This document shows positions 1-64,000 of a stretch of 64,000 bases of DNA, piece after piece. Made by a program: the position numbers and the translations under genes. This DNA comes from Siphonodentalium dalli. Taxonomy: Eukaryota > Mollusca > Scaphopoda > Gadilida > Siphonodentaliidae. Where the stretch lies: the NCBI GenBank assembly GCA_032622095.1, contig CP136068.1, forward strand, positions 11,017,729 to 11,081,728, read 5' to 3'. Below the pieces are notes generated by a model, which was not told the DNA's origin, made no database searches, and saw only the letters and a list, made by a program, of their open reading frames with translations. The first letter of the stretch is position 1. Each line of letters opens with the position of its first letter.

Positions 1-350
1 TGTCGTATCTAATGGCGTATATCTAATTACATAAACTTTCAAACTCTTCATTCATTATAGTTTGTTTGGAAGAATAGTGGAAACCAATGTATTTTGAGAC
101 GTAGCGTGCGAATTGTAAACAGACGTAAAACCGGAAGTCAAAGGTCAACTTGCAATATTTCCTGTTATTAAACGAATGTTTAATATCACAGTTTATAGAA
201 TGGGTTTATTGCATGGAATGTAATATAATAAAGGCAAACAATCAACATTATAATACTTTTAGCGAATATCTGACAGAAAAGTACATGATTACAAATTTTG
301 TAAAACAATTGACAATGTTGCCCTAAGTCAATTATATATCGACGCCAGAA
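1..350. other. Unassigned AT-rich flank
   Basis: No open frame, splice-flanked exon or repeat was recognised here. It immediately precedes the Crypton-like relic, so part of it may be the decayed 5' portion of that element. Confidence 0.4.
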
Positions 351-351
351 A

Positions 352-850
352 CCTGAATTTGAACATTATAAAGCAAATACGGTAGAGAACATTCGACACA
401 GCTTGAATAGGCATTTGAACAGACCATCCCGTGATAGGAAGGTAGACATCATACAGGATCCTGAATTTTCAGATTCAAATGCGAGCTTCAGAGCAACTCT
501 CGCCGAGTTGAAAGGATTTGAGCTATGATCAACAGAGCATCATCCCATGACCAATGTAGAAGACAGAAAACAGCTGTACGAGTCCAATTATATGAGGCCA
601 ACAACTCAATTTGGACTGTTCAATAAAGTTCAATATGACGGTGAATCTATTTCTTTAGGCGAGGAAGGGAAAACATGAGAAATATTACAAAATCGACATT
701 CGCCATCAAATATGACAACACTGGATTGAAATACATCATGAAATAAAAAGACGAGCTGACATCTTGGATTTCAAATTTGAATCCATCGGTACACCCCGGA
801 GCCTGCATTTATTGGGGAATTGATTTGAAAATGAACAGTCGCGTTTAGAA
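352..850 (+). pseudogene. Relic of Crypton-type tyrosine recombinase (DUF3504-like)
   Basis: Reading the plus strand from about 352 gives a decayed protein with the features HYKANTVENIRHSLNRHL, then VDIIQDPEFSDSN, then FGLFNKVQYD, and after a frame change NITKSTFAIKYDNTGLKY and LNPSVHPG. This order (N-terminal helix bundle with 'LNRxL', 'DPEFxxSN', 'GLFNKVxxD', 'TKxxFxxKxDxxGxxY', 'LNP') is what I know from the Crypton-derived DUF3504 proteins related to ZMYM and QRICH1. In-frame stops and at least one frameshift lie near 528-700. The stretch that usually carries the first catalytic arginine reads LGEEGKT, so that residue seems lost. The C-terminal catalytic part (HxxR, Tyr) is absent; the copy stops where another repeat begins near 880. 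It is a dead fragment with no evident role. Family assignment is from motif memory, not a search. Confidence 0.72.
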
Positions 851-884
851 TCACCTGTAGATGTGAGCTATCCAATTTGAAGAC

Positions 885-1040
885 TTTTCGGTGAAAAACA
901 TGGTGCCGGCAGCCATCTTAGATTTTTCTCTTTGCATGACTAAATCATTTCGCACACCCTACATACCTCATTCGACATCCAATCATCACCAAACTCCATA
1001 TGGATCTTCGGGTGACCTCTTGTTTCCTCCTTCTTCATCA
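885..1040 (-). repeat. Single diverged unit of the ~160-bp 'AAGATGGC' repeat
   Basis: The minus strand reads 'tttagtcatgcaaagag' followed by a 'ctaagatggctgccgg' block, the core of the units that form the arrays at 19-22 and 34-37 kb. The text past the core (position 970-1040, with 'tgatcgtcacc'-like wording) resembles the diverged variant at 29.6-29.9 kb. Confidence 0.75.
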
Positions 1041-1710
1041 TTCCATCCATTCAAAAATTAACTCATTCCCTTATTGAGCTAAAGTATATTGGACACTTTC
1101 ATATTAACTTAGGGTATAAAATGAAAAAGACAGCTTCATGCAAATAACATGTATTCTTGAAATTAAATTTAATAATAAGTATTCATAGATTTCAAACAAA
1201 AACTAAGGAAAACAACAACCAATAACAGTACAACAGACAAGTTAGTTACAGTAATGAACTCAGGCCATGGTTAATTAATTTTATGTTTATGGTCATTCGG
1301 CAATCGCCGTATTTACTTTTTTGGTAGAAATTAATAATGGATTTAATTATTAGCACTAGAAACAATTCGATTGTCCCTTGTGAAAATGTAGATAGGAACA
1401 TTTACTATTCGTTAATAGACAGATGCTTAATTCAAAGAAACCGAACGTAAAGAAGATAAACCTATTGTGAACAATTTACAATGAATATTCACCACATTTC
1501 ACGTTTAATGCTAAGAATCCTGGACGACAGTAAACAAACACTTGATTAGCAATGGCCTCAACATAAAAATGTACTTGAAATGTCATATCAAAATAAGATA
1601 TGACATATGGAATAAAGCTGTTACCAAGGCCAAGGTACCGGTTTTGAAATACCAAATACAAATAAGTCATCACAATGGCAAAGGCAATGAGATTTTATTT
1701 AGAATATATT
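1041..1710. other. Unassigned AT-rich stretch
   Basis: No convincing coding sequence or repeat. The 65-codon minus-strand frame at 1476-1673 has no recognisable family or splice context. Confidence 0.35.
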
Positions 1711-1714
1711 GTTT

Positions 1715-1938
1715 ATAATCCTTTCATGACAGGAGCTTCCTGATTTTCATTTTTAGAAAACTCTGTATCAATGTATTTTCTTATATATGCGGGTCTCCCA
1801 TAGGGAACCTCGCATATGAAATAGAATGAATTGATCAAACTATATTTACCATCACCTTTTAATCCAGTGCATTATCATATGCGCTGACAAAGGATAATTA
1901 ATGCTGCAACAGCGCAGCTCTCATCATGAAAGGGTTAA
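1715..1938. mobile_element. piggyBac-like MITE (224 bp)
   Basis: The left end reads ATAATCCTTTCATGACAGGAGC and the right end, on the other strand, reads TTAACCCTTTCATGATGAGA; these are inverted copies. TTAA followed by CCCTTT is the typical start of piggyBac-superfamily termini, with TTAA as target site. The left TTAA is mutated to ATAA. There is no coding capacity, so it is non-autonomous. Confidence 0.6.
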
Positions 1939-4900
1939 TATCTGATTTAGTGGTATGATATATCTTTATATGCAGTTTCTAATTATATAGTTAGCAGGTT
2001 TCTAATTATATAGTTATTTGTGTCTAGTGCATACATACATCTTATCAATAGCAATACATTTCTAAGGGTGGATACACACATGCATGTAATCTCTGTAAAT
2101 ATCGTGTATTTGGCGTTTTACATGGATCATACACACCGTGTAATATGTTTCCGCTGACAACCCAATCGTTGCGACTGTGTTTGACCACAGTGAGTTAAAC
2201 TCTGAACCGCTGAAGAGCCGTTGACTGGGACGAAGTCGTCAGGCCGCTTAAAATAATTATTCGCGCGATAACTCAAATGGTCGACGTTCTGTTTAAATAA
2301 TTGCCAGTCTTCTATTGATGTTAATACCATTGATGGTCTCTTCACCAACGCAGGGGGCTATGACCCCCAACATGCACGGGGAGCTATATTATCACAGAAG
2401 CTACCGAATTCACCATTGCATATTTCCTCGACGGGGGTGTGCATGCAGCACCCTGAGTCCGGACACCCTGCTTTATAAATATCGTAGTCATGTCTGTCGT
2501 GTCTGTTTTCTACGAGTGATTAATCTAATATGCAGCAATTTATGCTATTCATATAATTATGAACATATTATACAGCTTTAAATTTGAATGCATGGTGTTG
2601 CTGTTTGTCTTCATTCGGCGAAAGGGTTGCCTAGCTACGAGTTCCCAACTAAGTCACCTTTCCTCTCCTGTGTTATACAGTTATACATGTATACGCAAAA
2701 TTTACAACTATGGAATATTTAAGTAAAACATTATATTGTAATTCTTGCCCAGATAATCCAGGCTGGTACATTCAATTAACTACCTTAGTTATTGGAAGCT
2801 TTCGAGAACCAGCCCCTCCCCCAATCATGGATTATGGTCGAAAATGTTATAATTCAAGCTTGTGACAGTTAGGAGCTTGTTCAACCTTTGGCTTGAGAAA
2901 CATAGATATAAATAGGGGGGGGTGTCACTCTTTTTAATTTCAACGCTGTACCTGCATTATTTTTTGGCGCTATAATGAATATTTGCAATCCCAATTGAAT
3001 CAATGTTATCACATGAGCTCGCTCTCAAATTATCAGAGAAATCTCAACAAGCCGGTATCATCCTATAAAAGAATTCTGCATATTTTATTTTTTGTTTTGG
3101 ATGACCCTGTTTCCAAGAAATGACAGAAACAAATCAAGTATAAAATCGATAGGCTCTAATCCACTTTTCGAAATGAATTATAACTGTGAAAAACAGCAAC
3201 ATATATCAGACAAGAATTACTCATTTCGGCATCCATGAAAGAAGACATGTTTATGACTGGCCTGAAATTTCTTGATGGCAGTTTGTTTGATAATGGCTTA
3301 TAACTACTCACTGGTGAAATTGACCTCTCGCGCGCAGGTGATTAATTTTGTCAATTATTGGTGTGGCCAAGTAAAATACATGTATTTTACATACAGACAT
3401 TACATGCATGTGTGTATCCACCCTAAAGGCCTATCCAGATGTTGACTTCAGCATCAACAATAGATTAGACAGCATAGTACAACTGAGTTATTCTCATGGC
3501 GTCGCGAGCCACGCGATTCAGCCAAAGTTTCAATCGTGATGATAGGATGTGTTCTAATTGAGCAACGCGATCAGTTCGTATACTTGAGTGACTTCGGTTT
3601 TTTCAACGACTGAGATACTAGTAGAATAAGTCACCATATTTTGAATCCAGCAACGTTGTCCACTTCATTCGTGGTGAACACAATGGATATTTAAAATCCA
3701 ATTTATATATAACAGAAATTAATAAAAATTAGTATGTATGAAGTACTATATAACAAAACCACATCATAGAAAACACAAAAAGAGAACGTAAATAATAATA
3801 CAAATGCACAGCTATTCAAACAATAAGCTCAGACTATGTAAAGTTAATTGTAAACATACCACTGCACTGCCCAAAGTAATTGACACAGTAACTGGGGTTA
3901 GTATGCGTTTATAACTGTGGTCAAACCATAACTGGAGTTTAACTCCACCACAATCAACTGTTATGTGACTGTTGTGGCACTGCCATTATATGCGGTAAAG
4001 GAACCCTGGTTATATTTATTGACTGTTGATGAACTTACCTACATGAAGCTAACTGCTAACTATTTCATTTATTTCGCAATTGTACAGGATGTTACTGTTT
4101 CATACCAGTTGATGATTACATGTGTTTTATACACACTCCTCTCATTTGTTGTCTTTCGTTTTATAATGGCATGTACAGTCATAACCGAAAGTTGGTCCAC
4201 CGGGGGATCCCAACCCTGTTCAATGGGTCATTTACTTAGGACAGTACAGCTTGCCAACCTGTACAAATACATATATACATGGGCATGATACGAGTCGTGA
4301 TATATGATAAACGATACAATATGAATTGTGATACATGAAAACAATATGATAGACGTCACTGCACAATAATAATGTTCTAAAACAAATACGACATCAAAAC
4401 CAACATGCTTGTAATTGGAGATGGATTTTATGCTAAACTAAGATACAGTTGCATATTTGACTACGTGTTAGATGAGTCAAATGCACATAATTAAGGAGGC
4501 GCTCTGTTCGTGAATTTTCAAACAATCTCAATTTCTAACTATCAATTTGAAGGAACAATATCATTATGCTATAGTATTTTAACAATATGAGAAATATGTT
4601 TGAATTATGTAGAACAGTGGTTTAAAAAAATATAAATTCCCCATGTACATGAACCGTGAGAGGAAGTATTTGCAAAAAACACTGATGTTATCCCAAGTAG
4701 GGGCTACGCTCGGTCTACTAAATTGAGATTTTTTGAAAATTCACAAATAGGGCGGCTTCTTAACATGTGTACGGTACCTGAGAGAACATTGCATGTGTTG
4801 CTCTAATGTACATGTCCATCTACAGAATAATTTAGATTTCCTGTATCACTGTACCCATGACACGATAAAAATATACGTATTGTTTGAAATGTATCGCGAT

Positions 4901-6672
4901 ACATTCATATCCACAATGAATATGTACAGACCTACAGTTCAGTAAGTACATATGTTATTGATCAACCTGATGAATATCCTAATTATCCTCTTGGCACATT
5001 AGTTATTAAATTGTCCTATGTATTATAAATATTAATGGGGCAATTCCATTTGACTTACATTACACTCACATAACTTTTTGCAGATTCAATGTCATTATAC
5101 TACCTACGGATCTATATGCCATCCTACTGCTATGTGTGGTGTTGTCTTGAATGTGCCACGGTGCACCCAAATATTGAGTTCCGAATTTATTTAGTCAAGC
5201 GATGATGACATGGCATTGTTCAAATGGTTCCATGTTTGCGTTACTGACATACAAATGGAAATATCAAGGCACTGTGCTAACTTATTTTCAAACAAACTTT
5301 CTGTTAAATTTACAGAAACTCAAATGACTATCTGAAAGGATTTGATGGTAGATGATTCAAAAATAATCATAAAGATAAATTTAAGCTTAGAGCTGACATG
5401 ACAAATGTTTTGTTGCAACTTGCTCAAACTATGCGTGACTGACATTAATACATTAATTTCGTGACTGACATTACTCTAATAAATGTATTAAATATGTACA
5501 ACAGTACCCCACCAGTACCAATCATGTTTTATTCCCAGAGTTTAAATGTATTTAATATATTTGTATTCCAATATAAGTCATATGGACATGACATTGGCTT
5601 CCGTTAGCGTCTAGTTACTAAACTGAATATTTATATTCGCTGAAGTGTCTTACATACATATATGTTACAATTATTAACCCTCTTGATCAAATTGGCATTT
5701 CTGGGCACACAGAACGTTTTTATTTGACACCATGTACATGTACAGTAATAGTCTGCTAATCTGTTCTCAAACCACAAGACACAAAATTGAGTTTAGTTGT
5801 GTCCGACTAACCTTATTTGTTCAAATTTGAAGTTATCCACACATTTTATATTTTATATTTGAAGTTATCATCAATGTACTAAAACAATCATTGCCATTCT
5901 ACAACTAGTATATACATGTATATATGCTGTGGGTAATGCTGTTAAGATAGTTACATCCGCAACAACCGCCATATTTCATACAGGCACTTATTTTGTTCTC
6001 AAATCGTTCTGATTAGCCAAACACTGCAAATATTCAAAAATAATGGTAGGCTTTTTAAACATAATCATTTTGCCAGCAACATCATAATTACTGAGCAGGA
6101 ACCGCCACAATCATATAATAATTAACAGACACATTTAACCAGGGACGGTCTACGTTATCACGGATTCCAGAACTTAATAATGACAAAAAGACGGCACAAG
6201 CATAGAATGTGAAGACCTGGCTGCAATGCTCGTCATGGTGCCATGTTAATAGATGGATAGAACACGATGTATTAGAACTATCATCAAGCTATTCGTGGTG
6301 CGTACATGTGCATACACAAGTCTGCAAAAATATCACAAATAAGAACATTGAGAAATAGACAAACTTTGTTCTTATATATTCATTATTGATAGTTCTCCAA
6401 AATTACATTTGTAGTGATGAAATCCGTATTATGTAAACAAAACGGTTACTGTTGACAACCGTGCAGTAAGTCCAAATGGTTTAGTCTGAGTATGATTAAT
6501 CGTTGGTATCGTGCAGGACTGATATTTATCGGTAATTCAACTGTAACAGTAATTTGTACATTACAATGGTTTTGACATGCAAAATCTCACTATTTGAGAG
6601 TTATTAATAACACAAATAAGCACAAAGACTATCTAGGTTTATCAAAAATATAGTTTACACGATAAAACATAC
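1939..6672. other. Unassigned, probably intron or intergenic
   Basis: About 4.7 kb without a supportable exon. A short direct duplication of 'tttctaattatatagtta' lies at 1975-2015. If the membrane-protein gene at 6.6-7.8 kb continues downstream on the minus strand, exons for its cytoplasmic tail should lie somewhere here, but I could not identify any. Confidence 0.35.
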
Positions 6673-6896
6673 CACATTTGCGTCATTTGCACCAGTTACT
6701 GGTAGCCTGTGTATGCCTTTGTTTCTTTGTGTAATATAAATAACACCGATTACGATAATGACAATGACACAACCAACGCAACCGGCAATGGCAGCAGCAA
6801 TGATTTCGTCAGACAAACCCTTGTTATCTGTGGAAGTCGATTCAACCGACCCCGATGACGTCACACTACCAGTGAGTGGAGAAGTCCTGGTTTCCC
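6673..6896 (-). CDS. Exon: transmembrane segment of a type I membrane protein
   Basis: An internal exon on the minus strand. It starts after the acceptor 'ttcttttccag' and ends before a probable donor 'gtatgt'. It encodes a Ser/Thr/Gly-rich stalk (TSPLTGSVTSSGSVESTSTD), then a very hydrophobic run beginning at EIIAAAIAGCVGCV and ending at GVIYITQRNK, which has the length and basic stop-transfer flank of a single membrane span. The start phase fits the exon at 7619-7775: that exon ends with one base of a Gly codon and this one supplies the other two. If the donor is not used, the frame runs on to a stop at 6655. The stalk is the sort that is O-glycosylated outside the cell. The product is not recognised; adhesion or Ig-family receptors have this design. 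Confidence 0.62.
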
Positions 6897-7618
6897 CTGG
6901 AAAAGAATCCATCCATGTGATGTATGTCTGGTGTATGAGCATGCGCAGTCTGAGTAAACCCACAGAGTAGTAAACATGTGTCCTCATTACCACTGCAAAA
7001 AAACAATCCACATGACTATTTCCTGATTGGCTACGATTTGTGGTTGGCGTACACGTATTTTTTTTAAAGAAATGGAATTCCCAGCTATCTGTTTCAGACA
7101 CTAGACCACGTAGCTGTGCAATGGTCTGGGTTCTCTCGGGCTATCTTTTGCGTGGCGAATTTCTTAGCAATATATGGGTTATCATGCATGTCGGTGCGAT
7201 ATGTCTTATGGCAAATAGAAATGCTAAGTCAGTTATAGATTCTATAAATAGACACGTTCGTATATGTGTATGTAATTGTTCACCGAACATCATTCAATCG
7301 GAAGTAGTGTATTCTATTTTTAGAGCCAATATATCGATTATCCCACGAAAATTTCGAAGAAATTGCGAGAGGTATAATATAAAGACAGTGTTCGTGTATC
7401 CTTCGAAGTAAACCAGCTAGTAAAATCGGCTGGGATAATAATGGTTTACGTTGAAGTACGGTTGTTTTACTCTTGTATAGCGGAATTTAAGCATCAATAA
7501 ATGAATGACATAAATGAGATGGCTCATACATTTGGTGAATCAAGCTATGGGGAAGAAGTAATTCTTATACAATGTTGTTAGTCGTTGGAAATGCGCCTGG
7601 CAGCCGAAAGTTACTCAC
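6897..7618 (-). other. Intron between the two membrane-protein exons
   Basis: Bounded by the donor 'ATATAG|gtgagt' at 7618 and the acceptor 'ttttccag' at 6897 (minus strand). The open frames seen inside on either strand (for example 7040-7411 plus) have no family match and overlap the intron. Confidence 0.5.
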
Positions 7619-7775
7619 CTATATTCGTCAGAATACATTTTTCTTCAGTTGTTGCTCCGCTATAACATTTAACTGATCGTCCAGCCATGCAACAACTGAA
7701 TTGTCCATTAAGGTTTGGTGGGGCGTCGAGTGTAAGATTGGTTGTCGGTCCCGCTATGGTAGCACCATCTGAATC
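7619..7775 (-). CDS. Exon: extracellular Cys-containing (possibly Ig-like) segment
   Basis: 157-bp minus-strand exon between acceptor 'tatattgacag' and donor 'AG|gtgagt'. It is open in the frame that joins the transmembrane exon. The peptide has NLTLDAPPNLNGQFSCC, an N-glycosylation site (NLT), and four cysteines (two adjacent). 'LTL...LNGQFSC' resembles the end of an Ig-type domain (strand E to F with its cysteine), but this is weak. It would be outside the cell, ahead of the Ser/Thr stalk. Upstream exons with the signal peptide should lie at higher coordinates; I did not find them. Confidence 0.55.
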
Positions 7776-8975
7776 CTGTCAATATACAGAACAAATAAAC
7801 CATGCAGTGATCTTCCGTCAGCCATGTATCTGTTTCTCATTTAAGTAGCTGGCTATATTCTCTCATACACTTTCATAAATACCAATGTGTATAGGTCCTT
7901 CGGAGAACCTATATCTTTGTTATTGCCTACGCAATAGGTACCAAGAAAAATTAGGTTCTATAGTATTACATTGATGTAGTACCTGAGCATTTTGTACTAG
8001 CCGATCTCGGAACCACATTTGGTGACCCATGTGATTGCATCACGTGATGAACGATACAATTTACGAAAACATGGCGGCGTCCGGCCACTTGAGGCGATTG
8101 AGTGTTTTACAGTATATACAAGCGGACGGAAGACACAAACTACTAGCCGGCTTACACATTTTATGTTGGAATTGCAATCGGCCTCGGCTTACATGCTGTA
8201 GCGTGTGCCCGATTGGGTACGTTGTTCTCTGGCTGGATGTATTTAAGAATACGGAAGTAAATTTCTTGGAAATTTATCAACATATTTTTGTTAGTGAAAT
8301 TGGACCTAACTTGCTTCTTAATAACCTGGAATATTGTTAGCACTGTGTGGATTATGTTTGGATATGAACTGGTCAAGATGTTATAACCTCCGAAAATTAA
8401 CGGGCATAATCATTGATATTTTCCTCTGCAAGAGAGCACTAGCAGCAATTTTCAGAGAACTGAGACTGACGAAATTCAAACAACAGCAACATGCCAAGTC
8501 ATTGAGTGCAGTGGGGTTACACACTTGACATGCACGACATTATTGTGAATTTCAAAAGACAGATACTTACGTTTTACAAAATTAAAAACGGCCCAATTAA
8601 CTCACAAGAGTAAACCACTGGGGACTAGGATTACGAGACATACAACAATGTAGAAATTAGTCAGAATTATGAGTCAGTCACAAGTTTGATGGCTACAACA
8701 TACAGGTACCTGTACAAAGGACGATGGATCATATTCTTCAAATTTCATCAAAACGTGATTTGAGAACCATGTCGCCATAATATATCGCCAGTTGCAGAGT
8801 CTGCTATTCTTTTGATCGAAACGCCGATGACGCTGTGATATTGTTGTCAAATATTTATGGATTGACGGATAATCTCGGAGAAACGGATCCAATTCTGCGA
8901 TACACATTATCAATGAATCCGTCACAAGCTTTTATTAGAAGTTGACTTTGTTCAATGTAACGTACTACTGTACAG
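7776..8975. other. Unassigned; probably upstream intron of the membrane-protein gene
   Basis: Several 60-100 codon frames exist but none has a recognisable motif. One minus-strand frame (8674-8925) ends at 'ttgtacag|gtacct', which could be a donor, yet its peptide is not recognisable, so it is not called. Confidence 0.3.
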
Positions 8976-8976
8976 C

Positions 8977-9070
8977 TACCAATATGCTCTAATTAATCGT
9001 CCCCTTTAACAAAGTTGTAGGGCATTAATGACACCGGTTATACCATACCGCCGTTCAGCCACGGTCAACT
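8977..9070. repeat. Solo terminal arm of the 33.3-34.3 kb foldback family
   Basis: 'atgctctaattaatcg' followed by 'ccctttaac' and an AT/CCG mix ('ggttataccataccgccg') matches the left end of the element at 33297-34325. No opposite arm was found nearby, so this is a truncated copy. Confidence 0.6.
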
Positions 9071-10780
9071 GGTTGACATGTGGCAACTGCTAGTAATCTT
9101 TCTACGGTACTAGTAATAATATTTTGCGACCACTGTACTCCGCATTTATTTTTCACGTGGCCATCTTACACCCAGTCCAGCTTATTGTGAGCGCCATGCA
9201 ACGTTCTAACTATACACAAAACAATATTTCAATTAATTTGTTAACCGTTAAATCAACATTCGAAGTTGTCACTGACCGACATTTGCAACTGCATCATCAA
9301 TGCAGCGTCAAGCCATGCAAGAAATATAAACTATGTGATGGTTATAATGCTGACTTTCAAAAGGTACGAAGGTCGGCCATTGTAGGATTGATCATGGTTA
9401 ATAGCATCAATATAGTCGAGTTACTAAGTAATGTCGGTGGTCACCGTCGTTATGGGGGGGGGGGTGGTCAATTGGAGCTTAACTTTACACATACATGTAC
9501 ATGTAGACCATTCCAATGTCCAGATGCATCATGTTCTTATCAAAACATGTGTGTCTATCATTTTGAACGATTCGGCCATTTCCGCTTTTCTATGAAATAA
9601 CCTCTTCCATAACTGGAAACCATATTCGCGAAATTCTACAATATATGGCTCTGGTGATCAGGAAATGACATCGACTCGATGACGCATAACTGCGAATGGA
9701 TAATAATTTATTAACTATGGCTGTACCAAACTGGATGATATATTAAATACATTAAACTCTCTTTGTGTGAGCTTTGTTTGTTTGTTCATATACCGACCAA
9801 TACAGCACATCGGAAGTGTACGATAAGCAAAACACTCAACACCGTGGCAATATTTGTTTGGGGATAGTGATTCCAGTGAACCATTCGACACCAACATCTT
9901 GTGGCCAGGGATAGTGAGCGCTGTTTTGCAAACAATATGGTGCCAGTTTTGATTAACCAAAGTTCAGTAGTGTGGTCTCCACATTGTGGAGTATTTTGCT
10001 TATTGCATGCTTTTTACATGTACCGGTACATACCTTACAACAGGTTCTGGAACAGACTTTGACTTTGTTCACATAATGCAGCTTAGGAACTATGAAAATT
10101 ACATACTATTCACGCGATATTTATCATAGTATAAAGAAAGGTCTGAGTAAACCACAGATTAACTATAATATCCTGATCGGGCTAAAATAGACCGATCCGT
10201 CTTCTGGCACATCGCTCACTGTTGTAAGAGATGGAACTCTAAATTTCTTGACTATTGAAATTCTGTTTGTTTGAATATTTACATATGTTTATTTTGAATA
10301 TTCTCAGTTTGCGATTTATCGTAAAGATGTTGGAGATTTATTGGAAAGGTTTGCGAGTGATCGCAAATATGTTTGTGATTTATTGCATAGACTGATGCTA
10401 ATAAAAGTGATACGTGTATAATTCGGATTATTTCATTTTGCACTATGCAAGGGAGTCGATGTAACTGATAACATGATCTCGAAAAACATCGATCGTGATT
10501 TTATACTTAATTCGATGCTTAAACGCCGTGGAATCATTTGGAATCTAGCATGCTGCATTGATAAATATGCCGTCGGCAATTTTTCGCAATTTCGAGTGCT
10601 TGGTATATGGGCACGTTCTCCACATAGTACCTATATGTTTAGTTCTCTGAAGTACCAAATTCCTGAGTACTATGCATAGTACATAAATACTTCAGAGTAC
10701 CTGTCTTGATATTTGGTACTTCGGATAATATAATGGGCTTGTCAAGAAAGCGTGTATTTCTTGGCACTTCATATCGTGTC
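9071..10780. other. Unassigned
   Basis: No supported gene. A 158-codon frame at 9124-9600 (plus) includes a low-complexity Gly run made by a G-tract and no known domain; I do not call it. Text near 9825 ('gataagcaaaacactcaac') recurs at 22625 and, inverted, near 23750, so part of this is dispersed repeat. Confidence 0.35.
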
Positions 10781-10789
10781 CCCCATATA

Positions 10790-11100
10790 AAAATGTACCT
10801 GGGTAAATCTTGGTGTTTACCTAGGTATACCCCGGTACATATAGGTTTTACCCTGGTTCCACCCAGGTTACACCCAGGTAAATCAGGGATTTATATAGAT
10901 TTACCCAGGTGTTTTCTATATATGTTAGGTATAAACCCCAGTTTACCCGGGTTTTTACGGATATAATTTAGAAGACGCTGTCACACCCGGATATTTAGAC
11001 CCAGGTTATCCGGAGTATTTACACCCATGTATTTACATCAGGGTTTCGCCCAGGTATTTACTACAGTGTTCACCCGGATATATACACCTGTGGTATTTTG
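10790..11100. repeat. Degenerate short repeats of 'acccaggt(a)'
   Basis: About fifteen imperfect repeats of 'acccaggtt/acccaggta' and the variant 'cacccggata' spaced 10-25 bases apart. The minisatellite follows directly. Confidence 0.65.
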
Positions 11101-11122
11101 TTAAACTGTATAATCTGCATTG

Positions 11123-12966
11123 AAGTCACCTTATTAACCCTTTCTATATTACAGCATCATTGGCGTGTAGTTACCTTATTAACCATTCTATATTAAATCA
11201 TTAATTGACAGGTAGTTACCTTATTAACCCTTTCTATACTAAGTAACATTGGTGAGTAGTTACATTATTAACCCTTTCTATATTAAAGCACCATTGATGT
11301 GAAGTTACCTTATTAACCCTTTCTTTATTAAAGCATCATTGACGTGTAGTTACCTTATTAACCCTTTCTATATTAAAATATCATTGATGTGTAGTTACAA
11401 TGTTAACCCTTTCTATAGTATAGCATCATTGACGGGTAGTTGGCTCCTTAATTCTGTATATACCAAAGTATCATTGTCGTACATGTATATAGTTACCTTA
11501 TTAACCCTTTCTATACTAAGTACCGTTGGCGTGTAGTTACCTTATTAACCCTTTCTATATTAAAGCATTAATTGACAGGTAGTTACCTTATTAACCCTTT
11601 CTATACTAAGTATAATTTGTGAGTAGTTGCATCATTAACCCTTTCTATATTAAAGCGCCATTGGCGGGTAGTTACCGTATTAACCATTTATGTATTAAAG
11701 CATCATTGACGTGTAGTTACCTTATTATAACCCTTTCTATATTAAAGCATCATTATTGCGGGGTAGTTATCTTATTAACCCGTTCTATACTAAGTATCAT
11801 TGGTGAGTAGTTACATTATTAACCCTTTCTATATTAAAGCATCATTGACGTGAAGTTACCTTATTAACCATTTCTGTATTAAAGCAGCATTGCCATGTAG
11901 TTACCTTATTAGCCCTTTCTTTATTAAAATATCATTGACGTGTAGTTACCATGTTAACCCTTTATATATTAAAGCATCGTTGACGGGTAGTTGCCTAATT
12001 AACCCTCTATATACTAAAGTATCATTGTCGTGTAGTTACCTTACTAACCCGTTCTATACTAAGTATCATTGGCGTGTAGTTATATACCTTATTAACCCTT
12101 TCTATATTAAAGCCTTAATTGACAGGTAGTTACATTACACAACCCTTTTTATACTAAGTATAATTGGTGAGTAGTTACATTATAAACCATTTCTATATTA
12201 AAGCGCCATTGACGGGTAATTACCTTATTAACCATTTTTGTATCAAAGCATCATTGGCGTGCAGTTACCATATTATAACACTTTCTATATTAAAGCATCA
12301 TTGACTGATAGTTACCATATTAACCCTTTCTATAGTAAAGCACCATTGGCGTGTAATTACCTTATTAACCCTTTCTACGTTGAAGCAATAATTGACAGGC
12401 AGTTACCTTATTAACCCTTTTTATAATGAGTATCATTGGTGATTGGTTACATTATTAACCCTTTCTACAATAAAGCATCATTAACATGTAGTTATCATAG
12501 TAGCCAGTTCTATATTAAAGCATCATGGACGGTAGTTACCATGTTAACCCTTTCTATATTAAAGCACCATTGGCGTGTAATTACCTTATTAACCCTTTCT
12601 ATATTAAAACATCATTGACGTGTAGTTACCCTATTAGCCCTTTCTATATTTAAGCATCATTGACGTGTAGAACGTTATCTTATTAACCCTTTCTTTATTA
12701 AAGCATCATTGACATGTAGTTACCTTAGTAACCATTTCTACACTAAAGCATTATTGACGGGTAGTTACCTTATTAACCCTTTCTATATTAAAGCATCATT
12801 GACAAGAAGTTAAATTATTAACCTTCTATAATAAGTATCATTGCCGTGTAGTTAGTTAGTTACCTTATAAAACCTTTCTATATTAAGACGTCGATCATTG
12901 ACGGGTAGTTGTTACCTTATTACTCATTTATGTATTCAAGCATCATTGACGAGTAGTTACATTATT
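11123..12966 (+). repeat. ~45-bp minisatellite, about 40 copies
   Basis: The unit reads approximately 'ttaccttattaacccttt' + 'ctatattaaagcatcattga' + 'cgtgtag'. Copies differ by scattered substitutions and a few insertions, so the array is old. Short open frames in it come from the unit repeating in phase (45 is divisible by 3) and are not genes. The unit closely resembles one end of the MITE at 23319-23570. Confidence 0.93.
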
Positions 12967-13690
12967 ACTTGAAGTTTATTATGACTGTATGACAATACAC
13001 TACCCCGGACAAATGAAGCAATATCATACTTTATCTAACAGCCTAGCTATAATTAGTGAACATTAAACTGACAAACAGACAATTTTCATGGCCATTATTT
13101 AATATTAAAGGGATACAAAATAAAGAGATTTCTAATTATCAGTAAGAATTATTCTCTAAGTGATACATATTATTTCAAATAAATGATTGCATATACTATA
13201 GTAGACCATATACCAACAGGAAAATATTAGTGAATACAATTATTGTGTTTCAAAATTCGTTTCGTTTCGTTTCTGCAGCCAAATTACAATCTTAACTTTT
13301 AGTTACCGTTCTTCAAAATGAAGCGCGGAGAATTCCTTGTGGTGTTTTGAGTTAATTTTGTCGCGAATCAACGCGGATTGACAGAAGGAAATGGTGTATT
13401 GGCTACAAACGGATAAACTGTGGACTTATATATAAGATTCGCCGATTTCTCCGCATGGATGTGCGCAAATATCGAAAAAGACTGAATTTCATGTGACAAA
13501 AAATATTTCAAGTCCCGGAACAGTAAGAATTAAGATACGATAACGAAACGGATCAACTATAGTATTGAACAGTACCTCAGCTACCTGGCCATCTGCCATA
13601 CCCAGAATATTGTCTCAAAATTGAATTTGTGGTACCGGTACAATCATGATGTTGTGCCAGTGGCCTGCTCATGCACCTGTCCAGAAGAAG
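12967..13690. other. Unassigned between minisatellite and LINE relic
   Basis: No feature beyond a short 'tcgtttcgtttcgtttct' run at 13256-13276. Confidence 0.35.
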
Positions 13691-13694
13691 AAGA

Positions 13695-14255
13695 ATTGAG
13701 AAGTTTGAAGATCATGGACTACGCAGACACCATCTGGGACCCCTACCAACAAAATCACACTGACAAGCTGGAAAGAATCCAGCGTAGAGCAGCCCGTTTC
13801 ATTTAAATAGACTATACGAGCAAAGAAGATGGATATATGACCAAGATCCTCTACGAGCTAGATTTACCAACATTTCAGAAACGGCGGAAAATAAATCGGC
13901 TGGGATTTATGAGTAAGGTGGTGGGCGGATTGGTCCCGGCTATACCCCCTAACAATACTTTACACCCGAAACAAGGCGTCTTAGATCGCAGAGCAAAGTT
14001 CTGACAGGCTACGTCACCAGCCAAATTCCTCGGCACCTAATAAGGAACAACAGTCAATGCTACGAGGCTATACCATACGTGTCCGCTCAGTTCGCTAATT
14101 CCACATTTGTTCGAACTATATGCGACTGGAATCAGCTGGGGGAATCCTTAATCCTACAACAACAGCCTGTGGATTCCTTCAAGAGTGTGCTGAAGGAAAG
14201 ATCTGAGACTATCTCGCCCGCTGCGAAATTACCAGAATTGGGATCTGCAGCATAA
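13695..14255 (+). pseudogene. 3' end of a LINE reverse-transcriptase ORF (CR1/Jockey-like), decayed
   Basis: Plus-strand text translates to DYADTIWDPYQQNHTDKLER then IQRRAARFI, the 'LEYAxxVWDPxxxxxxxxLExVQRRAARF' signature just past the thumb of non-LTR retrotransposon RTs. After one in-frame stop (13804) the same frame continues with LDLPTFQKRRKINRL and a second stop; then another segment reads ANSTFVRTICDWNQL and FKSVLKE, which is the usual end of such ORFs. Only the C-terminal part remains, typical of 5'-truncated LINE insertions. The copy is dead. Family placement within the CR1/Jockey group is from motif memory. Confidence 0.82.
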
Positions 14256-14960
14256 CCATTCAGATTCAGATTGATCCACGATAGTAAGGGGTCTGTGCAT
14301 GTAGTAAGTACTGATAGTGATAAGCCTGCTGTACAATAATACTACTTTTGCTGTTTTACTGGTCTTAGCTGAGTACGGTGTCAATGTGACATTGTTAATT
14401 CAGTTTCACTCTAATGTACATTAACTGGCAATGATGCATCACTATTAAAGGCACCGGTAATCCCTAAATACCAGGAGGACGCGGCGTAGAAACTTGGTAC
14501 AACAGTTGTTACACGACAAAGAAAATTATCAACAAGTGAGCGTCATCATCAAAATTGCAAATTAAAACACGGCAATGGTAAATTGGTAATCCCTACATAC
14601 TAGTACCAGGAGGACAAGGCATTGAAACTTGGGACAACAGTTGTTACACGGCAAAGAAATTTAAAACACACTGCAGATGAATGTTTATACATGTACTGTG
14701 CAGTCGAGATCACCTGGACTACAAATATTTAAGGATTATACTATTTGATGAGTAGATGCGTGACTGATAAAAGAATTAGAGACTCCATATTTACTCGGAA
14801 GATCACAGTATACGATGCCATACAGTTGTTCCATAACACCTCAACCTTTGGTGGATAACAATAAAACTAATGAAAATGATGAAAGCCAGACTCAACATCA
14901 AGACAACATGTGCATGCATAAGTGACGGTTCAATGATTTTGACTCCATCAGATGATATTT
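14256..14960. other. Unassigned; short internal duplication
   Basis: Around 14455-14520 and 14580-14650 two related stretches occur ('aatccctaaataccaggagg' and 'aatccctacatactagtacc', each followed by 'aacttggtacaacagttgtt'-like text), a direct duplication about 125 bp apart. The first one may include the 3' tail of the LINE relic. Confidence 0.5.
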
Positions 14961-15342
14961 AAGCGACACCAATTTTTAAGTCTGGTTTACGATAATGTGG
15001 GGAGAAAAAAAGTAGATGCAGGAGGGAAAAAAATAAAAATAAAAAAAATTGTCCCCCCAATTTATATCAAGTAAATCGTGGAATTTTACATAAATTTTAC
15101 AAAAATTGTGAAAAACTGTTTTTGAATGAAATTCTGTTCAAACCAAACAAGACATATCTTGTCATGAAATACATGAAAATATGGATCTGTAAATGATCAT
15201 TAGCAGAACCGGATGCGACAGCACATGAAAATCAGTACGCGTGTAAAATATTTTGGGACAAAAAAAGTTAAATTTTTTTTCATGAAATGGAAACAAAGTT
15301 GTAGGAGGTGTGTAAACCAGACTTAAAAATTGGTGTCGCCTT
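14961..15342. mobile_element. MITE with ~29-bp terminal inverted repeats (382 bp)
   Basis: The left end 'aagcgacaccaatttttaag' + 'tctggtttac' (14961-14990) is repeated almost perfectly inverted at 15312-15342. The inside is A/T-rich and non-coding. No clear target-site duplication was seen. Confidence 0.8.
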
Positions 15343-15552
15343 AGGCTCATGTTAACACAGGTTCACATATTCTCTAAATAATTGTCTCCCTCAACCATAC
15401 TAGTATTTATATTTGATAGAACCTCAGTGAGACCATGTTGAAAATTACCATCAATGCAGTTCCAGTGTTGACGCAACGCGGTCATGTTACTTCAAACCAG
15501 TTGCAATGTTCCTTAATAGCATGGTAATTCGTGAAAATAAATGTCAATGCAA

Positions 15553-15685
15553 CTTACTCTCAGGCTCCAAATTAAAGTGCAGGCCCAAATAATAGTGCGG
15601 GGGGAAATTCCATTGAAAGTTAATAAAAGTACAGACCCAAATAATAGTGCAGGGAGAACTCTGAGCAAAACATCAACTGTGGTTA
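15553..15685. repeat. Two direct copies of a 'cccaaataatagtgc' segment
   Basis: 'aggcccaaataatagtgcgg' and 'agacccaaataatagtgcag' lie about 60 bp apart. They resemble the core of the repeat at 16310-16475 ('cagacccaaataagcactgt'). Confidence 0.55.
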
Positions 15686-15921
15686 ACCAAATAATTTTTA
15701 TATCAGGTTCAAGTATACGAGTCAACATGTAGTACAGGTACATGTATCATGTGGTGTTTTTTTGGTTTGCCACATACTTGAATATGTAGTCTTGAGTGCC
15801 TAATGTACGATTATTAAAATCGAGGTAAAATTCCCACCTGTACGATCGTTATTTGGTCCTGTACGTTTATTAAATTAACCAAAAGAAATAATTCACCAAT
15901 CTTAAATTGTGTTATTCATAT

Positions 15922-16068
15922 AAGAAATGAACGGCGGTTTCAATGCGGTCATGGGGTTTTGACCACGAGAAAAAAATCAGCAAACTTCGGGGTTCATGCG
16001 GAGTTTGCTGATTTTTTTAACGCGGTCAAAACCCATGACCACGTTGAATCCGCCGTTTATTATTTATA
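15922..16068. mobile_element. Near-perfect hairpin MITE (~147 bp)
   Basis: The left arm 'aacggcggtttcaatgcggt' then 'catggggttttgacc' is mirrored by 'ggtcaaaacccatgacc' and 'gaatccgccgtt'. Arms of about 60 bp surround a 15-base loop near 15985-16000. A partial copy of one arm lies at 55147-55210. Confidence 0.85.
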
Positions 16069-16309
16069 TTTATATACTTAAATTCATTATGAACTAGGAT
16101 TGAATGTCTTTCCCACTATTTATTCGTCTATTTAAACGAACGCATGGAGTTCAGTTCAGACAGTTCGAATCCTTGTTTTTTGGAAAACCAAACATTTTGA
16201 GAATCCGTTCATGGAGAACGGAAGAAACGCAATTTCACAGTAAAGTATACACATATGACAAAATGACTTGTTTAGCTAGTAACTAATGTAGACGTGTTGA
16301 TCATTTTTA

Positions 16310-16475
16310 CAACTGAATCATATCGAAATCTTGAATTTGTGCTGATTTAAATTTTCATAGCTTCAAATTATTAATAAACGTGCAGACCCAAATAAGCACT
16401 GTGCAGGGGGGGGATTTCCCAAGAAAAATAATAAACGTAGATGCAGCTGGTGCATGCATGTTTATTTGGAGCCCA
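16310..16475 (+). repeat. Dispersed repeat with inverted copy at 32046-32205
   Basis: The core 'cagacccaaataagcactgt' followed by G-rich text, 'aataataaacgtagatgc' and 'gtttatttggagcccaagag' reappears on the opposite strand at 32 kb. Function unknown; a short mobile element is likely. Confidence 0.8.
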
Positions 16476-17590
16476 AGAGTAAAGAGGTGGAGGTGAATGT
16501 TACATGTAAGTTGTTATTAACGAAATGGAACGATGCCTTTAATAGGTTCCACCAGCAATAAGTCGCGACTTCTTTATATTGGCCTGACAGATTGGTTTTT
16601 GTTGGCGTCATGCCTGTCGACCATTATGATGGCCACATATATTGTCATATAACAGCGATTTACGATCTGTCTTGTTGGCTCATAATATAAATTAAGAAAG
16701 TGGCCTTGTGTTCGTTCCTTGCGTAAAACAATATGTTTTAGTACAAACGTCCTCATTGATTGTGTCCCTCGACTCCTCGTGTAGTTGGTCAAGTAACTTA
16801 CATGTATGTACATGTACAGACCACTCACAAATTTCTTAGAAAAGCGACCACATGTTCGAATCTACTTTGCGATTTTGGAGCAACGCATTTGTAAATGCGT
16901 TCATATTTTAACACATTTACCTTGATTTATTCACAAACAAATGTCTTGATACAGGCCTTAAAATCCATCAGATTTTTTGCAATAATCAAAATGTTAGTGT
17001 TTCACTTTCTACAGGGAATCAAGACTTTTTACTAGAATCAAAATGAGAATCATGATTCTTAGATTCTGATTATAAAACAATTAATGTCAACAGTGTTTAT
17101 TTATGTTTATTCCATTTTGAATGGAAAACTACATCATGAATGTCCGATTCCGAACATATACATGTACACCAGGAGTGGGGAAAATAACACAGAATTATTC
17201 AGATGTGAATTTAAATTAAACAAAATTAAAACTAAAATTGCAAAATACACTATACACTATCGTATCGTTATTTGGGTGTTCATACTAGTATACTTTTTCG
17301 GCGCAATGATCGGTAATTTCAATGCGACTGCGATTATTCCCAATGCAGTGCATTTAATTTAAATGCTGTCATTAAGGCATTTACAAAGTGGCGTGACACA
17401 ATGCACCCTCAATGCATGTTAAATGCAACAACCGCATTTCATTGATCCACGTTGTAAAGGACATTTATTTTTAGAATACATGTATGTATGTGTATATAAC
17501 CACAAGAATAAAGAACAAATCAACTGTTTTTATTACTTTGTAAACCTCTGATGTTTCCCATACAGTATACATTTGTATATTATAAACCAT
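16476..17590. other. Unassigned
   Basis: No supported gene. Frames at 16574-16828 (minus) and 17084-17362 (plus) have no recognisable domain. A short inverted run 'cgcatttgtaaatgcgttca' sits near 16884. Confidence 0.35.
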
Positions 17591-17592
17591 GT

Positions 17593-17814
17593 TACAGTAA
17601 TTCTAGAGCTAATTAATCGACTCCTTAACTACAGCAGAATTATGGGTAACTTTTCAGGATTTAGTCCGAAATATGGCTTGTTGCCATTCATCGAAAAGCT
17701 CTCGCCGAGAGCTTTCCGATGAATGGCATCAACCCATATTTCCGACTAAATCCTGAAAAGTTACCCATAATTCTGCTGTAGTTAAGGAGTCGATTAATTA
17801 GAGCATTACTGTAT
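17593..17814. mobile_element. Palindromic MITE with ~105-bp arms
   Basis: 'acagtaattctagagctaat' leads into 'taatcgactccttaactaca' and 'ggatttagtccgaaatatgg'; the same text returns inverted up to 'gagcattactgta'. The centre is at about 17703, with almost no loop. The outer 'gctctaattaatcgac' motif is shared with the foldback element at 33297-34325 and the arm at 8977. A half copy is at 46454-46555. Confidence 0.88.
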
Positions 17815-17902
17815 ATCCTCTAATATGATCGTACGTGACACGTAATGGAGCAACCACCAAGTTGATCATTAAGTTCAATGTTACAATAATTATAGGATAT
17901 AC

Positions 17903-18460
17903 CATACAGGGTAGGTACTACATGTGCTACACCACTCGGAGAAATGTCTGTGTCGTCACACAAATACCATGCTAGAACTTGGATTAATATATTCGTAATC
18001 GTATATAGTCACCAAATGCCGGGTTACTACCGTAGTAACGGACATTGTGAATCTAGTGAACTATTAAAACCCAGCATTAAAATCATGGTAATGATCAGTC
18101 CAAACATATGAGTAAAGTTCGAACATAAGATAATAATAGCTGAGAACCTGGTGCGAATTTAACTGTGGTGGGGCCTCAAGCATATCTACCCCTGCACGGC
18201 AGAACAGAATTATGCCATGAAATGGCATAAGTACCGTAGCTTGAGGATGGAAGTGAACCATCATCCCACAGCGAAATCAACCAGGCCTGTTTGGGTTTGA
18301 ATAGTTCACTAGATGGGCAATGTCAGGTACTACGGTAGTAACCCGGTTATTGGTGACTATATACGATTACGAATATATCAATTCAAGTTCTAACATGGTA
18401 TTTTAGTGTGATGACACAGACATTTCTCCGAGTGGTGTAGCACATGTAGTACCCTGTATG
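17903..18460. mobile_element. MITE with ~160-bp inverted arms (558 bp)
   Basis: The left arm 17903-18067 ('acagggtaggtactacatgt' through 'gtgaactatt') is repeated inverted at 18297-18460 with some indels. The centre, 18105-18285, is also found separately at 27404-27555 without these arms, so the centre may be an older element captured between the arms. Confidence 0.82.
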
Positions 18461-18462
18461 TA

Positions 18463-18484
18463 TATATACATATATATATATATC
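18463..18484. repeat. (TA)n microsatellite
   Basis: A short TA-rich run directly abuts the right arm of the preceding MITE. Confidence 0.8.
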
Positions 18485-18539
18485 ACAGCAGAAGTTTCCT
18501 TAGAATTAATGGATGGAAATGGAATGCCTCTAATATTTG

Positions 18540-19050
18540 TATTATTTGAGTCGGACATAGATTACCTTAGCTGCAGGCAATCAATGCAATACATGTAAAC
18601 TATGTAGAAAAAGAAATTATTGAATAAAATGTAGTGAATATGATGCGTCACTTTAATATTTGAGTCAGACATAGCTTACCTTACCTGAAGGCAATCAATG
18701 CAATAAGTGATGTAGAAACAGAAATTATTGAATGAAGTGTATTAAATGAATATGAAGCGTCATTTTAATGCAATATCGATTGGGAGGAAGAGAAATGTCA
18801 CGTTAATAGTTAACGATGATATACATATATAATTATAGATTATCCCCATTGAAGACGATCAATGCAATGACCAGTGTAGAAATGGAAAAAAAATGTTGCC
18901 TGAATGAATCGATGTGTGAACATCAAGTCTCACTTTAATGAAATGTTGAGATGATGGAATCAACGATGAATTTGCAATTTCTGTAATGATGAAATTGGTT
19001 CACATACCGGTATACATGTATATGCAGCTGAAAATGTGAATTGACTGAAA
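18540..19050. repeat. Three to four ~125-bp degenerate direct repeats
   Basis: Each unit carries 'gaggcaatcaatgcaat'-like text, 'gtagaaacagaaattattga' or a variant, and 'gcgtcactttaatg'. A similar 'gatgtgtcgcttttaatg' piece lies at 22212-22230, on the far side of the ~160-bp array, so the array may have been inserted in this family. Confidence 0.6.
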
Positions 19051-19054
19051 TGTA

Positions 19055-22000
19055 ATTATGAAAGTGTCAATGACACTGTAGCTCAACGAGGAAAGGGCAT
19101 AATTTCATGTGTTACAGTTAATGGAGCGATTATGAATGTGGAAAGTTGAAAGGCCTAGTTATGCAAAGATTAAAATCCAAGATGGCCTCGACAGCCATCG
19201 TTTTTTTGCCAAATGACCCAAAAAAGACTCCTTCCTATTTACATGTCATTGTTAACATCCTTCACAAATTTCATGATGATCCGACAAAAGATACGACCTG
19301 TAGCCCGTGTCAAAGGATTTATTCGTGTAAAGAGTAAAATACAAGATGGCTGCTGGCGACCAGGTTTCTTGGTTCAATTCAAAATGAATCTTTTCCCATC
19401 TACATGTAATTGTTAACATCCATGACAAATCTCATGATGATTGGACCAAAGATTCGACAATAGCCCTTGACAAAGAATTTAGTCATGCAAAGAGTATAAT
19501 CCAAGATGGCTGCTGACGGCCATGTTTTTGGCCGAACAACCCCAAACTTACTCATTTCCCATCTACATGTCAATTTTAACATCCATGACAAATTTAATAA
19601 TGATCCGACAAAAGATATGACCTGTGGCCCGTGCTAATGAATGAATTTTGAAATCCAAGATGACCGCTGACGGCCATGTTTTTGGGTCAAACGACCCCAA
19701 AATGACTCGTTCCCATCTACATTGTACATGTCAATAGCCATGACAAATATCATAATGATCTGACCAAAGGTACGACCTAGAGCCTGTGCCGAAGGATTTA
19801 GTCATGCAAAGAGTAAAATCCAAGATGCTCATGACGGCCATGTTTTTTGGTCGAACTACCCCAAAATGACTCATTCCCATCAACCTGTCATTATTAACAT
19901 CCATGACAAATTTCATGATAATCAGACGAACAGTACGACATGTAGACTGCGCCAATCGATTTAATTTTGAAATCAAAGAGACAAAGATGGCTGCCAGCGG
20001 CCATGTTTTCTGGCCAAATGACCCCAAAATGTCTCACTCCCATCCACATGTCAACGTCAACATTCATGACAAATTTCATAATGATCTGACCAAGTAAGGA
20101 CCTGTAGCCTGTGCCAAAGGATTTAGTTATGCAAAGAGTAAAATCCAAGATGGCTGCTGGCGGTCATGTCTGTTGGCCGAATGACCCCAAAAGGACTCAT
20201 TCCCATTTGCATGTCAAGGTCAACAGCCATGACAAATTTCATGAAGATCCGACCAAAGCTACGACCTGCAGCCCGCGCCAAAGGATTTAGTCATGGAAAG
20301 AGTAAAATCCAAGATGCTCATGACAGCCATGTTTTTTTACCAAACTACCCCAAAATGACTCGTTCCCATCAGCCTGTCATTATTAACATCCATGACAAAT
20401 TTCATGATAATCAGATGAACAATACGACCTGTAGACCGCGCCAATCGATTTAATTTTGAAATCAAAGATGGCTGCCAGCGGCCATGTTTTTTGGCCAAAT
20501 GACCTCAAAATGACTCATTCCCATCTACATGTCAATGTCAACATTCATGACAAATTTCATAATGATCTGACCAAAGTAAGGACCTGTAGCCTGTGCCAAA
20601 GGATTTAGTCATGCAAAGAGTAAAATCCAAATTGGCTGCTGGGCGGCAATGTTTTTTGGCCAAAACGACTTGTTCCCATCTACATGTCATTGTTAACATC
20701 CATGACAAATTTCATGAAGATCTGACCAAAGCCACGACCTGTAGCCCGCGCCAAAGGATTTAGTCATGCAAAGAGTAAAATCTAAGATGGCTGCTGGCGG
20801 CCATAACAACCCCAGAATGACTCGTTCCCATCTACATGTCAATATTAACATCATGCAAAATTGCATGATGATCAGACAAGCAGTACGACCTGTAGCCCAT
20901 GCAAATGGATTGGATTTTGAAATCCAAGATGGCTGCTGGCAGCCATGTTTTTTTGCCGAATGACCCCAAAATGACTCGTTCCCATCTACATGTCAATGTC
21001 AACATTCAGGACAAATTTCATAAAGATCAGACTAAAGGTACGACCTGTAGCCAGCGCCAAAGGATTTAGTCATGCAAAGAGTAAAATCCAAGATGGCTGC
21101 TGGTGGCCATGTTTTTTGGTCAAACTACCCCAAAATGACTCGTTCACATCTACATGTCAATGTCAATAGCCATGACAAATATCATAATAATATGACCAAA
21201 TGTACAACCTAGAGCCTGTGCTGAAGGATTTAGTCAAGCAAAGAGTAAAATCCAAGATGTATTTTGGCCGAATGACCACAAAACAGCTCGTTCCCATCTA
21301 CATGTCATTGTTAACACCAATGACAAATTTCATGAAGATCCGACCAAAGCTACGACCTGTAGCCCGCGCCAGAGGATTTAGTCATGCAAAGAGTAAAATC
21401 CAAGATGGCTGCTGGCGGCCATGTTTTTTGGCCGAACGACCCCAAAATGGCTCGTTTCCCATCTGCCTGTCATTATTAACATCCATGACAAATTTCATGA
21501 TAATCAGACAAACAGTATGACCTGTAGACCACGCGAATCGATTTAATTTTGAAATCCAAGATGGCTGCCAGTGGCCATGTTTTTTGGCCGAATGACCCCA
21601 AAATGACTCGTTCCCATCTACATGTCAATGTCAACATTCATGACAAATTTCATAATGATCTGACCAAAGGTACGACCTGTCGCCTGTGCCAAAGGATTTA
21701 GTCATACAAAGAGTGAAATCCAAGATGGCTGCTGGCGGCCATGATTTTTGGCTGAATGACCCCAAAAGGATTCTTTCCAATCTACATGTTATTGTTAACA
21801 TCCATGACAAATTTCATGAAGATCCTACCACCGCTACGACCTGTAGCGGCGCCAAAGGATTTAGTCATGCAAAGAGTAAAATCAAAGATGGCTGCTGGCG
21901 GCCATGTTTTTTTGTGGAACGACCCCAAAATGACTCGTTAATATCCATGACAAATTTCATGATGATCAGATAAACAGTAAGACATGTAGACCGCGCCAAT

Positions 22001-22205
22001 CGATTTAATTTTGAAATCCAAGATGGCTGTCGGCCGCCATGTATTTTGGCCAATGACCCCAAAATGACTTGTTCCCATCTAAATGTCAATGTCAACATTC
22101 ATGACAAATGTTATAAAGATCAGACCAAAGGTACGACCTGTAGCCCGCACCAAAGAAAATTGTTGACGGACACACACACGCACACATGGACGTCGTTGAG
22201 CTAAT
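19055..22205 (+). repeat. Array of ~18 units of ~160 bp ('CAAGATGGCTGC...GGCCATGTTTTTTGG')
   Basis: Each unit has, in order, 'atgacaaatttcatgatgat', 'gtacgacctgtagcc', 'aaggatttagtcatgcaaag', 'aatccaagatggctgctggc', 'ggccatgttttttggccg', 'accccaaaatgactcg', 'tcccatctacatgtcaa'. Two alternating subtypes exist: one with 'ttagtcatgcaaagagtaaa', one with 'gatttaattttgaaatc'. The left flank 'gtgtcaatgacactgtagct' and the right flank 'acacacacacgcacacatgg' + 'acgtcgttgagct' also bracket the other copies (34334, 55220-55710), so the array is the middle of a mobile element; 'AGCTCAACGA' left and 'TCGTTGAGCT' right are inverted. Frames inside are repeat artefacts. Confidence 0.92.
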
Positions 22206-22709
22206 AATGAATATGTGATGTGTCGCTTTTAATGAATTGGCAATGACAGCAGTATGGAAACTGTCACTGCGGTGGAGTTACGATACATGCCGTTAGGTTA
22301 TGATACACGGTCTACAGCCCTACAGGTATTAGCGGGTTGTCACACCAGATGTTGAAGAAAATTATGATATATGTCCATGAGGATCTTTTTAAAGATTGGG
22401 TAAGTGTTGGCGCTGGGTATAGCTGTTAAAACAGTCACATCCGTTAAAACCGCCATAAGCAGAATTAATATTATAAACAAACTTTGTTCTTATACCAATC
22501 ATAAATACATGTATCACATTAATTTCAGCATGTTGTTATGTTAGTACTTTGTGTTACATGTATGTAAGCAAACGTCATCTTATGTAAACAAACAGTACAT
22601 GTACATGTAAGTAAAGAGTATGCGATAAGCAAAACACTCAACACCGAGTAGACCCCCACTGCATATACATGTATATGAAATTTTTTTAGAAATGCCACCG
22701 TTATTTCAC
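22206..22709. other. Unassigned spacer
   Basis: Contains the 'gataagcaaaacactcaaca' text also present near 9825 and some TACATGTA runs. No gene. Confidence 0.35.
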
Positions 22710-22711
22710 GC

Positions 22712-22988
22712 CTTTAGATTAGGCTAATTTGGGGGACAGAGGTGATAGGTTTGAGTGAGGGGGGTACCCCCTTGTGACTATTGGGGGTACTTTTTAAAGT
22801 AAACCGAAAATGGGGGCTGTCTGGTTGTTCTGAAGCATATGAAAGGTGAAAGAAATGAACCAATGGCCCCCATATCATTTCCTGGCAACTTGGGCTTATA
22901 TCAGCATTCAGCAAGTTATGTTACATGTACCCTTATATTTTCAAGTTTTGTAGGTAACAATTTATTGAATATTGGGAATATTGGATCA
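22712..22988 (+). repeat. Dispersed repeat with inverted copy at 29203-29492
   Basis: Shares with 29 kb, in reverse orientation, 'attaggctaatttggggg', 'gggggctgtctggttgttc', 'cccccatatcatttcctggc' and 'aatttattgaatattggg'. The mini-frames found in it are repeat shadows. Confidence 0.85.
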
Positions 22989-23193
22989 TTTGACATCAAC
23001 ACAGAAATTTTATAGATGTATGGTGCTTGAAACTTCACCAAGCAGTTCACCAACACACTGATCATGGGTATTTCCAATTAAAATTTAATTTAATCCAAGT
23101 TAAATCGCATAATCAAAGTAATTAATGGCTGAACATCACCATCTTTAACTGTGGAATCTGATCCAATGCCTCCCATACAGAGAGGCCTAAGCT

Positions 23194-23249
23194 GAATGAG
23201 GTTCCCAGAGGGTGAATTTGGTGATGCTAGCCCTCTGGGGACCTCATTC
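23194..23249. mobile_element. Small hairpin element 'aatgaggt(c)cccagaggg'
   Basis: 'gaatgaggttcccagaggg' and 'ccctctggggacctcattc' form an inverted pair around a short loop with 'tgaatttggtgatgcta'. A fuller copy is at 56396-56488 and a diverged one at 56168-56245. Confidence 0.75.
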
Positions 23250-23318
23250 CGCAAATGTCAGCCACACTAAATTCAGACTTGGGGACCGCCCACCTCTAGT
23301 TCTATTGAGAATCATATA

Positions 23319-23570
23319 TTAACCCTTCCTTTACTAAATGCTTATTGACAAGTAGATGTTGTGGGAAGTGTTCAGATAAAGTCGTTTGTTGAACTTTTCT
23401 GAACATTTCCAACCAATTAATAGATCTATCCTTCTACACATGTACATGTATGTCTTATCTGTTGTCATCTGCTTGCATTTCCTGAACAACCCTCTGAATG
23501 AATAATAGATCATTCAAATAAATTCTTTTTTACTTGGTGGGAGAATCCATTTAGTAAAGAAAGGGTTATA
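23319..23570. mobile_element. piggyBac-like MITE (252 bp)
   Basis: Left end TTAACCCTTCCTTTACTAAA; the right end on the other strand reads TATAACCCTTTCTTTACTAA, so the termini are inverted and the right TTAA is mutated. The first ~40 bp, including 'gcttattgacaagtag', match the ~45-bp minisatellite unit at 11.1-13.0 kb. Confidence 0.65.
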
Positions 23571-23963
23571 TCAAATTTTCGCTACGATAAGGGAGCAATG
23601 ATTCATAGCCCCTACAATTCAGTGGAATCATGAACTTATTTACAACATACCGCATTACCGGTATAGCCATTTAATAAGCTAAATCTCAGATTTTGGTGTT
23701 GAATGGGTCACCATGAATCACTCTCAACCTAATCAATCGCCACAGTGTTTTGCTTATCGCTCACTATTTACATGCTGTATATATACAAACGCTCCGCTCA
23801 CACAAAGTGTTTTGCGGAAAATAACGCATTCTTAATATATTTCATTATTCTACATGTACGGTATACTATTAGGATATTTTTGAGGAAATTTTCATAATTT
23901 GGTAACTGTTATTTCTAAATTATTACTTATTACATGTACATACATGTATGTACATGTACACAT

Positions 23964-24586
23964 GTACCGGCAGACTTTCATTTTTAGAAAATGTAGGCGC
24001 GCAGGGTCCCTCTCGCTGGGTTTTGGCCAGGCGCGCGGTTTCTATCAAGATAAAATAAACAGCGGAAATACATTCATAAATGCCACGTAAATTGAATTTG
24101 TTTACTCACGATCGATGTCCAGTGAATCTCTTTGATGGTTTAACACTGCTTAATCCACTATCCATAAGCACAAGTGAATGTTACACACTATGTTTTATAT
24201 TATACATGCTCCTATATTAAATGTAATTCATAATTATTAATAAGGAATCAATTTAATACTCAGATTCCAAGCTGACAGAATAAATATCAACATCTCCCAG
24301 CCACGTGGTCTCGCTTTGATTTTCGAGGAATTTATGTGACGTCATAAGCCATACCGGTACATAGAAATGTATTTTTAGCTTCGATTCATTCAGTCTCAGA
24401 CAGATAGTACATTTGACACGTCACACCGTGTGACCTCGTCTGGGTAGACACTAATAATAGCGTTATCAGGTTCGCTCTCTGTATTTGGCCTAGGTGCGCA
24501 ATCGATCGCTCGCTGGTTTTCAGTTTTAGCTGTGCGATGGTGCGCAAGAGCGATCGCGCGCCTCAAAAATGAAAGTCTGTACCGGT
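23964..24586. mobile_element. Non-autonomous element with 'agactttcattttt' inverted ends
   Basis: Left 'gtaccggcagactttcattt' and right 'aaatgaaagtctgtaccgg' are inverted copies; just inside both is GCGCGC-rich text. Length about 623 bp. The 63-64 codon frames that run into the ends have no recognisable function. Confidence 0.68.
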
Positions 24587-24654
24587 ACACTTAGCTGATG
24601 TGCCTGACTTCATCCGGGCTCTTTAGGGAACAACGTTGCCAACCGGTATACATG

Positions 24655-25205
24655 TACAATGTATGAGTATATATCGAGGTCGCAGTCAAGGACACAGTCG
24701 CATATGAAATTGGACCCACCCATATACCCGGTAGTTCCCGGGATCAAAGTAGGCCTTTGGTAAATTAATACCAAATTTAAGTCCGATCAGTCGTGCAGTT
24801 TTCAAGTCTATAACACACAGAGACAGAAGTTCTAAAATATAACATAATAGACCAAATGATGTACCTGACTTCGTCCGCGCTATTTAGGGATTTCTCTATG
24901 ATCGCCTCCGTTTGGACAAAATATACAGCATCTGGTCAGTGGAAAAACGATCAGTCGAGGTCCAGAAACCGATGAGTGTATATGTGCGCTACCGGTAGGT
25001 CAATGTCAAGGACAGTCGCATGTGAAATTAGACCTCCCATATTGTTTCCAGGATGAAAGAAGCCTACTAGTACCGTGCATACAATGTACATGTACATGTA
25101 CCAATCGATTGGTTGAGGTCCAGACACATGCCTATAGTATATGAGCATATACCTACATGGTCACTCATGAAATTGGACCCGCCCATTTCCGGGATCAAAG
25201 TAGAC
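24655..25205 (+). repeat. Three diverged direct repeats with 'gaaattggaccc'
   Basis: 'caaggacacagtcgcatatg' then 'aaattggaccc' and 'cgggatcaaagtagg' recur at ~24690, ~25010 and ~25165 with decay. The first unit continues into 'tccgatcagtcgtgcagttt', wording common in dispersed repeats. Confidence 0.6.
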
Positions 25206-25211
25206 ATACAA

Positions 25212-26060
25212 TACATGTACCCCGCTGGACAAAACAAGTATCCATTGGCACCGCAGTGTATTTGCTGTTCGGCTGTGGTGTCAGAGTTTGTAACTGCAGT
25301 TGAGCACCGAAGCCGAACGGCAAGTACACTGCGGCCAAACGGCAAGTTCACTACGGCCGAAAGGCAACTACCCTCACGGTCGAATGGCATGTACACAGTG
25401 GTTAGATTTCTGGTTTGTATTGTCTTTTTTCAGTTTGATGAAAGTACACTGTGGCAAATACACCATGCCGAATGGCAATTACATCACGACCCAACTGTAG
25501 TTAGCCGGTGGCGCCGCGGTGTAGTTGCATTTCAGCCGCGGTGGCAATGCTAACCACACCGCAGTTAAGTGGTCCCACACACAGACAGAATTTCCGAAAA
25601 ACAACCGATGAACAAATGACCGATGATGAAAAACAACGAAAAAACACACCGGCTGACGAATGGTGGCAAATGACAGATAAATGACGAGGATGACGATGGC
25701 AAATGGCAACAAACAACAACGAAGTAAAATACCGACTGATGACGAAAAACAAATGGCCAACGACTAACACGATGTCAAACAATCGATGACGAAAAATTAC
25801 TGATGACGAAAAACAAACAGCCAAAGATGAACACGATGTCGAATGATCGACGACGAAAAATGTCTTGATGACAAACACATCGACCCAGGCCTGCAGGTTT
25901 CAAAATTATGTGTAACCTACAGTACATGTATTTTTTTTTCGCCTGGTAATCCTAGTCCAAATCTACGGGATACATGTATAATGTACCCTGCTGGACAAAA
26001 CAAGTTTCCACTTGACCCCGGTGCAGTTAGCATTGCCACTGCGGCCGAAATGCACTACAT
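25212..26060. mobile_element. Diverged copies of the 32.3-kb 'GCTGGACAAAACAAG' element
   Basis: Two left ends with 'ccgctggacaaaacaagt' (25222) and 'cctgctggacaaaacaagtt' (25988) are followed by the same CCGCGG/AACGGCAA-rich text as 32255-32624. Between them, 25565-25870 is a low-complexity run of 'aatgacgacgaaaaacaa'-like words, seemingly a degenerate amplification; a similar run continues at 26060-26260. Long minus-strand frames there are low-complexity artefacts. Confidence 0.6.
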
Positions 26061-26260
26061 TGCCACAAAAACCACGACTGACGACAAATGAACAAAGGAT
26101 GAAAACAAACGACCAACAATAAACACGACGACAAACGACAGACGACAACCAAACACGAATGACGACAAACACACTGACTGTGACACTGATGACCAACGAA
26201 TGACAACGACAAATTGTCAAATGATGAAAAATTATTAAATGAAATAATAATCAAAATTTA

Positions 26261-27180
26261 ATTTTTAATTTAAAGCAAACAGACCTACCTTTATTGCTTT
26301 AAAAAAATCTTGGATTTGGAGAAAAATGCCTCCAGGAGCACGCATTGTGCTGTTGTGTTCACAACACCGCCAGAATCCTCATCAGATATCAATTCCTTGA
26401 ACTTAAGTTGAAGTTGAAGATGGTAACTAGGAAACATACTACAATTTTAGTATCACAATTTACAGTATTTTACACGTAACACAGAATTCGTACTTTCATT
26501 TTTTTTATCTTTCTTTGAACTTCGAACTTTTTGGTTGATTGAATGATTCTGGAATCTTGATCATTGTTGTCTGTAACAGTTTACAGTGAAGCCTAACTCA
26601 GTAACTGTCGATTGTCACGAAATCAAGCGATTAATTAATCTACGTACACTCGTACATTTGTGAAAAAAATTGCCATGAAGCGAAGGTGAAGGCCTTATCG
26701 GTCTATGGGATATACGGAAGTAAATTCCGATCAAGTAACTGCCGTAAGCCGGATGACACTGACAGGACGGTCGCTTGACTGGGGATAATTAATTATTATG
26801 CTAATGATATACCAATGATTTTTATCAGATGAAAAGGCTGTAATTAATCCTCAGAAAGAACTGAATAGGGTAAACTTGAAAGTCGGGTACATTCTAGAAT
26901 CTGGGAATGAATTTGATCAGTTGTTGTTGTTGTCTGCATATTCCTCCGTTAAATCGGAGCACCCTGTAGTTTCTGCTGGATTCTGCGCAGTCACCACCCG
27001 GAAGTCACGTGTTAAATTCACAAATAAACGTACCCGGTACTTTCTCTCATGGTATATAGAAATATAATATGATGATACGTAAACGTAATTTGCGCCCGCT
27101 TGTTAATCTTTCGTAGGATTTGATGATTATTTAACCATAATTACAAAAATCATACCGGTATATGTAAATGATCATACATT
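26261..27180. other. Unassigned
   Basis: No gene or repeat recognised. Slightly less AT-rich than its surroundings near 26650-27050. Confidence 0.3.
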
Positions 27181-27184
27181 CAAA

Positions 27185-27402
27185 AAAATTTCATTGTAAT
27201 ATTACGACAGAAACTGTTGGCAGGAATTGGACCATCAGTAACTCGTAAAATTACGAGATCAGCGTAATCTGACATTTACAAATTTGATCGTATATTTACA
27301 AAATGATCGTAATATTATGACAGAAAAACTATCGTAAAATTACAACATCATCGTAATGTGAATTTACAGTTTAATCGTAAAATTACATGGCCAACGTAAT
27401 CT
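27185..27402. repeat. Cluster of 'cgtaaaattacga' palindromic words
   Basis: Eight or more copies of 'atcgtaatattac', 'cgtaaaattacgag' and 'cgtaatctga', spaced by about 20-30 bases. Each is itself near-palindromic. Confidence 0.6.
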
Positions 27403-27403
27403 G

Positions 27404-27555
27404 AAGCTGAGAACCTGGTGTGAATTGAACTGTGGTGGGGTCTCAAACGATCTACCCCTACACATTATAAACAAATGCCAGTAAATGACATAATAGCTTG
27501 AGGATGGCTGTGATCCATCGAACCACAGAAAAATTCAACCAGGTCCACAGGTGCT
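27404..27555 (+). repeat. Copy of the centre of the 17.9-18.5 kb MITE
   Basis: 'gctgagaacctggtg', 'aactgtggtgggg', 'atctacccct', 'agcttgaggatgg' and 'aattcaaccaggt' occur in the same order as in 18140-18285. The arms of that MITE are not present here. Confidence 0.78.
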
Positions 27556-27994
27556 AAATGTCTGCACTATACATCTACAATTATAGATAAAAATCAATGT
27601 CCAACACCTAATTGTCATGAAATCGACATTTCTCGTACAACAAAATTTTGGAACAAAGTTACATACCGGTACCTTGAATAATTAGCCTAACTAATGTAGG
27701 TACCAACCTGTGCTTTCACCACGACAAAAGATAACAAACTCTGATAATCAACACCCGAGTTACAAGGTGATATGCTCGGACAGACAGAGCGCTTGACTAC
27801 CTGTACTGGTAAATGCCCTCCGGGGGGGGGGGGGGCACGTATGCTGATTTTTTACTTTCGACCCTTGTTGGGACCCCCCACCCACCATGCGTCCAAATTT
27901 TTCCGACCATTTTTGGACACCCACCCCCTTTTAACACTAAAGCAGATTTGCGGGGGGAATTCACTGTAAACAGCTGAATATGAATTTCTGTGCA

Positions 27995-28112
27995 TACTAT
28001 TTGTCATGGATGTTAACATTGGCATGTAAATAGGAACGGGTCATTTTGGGGCCATTCGGCCAAAAAAACATGGCTGCCAGCGGCCATCTTGGATTTCAAA
28101 ATTTGCAACAAA
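27995..28112 (-). repeat. Solo unit of the ~160-bp repeat
   Basis: The minus strand carries 'aatccaagatggccgctggc', 'agccatgtttttttggccg' and 'caaaatgacccgttcc', one unit of the family. Confidence 0.88.
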
Positions 28113-28353
28113 ATACAACACAATAACTGCCTGCAGTCAGTTTAGCAGTTAGAATTACATTATTTCTCTTATTCTAAGGTGTTTTAAGCCAAATTCATTG
28201 AAAAAAACAGTCAAAAAACTTGCAGGAAAAAAAGTTCTGAGTTGCAGAAAAAATAGTTTGTTAGTCCCATCGACCAAACCACCCATCCAGTGACCCACCC
28301 CCGCATAAGTGCCCGTAAAAAATACCCCCCCCCCCTGCCCGACCCCCATAGGC

Positions 28354-28516
28354 ATAATATGATAATAACATGGGAGGAACAGAGGGAACATGGACTACCG
28401 GTGTACCTTCATCTAATGATAATAACATGGGAAGGACAGGAAACACTGGCTACCTTCATCTAATTACTAGTATAATAACATGGGAATATTAACAGAAGAA
28501 ACATGGGCTACCTTCA
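28354..28516 (+). repeat. Three direct copies of a ~55-60 bp 'ataataacatggga' unit
   Basis: 'ataataacatgggaggaaca', 'ataataacatgggaaggaca' and 'ataataacatgggaatatta' each lead to 'ggctaccttcatctaat' or a variant. Confidence 0.75.
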
Positions 28517-28839
28517 CAGTGGTCAGTGATTTGTAACATGCGAGCAGATGGTGCATAAATCACTTAATTTTTTTTTAAGTACTGAATTGTACCCAACTAA
28601 GTGTAGCACACATGTTTTCCTCTACCAATAATTAATCTGCCTTAGCTGTGATATCGCTTAATTGTAGGAAGCCACGTAAAACCACAAATATAAAATAAAT
28701 AAATGAAAGGCAGTATCAACATTGAGTATATTTTTTGGGGTTTTGTTGCTTTCCACAACTGAGGCGATATAACAATGAGGCCAGATCATTTGTTGTTGAT
28801 GGAAACTATGTGATCTATGGTTAGTCACCTACAATAGGT

Positions 28840-29030
28840 AGTCACGATGCACCGTCTGCACATATCATATGTACTCCGCCGATCGGAAAGTTTCCTTCAG
28901 GCAAGAAGTTGGACAGAGGTCGCCACATAGGAATCGAACCCATGTCAGTCACTAGCTCAGGTCCTACAGCTTGGTGACCGGTACCGTGCTCATTGGACAA
29001 CTGACCAACCCAGACACCACCCCCCCCCAA
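28840..29030 (-). mobile_element. tRNA-derived SINE
   Basis: On the minus strand a perfect RNA polymerase III B-box type motif GGTTCGATTCC lies at ~28930-28940, preceded about 70 bases upstream by A-box-like 'gttggtcagttgtccaatga'. The body continues with 'tatgtggcgacctctgtcc' and 'cttgcctgaaggaaactttc'. This head-plus-body arrangement is typical of tRNA-derived SINEs, and the head is too diverged from a cloverleaf to be a working tRNA gene. Confidence 0.6.
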
Positions 29031-29202
29031 TAATAAACAACAATGTACATATAGTATACACTGATACAACTACTATTTAAACATGAAATACATAGACGTG
29101 TGTCTCCTTAATTATGCAGCCATTGTTATTGACCCAGAAACTCAAACCCAACAAAGCGCTCCCAAAGTTCCATTGGTTTAATGGTGCTAGGTGCTGGAAT
29201 TA

Positions 29203-29492
29203 TGCAAAATTGCCCAATATTCAATAAATTGTGACCTACAAAACTTGAAAATGTAAGGGTAATAGAACTTGCTGAATGCTGAAACAAGCCCAAGTTGCCA
29301 GGAAATGATATGGGGGCCACCTTTCATATGCTTCATAAACAACCAGACAGCCCCCATTTTAGGCTCACTTTAAAAAAAATTCTCCCCGGGGAAAACCCCG
29401 TACCCCCAATAGTCACTAGGGGGTACCCCCCCCCCTCCTCGCAAACCCACCACCTCGGTCCCCCAAAATGTCCCCAAATTAGCCTAATCTAA
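29203..29492 (-). repeat. Inverted copy of the 22.7-23.0 kb repeat
   Basis: Matches 22712-22988 on the opposite strand, with expanded C-runs near 29428. The two copies lie 6.2 kb apart and could pair. Confidence 0.85.
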
Positions 29493-29559
29493 AGGCCTGC
29501 AAACATACATGTAGTAATGTACCCTTAAATTTTCAAAACATTTCACCAATAATTGTGAG

Positions 29560-29935
29560 CTTCATGGTGTGCCGATTGATTCAAATTTGAAATCCAGTAT
29601 GGCGGCTGGTAGCCATGTTTTTTAAACAAAATTCGGAAAAAATGGGATAGCTGCCATCAAGATGTGACCCTGAAGATCCATACCGGTATGAAGTTTGGTG
29701 ACGATCAGATGAGAGATGTTACATGTAGGGTGTGCTAAAGGATTTAGTCAAACAAAGAGTAAAAACAAGATGGCCATTGGCAGCCATGTTTTTTTACCAG
29801 ATTTTTGATGGGGTAATCTCTCATTTAGATGTCACTATGGTGAATCCATATTATGTTTGGTGACGATCGGATGAGAGATGTTGCCTGTTGCTGTTAGCAG
29901 CCATGTACAGGTATTTTTACCAGAAAATTGAAAAC
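29560..29935 (+). repeat. Diverged units of the 'agatggc' repeat family
   Basis: Two to three units with 'gtatggcggctggtagccat', 'gaagtttggtgacgatcaga', 'gatgagagatgttac' and 'aaggatttagtcaaacaaag'. This variant ('gacgatcggatgagagatgt') is also seen at 885-1040 and 35985-36010. Confidence 0.78.
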
Positions 29936-30357
29936 AAAAGTTTGGCTAAATCTTGTGCTATGAGCCGGGGCATATTTTACCCACAAGTTTTGAATTCTCA
30001 TTCCAAATGACTTTCTGTCACAATTTCAGTACCGGTTCTCATAATTTGCTACAGTAATCAGGCATGCTGAAGCAAACTGGGCCAAGACAAAGGGTTGCAG
30101 TAGCACATTGCCAAAGCCAAACAACGTAAATTAAGAGGGCTGCAATTTATGCTACAGAATAACTGTTCACATTTACAATGAAAATGAACTGAAAAGAAAT
30201 TGCCAATTGCCCCCATACATTCTGGAACACAGTTGAAGTAACTGCGTCGCAACCGATAGCAAACCCTGTGTACCCATTAGCACATTTTTAAAAACATATA
30301 CATAGGCCTACCCTTCACTTAACCCTGACGTCCTGAACATTAAATGACCCCCGACCG

Positions 30358-31992
30358 GGTTACGTAGCGTTTTTCCGAAGACCCATAACTCCGAAGGTCC
30401 GATTCTCCGAAGGTCAGATTCTCCGACGCCCCGATTCTCCGAAAGCCCATAACTCCGAAGTCTCGATTCTCCGAAATCCCATAACTCCGAAGACCCATAA
30501 CTCCGAAGGCCTATAACTCCGAAAGCCCATAACTCCGAAGGCCTATAACTCCGAACGCCCATAACTCCGAAGGTCTATAACTCCGAAGGGCCGATTCTCC
30601 GAAGGTCCGATTCTCCGAAGATCATGTTTTATCGCTTATTAAATAGTGTACAGTCCAGTGGCGGGGTCAATGGGGCCCTAGGGAAGACCGCCCCCCAAAA
30701 AAACATGTCAAGTGTCATGTAAACGTCCGTATTGTATATAGGCATTCAAATATTCAGTGTTCCTGCACAGGGGAGCCCCCGGACCAACGATTGGGGGCGA
30801 CCCCTCCCATGCATGCGCTCCCCAAATCAGGCCTTCGCGATATGCTTTCGGCATATCATATGCATGATATATCCCCCACATATATGTATGCTAATTAATG
30901 TGCACCCCTAAATGGGAAATCTGGCGCCGCCACTGGTGTGCACCGGGTATATCATAACGAAACGCTGCAAGAATGTCAGAGTAGCCTAACATGCACAGGG
31001 GCGAACGGGGCCAAAGGGGCAGAACTCGCCCTTTTTCTGGCGACTGAAAATTATACTTCCGGCGTACGAAAAGGGGGGAAAGGGCCCTCATATATTGGAA
31101 ACGTTAACTATATATGTATTATAATAAGGTGATATCTACACCATCAGTAGTGTGCGACAAGCCTTAATTTTCCACAGAATGCTTAAATTTATGAAAGAAA
31201 TACAATTATTTTGCCACAATGTACGTCTTAATACAATTAACATGATTAAACTGTGCACATCTGACTGCATTGGGGTGATTTGATGCAATCAGGTTCATTT
31301 TATATATGAAAAAGTACAAGTTCTTCCCCGTTCACCCCTGTACATTTTACTCTGGCATCTCATGGGCCAACGTAATGTTATAGTATATGGTGTATAGTCA
31401 GTGGCGGGCCAGGATTCCCATTTAGGTGGGGGGGGGTAGGAAAATTTTGTATATTTTGATGCCCCATGAACGATTTCCGGGCGTTTACATGACATTGGAC
31501 ATGTTTTGGTAGGGGCCCATATTGTCTGAAATAGCAAGTAGAGGTTTAATAGGGGCAGTAGAAATTTGGGACCCCTTGGCTTCGCCACTGGACTGTACAC
31601 TATTTAGTAAACGATAATACCCCGATAAAACAAAATCTTCGGAGAATCGGACCTTCGGAGAATCGGACCTTCGGAGTTATGGGCCGTCGGAGAATCGGGC
31701 CTTCGGAGTTATAGATCTTCGGAGAATCGGTCCTTCGGAGTTATAGGTCTTCGGAGTTATAGGTCTTCGGAAAATCGGCCCTTCGGAGTTATGGGCTTTC
31801 GGAGAATCGGATCTTCGGAGTTATGGGCCATCGGAGAATCGGATCTTCGGAGTTATGGGCCGTCGGAGAATCGGATCTTCGGAGTTATGGGCCGTCGGAG
31901 AATCGGAACTTCGGAGTTATGGGCCGTCGGAGAATCGGGTCTACGGAGTTGTGGGCCTTCGTAGTAATAGGTCTTCGGAAAATCGGTCTGAC
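30358..31992. mobile_element. Foldback element with tandem-repeat arms (1.6 kb)
   Basis: The left arm (30369-30620) is built of 'cataactccgaagg' and 'cgattctccgaaggtc' units; the right arm (31637-31985) has the same units inverted ('ggagttatgggcc', 'ggagaatcggacctt'). Inner inverted repeats 'aaatagtgtacagtccagtg' (30635-30660) and its complement at 31590-31610 continue the symmetry. The element is flanked by an identical 11-bp word ACCCCCGACCG (30347-30357 and 31993-32003), a candidate target-site duplication. The small frames in the arms are artefacts. Confidence 0.8.
30656..30936. mobile_element. Nested MITE with CCAGTGGCGG ends
   Basis: Within the foldback element, CCAGTGGCGG at 30656 faces CCGCCACTGG at 30927-30936. 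'CAGTGGCG' ends resemble hAT-superfamily termini. A second pair, CAGTGGCGGG (31400) and TTCGCCACTGG (31590), lies 460 bp further on. Confidence 0.6.
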
Positions 31993-32045
31993 ACCCCCGA
32001 CCGAGGCACCTGGTGTTATATAGTGTTTTGACGACATAACCCATA

Positions 32046-32205
32046 CTCTTGGGCTCCAAATAAACATGCATGCACCTTTATTATTTTTGTGGGAAATTTC
32101 CCCCACACACAGTGCTTATTTGGGTCTGCACAATCATTAATTTTGAGGCTATGAAAATTGAAAAGAGCACAAAGTCAAGATTTCTATATGATTCTGATAT
32201 CAAAA
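32046..32205 (-). repeat. Inverted copy of the 16.3-kb repeat
   Basis: 'ctcttgggctccaaataaac', 'cacagtgcttatttgggtct' and 'gaggctatgaaaattgaaaa' match the 16310-16475 copy in reverse. Confidence 0.8.
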
Positions 32206-32254
32206 TGATGAGCTTATAACTTTATGCATGTACATATTCTAGTATATGGCATAC

Positions 32255-32624
32255 ATACCCTGCTTGACAAAACAAGTGTCCACCTAACCGCTGTGCAGTT
32301 AGCGTTGCCACCGCGGCTGAAATGCAACTACACCGCAGCTCCATCTAACTACAGTTGGGCCGCGGTGTACATGTACTTCAGCCATGTTGTAGTTGCCGCG
32401 GTGTACACTGTACGTTTATTAAACTGAAAAAAGACGATACAAACCGGAAATCTAACCATGGTGCACAGTGTAGTTGCCTTTCGGCCGCAGGGTACTTGTT
32501 GTTGGGCCACAGTGTACTTGCCGTTCGGCCGCGGTGCTAAACTGCAGTTACAAACTCTGACACCGCAGCCGAACGGCAAATACACCGCGGTGCCAATGGA
32601 CACTTGTTTTGTCCAGCGGGTATG
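32255..32624. mobile_element. MITE with 'ACCCGCTGGACAAAACAAGTGTCCA' type ends (370 bp)
   Basis: The left end 'taccctgcttgacaaaacaa' + 'gtgtcca' is mirrored by 'tggacacttgttttgtccag' + 'cgggta'. The inside is rich in CCGCGG and 'gaacggcaa' words, themselves arranged as inverted copies. Related diverged copies lie at 25.2-26.1 kb. Confidence 0.82.
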
Positions 32625-33296
32625 GACATTTAATTAAAGGTACTCAATCCGATCAGGCCCTCATCAATTACTATTTCTTTGGCTTCGGGGATAAAAATAA
32701 TCGATTCGATCATTCGAGTCGAGGAACCAACCTATCAACGCTCAGAGTGATCACGATCATATATCAATTTTTGAAGTTATGTTATTTCTATACCCGGTAT
32801 GTTCTGGCCCAGAAACACGCCGTCAAAAGGATGGTCTCAGTCAAAATTGCAATATTAATACACTTGATTTTAGAGTTATCCATCTTTGTCTGTTTGAATA
32901 AGTTTTTCTGGGGAAATTATTAGTACACATCTCGAGTGCAATTAGGGCTCTACAAATTGGCAATTTACCACAAAAAATCGGGCTGCCTATGTCAACATGA
33001 ATAGCAACCAGTCAGTCCAGATTTTATTATTATACTGCCTCGGGAAATTTCAGTGTACCATACACGTACTATTGTAGGCCTAATTTGTTGGCAGAAAATA
33101 GCATCACATCTGCAATTCTCCTTATCCTGTTGTTTTAGTTATATATACATTTCAATTCAGTTTTATTAACTCAAGTAAAATATTTCTAAGTATATATATG
33201 TGTATGCGCAAAAATAGTTAATACTATTACTAGTATCAAGTTTGCAGTTACAGATTATCATTTCCAGCAATAATCATTTAAAATAATTAAGTCAAG
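32625..33296. other. Unassigned
   Basis: A 104-codon plus-strand frame at 32609-32923 shows no recognisable domain and starts inside the preceding MITE end, so it is not called. Confidence 0.35.
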
Positions 33297-34325
33297 TACA
33301 GCTATGCTCTAATTAATCGACCCATTTAACGAGGTTATGGGCCGGTCATGACCGCGGTCATACCGCCACTACACCGCGGTCATGCGGTAGTACACCGCGG
33401 CCATGCGGTAGTACACCGCGGTCATACGGTAGTACACCGCGGCCATGCGGTAGTACACCGCGGTCATGCGGTAGTACACCGCGGTCATACGGTAATACAC
33501 CGCAATGCACGGTGACATGCGGTATCTGACCGCGGTCATGTCCACCGCGGTAATCTAGACCGTTACCGGCGTACACCGCGGTAGTATTTTCCGCGAGCGG
33601 TCATTCCCGGTGTCAACCGCGTTCGAATAATCTGCCGATAAAAATCTGCTTTTTCTTTTGGAAGACTCAAGGTAAGAATTTCGATCTGTCTTGTTCAGGT
33701 TGGCCTATAATTTGCGTCAATATATTAAGAAACTGACCTTACATTCATTCCTCGCGCCAAACTAATTTATTTTAGAGTACTGATGTCTTCAATGGTTGAT
33801 GTCCCCACGTAATTCCTTGAGCCAAATGATTTTTGTGTCGGTGAAATGTGCACATGGCGATCGCATAATTATCTTGCTCGAACCGAAAAGCCATTTTAAT
33901 TCTTAATCGCGCACGCCTTATCCATATACCATATCACGAATAAACAGACGCTCTTTATTTGGCACGCTTAAGGAAATCGGGGACTGTGGTAAATTAGAAC
34001 CGATTTATTTTCAATTTCAAATTAATATTTTCCATGCGCAATATGTCAGTCTATTGTCAGATAATTTACAATGCTCAGTTGCGATATTGACGCTAGGTTT
34101 TACTGTGGTTTAAACTTACACAGTGGTAGTGGCACCAAAAACTCAACCGCGACCACGCGGTTGCCCGCGTTTTCAATACCGCGGCTGACCACGTTATTAC
34201 ACCGCGGTCAGGCGGTATTACACCGCAGTCAGGCGGTATTACACCGCCCGACCGCGGTATTACACCGTGGTCATACCGCATGTCAACCTCGTTAAGGAGG
34301 GTCGATTAATTAGAGCATAGCTGTA
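33297..34325. mobile_element. Foldback element with CCGCGG-rich arms (1029 bp)
   Basis: Termini TACAGCTATGCTCTAATTAA and its exact inverse ending GCATAGCTGTA. Just inside, the left arm (33345-33545) has about nine ~21-bp repeats 'gtagtacaccgcggtcatgc' and the right arm (34190-34280) has the opposite-strand version 'accgcggtcaggcggtatta'. The unique centre 33600-34130 is AT-rich with no known coding sequence. The 'gctctaattaatcgac' end ties it to the palindrome at 17593 and the arm at 8977. Confidence 0.87.
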
Positions 34326-34333
34326 CGTCATAT

Positions 34334-37300
34334 AATGAAAGTGTCAATGACACTGTACCTCAACTTGGAAAGGGAATAATTTAATGTGGAGCGATTAGGG
34401 GTGCGGAAAGTTGAAATGTCTAAGTAATACTAGATTATCAACATGAAGAGATACATATACCGGTACATGTATACCGATCAACTTCCCCCCCGGGGGGGGG
34501 GGAAGTTGACCTAGGTTATCTCCCCCCCCCGCCTGAATTTTACATACCTTAACATCTATTGGCGTGATAGTCTCATTTTATCATTCACTATGACTATGTG
34601 ACGTAGAAAAACTATCATTGGTGGCAAGGAAGCATGTCTTTTCTTCGGCAGAGACATTATTGTTCAGATTTTTGTTTTATTGAAAATCACCCCCAAAAAT
34701 AAATCTGAACAATAATGTCTCTGCCGAAGAAAAGACATGCTTCCTTGCCACCAATGATAGTTTTTCTAAGTCACATAGTCATAGTGAATGATTAAATGAG
34801 ACTATCTCGCCAATAGATGTTAAGGTATGGAAAATCCAGGCAGGGGGGAAGATAAACTAGGTAAATTCCAATGAAAATTCTCCGAACTATAATTATTGTC
34901 TCTTTTACAGAAAAATCATGCTTCCTTGTCACCTGTGATAGTTTTTCTTAGTCACATAGTGATAGTGAACGATAAAATGAGACTAACTCGCCAATAGATG
35001 TTAAGGTATGGAAAATCCAGGCGGGGGGGGAAGATAAACTAGGTAAATTCCAATGAAAATTCTCCGAACTATAATTATTGTCTCTTTTACAGAAAAATCA
35101 TGCTTCCTTGTCACCTGTGATAGTTTTTCTTAGTCACATAGTGATAGTGAACGATAAAATGAGACTATCTCGCCAATAGATGTTAAGGTATGGAAAATTC
35201 AGGCGGGGGGGGGGAAGATAAACTGGGTGATTTTCAATAAAAAAAAATCTGAACAATAATGTCTCTGCCGAAGAAAAGACATGCTTCCTTGCCACCAATG
35301 ATAGTTTTTCTACGTCACATAGTCATAGTGAATGATAAAATGAGACTATCTCGCCAATAGATGTTAAGGTATGGAAAATCCAGGCGGGGGGGGGGGAGAT
35401 AAACTAGGTAAATTCCAGTGAAAATTCTCCAAACTATAATTATTGTCTCTTTTACAGAAAAATCATGCTTCCTTGTCACCTGTGATAGTTTTTCTTAGTC
35501 ACATAGTGATAGTGAACGATAAAATGAGACTAACTCGCCAATAGATGTTAAGGAATGGAAAATTCAGGCGGGGGGGGGAGATAAACTGGGTGATTTTCAA
35601 TAAAAAAAAATCTGAACAATAATGTCTCTGCCGAAGAAAAGACATGCTTCCTTGCCACCAATGATAGTTTTTCTAAGTCACATAGTCATAGTGAATGATA
35701 AAATGAGACTATCACGCCAATAGATGTTAAGGAATGGAAAATTCAGGCGGGGGGAAGATGATCAGGGCGGGGGGGGGGGAAGATAAACTAGGTAAAACCA
35801 GTTTATCTCCCCCCCCGGGGGGAAGATGCGCAGGGGGGGAAGTTGATTTGTCACACCGGTATATAAAAAAGTAAAATCCAAGATGGTTACAGATGTAAAA
35901 TCCAGGTGGCTATGTTTTCCAATAAAATTTAAAAACATTTCATAGCTTCCATCTAGTAAGATCAATATCAAGATTAATATGAAGTCTGGAGATGATCGGA
36001 TGAGGGAAGTGGACTGTAGGGTGTGCCAACGGATTTTGTCATGCAAAGAGTAAAATCCAAGATGGCTGCCAGTGGACACATTTAAGACGAAATGAACCTA
36101 AAATGACTTGTACATGCCTGTGTCAACAGCCATGACAAATTTCATGATGATCCGATTAAAGGTACGACCTGTAGCCCATGCCAAAGGATTTAGTCATGCA
36201 AAGAGTAAAATCGAAGATGGCTGCTGGCGGCCATGATTTTGGCCGAATAACCTAAAAATTACTCGATCTCATCTACATGTCAATGTCAACATCCATGACA
36301 AATTTCACAATGATCTGACAAAAGGTGCGTTCTGTAGCACGTGCCAAAGGATTTAGTCATGCAAACTGTAAAATCCAAGATGGCTGCTGGCGGCCATGTT
36401 TTTTGGTCGAATGACTGGACAATGACTCGTTCCCATCTACATGTCATATTTAACAACCATGACAAATTTCATGATGATCTGACCAAAGGTTAGACTTGTG
36501 GCCTGTGTGAAAGGATTTAGTCATGCAAAGAGTAAACTCCAAGATGGCTGCCAGCGGCCATGTTTTTTGGCCGAACGACCCCAAAATTACTCGTTCCCAT
36601 CTACATGTCAATATTAACACCCATGACAAATTTAATGATGACCAGACTCACAGTAGCCTGTGCTAATGGATTGAATTTTGAAATCAAAGATGGCCGCGGG
36701 CAGCCATGTTTTTTTGTCCGAATGACCCCAAAATGACTCATTCCCATCTACATTCCAATTTAAACAGCCATGACAAATTTCATGATGATCAGACTAAAGC
36801 TACGATTTGTAGCCCGTGCTAAAGGATTTAGTCATCCAAAGAGTAAAATCCAAGATGGCTGCTGGCGGCCATGTTTTTTGGCCAAATGACCCCAAAATGA
36901 CTCGTTCCCATCTACATGTCATTGTCAACATTCATGACAAATTTTATGATAATCTGACCAAAGGTACGACCTGTAGCCCGTGCCAAAGGATTTAGTCACG
37001 CAAAGAGTAAAATCCAAGATAGCCAGTTGAGATAGCTGGCAGCGGCCATGTGTTTTGGCCGAATGACACCAAAAGTACTCGTTTCCCATCTACATGTAAA
37101 TATTAACATCCATGACAAATTTCATGATGATCCGACCAAAGGTACAACCTGTATGGCGTGCCAAAGAATTTAGTCATGCAAAGAGTAAAATCCAAGATGG
37201 CTGTCGACGGCCATGTTGTTTGGTCGAATGACCCCAAAATTACTCGTTCCCATCTACATGTCAATATTAACATCCATGACAAATTTCATGATGATCAGAC

Positions 37301-37395
37301 GAACAGTACGACCTGTAGACCGTTCTAATGGATTGAATATTGAAATCCAAGATGGCCACTGGTGGCCATGTTTTTTTATCCAAATGAATCGTTCC
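34334..37395 (+). repeat. Second ~160-bp array element, interrupted by a G-rich array
   Basis: The left flank 'aatgaaagtgtcaatgacac' (34337) equals that of the 19-22 kb copy, followed by 'ggaaagttgaaatgtctaag'. Array units resume at ~35870 and run to 37380 (about nine units). The stretch 34470-35850 between is a separate G-rich element inserted in it. Confidence 0.85.
34470..35850. mobile_element. Foldback array with poly-G/poly-C ends
   Basis: The left end has 'gatcaacttcccccc' and 'gttatctccccccccc' and the right end the inverse, 'ggggggggaagataaac' and 'gggggggaagttgat'. Between are repeated modules of about 165-185 bp: 'gtcacatagtgatagtgaac', 'gagactatctcgccaataga', 'tgttaaggtatggaaaatcc', G8-G12, then 'agataaactaggtaaattcc', then 'catgcttccttgtcacctgt'. 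The first module (34515-34670) is inverted relative to the later ones. Alternating module types differ by 'aacaataatgtctctgccga' versus 'aactataattattgtctctt'. Confidence 0.82.
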
Positions 37396-38488
37396 GGCTT
37401 AACCCTTTACCCAATATAACATGTAGTTAGACAACGTGATGTAGACAACGTCGCCAGGTGTGAGGTTACTTACGTTAGCCAACAGGTAATTAACGTTATG
37501 ATATAAATTTGTGTTTTCCATTTGTATGTACCAATGTGGGAGTACTGACCAGCTCACAGGTGTATCTTCAGATATGTAACAATAACCATTGGGTCATTTA
37601 TGTGTCATAAATATAATGGTGTTTATATAAAATAATAAATTAATAATGTAAACATAAGTTTGCCGACGAACTAACTATCTTTATTGTAACACATAAAATG
37701 CAAATCCACAAATTTGTTCGTGTAAAATTTTGGTTTGTTTACCATCGGTCTCGTGATCGAAAAAAATATTCCTAATTTTTAATTTCAAAAAGCAATATAA
37801 ATTATAATATATAATTACTACAAATAATTAAACCAAAGGTCATTTTATTTTATTTGAATGTATCATATAACCCGTGATTTGATAAAAGTCCTTTGAAGGT
37901 TTTCGGTAAAAACGCAAATTATTGGTGATGACGTCGCGGTGTTTTTGCATTTTTCATGCCAAAATCACATGTTCAATTGTCTCTTTTGTCGTTTCTATGT
38001 TGATATTTTCATTGACAACCAATGAAATCGATGGTTTGAAACATTCTTTGAGTGGCAACTGATTCCATTGGTTCAAGTTTAAGGCGGTGTTTTCCCCATT
38101 CATTAGTATTTGAATCTGAGAAACGAGCGGGAAGTTCGCAGACTGGCCAGGCGTAAAAAACTATTGTCACTGTCCGGGTTTCGGATTGGGCTAACTTAGC
38201 CGATGTCGGCAACGTCGCCGCATCGAAATATGCAGGTGCGTGTAAACAAACTTGAACGTCGCCTACGATATTCGTTGTCTGTCATTGTCGCAGTGATAAA
38301 AGTACCCTATTATCTTATACTATAATATATAATTATATATTCACACACACAGTATGAAGATGATAAAGTATCAATTGGATCTGAATTTCAAGTGGTGATT
38401 TGTGGTAAAATCAGAAAATTGCTCGATGCTTTTCCACAGTTCAAGCGACCCAAAAAATCCGGAACTTCGGGGGGTCACCATTTTTTCG
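37396..38488. other. Unassigned; locally CpG-containing near 38.2 kb
   Basis: No recognised gene. A minus-strand 67-codon frame (38009-38212) lies in a CpG-richer patch ('gtcggcaacgtcgccgcatc') and could be a first exon, but has no family match or clear donor. Confidence 0.35.
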
Positions 38489-38617
38489 TCAAACTAGCTG
38501 TGAAATTAATTGCGGTACTACTATTTGCTGAAATCCGCCTGATCGGTGAAAGCCGGAGAAATCCTGCGTAAATACAGAAAGCCGGGTCGGGTTTCTGACT
38601 GGATATAAATAGATTAT
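38489..38617 (+). repeat. Left inverted repeat of the MULE region
   Basis: 38527-38617 ('gaaatccgcctgatcggtga', 'agccggagaaatcc', 'cgtaaatacagaaagccg', 'ggatataaatagatta') is repeated inverted at 51303-51395 at about 85% identity by eye. Just outside it, 38489-38507 is a 19-bp word that returns exactly inverted at 52978-52996. The block holds its own small hairpin (CAGAAATCCG/CGGATTTCTG in the right copy) and a TATAAATAG motif pointing inward. Confidence 0.75.
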
Positions 38618-38809
38618 TACGCCACCGTAGTGTGGTGTTTCTAGCTTTTGGTTTTTTGATATCGCATGGTCGATCGATAATTCACTGGGTGATTGTACAT
38701 TCGGCAAACCTCGTCAGATTCCGTCACCGTTTCATCGTACCGATAATTACGAGAGTACAACTAAGATTGGCACATGTGTTTACGTCACCGGTGTAATTGT
38801 GGGGACATG

Positions 38810-39600
38810 CTTCTATTATGAAGGTTTGCTATCCCGAAGGTCCGCTATTCCGAAGGTTCTCTATTCCGAAGGTTTTTGTTATTTTTAGGTTAATTCTATA
38901 TTTTAAAGTATTGAGACTAATTTGAGAGGGTTCATTTTCACAAAGATTCTTTATATGGAGTGTGCGCTCACATCCGAACTGATCATGCGCGCACACCGAT
39001 ACAGATACAGGAGGAAATAACTTAACTTAGAACATTAAATGTGATTTTGTTTTGTTTTCGCTGGTTTTCTTGAGATTTTATGTCATTGCGTGGGCCCATA
39101 CCTTTGAATTCTTGGCATATACTATGAATGTTGTGGTATATATGGACCCTCCCGCATTGGGACATGACATAGGTTCAGTTGACTTAAGTGGTGTTCTGTG
39201 TGTGCTCCAATTTGGAGTTCAATATTTTAAGGGCCAAGTTTAGAATTTTATGGGTCCATACCTATGAACTCTGGGCATATAATATGAATATTGGGGGGCA
39301 TGTCTCTATTCCGAATGTTCACTATCCCGAAGGTCCACTATTCCGAAATTTCTCTGAATGTTCGCTATTCCGAAGGTTCACCAATCCGAAGGTTCGTTAT
39401 TCCGAAGGTTCTGTGTTCCAAAGATTTTTTTTATTTTAAGGTTAATTCTATATTCTAAAGTAACGAGAGGGTTCATTATCACGAAGATTCTTTTTATGAA
39501 GGAAATAACGTAAAACATTAAATGTGATTTTGTTTTGTTTTCGAGGGTTTTCTTGAGTTTAATGTCATTACGTATGACCTTATTTCTCATTACATATTCA
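38810..39600 (+). repeat. Direct duplication (two ~480-bp copies) with 'ctattccgaaggtt' clusters
   Basis: Copy 1 (38810-39290) and copy 2 (39295-39600) both hold 'ctattccgaaggtt' repeats, then 'ggttaattctatatt', 'agagggttcatt', 'acattaaatgtgattttgtt'. In copy 1 the text 'gggcccatacctttgaattc' also resembles 'gggtccatacctatgaactc' near 39255. A fragment of the 'ttccgaaggtttgctattc' cluster is at 63670-63710. Confidence 0.75.
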
Positions 39601-40015
39601 CGCCAAGGAGCCCACACAATTGCTATGTTACGATGCGATTTAATGTGATTATGTGTGACCTAATATCTCAATAATCTGAGGCAAGAGTACGCCTGCTAAA
39701 GGCGAATTATAACAGTTGGGGGTATAACGCTCAATAAATACTGGAGGCTATAACAAACTGCGCAGTAGAATATCGCTGAATGGACGAGTATGAGATGAGC
39801 CTAAATGCAATTGTGACTTTGTTTAAAGGCCCACTTAATTTTCGAGTCATTAATTTTTTATAGTATATACGGTTTTAATAACAATTTATGCCATAAAATT
39901 TGAATAAACTACTATAATTCATCACGATTTGAAAGGCAGAATACTTCTATCTCCTAGTTTGAAACACCTTCAAAATACCGCGTCGTATATCTAACAATAA
40001 GCAACCAACATGTCC
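39601..40015. other. Unassigned
   Basis: No feature recognised. Confidence 0.3.
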
Positions 40016-40560
40016 TCCTCGGCTTTCCATAGATTTCAACGTAATTTGATACTTATGGGTATTTGTGTCCGGGAAGTGTTTTGAACGGGTCAAATCGTGA
40101 CCCCGACCTGACCTTGACCTTTAAAACTGTCAATGCAAGGTCAATTTGGGTAAAACGGACAAATTTCGGCGAAATTTTATACCTAGGGATACTTTGGTCC
40201 GAGGAAAGTTTTGAACGGGTCAAATCGTGACATCGGCCTGACCTTGACCTTCAATATGGCCAATCAAAGGTCAACTCGGATAAAACGGATAGATTTCGAC
40301 GAAATTTGATACCTATGGGTACTTTTGTCGGGGGGGTGTTTTGGACGGGTCAAATCATGACTCTGACCTTACCTTGACCTTCAAAATTGTTAATTAAAGT
40401 CCAAGTTGGGTAAAACGGACGGATTTCGACGAAATATGATACCTATGGGTATTTTTCTACGGGTGGGGGTGTTTTGGACTGGACAAATTATGACCCTGAC
40501 CTGACCTTGACTTTCGAAATAGTCAATTGAAGGTCAAATCGCACCTTTCACCGGAAAGCA
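40016..40560 (+). repeat. Four ~131-bp tandem units, each with TGACCTTGACC
   Basis: Each unit reads 'atttcgacgaaatttgatac', 'ctatgggta', 'gttttgaacgggtcaaatcg', 'tgacc..gacc', 'tgaccttgacctt', 'caaggtca'. The TGACCTTGACC word lies at 40109, 40239, ~40370 and 40502 with a period of 130-132. On the other strand this is TCAAGGTCA, the extended half-site known for ERR and NR5A nuclear receptors. Confidence 0.85.
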
Positions 40561-41080
40561 GATGGGAAACAGCCCGGGTGAAGTCGGGCCTATCAGCTTG
40601 TGTAATAAAGAAGACAGTTTGATGAAAGTAATGTATGCCACGAGAAACGGGAAAACTTGAAATATGGAAGTACGCAAATTTCCCGCATAAAATTTGAAAG
40701 CTAGTTTATAGAATAATTGTATTATTATTTATATTTATGGCTAATAATACGATCTTGGTGGCGTTACCATTTCTGACTATGGTTTTCTTGTAATTAACTT
40801 GTGTTTGTGTGGTTGGAGGCCGAAATTTTAATCGTCTGCTCTTACTGTTCATTGTGTTACCATACGTACCGCTGTGTAGCAGGTAGCTGAATAAATCGGA
40901 GTCGATAAATGGAGTGGGTGACCCGATAAATAAACTGTATACTAAGTTGAAATTCACCCAACTTTGCTATAATTTATGAACTGTAGTCGAAAAGACAGCG
41001 ATGCCCGTGATGCATATAATATACTAAATACTTTTAATCAGTCAACCATGCATTTATAATTGATATTTTTATTTATATAT

Positions 41081-41160
41081 GGTGCATATTTATAAAGCAT
41101 ATGTATTATTCCGTTATGGGGGTGCATATTTATAAAGCATATGTATTATTCCGTTATGGG
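41081..41160 (+). repeat. Exact 40-bp tandem duplication
   Basis: 'ggtgcatatttataaagcat' + 'atgtattattccgttatggg' occurs twice in a row without a mismatch, so the duplication is recent. Confidence 0.97.
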
Positions 41161-41214
41161 GCGGGTGCATACAGGAGTATATTTGTAGTTCATTCTGGTT
41201 CATCTCGAGTTTTT

Positions 41215-41690
41215 CGGTCTGTGTCTATAGTGTAACGACACATTTCGTTCTTGAATGTCTCAAAATAAAGGGTATGGGGATGTTTGGATCTCCAGTTTAA
41301 CGACATTTTGCGGTCTTTGTAGTTTAACGACATTTGTCGGTCGTTGATTACAGATAGTTCAACATTTTTCGGTCTTTATAATATCTCAAGATATATGGGG
41401 TATTTGGATCTCTAGTTTAAAGACATTTTTCGGTCTTTATAATAATCTCAAGAGTTATGGGGTATTTGGATCTCTAGTTTAACGACATTTTTCGGTCTTT
41501 GTAGTTTAACGACATTTTTTCGGTCTTTATAATATCTCAAGATATAGGGGTTATTATGATCTCTAGTTTAACGACATTTTTCGGTCTTTATAGTTTAACG
41601 ACATGTTCTGTCTTTAATATCTTAAGATATAGGGGCCTTTAGGGGGTATTTGGATCTCTAGTTTAACGACATTTTTCGGTCTTCGACAGC
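41215..41690 (+). repeat. Tandem array of 'gtttaacgacatttttcggtc'-type units
   Basis: About ten copies of 'tttaacgacatttttcggtc', alternating with 'tttataatatctcaagatat' and 'ggggtatttggatctctag', forming higher-order units of about 90-120 bp. Non-coding. Confidence 0.88.
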
Positions 41691-42680
41691 TATATGGAAG
41701 AAGTTCATCTTTTCACTGCATAGAACAGAAAAGAGCGTTCCGTCTATTTGTGATACAGTGGAAATACAGATCGTGTGTTTAATTTCTTAAATTCTGTGCG
41801 AACAATTGAAAACATCTGGAAAATAACTGACCACGGAAAGTAATTTTGAGAGCATATATGAAGTATATCAATATTTTGTTGTATTTCTCAACATATATCT
41901 TGTGCCTCCTCCCAAATTAAGCAGACAAAATAAGCTTGATTGTTCGACACTCGCGGTTTGACTGTCCCCGAATTATCCTGCGACAATCGGGACCATGTGC
42001 GTCGACACTAAAATTTTTATGATTAAAGTGATGTGAAACCCCCCGATTCCGAATGGAATAACAAATAGTTATGCCAAAATAGGTTATTTTCAAAAATTTG
42101 ATTCCAAACAATCAGAAAACAGGGTCAATGTTATAACCGAAATATACTCAATGACTGTTATTAATCATTGCATGACGTAATGTTTATGTCCAATAATGCG
42201 TCCCGAATAAATTAGTAAATATTTACGTATATGTAGTTCAACCGTTGCATTCTCTGAAATGGTAAAGTCGACGTGGTTAATGCCACATTCTTCCAATGAG
42301 GATAATGTTTGGTTACTAACAGATTGGTTTTATTCAATGAAATAAGTCCACAATATGTCTTTAACATATATTACCGGTATCCATTAAATGAAAGGAAAAT
42401 TATCACCGATATTACTCGCGTATCAGCCTTTAGCCAGAAACTCGTCAACGTTGAAGCTATAGATACGACGGCTTTCTAAATTTATGCATACATATTTTGT
42501 TAAAGCATAATTTATACTTTGGACTGCGAAAGTATGCAAATTGGTGTTGGAAGATTGTCGTATCTATATTGGAGCCGTTGACGTGTTTCTGTTTCCGGGT
42601 CACACCACTTGGAGGAATTTCCGTAGAAATTGGCTGATTTTTGTGACCCAGGGCACCCCCACCACCCCCAGGACAGTTTT
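41691..42680. other. Unassigned region downstream of the MULE gene
   Basis: No gene recognised; frames at 41917-42111 and 42512-42738 lack motifs. If the element's end lies at 38.5 kb this is its non-coding left part. Confidence 0.35.
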
Positions 42681-42681
42681 A

Positions 42682-42900
42682 CGCGATTTGGCCGGTTGGC
42701 ACATCGATAATAATCAGAAAATGCACACGCAACCATAGTTTATGTGTTTACGCGTTTTGCGGCTCGGTAATAACCTGAGACCGCACTATGCGATTTGGCC
42801 GGTTGGCACATCGATAATAATCAGAAAATGCACAAGCAACCATATAGTTTATGTGTTTACGCGTTTTGTTGCTCGGTAATAACCTGAGACCGCACAATGC
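42682..42900 (+). repeat. 107-bp tandem duplication
   Basis: 'cgatttggccggttggcaca' + 'tcgataataatcagaaaatg' ... 'ggtaataacctgagaccgca' appears at 42684 and 42791, differing by a few bases. It lies about 220 bp past the transposase stop. Confidence 0.92.
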
Positions 42901-43123
42901 CGCAATTCGCACACACAATTTTATGTCAATTGATTGGCAATATTAGTTTAATTCCGACTGAACGATAAACGTTATTCGCGGGGTCCCCTTTGTCATATTT
43001 TGCACTGTAGATTATACCATGAATATCTATACTCTTACTTATAGGCAGAGAGTGATCTACCGGCCTTCGACCAAATTTAAAAACTAATTTTAACAGAATT
43101 TTATACTCATGCATATTTGGCGG

Positions 43124-44725
43124 TTATTTTTTCTTTTGTACAATTTTTGGAATCGTTCTCGTCTTCGCACTTTTCCGGCGCTGCACTTGGCCTGGTTTCT
43201 TTCCTCCACTGTTTGACGTCATTACCGTGAGCGACCCGTCAGTCGTCGTCTGCCGTTTATATCCAGATGGTTTCATTGCTTTCATAAACTTCTTGAAGTA
43301 CTTGTCTTGGTCCTCTTTTGACTTGGAACTCCATACATCGGGAGACAGTACGAAGCGCTTGAAATCCTTCGTCAATCGAAATTGACCAAATTCCACCAAA
43401 CTGCGTCTCAATTCAATGTATTCTCCATTTATTACATCATAAATTTTCTCCACCAAATCCGTCATATTTTGTTTCTTCCACTCTACAGCTTGCTTCAACG
43501 TGTGGTTCAAACTTTCGCAATTATTGTTTGTCCAATTGACTGTGCTTAGTAACGGTCCTGGTCGTGTTGATGTTTTGAAATTCTCAGTCAACATTGGCTC
43601 AATTCGATTGTTGAAATAATCTTCGAACTTCCCAGTAAGTCTCTGATTGACAATCTCTCGCTTGGTCCGCTGCATTCTGCATTCGAACGTGACAATATCA
43701 GACGCCGCCACGATACCCGTGTCCTTGTCAAAAATTGAATCAACTACGATTTTTCTGTTCTCTGATGGAGTTCCCACGTCGTCTTTAAGGTAGTCAACCA
43801 CGTTACCCTTCAAGTGCCTGGTACATGACAATCTGTGTCCTCCTGGGAAGTTGAAATCAATCGCCTTTCGCATAGCCTTTTCGTCATCGCTTCCTATGAC
43901 GGGGCTGCTTGTTCCGGAAAGTGCCGTTGCTAGTTCGGCAAAGAAGGTACTATAACTTGAAAAGTCGCTGTTTCCGTGCAGGAATACTGGCCCAGGTAAT
44001 ATTGGATGATCTTCTGTATTACGTCTTGTGACCGAAAGCTGTTTGAAACAACCAATCGTTACATGCACGTCGCCTAAATTGAAAGTTTTATCAAAGCCCA
44101 GAGGAGTTGTTGTGGCGTTTGGAAAATTGCAACAGAAACGTTTTATATCGTCAATTTGTTCTGGTATGTAGAGGATTACCATCGGTATCTTATCTTTAGT
44201 ATGAATCACCTTTTGTACACATGGGTGGAATTGTACTAAATTTCCCAAATTTTGGACGTGGTCAGCAAAATTCCTTCTATTTCCTTCCACCTGAGTTCTT
44301 TGCTTCTTTTCGTTATATTTTGCGTTCTGTATTTGCTTCAGAGAACGCGGAGCTGAGTATATGTCCTCCTGTTCTTTGACCAGAGTCCGGTATGCTTGTA
44401 GGGGTTGCATCGACGACGAGTGTTCCTTAATTTTCGACATAGCCTCCCGGGGCATTCTAATGTAAATGTTAGTATTTTTAATACTATTTCCATGTGGACC
44501 ATGACCTGGAAATATGCCGGTATATTCGACAAGTGCAACCGTATTTACGTCTTCGCCATCATTATCTATCCACGTTACCCTTCTTTTATAACACTTGCTC
44601 AGCTTGTGTGTTGAGTACCTCCTATGCACTTTTAAGATTTCTTCCTCTGTGGGTTGTACCTCGCAAGGAGTGTACGTGGTCATTTTGTCCTTCACGCGTT
44701 TGAGACAGTATTCGCCATTCTTCAA
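43124..44725 (-). CDS. MULE (Mutator-superfamily) transposase domain
   Basis: A 533-codon frame, the longest in the window, with a MULE-type DDE nuclease: first Asp in GFDKTFNLG (D212), second in VIGSDDEKAM (D280 or D281) followed by FPGGHRL and the C-x2-H motif CTRH (301-304), and Glu in NWTNNNCES (E404). Mutator transposases cut and join element ends in the nucleus. The C-terminus (500-533) is basic and Lys/Arg-rich, likely DNA binding or nuclear targeting. The N-terminus (RYSTHKLSKCYKRRV, VALVEYTGIFPG) looks like the continuation of an upstream domain rather than a true start, so the Met at 44725 is only the first Met after a frame break. One-base frame changes separate it from the OTU part upstream. 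Confidence 0.86.
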   Translation of the reverse strand: MKNGEYCLKRVKDKMTTYTPCEVQPTEEEILKVHRRYSTHKLSKCYKRRVTWIDNDGEDVNTVALVEYTGIFPGHGPHGNSIKNTNIYIRMPREAMSKIKEHSSSMQPLQAYRTLVKEQEDIYSAPRSLKQIQNAKYNEKKQRTQVEGNRRNFADHVQNLGNLVQFHPCVQKVIHTKDKIPMVILYIPEQIDDIKRFCCNFPNATTTPLGFDKTFNLGDVHVTIGCFKQLSVTRRNTEDHPILPGPVFLHGNSDFSSYSTFFAELATALSGTSSPVIGSDDEKAMRKAIDFNFPGGHRLSCTRHLKGNVVDYLKDDVGTPSENRKIVVDSIFDKDTGIVAASDIVTFECRMQRTKREIVNQRLTGKFEDYFNNRIEPMLTENFKTSTRPGPLLSTVNWTNNNCESLNHTLKQAVEWKKQNMTDLVEKIYDVINGEYIELRRSLVEFGQFRLTKDFKRFVLSPDVWSSKSKEDQDKYFKKFMKAMKPSGYKRQTTTDGSLTVMTSNSGGKKPGQVQRRKSAKTRTIPKIVQKKK

Positions 44726-45387
44726 AACAACTTGTTCGACACCCCACCTGTCGTGCTGCGAAAAAGGCTAATGGGACTACCACCTTTTGAACCCCAGGAC
44801 CCACAGTCGTCCCACCATTCACACGACTTTCCATTTTTTTTACGCTCCAAATTTTTTGAATTATCTACTATGACATAAATATTTTCTTTCGGGCCACAAG
44901 GTATAACCGGCTCCACGGTTTCATGTGCTGCTAATTTCCTGATTATTTCTGTTATACTTAATAATTTGCCGTGCTCAAGAGGGAAGCCAATGTGGGAAGG
45001 CTCGGTGTTAGCTAATTCACCGTCGTCAGAAAAAGAGTCATCGATATGTTGTATGTCTGAACCATCGTTCGAAATTATGTCTATTTGTGGTTCGGTCAAT
45101 AGCGAATTATCTATTTGTGATGGCGTTTCGGTGGATGTTTTGCTGATCTTATTGTTTTCAATTGAGATGATTTCACATTTTATTTCCGGTGTTGCAGAAT
45201 CGGAGTCATTGCATGTACCATCAGATGTGGTAAGACTTACCGTAATTGAAGGTGAGTCAATATTTGACTCTACATTCGTTTTGTTTGCTGGCGAGAACCC
45301 CGCATTGAGAGAAGCGGCTTTACGCGTTTGAATAATTGATATGACAGGTGCCGTTTGCGTGACTTTTTTTTTTCTGAAGAAATACAA
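44722..45387 (-). CDS. Linker region between OTU and MULE domains
   Basis: A 221-codon frame. The first 150 residues are acidic, Ser/Thr/Asn-rich and probably disordered; then comes KLLSITEIIRKLAAHE and IYVIVDNSKNLERKKN, ending in a WWDDCGSWGSKGGS segment that reads straight into the transposase frame if one base is shifted near 44745-44790. Its own beginning overlaps the end of the OTU frame at an A10 run (45364-45373). It is therefore most likely the middle of one long polyprotein-like gene, not a separate gene. No domain is recognised. Confidence 0.68.
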   Translation of the reverse strand: MYFFRKKKVTQTAPVISIIQTRKAASLNAGFSPANKTNVESNIDSPSITVSLTTSDGTCNDSDSATPEIKCEIISIENNKISKTSTETPSQIDNSLLTEPQIDIISNDGSDIQHIDDSFSDDGELANTEPSHIGFPLEHGKLLSITEIIRKLAAHETVEPVIPCGPKENIYVIVDNSKNLERKKNGKSCEWWDDCGSWGSKGGSPISLFRSTTGGVSNKLF

Positions 45388-46017
45388 AATGGTTTGGTTG
45401 AAAATCTGTCTGGGTATTTGGGACAGAAGTAGATGTCCACATAATTGTTAAAGCCGGGTCGCGTCGTCTATTGACAGCACGCCCGTACACCCTCTTACTA
45501 AGTGTGGTACCTACTGTGTTGTCCAGCATTGTTGGGCAATAAGTGGAAATGCCTTTGTTCAGGAAAGTACTGATCGCAACAACGTGAATCATTCCTGACC
45601 AACCACGGGGTCTCAACGCGGACAATGCTATCATAGGTGCCATTGAATAGCAATGCATCATTGAGCAAATCGACATAGTTCGCCGAATCGGAATCATAGA
45701 AGTTTCGGTTTTCCAAAATCTCTAGCGATGTGAGTAGACGGAGTAATAGATGGTGACATTCTGTGCCAAATAGGCCAACCGAAACCGCCCTGTATAGGCA
45801 GTTACCATCGTCTCCGATTTGTATTGGGGTATAATCCTGGAGGATTATTGGATTAAGTTTTTCTAAAATTTGTTTCGTCGTCGAGTCAACGTTATTGCTT
45901 ATCGGTGTTGTTTTTGGAATTGGTGGTAGTTTGATTTTATACGTTTCGAGCATGAGCCGCTCGCTTTCGATTTGAATTTCCAATTCAGCTGCGCTCTTCT
46001 TTGTAGTATTTTTCAGT
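45366..46017 (-). pseudogene. OTU-type cysteine protease exon, broken by a frameshift
   Basis: Exon starting after the acceptor 'cttctttttctattcag'. Residues include GDDGNCLYRAVS, the classic OTU catalytic Asp/Cys box (Cys codon at 45798-45800), then LLLRLLTSLEIL, and in the next frame HVVAISTFLNKG, ALTIMWTST and NHFVFL, which carries the catalytic His. The frame changes by one base close to 45585-45595 between WLVRNDS and HVVAIS. OTU proteins remove ubiquitin; OTU domains are known cargo in some MULEs and other transposons, where their role is unclear. The exon joins in phase to the PHD exon at 48013-48248 and by frame shift to the linker and transposase downstream. Confidence 0.8.
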
Positions 46018-48012
46018 CTGAATAGAAAAAGAAGACACGGGATAGTATGCTGAATTAGTGGCATTTCCACACGACGACTTCACTAGATAAGTGTGAAGTC
46101 AAGCGACCGCATTCACTATGACTATAGTCAACTCTGGACAACTAAATGGCAATGTCGGCATGGGATATTCATGCTTGTGGACCATTTTTACATGTTTCTT
46201 GGAATTGAAAATCAAGAGCTTATTAATTGTGGAATAACAGTACCAATGTGTTGCCCGAATGTTGTGTCATTACTGTCCAGAATATTGAGTTATATTTGCT
46301 ACAAACGACAAGGAATTTTCCATTTCTTCTTATCAAGCTAATAAAGAGCGTTTCGTTTGACTTATTATCTACCTTACTCGTTTTTAAATTTTCAACAATA
46401 GCTATGTTACCATGATTTGTCGCTTGCATTCTGAGCAATGGTCTTGATGGCAGTGAGAGCTTTCCGATGAATGACAACAAACCATATTTCCGACTAAATC
46501 CTGAAAAGTTACCATAATTCTGATGTGGTTAAGGAGTCAATTACTTAGGGTATACTGTATATAGCATAACTCAAATAAGGACATTACTGTACGTTTCATT
46601 ATCACTTTATGAATTTACTGAATATAAAGCTCATATATATACCCATGCTATGTATACAGTCCAGTGGATTTATGAGCAAAACGTGTCACAATATTTCTTA
46701 GCAGGAATAAGTCTAGCAACCCATTCTAAACAACACACTGAAATCTAAAAGGATCAAGAAAGGCGAAATTGATCAATTATGTTAAATAAATTTGTCAAAA
46801 TTTCCTAAAATACTCATATGGCTTTTCAAAGATATTTATAAAAATCTCCATTTATATGTCCATTTTTCGACTATGTGCCTCCAAAATTGAGAGTTTGTCT
46901 TATGTCGGAGCCTCAGTTTCTCAGATTTAGCTAAAAATCCACATTTTATGGTCTAGTATTGCTGTTGTGTTAGATTCCTCACTGTATTATTACTTTATGC
47001 ACATATGATCGAGAGGACAAAACTATTCTTATACAAAATGTGTCTTCCATTGTTTGAACTTAGCCAAATTTTCCTTGCCACACAAAACTACCATATTTGA
47101 AGTCACACAATTTAATAAATTGATATCATTTACCTGTAAAACAGGGAATATGGATATATATTTATTAAGTTCTATGATCTCAAATATGCTATTTAATTCT
47201 TGAAAAGCCATAACATTTGAGTATTTTATCAAATTATGACAAATTTACTCCACAAAATTCATCAATATATCGTCTTTCTTGATTCTGTTTGATTTTAGTA
47301 TGTTGTTTATGATAGGTTAATATATTTGTTCTCACTGAGAATGTTGCAATTAGTGTGATGAGAAACCATAAATGCACTGGACTAATATGGCATATACTCT
47401 GAACAGACTAATTAAACCATCAAAAACAAATATTGACATAATTTACTATATGACTTTTCTTATTTTCGAATTTCCACACAATTCACAATGCTGAGCTAAA
47501 CGCTCTTTATTTTACGATACCAAGAAAGAAGGTAGTAACGAACGCTCTTTATGTCCACATGTTTTGCAAGTAAATTTTAAGGAAGTCATTTGTTGCAGTT
47601 TATGGGCACGGATTATATATTTAAAAATCACAAATTGCGTAAAGTGAAAGAACGGGCAAATTGTAGCTTTAATTATTTCGGTTCTGGGATTATGTGTCGT
47701 TTTAATAAATAATATTGACAAATAAAGCAATAAATTCGTGCTGCGTGTTAGGCACGTCCCCGACAACAGTTAATAATTACTATTACAGCCACACAAACTG
47801 TAATACCGTTAACATTCGCTGACATATGACTATGACGAATGAGGTATATAGAATTTCAAAGAAAGATCAATTACGCCTGATATCGCTGTCTTATCATGTC
47901 GGGTCAAAGTTCTGTTATGTAAATTCCAATCTACTCTACAATTAAACCACGCATATATATGGTGATGGGCAGATTGAATGATAGATCAAGACGATTAATT
48001 AGAAAAACGAAC
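46018..48012 (-). other. Intron of the PHD-OTU-MULE gene
   Basis: Bounded by donor 'GACAG|gttcgttttt' and acceptor 'ttctattcag|ACTG'. It is AT-rich, holds a half copy of the 17.6-kb palindrome (46454-46555), and none of its short frames is recognisable. Confidence 0.55.
46454..46555 (+). mobile_element. Half copy of the palindromic MITE from 17.6 kb
   Basis: 'gagagctttccgatgaatg', 'atttccgactaaatcctgaa' and 'gttaaggagtcaattactta' match the right arm of 17593-17814. The left arm is missing. Confidence 0.85.
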
Positions 48013-48248
48013 CTGTCCAAAGCCGCCACCAAGTTGTAACCGCCATCATCTCTGCAGAATGCACATGCTTTGCACAAAAATGTCAAACCGTTTTGTTTGT
48101 TGGTGGGATTCCACTTGATCAATATACTACTGGTTGTTGGAACACATCTTTGATGAATCCATTTGAAACATCCGTCGCACTCGATTACGCCAATATCACA
48201 CTTACGTCCACACATACCACATGGATAATCACATTCCGTAGAAGACAT
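48013..48248 (-). CDS. PHD zinc-finger first exon of the OTU-MULE gene
   Basis: Starts at ATG (48248) and encodes about 78 residues with a C4-H-C3 pattern: CGMC, CDGC, WIHQRC, CKAC. That spacing fits a PHD finger, a fold that usually binds histone H3 tails in chromatin. It ends at a donor with the last codon split as AG|A, and the OTU exon at 46017 supplies the A followed by CTG AAA, keeping the frame (Arg-Leu-Lys). The model is thus PHD exon, 2-kb intron, OTU exon. A PHD finger could guide integration to certain chromatin, but this is inference. Confidence 0.68.
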
Positions 48249-50830
48249 GACGATATTGGAATTCTATGCAGTCTACCAGAAAAGTGATGGTTACCTCGGT
48301 AATATACCCAGGAAGCCAGACATGTTACGTCATGGCCCAAGAGTTTATTGCATACCCCGCGGTGATGCATGTCTGCCACCATTCCAAATCGCCTTATTTT
48401 CCCTGTACCAGCAGAGGAACTTCAATTCAATTTATTGTGATGTAAACATATTTTATTCCAATAAAAAAATAACATGTTTAAACAGGGAGAGAGATTATGA
48501 AGGAGAAAGACATAGAGAGGACGGGATATATATAAAGTTGCAACTGACGTCGCATATCAGAATTACCATTCGTGATATTCACACAGACATCATTGAGGGT
48601 CAAATTTGATGTAGTGTTAATGGCGAAGTTTCGACACCTCATCTGTCACTTCTCGCATGTCGATGAATGCTCGTCCCATCATATTGATTCCCTGGAAGAG
48701 CGATATTATTCCAATGAACTCTGTATATAAGACTGCAGTGTTATGTATATATTCAATTCAATTGAATTAAGTTTATTCACATCGTCAATATAGACATTAA
48801 AGAAGAGTTGTATACATAAATACAATGTATATATATATATATATGGACCGAAATATTTCAAGGACCTTCCTAATAAATACTGATAAGTTTTTAAATGTCT
48901 TATGATTTCTGTAGTTAAATATAGGGGTATTGCTTGGGTATTATTATAAATGTATACAATATGAGGGTGTCACCCACCCACCCCTATATATATATCAGAA
49001 TATATCAGATAATCAAATACTCACCGTCTGGCATATGGCCGCAGTGTTATCTCTCGATGTGTAGTGAAATATCTGTGCACCCGAGAGTCTCACAGCCTTG
49101 TAGTTCATTTTGCTCTGGTCGATCTGCAAATATAATCAGACTATTTCACGAACGATTAAATAAGCACATAAGCTGCCACGCTGTCACATATTCGACTCCT
49201 TGCATATGTATGTATGTATTATTTCACACTTAAGTCGAAGTTGTTGCAGCATTGTTCAGGGTATTTTAGTCTAAGACCGTTTTATAGTCACAATGTGGTC
49301 AATTGTGACTCTGAAAATGAGAAAATCTTTTAACTAAAATGCCGACCATGGGGCACGTAGTTGGAAATTCGTAGAGTAGGCCTAACCCAAGCTAAAAAAA
49401 AACAGAGTTCGGTCTCATGCCACGCTATATGTCTAAACGCTGCAGGTATGTGTATTTTCTTAATTAAATCGAACATGTTTTATTGAACTGTTTTGTCAGT
49501 TACAATTCATTCTGGCTTGATCAGACATTTTTCAAATAAATATGGACAGTTCGTTTCTCAGAATAATGCAGAATGAATTTAACCTACAAAAGTCCCCAAT
49601 ATATAAATGTGACATTTCTTCACATTACGTGTAGGCCTAGGTGTGCGCATGTCTTCCAGCTTTCTCAACCGTGGGTTCCCCTTGTGAAACTTTACATGTA
49701 CATATACAAAAAAAAACACACACACGCACACATATATAGATTATTATTTATGGTATAATAATTGTGTACATTCTTCTTCTAAACACCAAACGCTGCCGAC
49801 CATGCACTGCTTTGCTCCCCGACGCATCGTTCAAATATGTATGCCCATACCTGAAATACAAATTATGTACAATATGTAATATGTTCGAAATAATGATAAT
49901 TTATTATCCGATAATGGATCATAATGAAAAACACCCTCTTTGATCCCGTGGCCCCGGTTTCAGTACAGAAATGCAGCCTGTCTTCAATGTGCAAGATGTC
50001 ACTATACTTGGCATGCAATAACAGTTTACGACATCCTGTAAATAACAAATGGCAAACTCCATGCAGCGATTTCAGTAGCCAAGTACCCAGGCCACCAAAC
50101 GTATCTATTTTAGTGTAAACAATATTTATTTGAACAAAAGAACAGAACAACACATTGACAATTATACATATTGAGTAACAAAAACATAGTTCAAATGAGG
50201 ATTAGATAACAAGCCATGAGCCTATGGCTTTTATAAAAATCTTTTCCTCCAAAAATGTTACCCCGAGTGTCAATACAGACAGCTACAGGGTAAAAAGGAC
50301 GGGAATTTGAATATTGTTCTGTGTTTTCAAATAAATGTTGGGAAGTTAGTTAAGCGAGTGCAGGGATCAGAAAGATGGAGCAGTGATAGAAGGGAGGAGA
50401 TTATGAAATAGACAAGAAAGATAATAAAGTAGGTGGAAAAGAAGTGTGATAAATGCTGTATACAATAATCCCTGTCATAATCTAAATTTTACATTATGGC
50501 GTTAAATCATGGTGTGTTGTCCAATATAGAAACGGAATTAGACCCCAAATACGTCTCGGCACCCAGGAGAGATGATGCATGAAAATAAGTATATATTAGG
50601 ATAATTGTTATACTTGTAGTGCGTATCAATATAATCTAGATACAATTAGTACATGTAAGTACAATCATTAGTAAGTCCATTAATATGACAAGGTCAGCAC
50701 GGTTGAGCACGCACTCCGTGGGCAGACAGGCGGATATGCCCGAACACAATGTGCAGAAACGCGACTTACATATTTATACATACAAGTTATGCACCTCATG
50801 TTCGCATACACGACCCCCTGCGCACGGAGC
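48249..50830. other. Region upstream of the PHD exon; one candidate exon
   Basis: Holds (AT)n at 48828-48846, (CA)n near 49712-49735 and the candidate exon described separately. Another stretch, minus strand from 49850 after acceptor 'ttgtatttcag', is open for ~30 codons (reading YGHTYLNDASGSKAVHG) but has no clear donor. Otherwise unassigned. Confidence 0.4.
49025..49123 (-). CDS. Candidate 33-codon internal exon
   Basis: 99 bp lying between a good acceptor ('ttatatttgcag') and a good donor ('CAGACG|gtgagtatt') on the minus strand, open throughout in phase 0 (MNYKAVRLSGAQIFHYTSRD within it). It lies 0.8 kb upstream of the PHD exon. It could be a 5' exon of the PHD-OTU-MULE gene or part of a host gene containing the element. 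The peptide is not recognised. Confidence 0.42.
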
Positions 50831-51088
50831 TCACACATTATCGAAACGTCGACTTTGGATAATAAACAGTTGTACAGCTTCAAATATTATAGAATTTGTT
50901 TCATCGGACATCTCATTAGACCCATATAATAGGACATCAATGTTCACATCTGCTGGCGAAAATGGCAGAGCGGCTGTCATATCAGCTCTAATTTGACTAT
51001 ATTGGGGACATTGCAAAAGAAAGTGGTACGCGGATTCAACTACAAATTCCCCACAAGAGCAAAATGGGGAATCTCTTACGTATCTCTT
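50831..51088 (-). pseudogene. 3' end of a second LINE reverse-transcriptase ORF
   Basis: The minus strand encodes CSCGEFVVESAYHFLLQCPQ then YSQIRADM, LLYGSNEMSDETN and FEAVQLFIIQSRRF before a stop. The C-x-C...H-x4-C arrangement with 'HFLLxCPxYxxxR' is the C-terminal motif of many LINE ORF2 proteins. Upstream (higher coordinates) the frame is lost by about 51100, so it is a short 5'-truncated copy. It lies just inside the right inverted repeat of the MULE region. Confidence 0.78.
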
Positions 51089-51302
51089 ACGTATCTATTG
51101 GTTGAGTCAGGTACGAGACTACGATCTCAGCGGAGCGATGAGAGATAACTCTGCCTGGAGTTTGGACACATGGATCAATTCAGTTGTCAAAAGCATGCCC
51201 ACCGGCGTAAAGTTGCAACATTGTCTTAATTGCATTAGCACGTGTAAGATAAATGATACCGGCCACGACGACACGGCCACAGTTCACCAAAAACAAAAAT
51301 TA

Positions 51303-51395
51303 ATTATAATCTATTTATATCCAGACAGAAATCCGACCGGCTTTCTGCATTTACGCGAGATTTCTCCGGCTTTCTCCGATAAGGCGGATTTCTGC
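51303..51395 (-). repeat. Right inverted repeat of the MULE region
   Basis: Inverted partner of 38527-38617; see that entry. It ends about 60 bp before the SGNH-like start codon. Its TATAAATAG motif on the minus strand points toward the PHD-OTU-MULE gene. Confidence 0.75.
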
Positions 51396-51453
51396 ATATA
51401 GGCAGACCCATTAATTGTTGGTGTAAAAACTTATTTTTCGACCATAACAAGTC

Positions 51454-52197
51454 ATGTCTCTGTCGAAGTTGTCTAAATATAGGACAAAGAACCAGCTACC
51501 GTCACCAGAGGGCAAATCTAATTTTAAACCCATAGTTATCGGCGATAGTAAAGGCAAGCATTTGAAGAAACTTTTGCGTGAACACCCAGTCGATGATTCT
51601 GTTATTTGGAAGTGTGAAGGTGGACGTGAGTTTAGTCAGGGACTTGATTTGTTACGAAGAAACATGAGAGAATTTTGTAAGAATGGTCCAGTTTGGATTT
51701 ACGTTTGGTGTGGTACATGTGATTTGACTGTGAAGCCCAGAGATCCCAAGAACTACATTTATCTTGCATCCAGTGATTCTCGTACATCCGAACTTTCAAC
51801 TATTATTCAGGAGTATTCAGAATTCATGAAGAAATTCCCCTTGTGCAAGATAACATTCCTGGAAGTGCCTGTTTATTCAATCGTACATTGGAACACTTGC
51901 AAGAAACATCCAACACCTTCTGATTTTGAACACGATGACGGAATTCTGCGGGAACAAGTTTCGGAACTGAACATGTTTATTTATGAAGAAAATGAACGTC
52001 AAAATGTTTATACACCTCGTTTTAACACGGACTTGAAAGTTACATCAGTGGTGAAGAAAGGTGACCGGCATGAGGGACAACGTAGCACATTCTATAATTT
52101 AAGTTTGTATGCTGATGGCGTTCACCCCGGTGAACTACTTGCAGAAATATGGCTTCTCAAAATTAGAAATCAAATTCAAAAAGATTGTTGGAATTAA
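51454..52197 (+). CDS. SGNH-hydrolase-like protein, single exon
   Basis: An intact 247-codon gene with the landmarks of the SGNH (GDSL-like) fold: block I VIGDSKGKHL (Ser32), a beta strand with VWCGTCDLT (87-90) at the place of the GxND block, and YADGVHPG (Asp221, His224) as the C-terminal DxxH. SGNH enzymes hydrolyse esters of lipids, sugars or other groups through a Ser-His(-Asp) mechanism. The usual Asn of block III is replaced by Cys here, so activity is uncertain. There is no signal peptide or membrane span, so it is probably intracellular. Start: the first ATG after the inverted repeat. It is divergent from the PHD-OTU-MULE gene. A decayed copy faces it tail-to-tail. It is probably transposon cargo; a host gene is less likely. 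Confidence 0.72.
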   Translation: MSLSKLSKYRTKNQLPSPEGKSNFKPIVIGDSKGKHLKKLLREHPVDDSVIWKCEGGREFSQGLDLLRRNMREFCKNGPVWIYVWCGTCDLTVKPRDPKNYIYLASSDSRTSELSTIIQEYSEFMKKFPLCKITFLEVPVYSIVHWNTCKKHPTPSDFEHDDGILREQVSELNMFIYEENERQNVYTPRFNTDLKVTSVVKKGDRHEGQRSTFYNLSLYADGVHPGELLAEIWLLKIRNQIQKDCWN

Positions 52198-52261
52198 TTT
52201 TTGACAAATTTATGTATAACTATAAGTACATGTAATTTCCAACTATTATTCCTATATAATA

Positions 52262-52950
52262 AGTATATCATTAATTCCAGAATAATTCCAATTTTTTTTT
52301 GAAATTTGATTTCCTACTCTATTACTATTCTGAGAAGCCATGTTTCTATTACACATCAAGACATGCATGTTATATCATGATTCATCGCCGAAATTTAAAT
52401 TGTAGTATTTGCTAGGTTGACCCTCAAAAATCACATCTTTTACGACGTCTGTTTTCTTCCTCTGAATTTTTATTTATATTATTGTTTGTATCCAAAACTT
52501 ATTCCCGCAGAATTTTCCCGTCCATTTGTGAGTCATGAATATCAGAAGGCGATGGGTGTATCTTGCAAGTTTTCCAATTTATGATTGAATAAACAGGCCC
52601 ATATTATGGCATATAGTAAATCTCTTGCATTTTAGTATTCTGACAATTTTAATTCATAAATTAGAAGATGTAGTATGTACGAGAATCGGAATGATACTGT
52701 AGTTCTTGTGATCTCTTGGCTTCACACCAATATTGAATTGACGTAGATGTGTTTTACTAAACACGAAAGTTAATTTGAAAATGAACCATCCTTACAAAAT
52801 TCTCTCATGTTGCTTCGTGATAAATCAATAATAGAATCGTCGACTGGGTAAGTCTGTCAGAGAAAGTCCGAAACCAAACTGAACACATTTGCTAGATGCC
52901 GAACTCAATGATTTGTTTATTGTTTGCCTTCTGGTGACGGAAGCTTGAAC
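52262..52950 (-). pseudogene. Decayed inverted copy of the SGNH-like gene
   Basis: The minus strand carries, in gene order, 'ccgtcaccagaaggcaaa', 'acccagtcgacgattct', 'aacatgagagaattttgtaa', 'tgtgaagccaagagatcaca', 'gattctcgtacat', 'cctgtttattcaatcataaa', 'cttgcaagatacac', 'aattctgcgggaataagttt', 'aatactacaatttaaattt', 'acatggcttctcagaat' and 'aaatcaaatttc'. Each matches 51494-52190 closely, with gaps, stops and frame changes between. It covers nearly the full gene and ends some 65 bp from the intact copy's stop. Confidence 0.85.
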
Positions 52951-52996
52951 TAAATTATGAACTTGGATCTACTTCACAATTTCACAGCTAGTTTGA

Positions 52997-55145
52997 TATA
53001 CATGTGTACCATACATGTACTATGGATAGCTGCATGATTTGAAACAGTTTTGTGGATGATCAGTCTGATTATTTCATTTAATTATACATATCACATCTAG
53101 TATCCTGTTTGGATTTCAAACATTTCACCATGTACCAATTTCAGGTCCCCCCATAAGGGTACTAGTATAACATACCGGCATATCTGTGTAAACCAGTACA
53201 TAATTTTGAAGGTTAGTCACATGTTTTTTTGTGTGACACAATATATTGCAATCAGAATGAAAATGGTATACCAATCTCGCCAGTATTATGGTGTGTATTT
53301 TACACAACTGTTAGCGAAACCAGTGTAGGCCTATTCAATATAATATTTCTTTAATATGTAAATGTTTATATATGCAACTTGAAGTAGTGTAATACAAGCT
53401 GGAATCTTTCATGTTGATGCAACCTTTCAATGTGTGACATATAGAACATAACATACATCTGACTATATTATTTTATTAAACATGTTCATACAAATGGTTA
53501 AGGCTAAGACAGTAAGACTTACATATATTTCAAGAGAATTTAGGCTTGAATTTAATGTGACCACACCTTTCACTACAAGTTTGATAAAGTAAACATGAGT
53601 CAGATATGTTACGTTCTGTATTTACTATGCATCTATTTCAGTTCTAAAGGCTTCAAGTTACCATAATAGTTCTCAGAAAGCATTGATTAATTAAAAAGAT
53701 CAAGTCATCATTTTATGCATTCAAGTTTCATACACATGATCTGTAATCATAATTCAAGTTGAATAATTGTCGCTAAAACACATACATGTACATGTGTTCT
53801 GATTGGTCCAGAGTTGATAGGTTTAGTTTTCGTTTCACCATCAACGACCACTGACTTATAAAAACAATGAATGGAGCACCATTGCAGGAAGTTGATTGGG
53901 CATGTAGTACCAATAATAAACACAATTCTGTTCAATATTTAATAATGTTGAAAATACTGTACATGTACATTCATCGAACTCGTAAAAACTGTCTCAATGA
54001 ATTAAATTTCATGTTTACATTGAATTCAATTTCATGCTACATAATTACTAGTATACTATATAAATTATGAATAAATATATCAGTTTAAACATTTGTTTTT
54101 ATTTTTTAGAGAAGATTGCAGCTACATTAGTACATTTATCCAATATAAAATAATTGCTAGATTTGCATCCCCTCCCGACCCTATTTACAGTTTCCTCATA
54201 GGATACTGTTTCAAAACCACTGTGATAATTTATGTTAATAGGAAGAATAAAACATAATATTCGCCCTCCCGCCCTATTTTTCTGAAATGGATGTATGACA
54301 TAATCTAGCAATTTATTTATATTGGCCTGAGGCCAAATAAAAAATACCTGTGATTCGGGTTTCCCTACCGACCCAATTTTTAAACATCGCCCAGCTGTTT
54401 TTTTGTTGTTGTTTTCAAGAAAGTTCATTTTCTTAAATTGCAACACAAATTTTTTGACATTGAACCACATACAGGTACTCGCCCCCTCATGGTCTGGATT
54501 TTTTTTTGTAGCCCCCCCCCTACTCCATAAACACTAGTCATACTCAAAGCCTCTTAGTCATACTCAAAGCATTGTGTTTATTACAGTTTATACAAAGTAC
54601 GTCCAAATTAATCTCGGCTACAATTTTGAAGGAGACATAATAATTCGTCCAATAATGTGGAAATAAAAAATAAATTTGAAGCCTACATGTACCGGTACCT
54701 ACCGATCATTTTTATGGTCTGTAGGCTGTAACCCGAACCACACATTTAATTTTCTTTGGCCGTATCATTATGGATATTTCCATTTATTTACACGGGTTGT
54801 TGTGAAATAATTACAAAACCACATTAGCATGTCATTGAATTGAATGCCGTTAGCATTTGTTCTTCTGGCTTCTTACAAATTATGAAAGCTGCATTGTCAT
54901 ACTGTTATGTTAGAATGAATGTATGCAATAGCATTCATTTCATTGACATGTCTGGTTCTGTATTTAGAAATTAGCACTCACTAACTTGTATGTTATAGCA
55001 CAGTGCATGTATGTGATCTGTCTGTGTACTACATGTACTTCACGGATTGTGGCATGTAAAGCCAACACCAATAGTAAATTTCATTTCACTAGCGCAGACA
55101 CCTTACTTGTATCATACTAGACACACCCCTGAGTCAATGTGTTCA
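52997..55145. other. Unassigned
   Basis: No gene recognised. A 123-codon minus-strand frame at 54099-54470 lies in text with repeated 'cctcccgaccctattt', 'cgccctcccgccctattttt' and 'tccctaccgacccaattttt' stretches (each ~100 bp apart), suggesting a diverged tandem repeat rather than a gene. Confidence 0.4.
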
Positions 55146-55146
55146 T

Positions 55147-55212
55147 ATTAGAAATGAACAGCAGTTTCAATATGGTTATGGGATTTTAACCATGAGGAAA
55201 TTATGTAACCCC
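55147..55212 (+). repeat. Partial copy of the 15.9-kb hairpin
   Basis: 'agaaatgaacagcagtttca' followed by 'ggttatgggattttaaccat' and 'gag' corresponds to the left arm at 15924-15970. Confidence 0.65.
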
Positions 55213-55217
55213 AAATT

Positions 55218-55710
55218 AAATGAAAGTGTCAATGACACTGTAGCTCAACTTTGTAAAGAAGGTATTTTTTTTTTTGATGAGCAATGAATAGAGAGATTAA
55301 AAAGGAGTGTAAACAATGCGCAGTACAGGATTTAGTCACACACAGAGTAAAATCCAAGATGGCTGCTGGTGGCCATGTTTTTTGGCCGAATGACCCCACA
55401 ATTACTCGTTCCCATCTACATGTCAATATTAACATCCATGACAAATTTCATGACGATCAGACGGCCTGTAGCCCGTGCTAATGGATTGAATTTTGAAATC
55501 CAAGATGGCCGCTGGGCGCTGGCGGCCATGTTTTTTTCCGAATGACCCCAAAATGAATCATTCCTGTCTAAATGTTGATGCCAACAGCTATGACAAATTT
55601 CATAATGATCCGATCAAAGGTACGACCTGTAAACTGTATTGTTGACGCATCACATACACATGGACGACGGACGACAAAGCCATGGCAATAGCTCAAACTT
55701 TACAGTAGAA
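55218..55710 (+). repeat. Short (two-unit) copy of the ~160-bp array element
   Basis: It shows the left flank 'aatgaaagtgtcaatgacac', two array units, and the right flank 'atacacatggacgacggacg' + 'ccatggcaatagctca'. As a compact copy with both flanks it defines the ends of the family. Confidence 0.85.
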
Positions 55711-56165
55711 ATACTATTTTAAAGTACTATTTTAGAGTGGTAGATGGTGCGCTAATTTAAAACTGAGCTGTGGCCCAGACGTGTCCACCAAGTTTATAAA
55801 TACTCTTATGATATTCAGCACAAAATTTCCCCCTTTATTTATTCAGAATGCAACAAAATACAATACTAGGAGATCGACTGACTTTTCTTCATTCAGGACT
55901 GGACATGCGTGTAACATGTACATGTAAAAATGTACATGTATTCATAGTGACTTAGTTTGGTTACTAAAACCCTTGTCATTAGAATGGTTTAGATTAACAA
56001 CATGTAACTTATGTCATCCAAACTTTTGGTAGTCATTTTGATTAGCAAGCGGCAACTAATACCAACGCGAAGCGGGGGGTCTAATATTCCCCTGAACCTC
56101 ACTAATAATGCGTTAGACATGTACATGTACATCAAGTCTGAATATAGTGTGTCTGACATTTGCAG
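55711..56165. other. Unassigned
   Basis: Only TACATGTA-rich text noted. Confidence 0.3.
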
Positions 56166-56167
56166 AA

Positions 56168-56488
56168 TGTTGTCCCCAGAGGGTTAATTTAGTGCTTCTA
56201 TCCATGCTAGCAGGCTAGCATTACCAAATCATCCTCTGTGGGCCTAATTTTGCTTATTTAAGTTCCCCAGTTGAAGTTGATTATGAATTTATCTTCAGCA
56301 AATTATAGGATATAGAAACTCAACAGACGGGGAAAAACAATTAACTACAATTTTAATTTGAGACTATAGATACTTCCCAGAAAATGAGGCCAATGCATAA
56401 TGAGGTCCCCAGAGGGTGAATTTGGTGATGCCAGCCTACCACACAGGATAGCATCACTAAATTCACCTTCTGGGGACCTCATTCTGCA
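56168..56488. mobile_element. Two copies of the 'gaggtccccagagggtgaat' hairpin element
   Basis: 56396-56488 is a clean hairpin ('taatgaggtccccagagggt', 'gaatttggtgatgc' / 'gcatcactaaattcacc', 'tctggggacctcatt'). 56168-56245 is a diverged one with 'tgtccccagagggttaattt' and 'gctagcaggctagc' in its centre. Confidence 0.75.
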
Positions 56489-56561
56489 CATACACATACT
56501 AAATTCAGACTTGATGTACATGTAGATTAGGCATACATTCAAAAATTCATACTTTAGTATG

Positions 56562-57725
56562 AACAAACTTGGAGTGCAACGTCCAGTGTTACATGGCCTG
56601 TATATGATAGTACACCGAATAATAGCAAGTTTTTCCATGAAACTACCAGTTATCATTGAATGATGAATGTTGCCAAAATTAATTGCCAGTTTTCATCAAT
56701 GCAATGAAAGTCGCTAGTTTCATGGAAACTTCCCATATTCAGTATATATCAGATAAGGTCAAACTAGACCCAGGTTTGACATACCGCGTATTGTACGAAC
56801 AAACTTGGAGTGCAACGTCCAGTGTTACATGGCCTGTATATGATAGTACACCGAATAATAGCAAGTTTTTCCATGAAACTACCAGTTATCATTGAATGAT
56901 GAATGTTGCCAAAATTAATTGCCAGTTTTCATCAATGCAATGAAAGTCGCTAGTTTCATGGAAACTTCCCATATTCAGTATATATCAGATAAGGTCAAAC
57001 TAGACCCAGGTTTGACATACCGCATATTGTACGAACAAACTTGGAGTGCAACGTCCAGTGTTACATGGCCTGTATATGATAGTACACCGAATAATAGCAA
57101 GTTTTTCCATGAAACTACCAGTTATCATTGAATGATGAATGTTGCCAAAATTAATTGCCAGTTTTCATCAATGCAATGAAAGTCGCTAGTTTCATGGAAA
57201 CTTCCCATATTCAGTATATATCAGATAAGGTCAAACTAGACCCTGGTTTGACATACCGCGTATTGTACGAACAAACTTGGAGTGCAACGTCCAGTGTTAC
57301 ATGGCCTGTATATGATGGTACACCGAATAATAGCAAGTTTTTCCATGAAACTACCAGTTATCATTGAATGATGAATGTCGCCAAAATTAATTGCCAGTTT
57401 TCATCAATGCAATGAAAGTCGCTAGTTTCATGGAAACTTCCCATATTCAGTATATATCAGATAAGGTCAAACTAGACCCAGGTTTGATATACCGCGTATT
57501 GTACGAACAAACTTGGAGTGCAACGTCCAGTGTTACATGGCCTGTATATGATGGTACACCGAATAATAGCAAGTTTTTCCATGAAACTACCAGTTATCAT
57601 TGAATGATGAATGTCGCCAAAATTAATTGCCAGTTTTCATCAATGCAATGAAAGTCGCTAGTTTCATGGAAACTTCCCATATTCAGTATATATCAGATAA
57701 GGTCAAACTAGACCCAGGTTTGACA
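56562..57725 (+). repeat. 236-bp tandem array, ~4.9 copies
   Basis: The unit starts 'gaacaaacttggagtgcaac' and repeats at 56798, 57034, 57270 and 57506 with only a handful of substitutions, so it is recent. Each unit has the same 70-codon frame from ATG to stop (starts at 56683, 56919, 57155, 57391). Because 236 is not a multiple of 3, the frames cannot fuse. Whether the peptide is made is unknown; the few changes alter amino acids (Val/Ile, Ser/Gly, Thr/Ile), which gives no sign of selection for the protein. Confidence 0.95.
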
Positions 57726-58700
57726 AAGTGCAATTTCCAGTTCAGTATTGATACATCCTAGTATCTGAGGACATAACACCAGGCAACTGGTGATAGTCTA
57801 TTGGTTTGGCGCCCCATACATAGCACATACCAATACTGGACATACTCAACTAAACCCAAAGTAACTGGTGGGTTATCAAATTAATAATCGCGAGTTCATT
57901 ACAGTGCTTAGTTCAGTCTGTTAATTTACTGGTGTATATATACGTGTACTTGCTAATTGGGACTCAACCAGGCAACTACCGACAAGTGTTGATAGTCTGT
58001 TGATATGGCGCCCAGAGCAAACACACATTCAATAAATGACAGACAGAACTAGGCCTGCAATACTTTGATAAGTCAATACATATGATGGTATGAATAGTCA
58101 AAAAGGGCTTGCCAGGCAGTAACACTGTTTGATAAAATAAGGACAAGAAGAACAGAATACTGCAATAGAGTTCACTTGGTCCAGAAGTCTTGCCACCAAT
58201 GTATTCTTAAACCACATGCGGATTTCGTATTCAATAGAATATTGAATGACTTCGTGGTTTGCCTTAAAATAATCATGTGCTGGTGAAACAGTACTATACT
58301 ATAGTAGTTGGAACTGCATGCTGTTTAAATTTCCAAAGTGAAGGCTTTGAGAATACATTGATGACAAATCTTCAGGGCCACTGTAAACTATAAATGCAGG
58401 ATAGCTTCACATCAATCCTTACATCACAAGTTTCCTCCCAGACTCAGTTTAGCTCGGATAAGCCCATGCTGACTGAAGATCTTACCAAGAGAGTTAACTT
58501 GAATGAAAGGAACCTTATTGTCCTATTTAACGAGTGTAGGGTTACTGCCCTTTGGTCGTAAAACACCAAAGTTGTCACTGGGGTCATCGATTACACGTTC
58601 CCTGTCCATTTACATACAACGAAAGGACGATATGATATGCTCCAAACTCAGCCCAATTACTGTTTCGCCAGGCCACAGGTGCCCGTAACGCGACCCACTG
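57726..58700. other. Unassigned
   Basis: A short duplication is visible: 'caggcaactggtgatagtct' + 'attggtttggcgcccc' (57780) and 'caggcaactaccgacaagtg' + 'ttgatagtctgttgatatgg' (57970). Confidence 0.4.
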
Positions 58701-58709
58701 CCTGCCTTT

Positions 58710-58842
58710 GCACTGCCGAAATATACGCCGCTTCTATATACGCGCCTGCTTCACTACACTGGCAAATGAATGGTACTATAATAGTAAAGTACCATTAACG
58801 TGAAACAGGCGCGTATGCAGAAGCGACGTATATGGGCAGTGC
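58710..58842. mobile_element. Compact MITE with 43-bp inverted ends (133 bp)
   Basis: 'gcactgccgaaatatacgcc' + 'gcttctatatacgcgcctgc' is mirrored by 'gcgcgtatgcagaagcgacg' + 'tatatgggcagtgc'. The centre 'aatggtactataatagtaaa' + 'gtaccatt' continues the fold. Confidence 0.85.
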
Positions 58843-58880
58843 GATTGGGGAGGGGGGGGGCGTTACATGCCCCTGCGGCC

Positions 58881-59070
58881 AGGCCTAAAATGTGATGTTT
58901 CCGGTAACTCGCTAATACTACAAGTCCAGATCTCGACGCATACTAATTCTATTCCACATATGGATCTTTCAATAACAAACATACAAAATATATATAATAT
59001 TAATTTAACCCAGGCCGCTCGCTCCCAATTGTTTTCCACCCGTTTCCGGAAACATCACATTTTTTAGGCC
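58881..59070. mobile_element. Element with 'aggcctaaaatgtgatgttt' inverted ends (190 bp)
   Basis: The left end 'aggcctaaaatgtgatgttt' + 'ccgg' is repeated inverted as 'ccggaaacatcacatttttt' + 'aggcct'. It ends 20 bp past the piggyBac stop codon, so it either is part of that element's 3' end or inserted beside it. A TTAACCC word lies inside at about 59003. Confidence 0.72.
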
Positions 59071-59089
59071 TTACGTATTTTCTATGCAT

Positions 59090-60192
59090 TCATATTCTGT
59101 GGAATTCCGCGAAACAGGCTTTCCCTTGGCAAAGATTGACGTTGCACAGAGAACACCCATAACTGGATTCCACTTGTCTACCGGAAATTGTCTTTCGCCC
59201 ATTGCGAGAACACATAACGCACACTCGTTTTCTGCCCTCAAACTTAACGTTTTGATGCCCAGATAAATTGGCACTTGGTACGCTGACCAAAAGAGACTTC
59301 CTATTATGCTTTGTGTGCTTATACTTTCTGCTGGTAAATCCTTCAACAAGACCTGCACAAACATCCAGCCGAAAATTGAATGATGTGTACTTCTTTTTTG
59401 GCTTATTCTGAACACACTCGTTATAAATTACATACGAGTTTATCAAACATAACTCCAATAGGAAGAACGCCAGATATTTCCAATATTTTCGACCTTTTCG
59501 TCCCACTTTATAGTATGATCTAAACTGATCCGACAGGTCTACGCCGCCCATATATTTGTTGTATGTGGTTATGTTATCTGGACAGGGAACCTGAATCTTA
59601 CAACCGCCAGATCTCCTGTCAACTAACGATGTGTCGGGGTTGCTTTTATTTGAAAGCATTAACACCGGTTTTCTGTCCTTCCACAGAGTTACCAATTGGT
59701 CCTCTTTTTGGAAGAACTTCACATCCCCCCTTGCCATCTTTTTTGCTTCCTGTTTTACGAGTTTTACCTGTTTTGGCAAGCCCTTTCTGTTTGACCCAAC
59801 CGTACCACACCCATACAATTTCATTTCTGTCAGTTTTGCCATAAGTTCGACCGAATTGAAGTAATTGTCAAAATAAATATGGTAATATTTACCCTTCAAT
59901 TTCTCAGCAAAATCTACAACAACTTTCTGACCAAGATGAACTTCAGGGCCAGTATCTTTTCTGCCTTCATAAATTTTGGTTTGATAGCAGAACCCCTTAT
60001 GATCTGCTATCATCCATGCTTTCAAACCCCACTTGATTGGTTTTTTGGGCATATACTGTTTCAGTGTGGTACGGCCTTTGTAACCAATCATTGCCTCGTC
60101 TATGCTTACATGTCTGCGAGGCATGTAAACATTCGGATTAGTGGCATTTGTATTGACCATGTCAATGAGGCTTTTAATTTTTTGACAATTTG
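59090..60192 (-). CDS. piggyBac transposase, catalytic and C-terminal part
   Basis: This frame holds the DDE_Tnp_1_7 (piggyBac) catalytic core. From its first Met (60223) the three Asp are at 42 (VSIDEAMIGYKGR), 119 (IYFDNYF) and 229 (MGGVDLSDQ), all conserved. The C-terminus has a Cys-rich domain: CVMC, YGCSLCNVNLC, KACFAEFHRI, which in piggyBac binds the element ends. piggyBac enzymes cut and paste at TTAA. The Met at 60223 lies upstream of the frame break, and the true reading comes from the N-terminal frame through the break at 60178-60183, so this is not an independent gene. PGBD4-like transposases are the closest I recall. Confidence 0.9.
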
Positions 60193-61019
60193 TCGCGATC
60201 ATCAATTTGAGTATTGTCCTCAAGGTGGAAATATTGTTCCAGTTTTCGGAATCTATTGATGGTCATAATCTTGGATATACCACGGACATTCAGTCTATCG
60301 TCGGATGACCAATAATCATCCAAACGAGGCAGGTTATGAATTCCCATCAATATCTGCATCCCGATGAACGCCTTCATTTCACTGGCCGTGGTCTCATGTG
60401 TCCAGTATATATCACGTTCTTTTGTTTTTTGCTGTGACTGTTCAGCATATAGGTTTGTTTGCTCAGCAATGTGCACAAAATAATCTGTGTTGAACATCAG
60501 ATGAAAGAAGTCAACAGGCGCCATGGCCGCAATGGCTTCCCTTGATAATTGGGGCCCCTCTTTCTCTTTGAATGGTCTTATGCTTTGGTGGTTTATATTC
60601 CTTTTGCGCCATTTTCCAGCAACATCACTGAGCAACCTATCCATCTCAGCATCGTCGTCATCGACCTCAACCCCATCCCCACTTGACCCACTTGTATCTT
60701 CGGAAGTGGCATCATCCTCATCTTGGTCAGACTCAGAGTTGAGATCACTAGACCCCCACAAACTTGATGTGTTTGATTCGCCAGATACCGACGAAACCGA
60801 AGAAACACTCGACACCGAGGACACGGTGGACACATTCGAAACCGAAGAACATTCAAAATCTTCATCATTATATGTTCCGTACATACAATCAGGCACAAGC
60901 CCGTCAACAAAACGGTCAAACTCATCAATAGATGAGGACAAATATTTATCGTTTGAAGAATGAAACAACCTCCTTTTTTTCGGAGGAGAAATAATGTTGT
61001 TTTCCTCCGAAGTCGCCAT
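60174..61019 (-). CDS. piggyBac transposase, N-terminal part (upstream of frameshift)
   Basis: Encodes a nuclear-type basic stretch (PPKKRRLF), an acidic Ser-rich region with a run of VSSVSSVSSVSS, then the piggyBac domain start PVDFFHLMF, AFIGMQILMG, DYWSSDD, INRFRKLEQYFHL and DRDKLSK. I take the Met at 61019 (MATSEEN) as start; a Met 7 codons earlier is possible. The frame ends after an A6 run where five A's would continue into IKSLIDMVN of the next frame. Except for that single base the 640-residue protein would be whole. Confidence 0.88.
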   Translation of the reverse strand: MATSEENNIISPPKKRRLFHSSNDKYLSSSIDEFDRFVDGLVPDCMYGTYNDEDFECSSVSNVSTVSSVSSVSSVSSVSGESNTSSLWGSSDLNSESDQDEDDATSEDTSGSSGDGVEVDDDDAEMDRLLSDVAGKWRKRNINHQSIRPFKEKEGPQLSREAIAAMAPVDFFHLMFNTDYFVHIAEQTNLYAEQSQQKTKERDIYWTHETTASEMKAFIGMQILMGIHNLPRLDDYWSSDDRLNVRGISKIMTINRFRKLEQYFHLEDNTQIDDRDKLSKN

Positions 61020-61040
61020 CTTCAAACTAACTTTAACCAC

Positions 61041-61820
61041 TAAAAACCCCCGTTACATATACATGTACATATTTGGTCAATACTTAATTTAATTTTAAAA
61101 AAGTCATTCATAAATTCGCAAAACGGCCATCGATCTATTTCCGATCGAGCCACTGCGATCTCATTGGCATCTCATTGGGCCTTTTGTCGGCGACGCACAC
61201 CGATATATTGGGCGCACTTACGTCATTTAGGGAGAGATTCTGAGAATTACGTTTGCGAATGGAGATAGCATTATTTAACTTCGGCGTAGTTCATAAAGAT
61301 GATATTAAATAGCTTCTATTAAAACTAGGTTCACATAAATGCAAAAGACTAGGTTATATATAATTAAATGACTCATATTATATATTTAAACAAACTGTAT
61401 TCGCATTTTTGTGACTTCTAAATGTTATATACACGGAGGCATCCTAGCGTGCCTGGTAACCGATGGTTCGGATTTGCGACGATTTCGCATTGGCGAGTAC
61501 ACTCGTTGAAAACGCGAACAAAACAAACAAAATATTAGAAAAAAAACCATACGGACATTAATATTAGGTATAAAACACATAATTTTCTATAACATTACAA
61601 TATTGTTAAAATATATGAGGCATTTGTACCAGAAATGGCGATAGCTTTTCATATTTTGCACCGTCCAAGTTTTTAAATTTTTTTCCCCCGAGTCAGGCCA
61701 CTTAGATCACATTTCAGCTGTCAAATGAGGTTGCTTATGTGACTAGCCACATAAGCAATCATTTGAGTCCAAATGGTATTTGAGTGGCTTCGAAGACACA
61801 TAAGTGGCATTTTGTGGGAA
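61041..61820. other. 5' flank of the piggyBac gene; small hairpin
   Basis: Holds the presumed promoter and left terminus of the piggyBac element, which I could not define. At 61723-61766 'aaatgaggttgcttatgtg' and 'cacataagcaatcattt' form a hairpin. Confidence 0.45.
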
Positions 61821-61824
61821 CGGA

Positions 61825-63290
61825 CCCCATTTCTATAGTCCCACGAAAATTAAATTTTTCGGGGGACAATAATAAACAAGTCCAATAACTCTGCTGAAAA
61901 TATCCAGCTGGACCTTGTTTGCGAACTCGTTCTAGATACTGATCATGTGAACTCATACATGTATACTGACAATCTTTGAAATCCGTTGACATTTGTGGAA
62001 ATGAGCCCTTTGATGCACTAAAAATAATTTTAAAAAGTCCAATAACTCTGCTGAAAATATCCGGCAGGCTGGACCTGGTTTCAACCGTTGGCGAACTCGT
62101 TCTAGATACTGGTCATGTGAACTCATGTCACAAAAATCATTGAAATCATTGAAATCCATTTGTGCAAATGAGTATGGATGCCACGATTAATCATATAATC
62201 GATGAAACGTTGATAAAGCCGATAATCGATTACCATTTCCGTCATCGATTAATCTCCGTTATTTATTTTGGACGTCGGAAAATGATGAGTATTTAATCTA
62301 CAACCAAAGGTTTAACAACATTTGAACATGCATCAGAGAGATTCTGACAACATGAGTATACTTAGATGTTACTAGTACAGGCTATCACTTATCGTATGGT
62401 GACTGCTGAATGAAATTCACTTACTATCACAATTACTTAACTTGTTCTGAGTCCTGAAATTTCTGGGTGGGGGGGGCACCTTTGTGATTGTTATCCACAC
62501 TCTGGAAGATTGCTGAAAGTTATAGTTTCTGTAACATTAGATTCCTTTTTTAGGAACTGCCGGCAGTCGTCATGCATTCCTATTTTGATATTGTTTGTAT
62601 GTTTGGCTATTCATAACACTGAAATTAATGGCTATGTTCGTTCTAATAAACTCACAATTATTATAACCTTGACATCGCTGAGAAATGTGCTGGTATTTAA
62701 TACATTGTACCCGTTACCATTACCAGTGGTTTATGGTGCACATTATTAACGTAAAAATTACATCAGCCGAGTTTTTAAACCAACACACAGCCAATAGGCC
62801 ATATTTACGGAATACTTCCACTGTTATTGATATTAGGTACGATTAATAGATTATTATCGATTATTGACGACCGACTATCAAAATCAATAATCGTGGCACC
62901 TCTAGAAATGAGCCCTGATGTCATCTATTTGCTATATGGTAAATTCGAAAAAAAACAAACATAGTCCAGTAACTCCGGTAAAAATATCCGGCTGGACCTG
63001 GCTTGAAAATCATTCTAGGTAATGGTTAGGTGAACTCATACCAAATATCTTTGAAATTCATTGAGATTAGTGGAAATGATCCCTGTGAGGTCTATTTGCT
63101 ACTGTATTGGGTAAATTCGACAAACATAATAAACAAAGTACAGGTGAACTCATATACCACAAATCTTTGAAATCTCTTGACATTTGTTCAAGTTATGACT
63201 CTTACAGATTTGGTTAGGACGGACGGACAGACGGAGCCCATTCCTATATCCCCCGGAAATTTTCAAATTGGCGCCATTGGCGGGAGATAA
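61825..63290 (+). repeat. Dispersed repeat: four 'aactctgctgaaaatatcc' units and 'gacggacggacagacgg' tail
   Basis: Units at ~61880, ~62038, ~62970 and a remnant at ~63130 share 'tccaataactctgctgaaaa', 'tatccggctggacctgg', 'cgttctagatactggtcatg', 'tgaactcat', 'tctttgaaat', 'gacatttgtggaaatgag'. The right end is 'acggacggacagacggagcc' + 'cattcctatatcccccggaa'. The stretch 62173-62904 is a foreign insert. Confidence 0.8.
62173..62904. mobile_element. hAT-like element inserted in the preceding repeat (732 bp)
   Basis: The left end TATGGATGCCACGATTAATC and the right end, opposite strand, TAGAGGTGCCACGATTATTG are inverted copies. The flanks repeat 'aaatgag' (caaatgag 62165-62172; gaaatgag 62905-62912), and an uninterrupted unit has 'ggaaatgagccc' at this place. 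An 8-bp duplication is what hAT elements make. Inside there is a G-run (62467) and a 79-codon frame without known domain, so it is non-autonomous. Confidence 0.75.
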
Positions 63291-64000
63291 AAATTGTTGC
63301 GAAATGTAAATCGCCTGTATGGTAAACTTCAGTTTTCTATGGAAACCCTTGGGTTTCCGTGCTATTGAGAAAAACGGTGTTAGGAATGTCGACAACACCA
63401 AAACAATATGCAAAGCAGACAAAAGTTGTAAACTGGTCCAATTTTCAGTCTGGAAAGTATCGTGATACGTATTGTATACATGTAGTTGCAAAAATCATAA
63501 TGAATATCGAAACGTGGGCATATCGTTGCAGCCCTACATGTATAGTGTAAATTAAAACTCACCTTTATCAACAAGTGTTGGTCTCAATGATATGATAAGC
63601 ACAGCATCTTAGTAAATAACACTGAAAGAAAGGAAAAGCATTTATCAATAAAAGAAAGTGATTTTTTGGGTATTCCGAAGGTTTGCTATTCTGAATGTTT
63701 TCTATTTTCTTATAATATATGGGTGTATTTGTTCAGAAATGCACATAAAAATTTACATCCACCACCCCCCTTGCGATGCAATTAGCGCTATAATGACAAC
63801 CAATTTAATATAAAATAAAAGGCCATCCAGCCACAGTGTGCCCAGAAAAAGTAGCTTCATTTGGGGCCAATTTGGGGGCGTCAGCTTTTCTAAAAAAAAC
63901 TAACAAGGACCCTAAAATCCGATACTAAATTTCAGAACAATCCAACCAGTGCCCCCTGAAATGGTGGATAAACTATCATACAAAAATTGACAGGATTCTA
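63291..64000. other. Unassigned right flank
   Basis: No gene recognised; the overlapping 60-110 codon frames at 63150-63574 lie partly in repeat. A fragment of the 'attccgaaggtttgctattc' cluster of 38.8 kb is at 63672-63710. Confidence 0.35.

Follow-up and report, generated by a model that had tools for sequence, protein, structure and literature searches.

Results

Features of the Locus.

We analyzed a window of 64,000 nucleotides, the whole stretch of Siphonodentalium dalli DNA under study (contig CP136068.1, positions 11,017,729 to 11,081,728), and found a PHD finger, an OTU domain, and a MULE transposase on its minus strand. They lie in that order and span 5.1 kb; domains, order, and strand are direct observations. 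A host-like gene has its 3′ end at 48617, and the MULE locus lies just past it. Rfam and ARAGORN searches of the whole window gave no match, nor did PHROGs searches of three pieces. The features, from the PHD end, are the following.

48013..48248, minus strand: proposed exon 1, from the ATG (48248) to the donor, 78 codons plus 2 bases, with a PHD finger (Pfam PHD)
48063..48221, minus strand: C4HC3 zinc ligands C10, C13, C24, C27, H32, C35, C59, and C62 (from the sequence; pattern search output 48054–48221)
46018..48012, minus strand: proposed intron of 1,995 bases, phase 2, GT..AG (predicted from splice scores)
46705..47331: inverted-repeat element in the intron, arms 46705–46829 and 47200–47331, 77–78% (self-comparison)
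46455..46562: repeat in the intron, about 90% identity to 17707–17816 and, inverted, to 17609–17703 (self-BLAST)
45498..46079, minus strand: open frame in which exon 2 starts (46017) and which carries DDGNC (from 45812), the Asp/Cys box of OTU
45320..45721, minus strand: second OTU piece, read in a different frame and holding NHF (from 45394), a candidate motif for the catalytic His
44722..45447, minus strand: linker frame (ORF) with the stretch CEWWDDCGSW (from 44823) at its end, coding extent putative
43124..44767, minus strand: MULE transposase ORF of 547 aa, to the stop codon (PF10551)
42680..42900: tandem repeat of two copies, each about 110 bases, directly after the transposase stop codon (self-comparison)

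The Three Domains.

The initial annotation placed a C4HC3 PHD finger upstream of the OTU domain, and our searches agree. Pfam PHD matched the exact exon with 24.1 bits against a cut-off of 24 (E 3.6e-5) and the longer ORF around it with 22.8 bits. Across the six frames of the window, the C4HC3 pattern occurred in exon 1 only, and it was absent from all 100 Markov-random windows. The exon resembles Pygopus PHDs (E 0.013–0.054 among the Pygopus chains listed), with 2vpb and 3zpv as its top Pygopus matches. In Pygo2, the PHD signature Trp, which precedes the seventh ligand by two residues, is W377, and W353 divides the two histone pockets (PMC2927781). In exon 1, Phe at residue 57, aligned to the Trp of Pygopus chain 3zpv, replaces the signature residue, while a Trp at residue 30 aligns to Pygo1 and, by our own mapping, would take the pocket-divider position. 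Because the presumed pocket-divider Trp is kept but the signature Trp is Phe, we consider histone reading a possible role. A PHD finger that binds H3K4me in the Pygopus manner has a complete methyl-lysine pocket in addition to the divider Trp. A single-sequence structure model of the exon (pLDDT 40.9) was discarded.

The OTU domain was said to follow, and its Asp/Cys box is present, but neither piece passes Pfam alone. The first piece gave Peptidase_C65 at E 0.0085 and OTU at E 0.067, both below the cut-offs, and the second matched no Pfam family. With the two pieces read through and an X between them, Pfam OTU scored 25.5 bits against a cut-off of 23.3, covering residues 70–195 of 217. The His of NHF (residue 209, motif from 45394), by motif a candidate for the catalytic His, sits at the expected end of an OTU domain but 14 residues beyond the Pfam match. 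Any deubiquitinase activity is putative.

Downstream of the OTU pieces, a MULE transposase was found as annotated: the ORF matched PF10551 at positions 4–97 of 99 with E 9.3e-6 and 26.4 bits, though 1.2 bits short of the curated cut-off of 27.6. MULE was the only Pfam family on this ORF up to E 1, a range within which no Gypsy-integrase type DDE appeared. NCBIfam IS256 also matched it (E 4.1e-5), with 22.7 bits, far below the cut-off of 150, and two NCBIfam matches on the other pieces were at chance level. The candidate DDE residues lie in FDKTFNLG (44095), GSDDEKA (43894), CTRH (43825), and NNNCESLNH (43528), motifs that we presume to be the catalytic ones.

Splice Signals and the Proposed Joining of the Exons.

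The splice signals are seen directly, and the joining of the exons is predicted from them. We scored sites with position weights, and their ranks are relative only. The donor AG|GTTCGT at 48012 scored 5.3, the highest among the nine GTs of the ORF tail; its strength is moderate, with 199 of the 3,891 GTs on the strand, itself counted, scoring as high or higher. The exon 2 acceptor, ...TTTTTCTATTCAG|A at 46017, scored 13.9 and ranked first among 2,891 AG sites on the strand. As the initial annotation stated, the two sites rebuild an in-frame Arg codon, and the frame stays open to the Asp/Cys box at 45812. The match of phase, to which it gave weight, turned out to be weak evidence for joining, because a count of the 108 GT/AG pairs put 33 in frame; it adds a factor of about 3 only.

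We also counted alternative first exons. The 255 GTs in 46100–50500 gave 76 ATG-led, phase-compatible candidates, three of which have donors that outscore that of the PHD exon; these three code for just 5, 9, and 22 codons, versus 78 for the PHD exon. Donors scoring above 48012 also arise by chance within coding sequence, as at 45240 (10.3). Because the exon 2 acceptor is very strong and no comparable rival first exon was found, we favor a model in which the PHD finger, OTU domain, and transposase belong to one spliced gene.

A broken reading frame is directly visible at the locus. The frame is kept into the Asp/Cys box, as annotated, and the exon 2 frame is then lost in the ORF overlap 45498–45721, by eye near 45.62 kb, placing the break inside the OTU domain, 3′ of the Asp/Cys box and 5′ of the NHF motif. 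Another shift occurs around the linker that precedes the transposase, and the linker ORF uses a third frame. The transposase ORF shares its register with the second OTU piece, the ORF starts being 954 bases apart with stops between, and by ORF coordinates OTU and transposase are not connected by any one open frame. One frame break may fall at an A-run near 45.37 kb. No Pfam family exceeded its cut-off on the linker frame.

The last frame change could be read as an intron between the 45240 donor, the best of the gene region, and an acceptor at 44755 (8.6), both in phase 0. We disfavor this intron, since the CEWWDDCGSW stretch, presumably conserved in such elements, would be lost with it. The pair shows that splice scores and phase alone can mislead.

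Element Ends, Copies, and Relatives.

The tandem copies at 42680–42900 are possibly subterminal element sequence, and no inverted partner above chance was found for them upstream of the PHD exon. In the close flanks, the best TIR candidate, a weak similarity of one flank to the other led by GCGATTTGG, scored 12 and was rejected, 274 of 300 Markov-resampled controls scoring as high. For a TSD of 8–10 bp, as is usual for MULEs, the best combined TSD/TIR score was 6, a value that 5 of 40 placements chosen at random within the window equalled or exceeded. A strong inverted pair lies farther out (38489–38617 and 51306–52996). It was set aside as the TIRs of a larger element: its ends carry no TSD-like pair, of a kind expected by chance in 54 of 200 placements. 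It would enclose the host-like exons, and its arms look like two copies of a different repeat. Because no TIR or TSD stood above the controls, the position of the PHD exon inside the element is putative. Several MULE groups are listed without TIRs (PMC6446971, Table 1).

A search for a second copy with tblastn of the gene pieces gave no further match at E below 0.8 anywhere in the window. No relatives of the MULE ORF, the first OTU piece, the PHD exon, or two degenerate motif patterns were found in viral_contigs, none of the MULE and first OTU piece in genome_contigs (prokaryote genomes), and none of the MULE protein in the phage and plasmid collections. This is expected because the viral, prokaryote-genome, phage, and plasmid collections hold no animal genomes.

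Alternative Explanations.

The PHD exon might instead be a stray mobile-element piece, most likely the start of a CR1/L2-type LINE ORF1, lying by chance upstream of an OTU-MULE gene on the same strand; we consider this unlikely. LINE copies usually lose the 5′ end and retain the 3′ end, opposite to the N-terminal piece that would be left here. Between the PHD and OTU parts, three minus-strand ORFs of at least 60 aa (46223–46528, 47512–47769, and 47029–47244) had no Pfam match, and thus no ORF1 remainder, endonuclease, or reverse transcriptase by Pfam. The exon also ends at the donor that scores highest in the ORF tail and whose phase fits that of the top acceptor. What speaks for a LINE source is the finger itself. 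Many CR1/L2 ORF1s carry PHD fingers, Pygopus-like and in some subgroups N-terminal, and among the PHD rows of these subgroups the best structure match was Pygopus (2vpb or 3zpv) in seven of nine (PMC4120745, Table 1); the same two chains head the Pygopus matches of our exon. These elements differ in being retrotransposons without an OTU domain or DDE transposase (PMC4120745).

It is rather improbable that the OTU-MULE gene does without the PHD finger, starting at the ATG at 46064 or 45953 or with another small first exon, the PHD ORF being a separate transcript. Both ATGs lie in the open exon 2 frame and could start exon 2, the three short phase-compatible first exons have the better donors, and MuDR-6_HM is listed with OTU and without a zinc finger (PMC6446971). 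Yet the 46017 acceptor, the strongest on the strand, makes little sense without an upstream exon, and the few codons of those first exons speak against them. It is very unlikely that the locus was, rather than an element, a domesticated MULE-derived host gene that has since become a pseudogene or whose assembly contains errors: the intron, the lack of a detected TIR/TSD, and the position just past the 3′ end of the host-like gene (48617) would fit, but the broken frame is unlike a conserved gene unless the breaks are sequencing errors, and TIR-less MULEs are on record (PMC6446971, Table 1).

Discussion

A single spliced transposase gene with PHD, OTU, and MULE parts, present as one broken copy, is the best model of the locus, and we hold it to be moderately probable. 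The initial proposal of PHD and OTU in one MULE gene is thus favored by the acceptor and by the want of a rival exon, but it has against it the broken frame, the single copy, and the failure to find a TIR or TSD.

Under the spliced-gene model, the locus would represent a metazoan DNA transposon of the Mutator-like (MULE) type, now decayed, with a single transposase gene. A short exon 1 would encode the Pygopus-like PHD finger, and a phase-2 intron would have been enlarged later by nested repeat insertions. The long exon 2 would encode first a linker, short and probably helical, then an OTU-type cysteine protease and, after a further linker of acidic character, the MULE DDE transposase. In intact relatives, the DDE domain would be expected to cut and paste the element and the PHD finger to tether the transposase to chromatin, possibly to the H3 tail; the OTU domain would remove ubiquitin, either that on the transposase or that on proteins present at the site of cutting or of insertion.

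OTU was described as known MULE cargo, and the literature bears this out: MuDR-6_HM of Hydra (group 14; PMC6446971, Table 1) is a MULE that carries an OTU motif ("Ovarian Tumour Gene") and is listed with one ORF and no TIRs. Compared by its table description alone, it differs in having no zinc finger listed. Rehavkus, a MULE outgroup of arthropods and annelids (PMC6446971, Table 1), resembles our locus in combining a PHD finger with a MULE-like element, and a minisatellite towards the C terminus is listed among the likenesses; it differs in that no OTU is listed, with TIRs of 26–400 bp and a 9-bp TSD.

Ginger1-9_HM has a DDE transposase with a PHD finger and a ubiquitin/SUMO-type cysteine protease (Ulp1), and other Ginger1 transposons carry OTU (PMC2836005). 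The same paper tabulates introns in 13 of 16 Ginger1 families, and its Figure 1e legend describes an alignment of Ulp1 and PHD domains from Ginger1 and Mutator transposases. As described there, Ginger1 differs in its Gypsy-integrase type DDE, in the C-terminal place of the extra domains, and in pairing PHD with Ulp1, not OTU. RAG1-RAG2 (PMC4411706) likewise has a transposon-derived DDE recombinase working with a PHD protein, an analogy of working, not kinship; its PHD is on a separate Kelch protein, and the recombinase is Transib, not MULE.

The initial annotation knew of no description of this arrangement. We found no description of the order PHD, OTU, MULE in one gene among the open-licence PMC papers listed, judged by titles, the openings of abstracts, and passages of some papers, but the separate parts are published on mobile elements; the arrangement seems new, its parts already known singly. 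A bolder reading, which we hold to be less likely than not, is an undescribed animal MULE lineage in which one spliced gene would encode a DDE transposase together with an OTU deubiquitinase and, at the N terminus, a PHD reader resembling that of Pygopus.

If true, such an element would be a self-contained machine, coupling the choice of chromatin by histone mark with ubiquitin removal during transposition. A role in transposition for the ubiquitin/SUMO-type proteases of DDE transposons has already been suggested in print (PMC2836005, Discussion). The single broken copy mainly marks a family to look for. If intact copies with the PHD-OTU-MULE order exist, combinations of PHD fingers with ubiquitin/SUMO-type proteases would have arisen on DDE transposases on more than one occasion, that of PHD and Ulp1 in Ginger1 being published, and the published guess that the protease helps in transposition would become testable on one protein.

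A PHD Exon Ahead of the OTU and MULE Frames

We found a plausible gene joining a PHD finger, an OTU (ubiquitin-protease-like) domain, and a Mutator-like (MULE) transposase, read from one broken copy. The window is rich in repeats (GC 38%) and reads as eukaryotic in character.

Features of the locus (all but the repeat on the minus strand)
49025-49123 and 48617-48691: what look like the final two exons of a host-like gene (57 residues; phase 0/0)
47931-48263: ORF carrying the PHD finger
48013-48248: proposed exon 1 (PHD exon)
46705-47331: inverted-repeat element in the proposed intron, from a self-similarity search
45498-46079: first OTU piece
45320-45721: second OTU piece
44722-45447: linker ORF
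43124-44767: MULE DDE transposase ORF

Bounded by its first ATG (48248) and the putative donor, exon 1 encodes 78 residues and matches the Pfam PHD profile at 24.1 bits (E = 3.6e-5; cut-off 24), the longer ORF reaching 22.8 bits. The C4HC3 ligands are complete (8/8: C10, C13, C24, C27, H32, C35, C59, and C62), and a six-frame reading of the window contains the pattern a single time, against none in 100 order-1 Markov windows. Among PDB chains, searched with 48012-48245, the closest named sequence relatives were Pygopus PHDs (E = 0.013-0.054), while the top row was a designed-looking protein, C3HR3_9r_shift4 (E = 0.0011, query residues 37-73). PMC2927781 gives Pygo2 W353 as the histone pocket divider and W377 as the PHD signature Trp; by our mapping, a Trp kept in the PHD exon would correspond to the former, and a Phe stands at the position of the latter.

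Proposed Splice Junction and Choice of First Exon

The initial annotation placed a split Arg codon across 48012/46017, and the codon is indeed divided 2+1 between the donor CAG/GTTCGT (48012) and the acceptor ATTCAG/ACTGAA (46017). By position-weight scores, whose ranks are relative only, the acceptor ranked first of 2,891 AG sites on the minus strand and the donor first of the nine GTs in the PHD ORF past the last zinc ligands; strand-wide, 199 of 3,891 GTs scored at least as high as this donor. The junction is in phase as claimed, but phase alone counts for little, since 33 of the 108 donor/acceptor pairs within the two ORFs are in frame. Among the 255 GTs at 46100-50500, 76 close an ATG-led first exon compatible with the acceptor, and three of these outscore the PHD-exon donor, with lengths of just 5, 9, and 22 codons. 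Given the top-ranked acceptor and the shortness of these rivals, we believe from the sequence that an upstream exon precedes exon 2, with the PHD exon as the best candidate for it.

ATGs in the exon-2 frame at 46064 and 45953 make a PHD-less start of the OTU-MULE gene at either position possible. The host-like exons end in a stop codon ~370 bases ahead of the PHD ATG on the same strand, and splicing of the PHD exon to that coding sequence is therefore unlikely; they show a weak PTS_2-RNA (Tpt1) match (E = 0.022) and no match to PDB sequences up to E = 1.

The intron proposed between the PHD and OTU exons spans 1,995 bases and contains at least two nested repeats, so part of its length probably stems from later insertions. 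In addition to the repeat listed, 46455-46562 shows ~90% identity to the adjoining, oppositely oriented 17609-17703 and 17707-17816; because both arms match the same intron stretch, 17609-17816 is by its sequence an inverted-repeat element.

Broken Frames in Exon 2

As claimed for the OTU Asp/Cys box, the exon-2 frame is open from the acceptor past DDGNC (45812). It breaks within the ORF overlap 45498-45721 (visually placed near 45.62 kb), upstream of NHF (45394), a candidate OTU His motif. The linker ORF lies in the third frame and, if coding, therefore requires further frame changes in the overlaps 45320-45447, which contains an A-run near 45.37 kb, and 44722-44767. The transposase ORF shares its register with the second OTU piece, the two ORF starts being separated by 954 bases, and stop codons lie between them. 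A strong donor at 45240 and a fair acceptor at 44755 (minus strand) are both phase 0, and an intron there would span the last frame change.

With an X placed at the first frame change, the read-through OTU pieces match Pfam OTU at 25.5 bits (cut-off 23.3) over residues 70-195 of 217, ending 14 residues short of the NHF His; the first piece alone gives E = 0.067 and the second alone no Pfam family. The best solved-structure relative by sequence is OTU domain-containing protein 1 (4bop; E = 0.0022). The transposase ORF (547 aa) scores E = 9.3e-6 on the MULE profile (26.4 bits, 1.2 below cut-off) and E = 4.1e-5, far below cut-off, for IS256 transposases, and matches no PDB sequence up to E = 1. 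The transposase thus follows in the order first annotated, but the frame breaks inside the OTU and ahead of the transposase mean that this copy cannot encode the whole protein, barring sequence errors or introns that went unrecognised at these points.

Element Ends and Neighboring Repeats

In the close flanks, terminal inverted repeats (TIRs) and target site duplications (TSDs) did not rise above controls: of 40 random placements, 5 equalled or exceeded the best TSD/TIR score of 6, and the best inverted-similarity score of 12 was reached in 274 of 300 controls. On this result, the place of the PHD exon inside the element is putative. Several MULE groups without TIRs, including the OTU-carrying MuDR-6_HM, appear in Table 1 of PMC6446971.

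A far inverted pair, 38489-38617 versus 51306-52996, combines 97 bases at 90% (51306-51401 with inverted copy 38521-38617) and 19 identical bases (38489-38507 with 52978-52996). We set it aside as the element's ends, as its outer ends carry no TSD-like pair and it would enclose the host-like exons; on these grounds it is tentatively read as two copies of another repeat. The short copy looks like an internally deleted form. An ORF inside the pair (51448-52197, 249 aa), which may be SGNH/esterase-like, gave nothing above the Pfam cut-off.

Elsewhere, a piggyBac-type transposase (59090-61052, minus strand) lies in overlapping frames 60174-61052 and 59090-60262, whose DDE_Tnp_1_7 matches (E = 8.9e-27 and 1.9e-52) imply a frame change between them. 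ORF 50831-51094 (minus strand), without a Pfam match, resembles by motif a LINE reverse transcriptase at its C-terminal end. Long tandem arrays occupy 56557-57725, 19156-21939, 36125-37334, and 11124-12967; units include five 236-base copies (99% match) and forty 45-base copies, and 163/164-base arrays in two places have related-looking units.

Known Parts and Proposed Working

Published work contains the parts separately: an OTU-bearing MULE and, in the MULE outgroup Rehavkus, a PHD (PMC6446971); PHD with Ulp1 in Ginger1-9_HM and OTU in other Ginger1 elements (PMC2836005, where a figure legend names Ulp1 and PHD domains for the transposases of Ginger1 and Mutator); and Pygopus-type PHDs in LINE ORF1 (7 of the 9 PHD rows given by subgroup; PMC4120745). 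OTU and PHD are absent from the main text of a 2026 arthropod MULE survey (PMC13359780), passages of PMC6431247 and PMC12220107 contain nothing on a PHD-OTU-MULE order, and "OTU" in PMC6875170 means only "operational taxonomic unit." The matches listed from the open-licence literature include no apparent description of PHD-OTU-MULE; the combination is apparently new, whereas its parts and ideas are already in print.

A part in transposition or its repair has been proposed for the OTU and Ulp1 domains that DDE transposons carry (PMC2836005), and PHD proteins working with a transposon-derived recombinase offer analogies in RAG1-RAG2 (PMC4411706) and Paramecium IES excision (PMC11385659). It is reasonable to suppose that the PHD would tether the transposase to chromatin, and the OTU may act on ubiquitin of the transposase or of proteins at the break.
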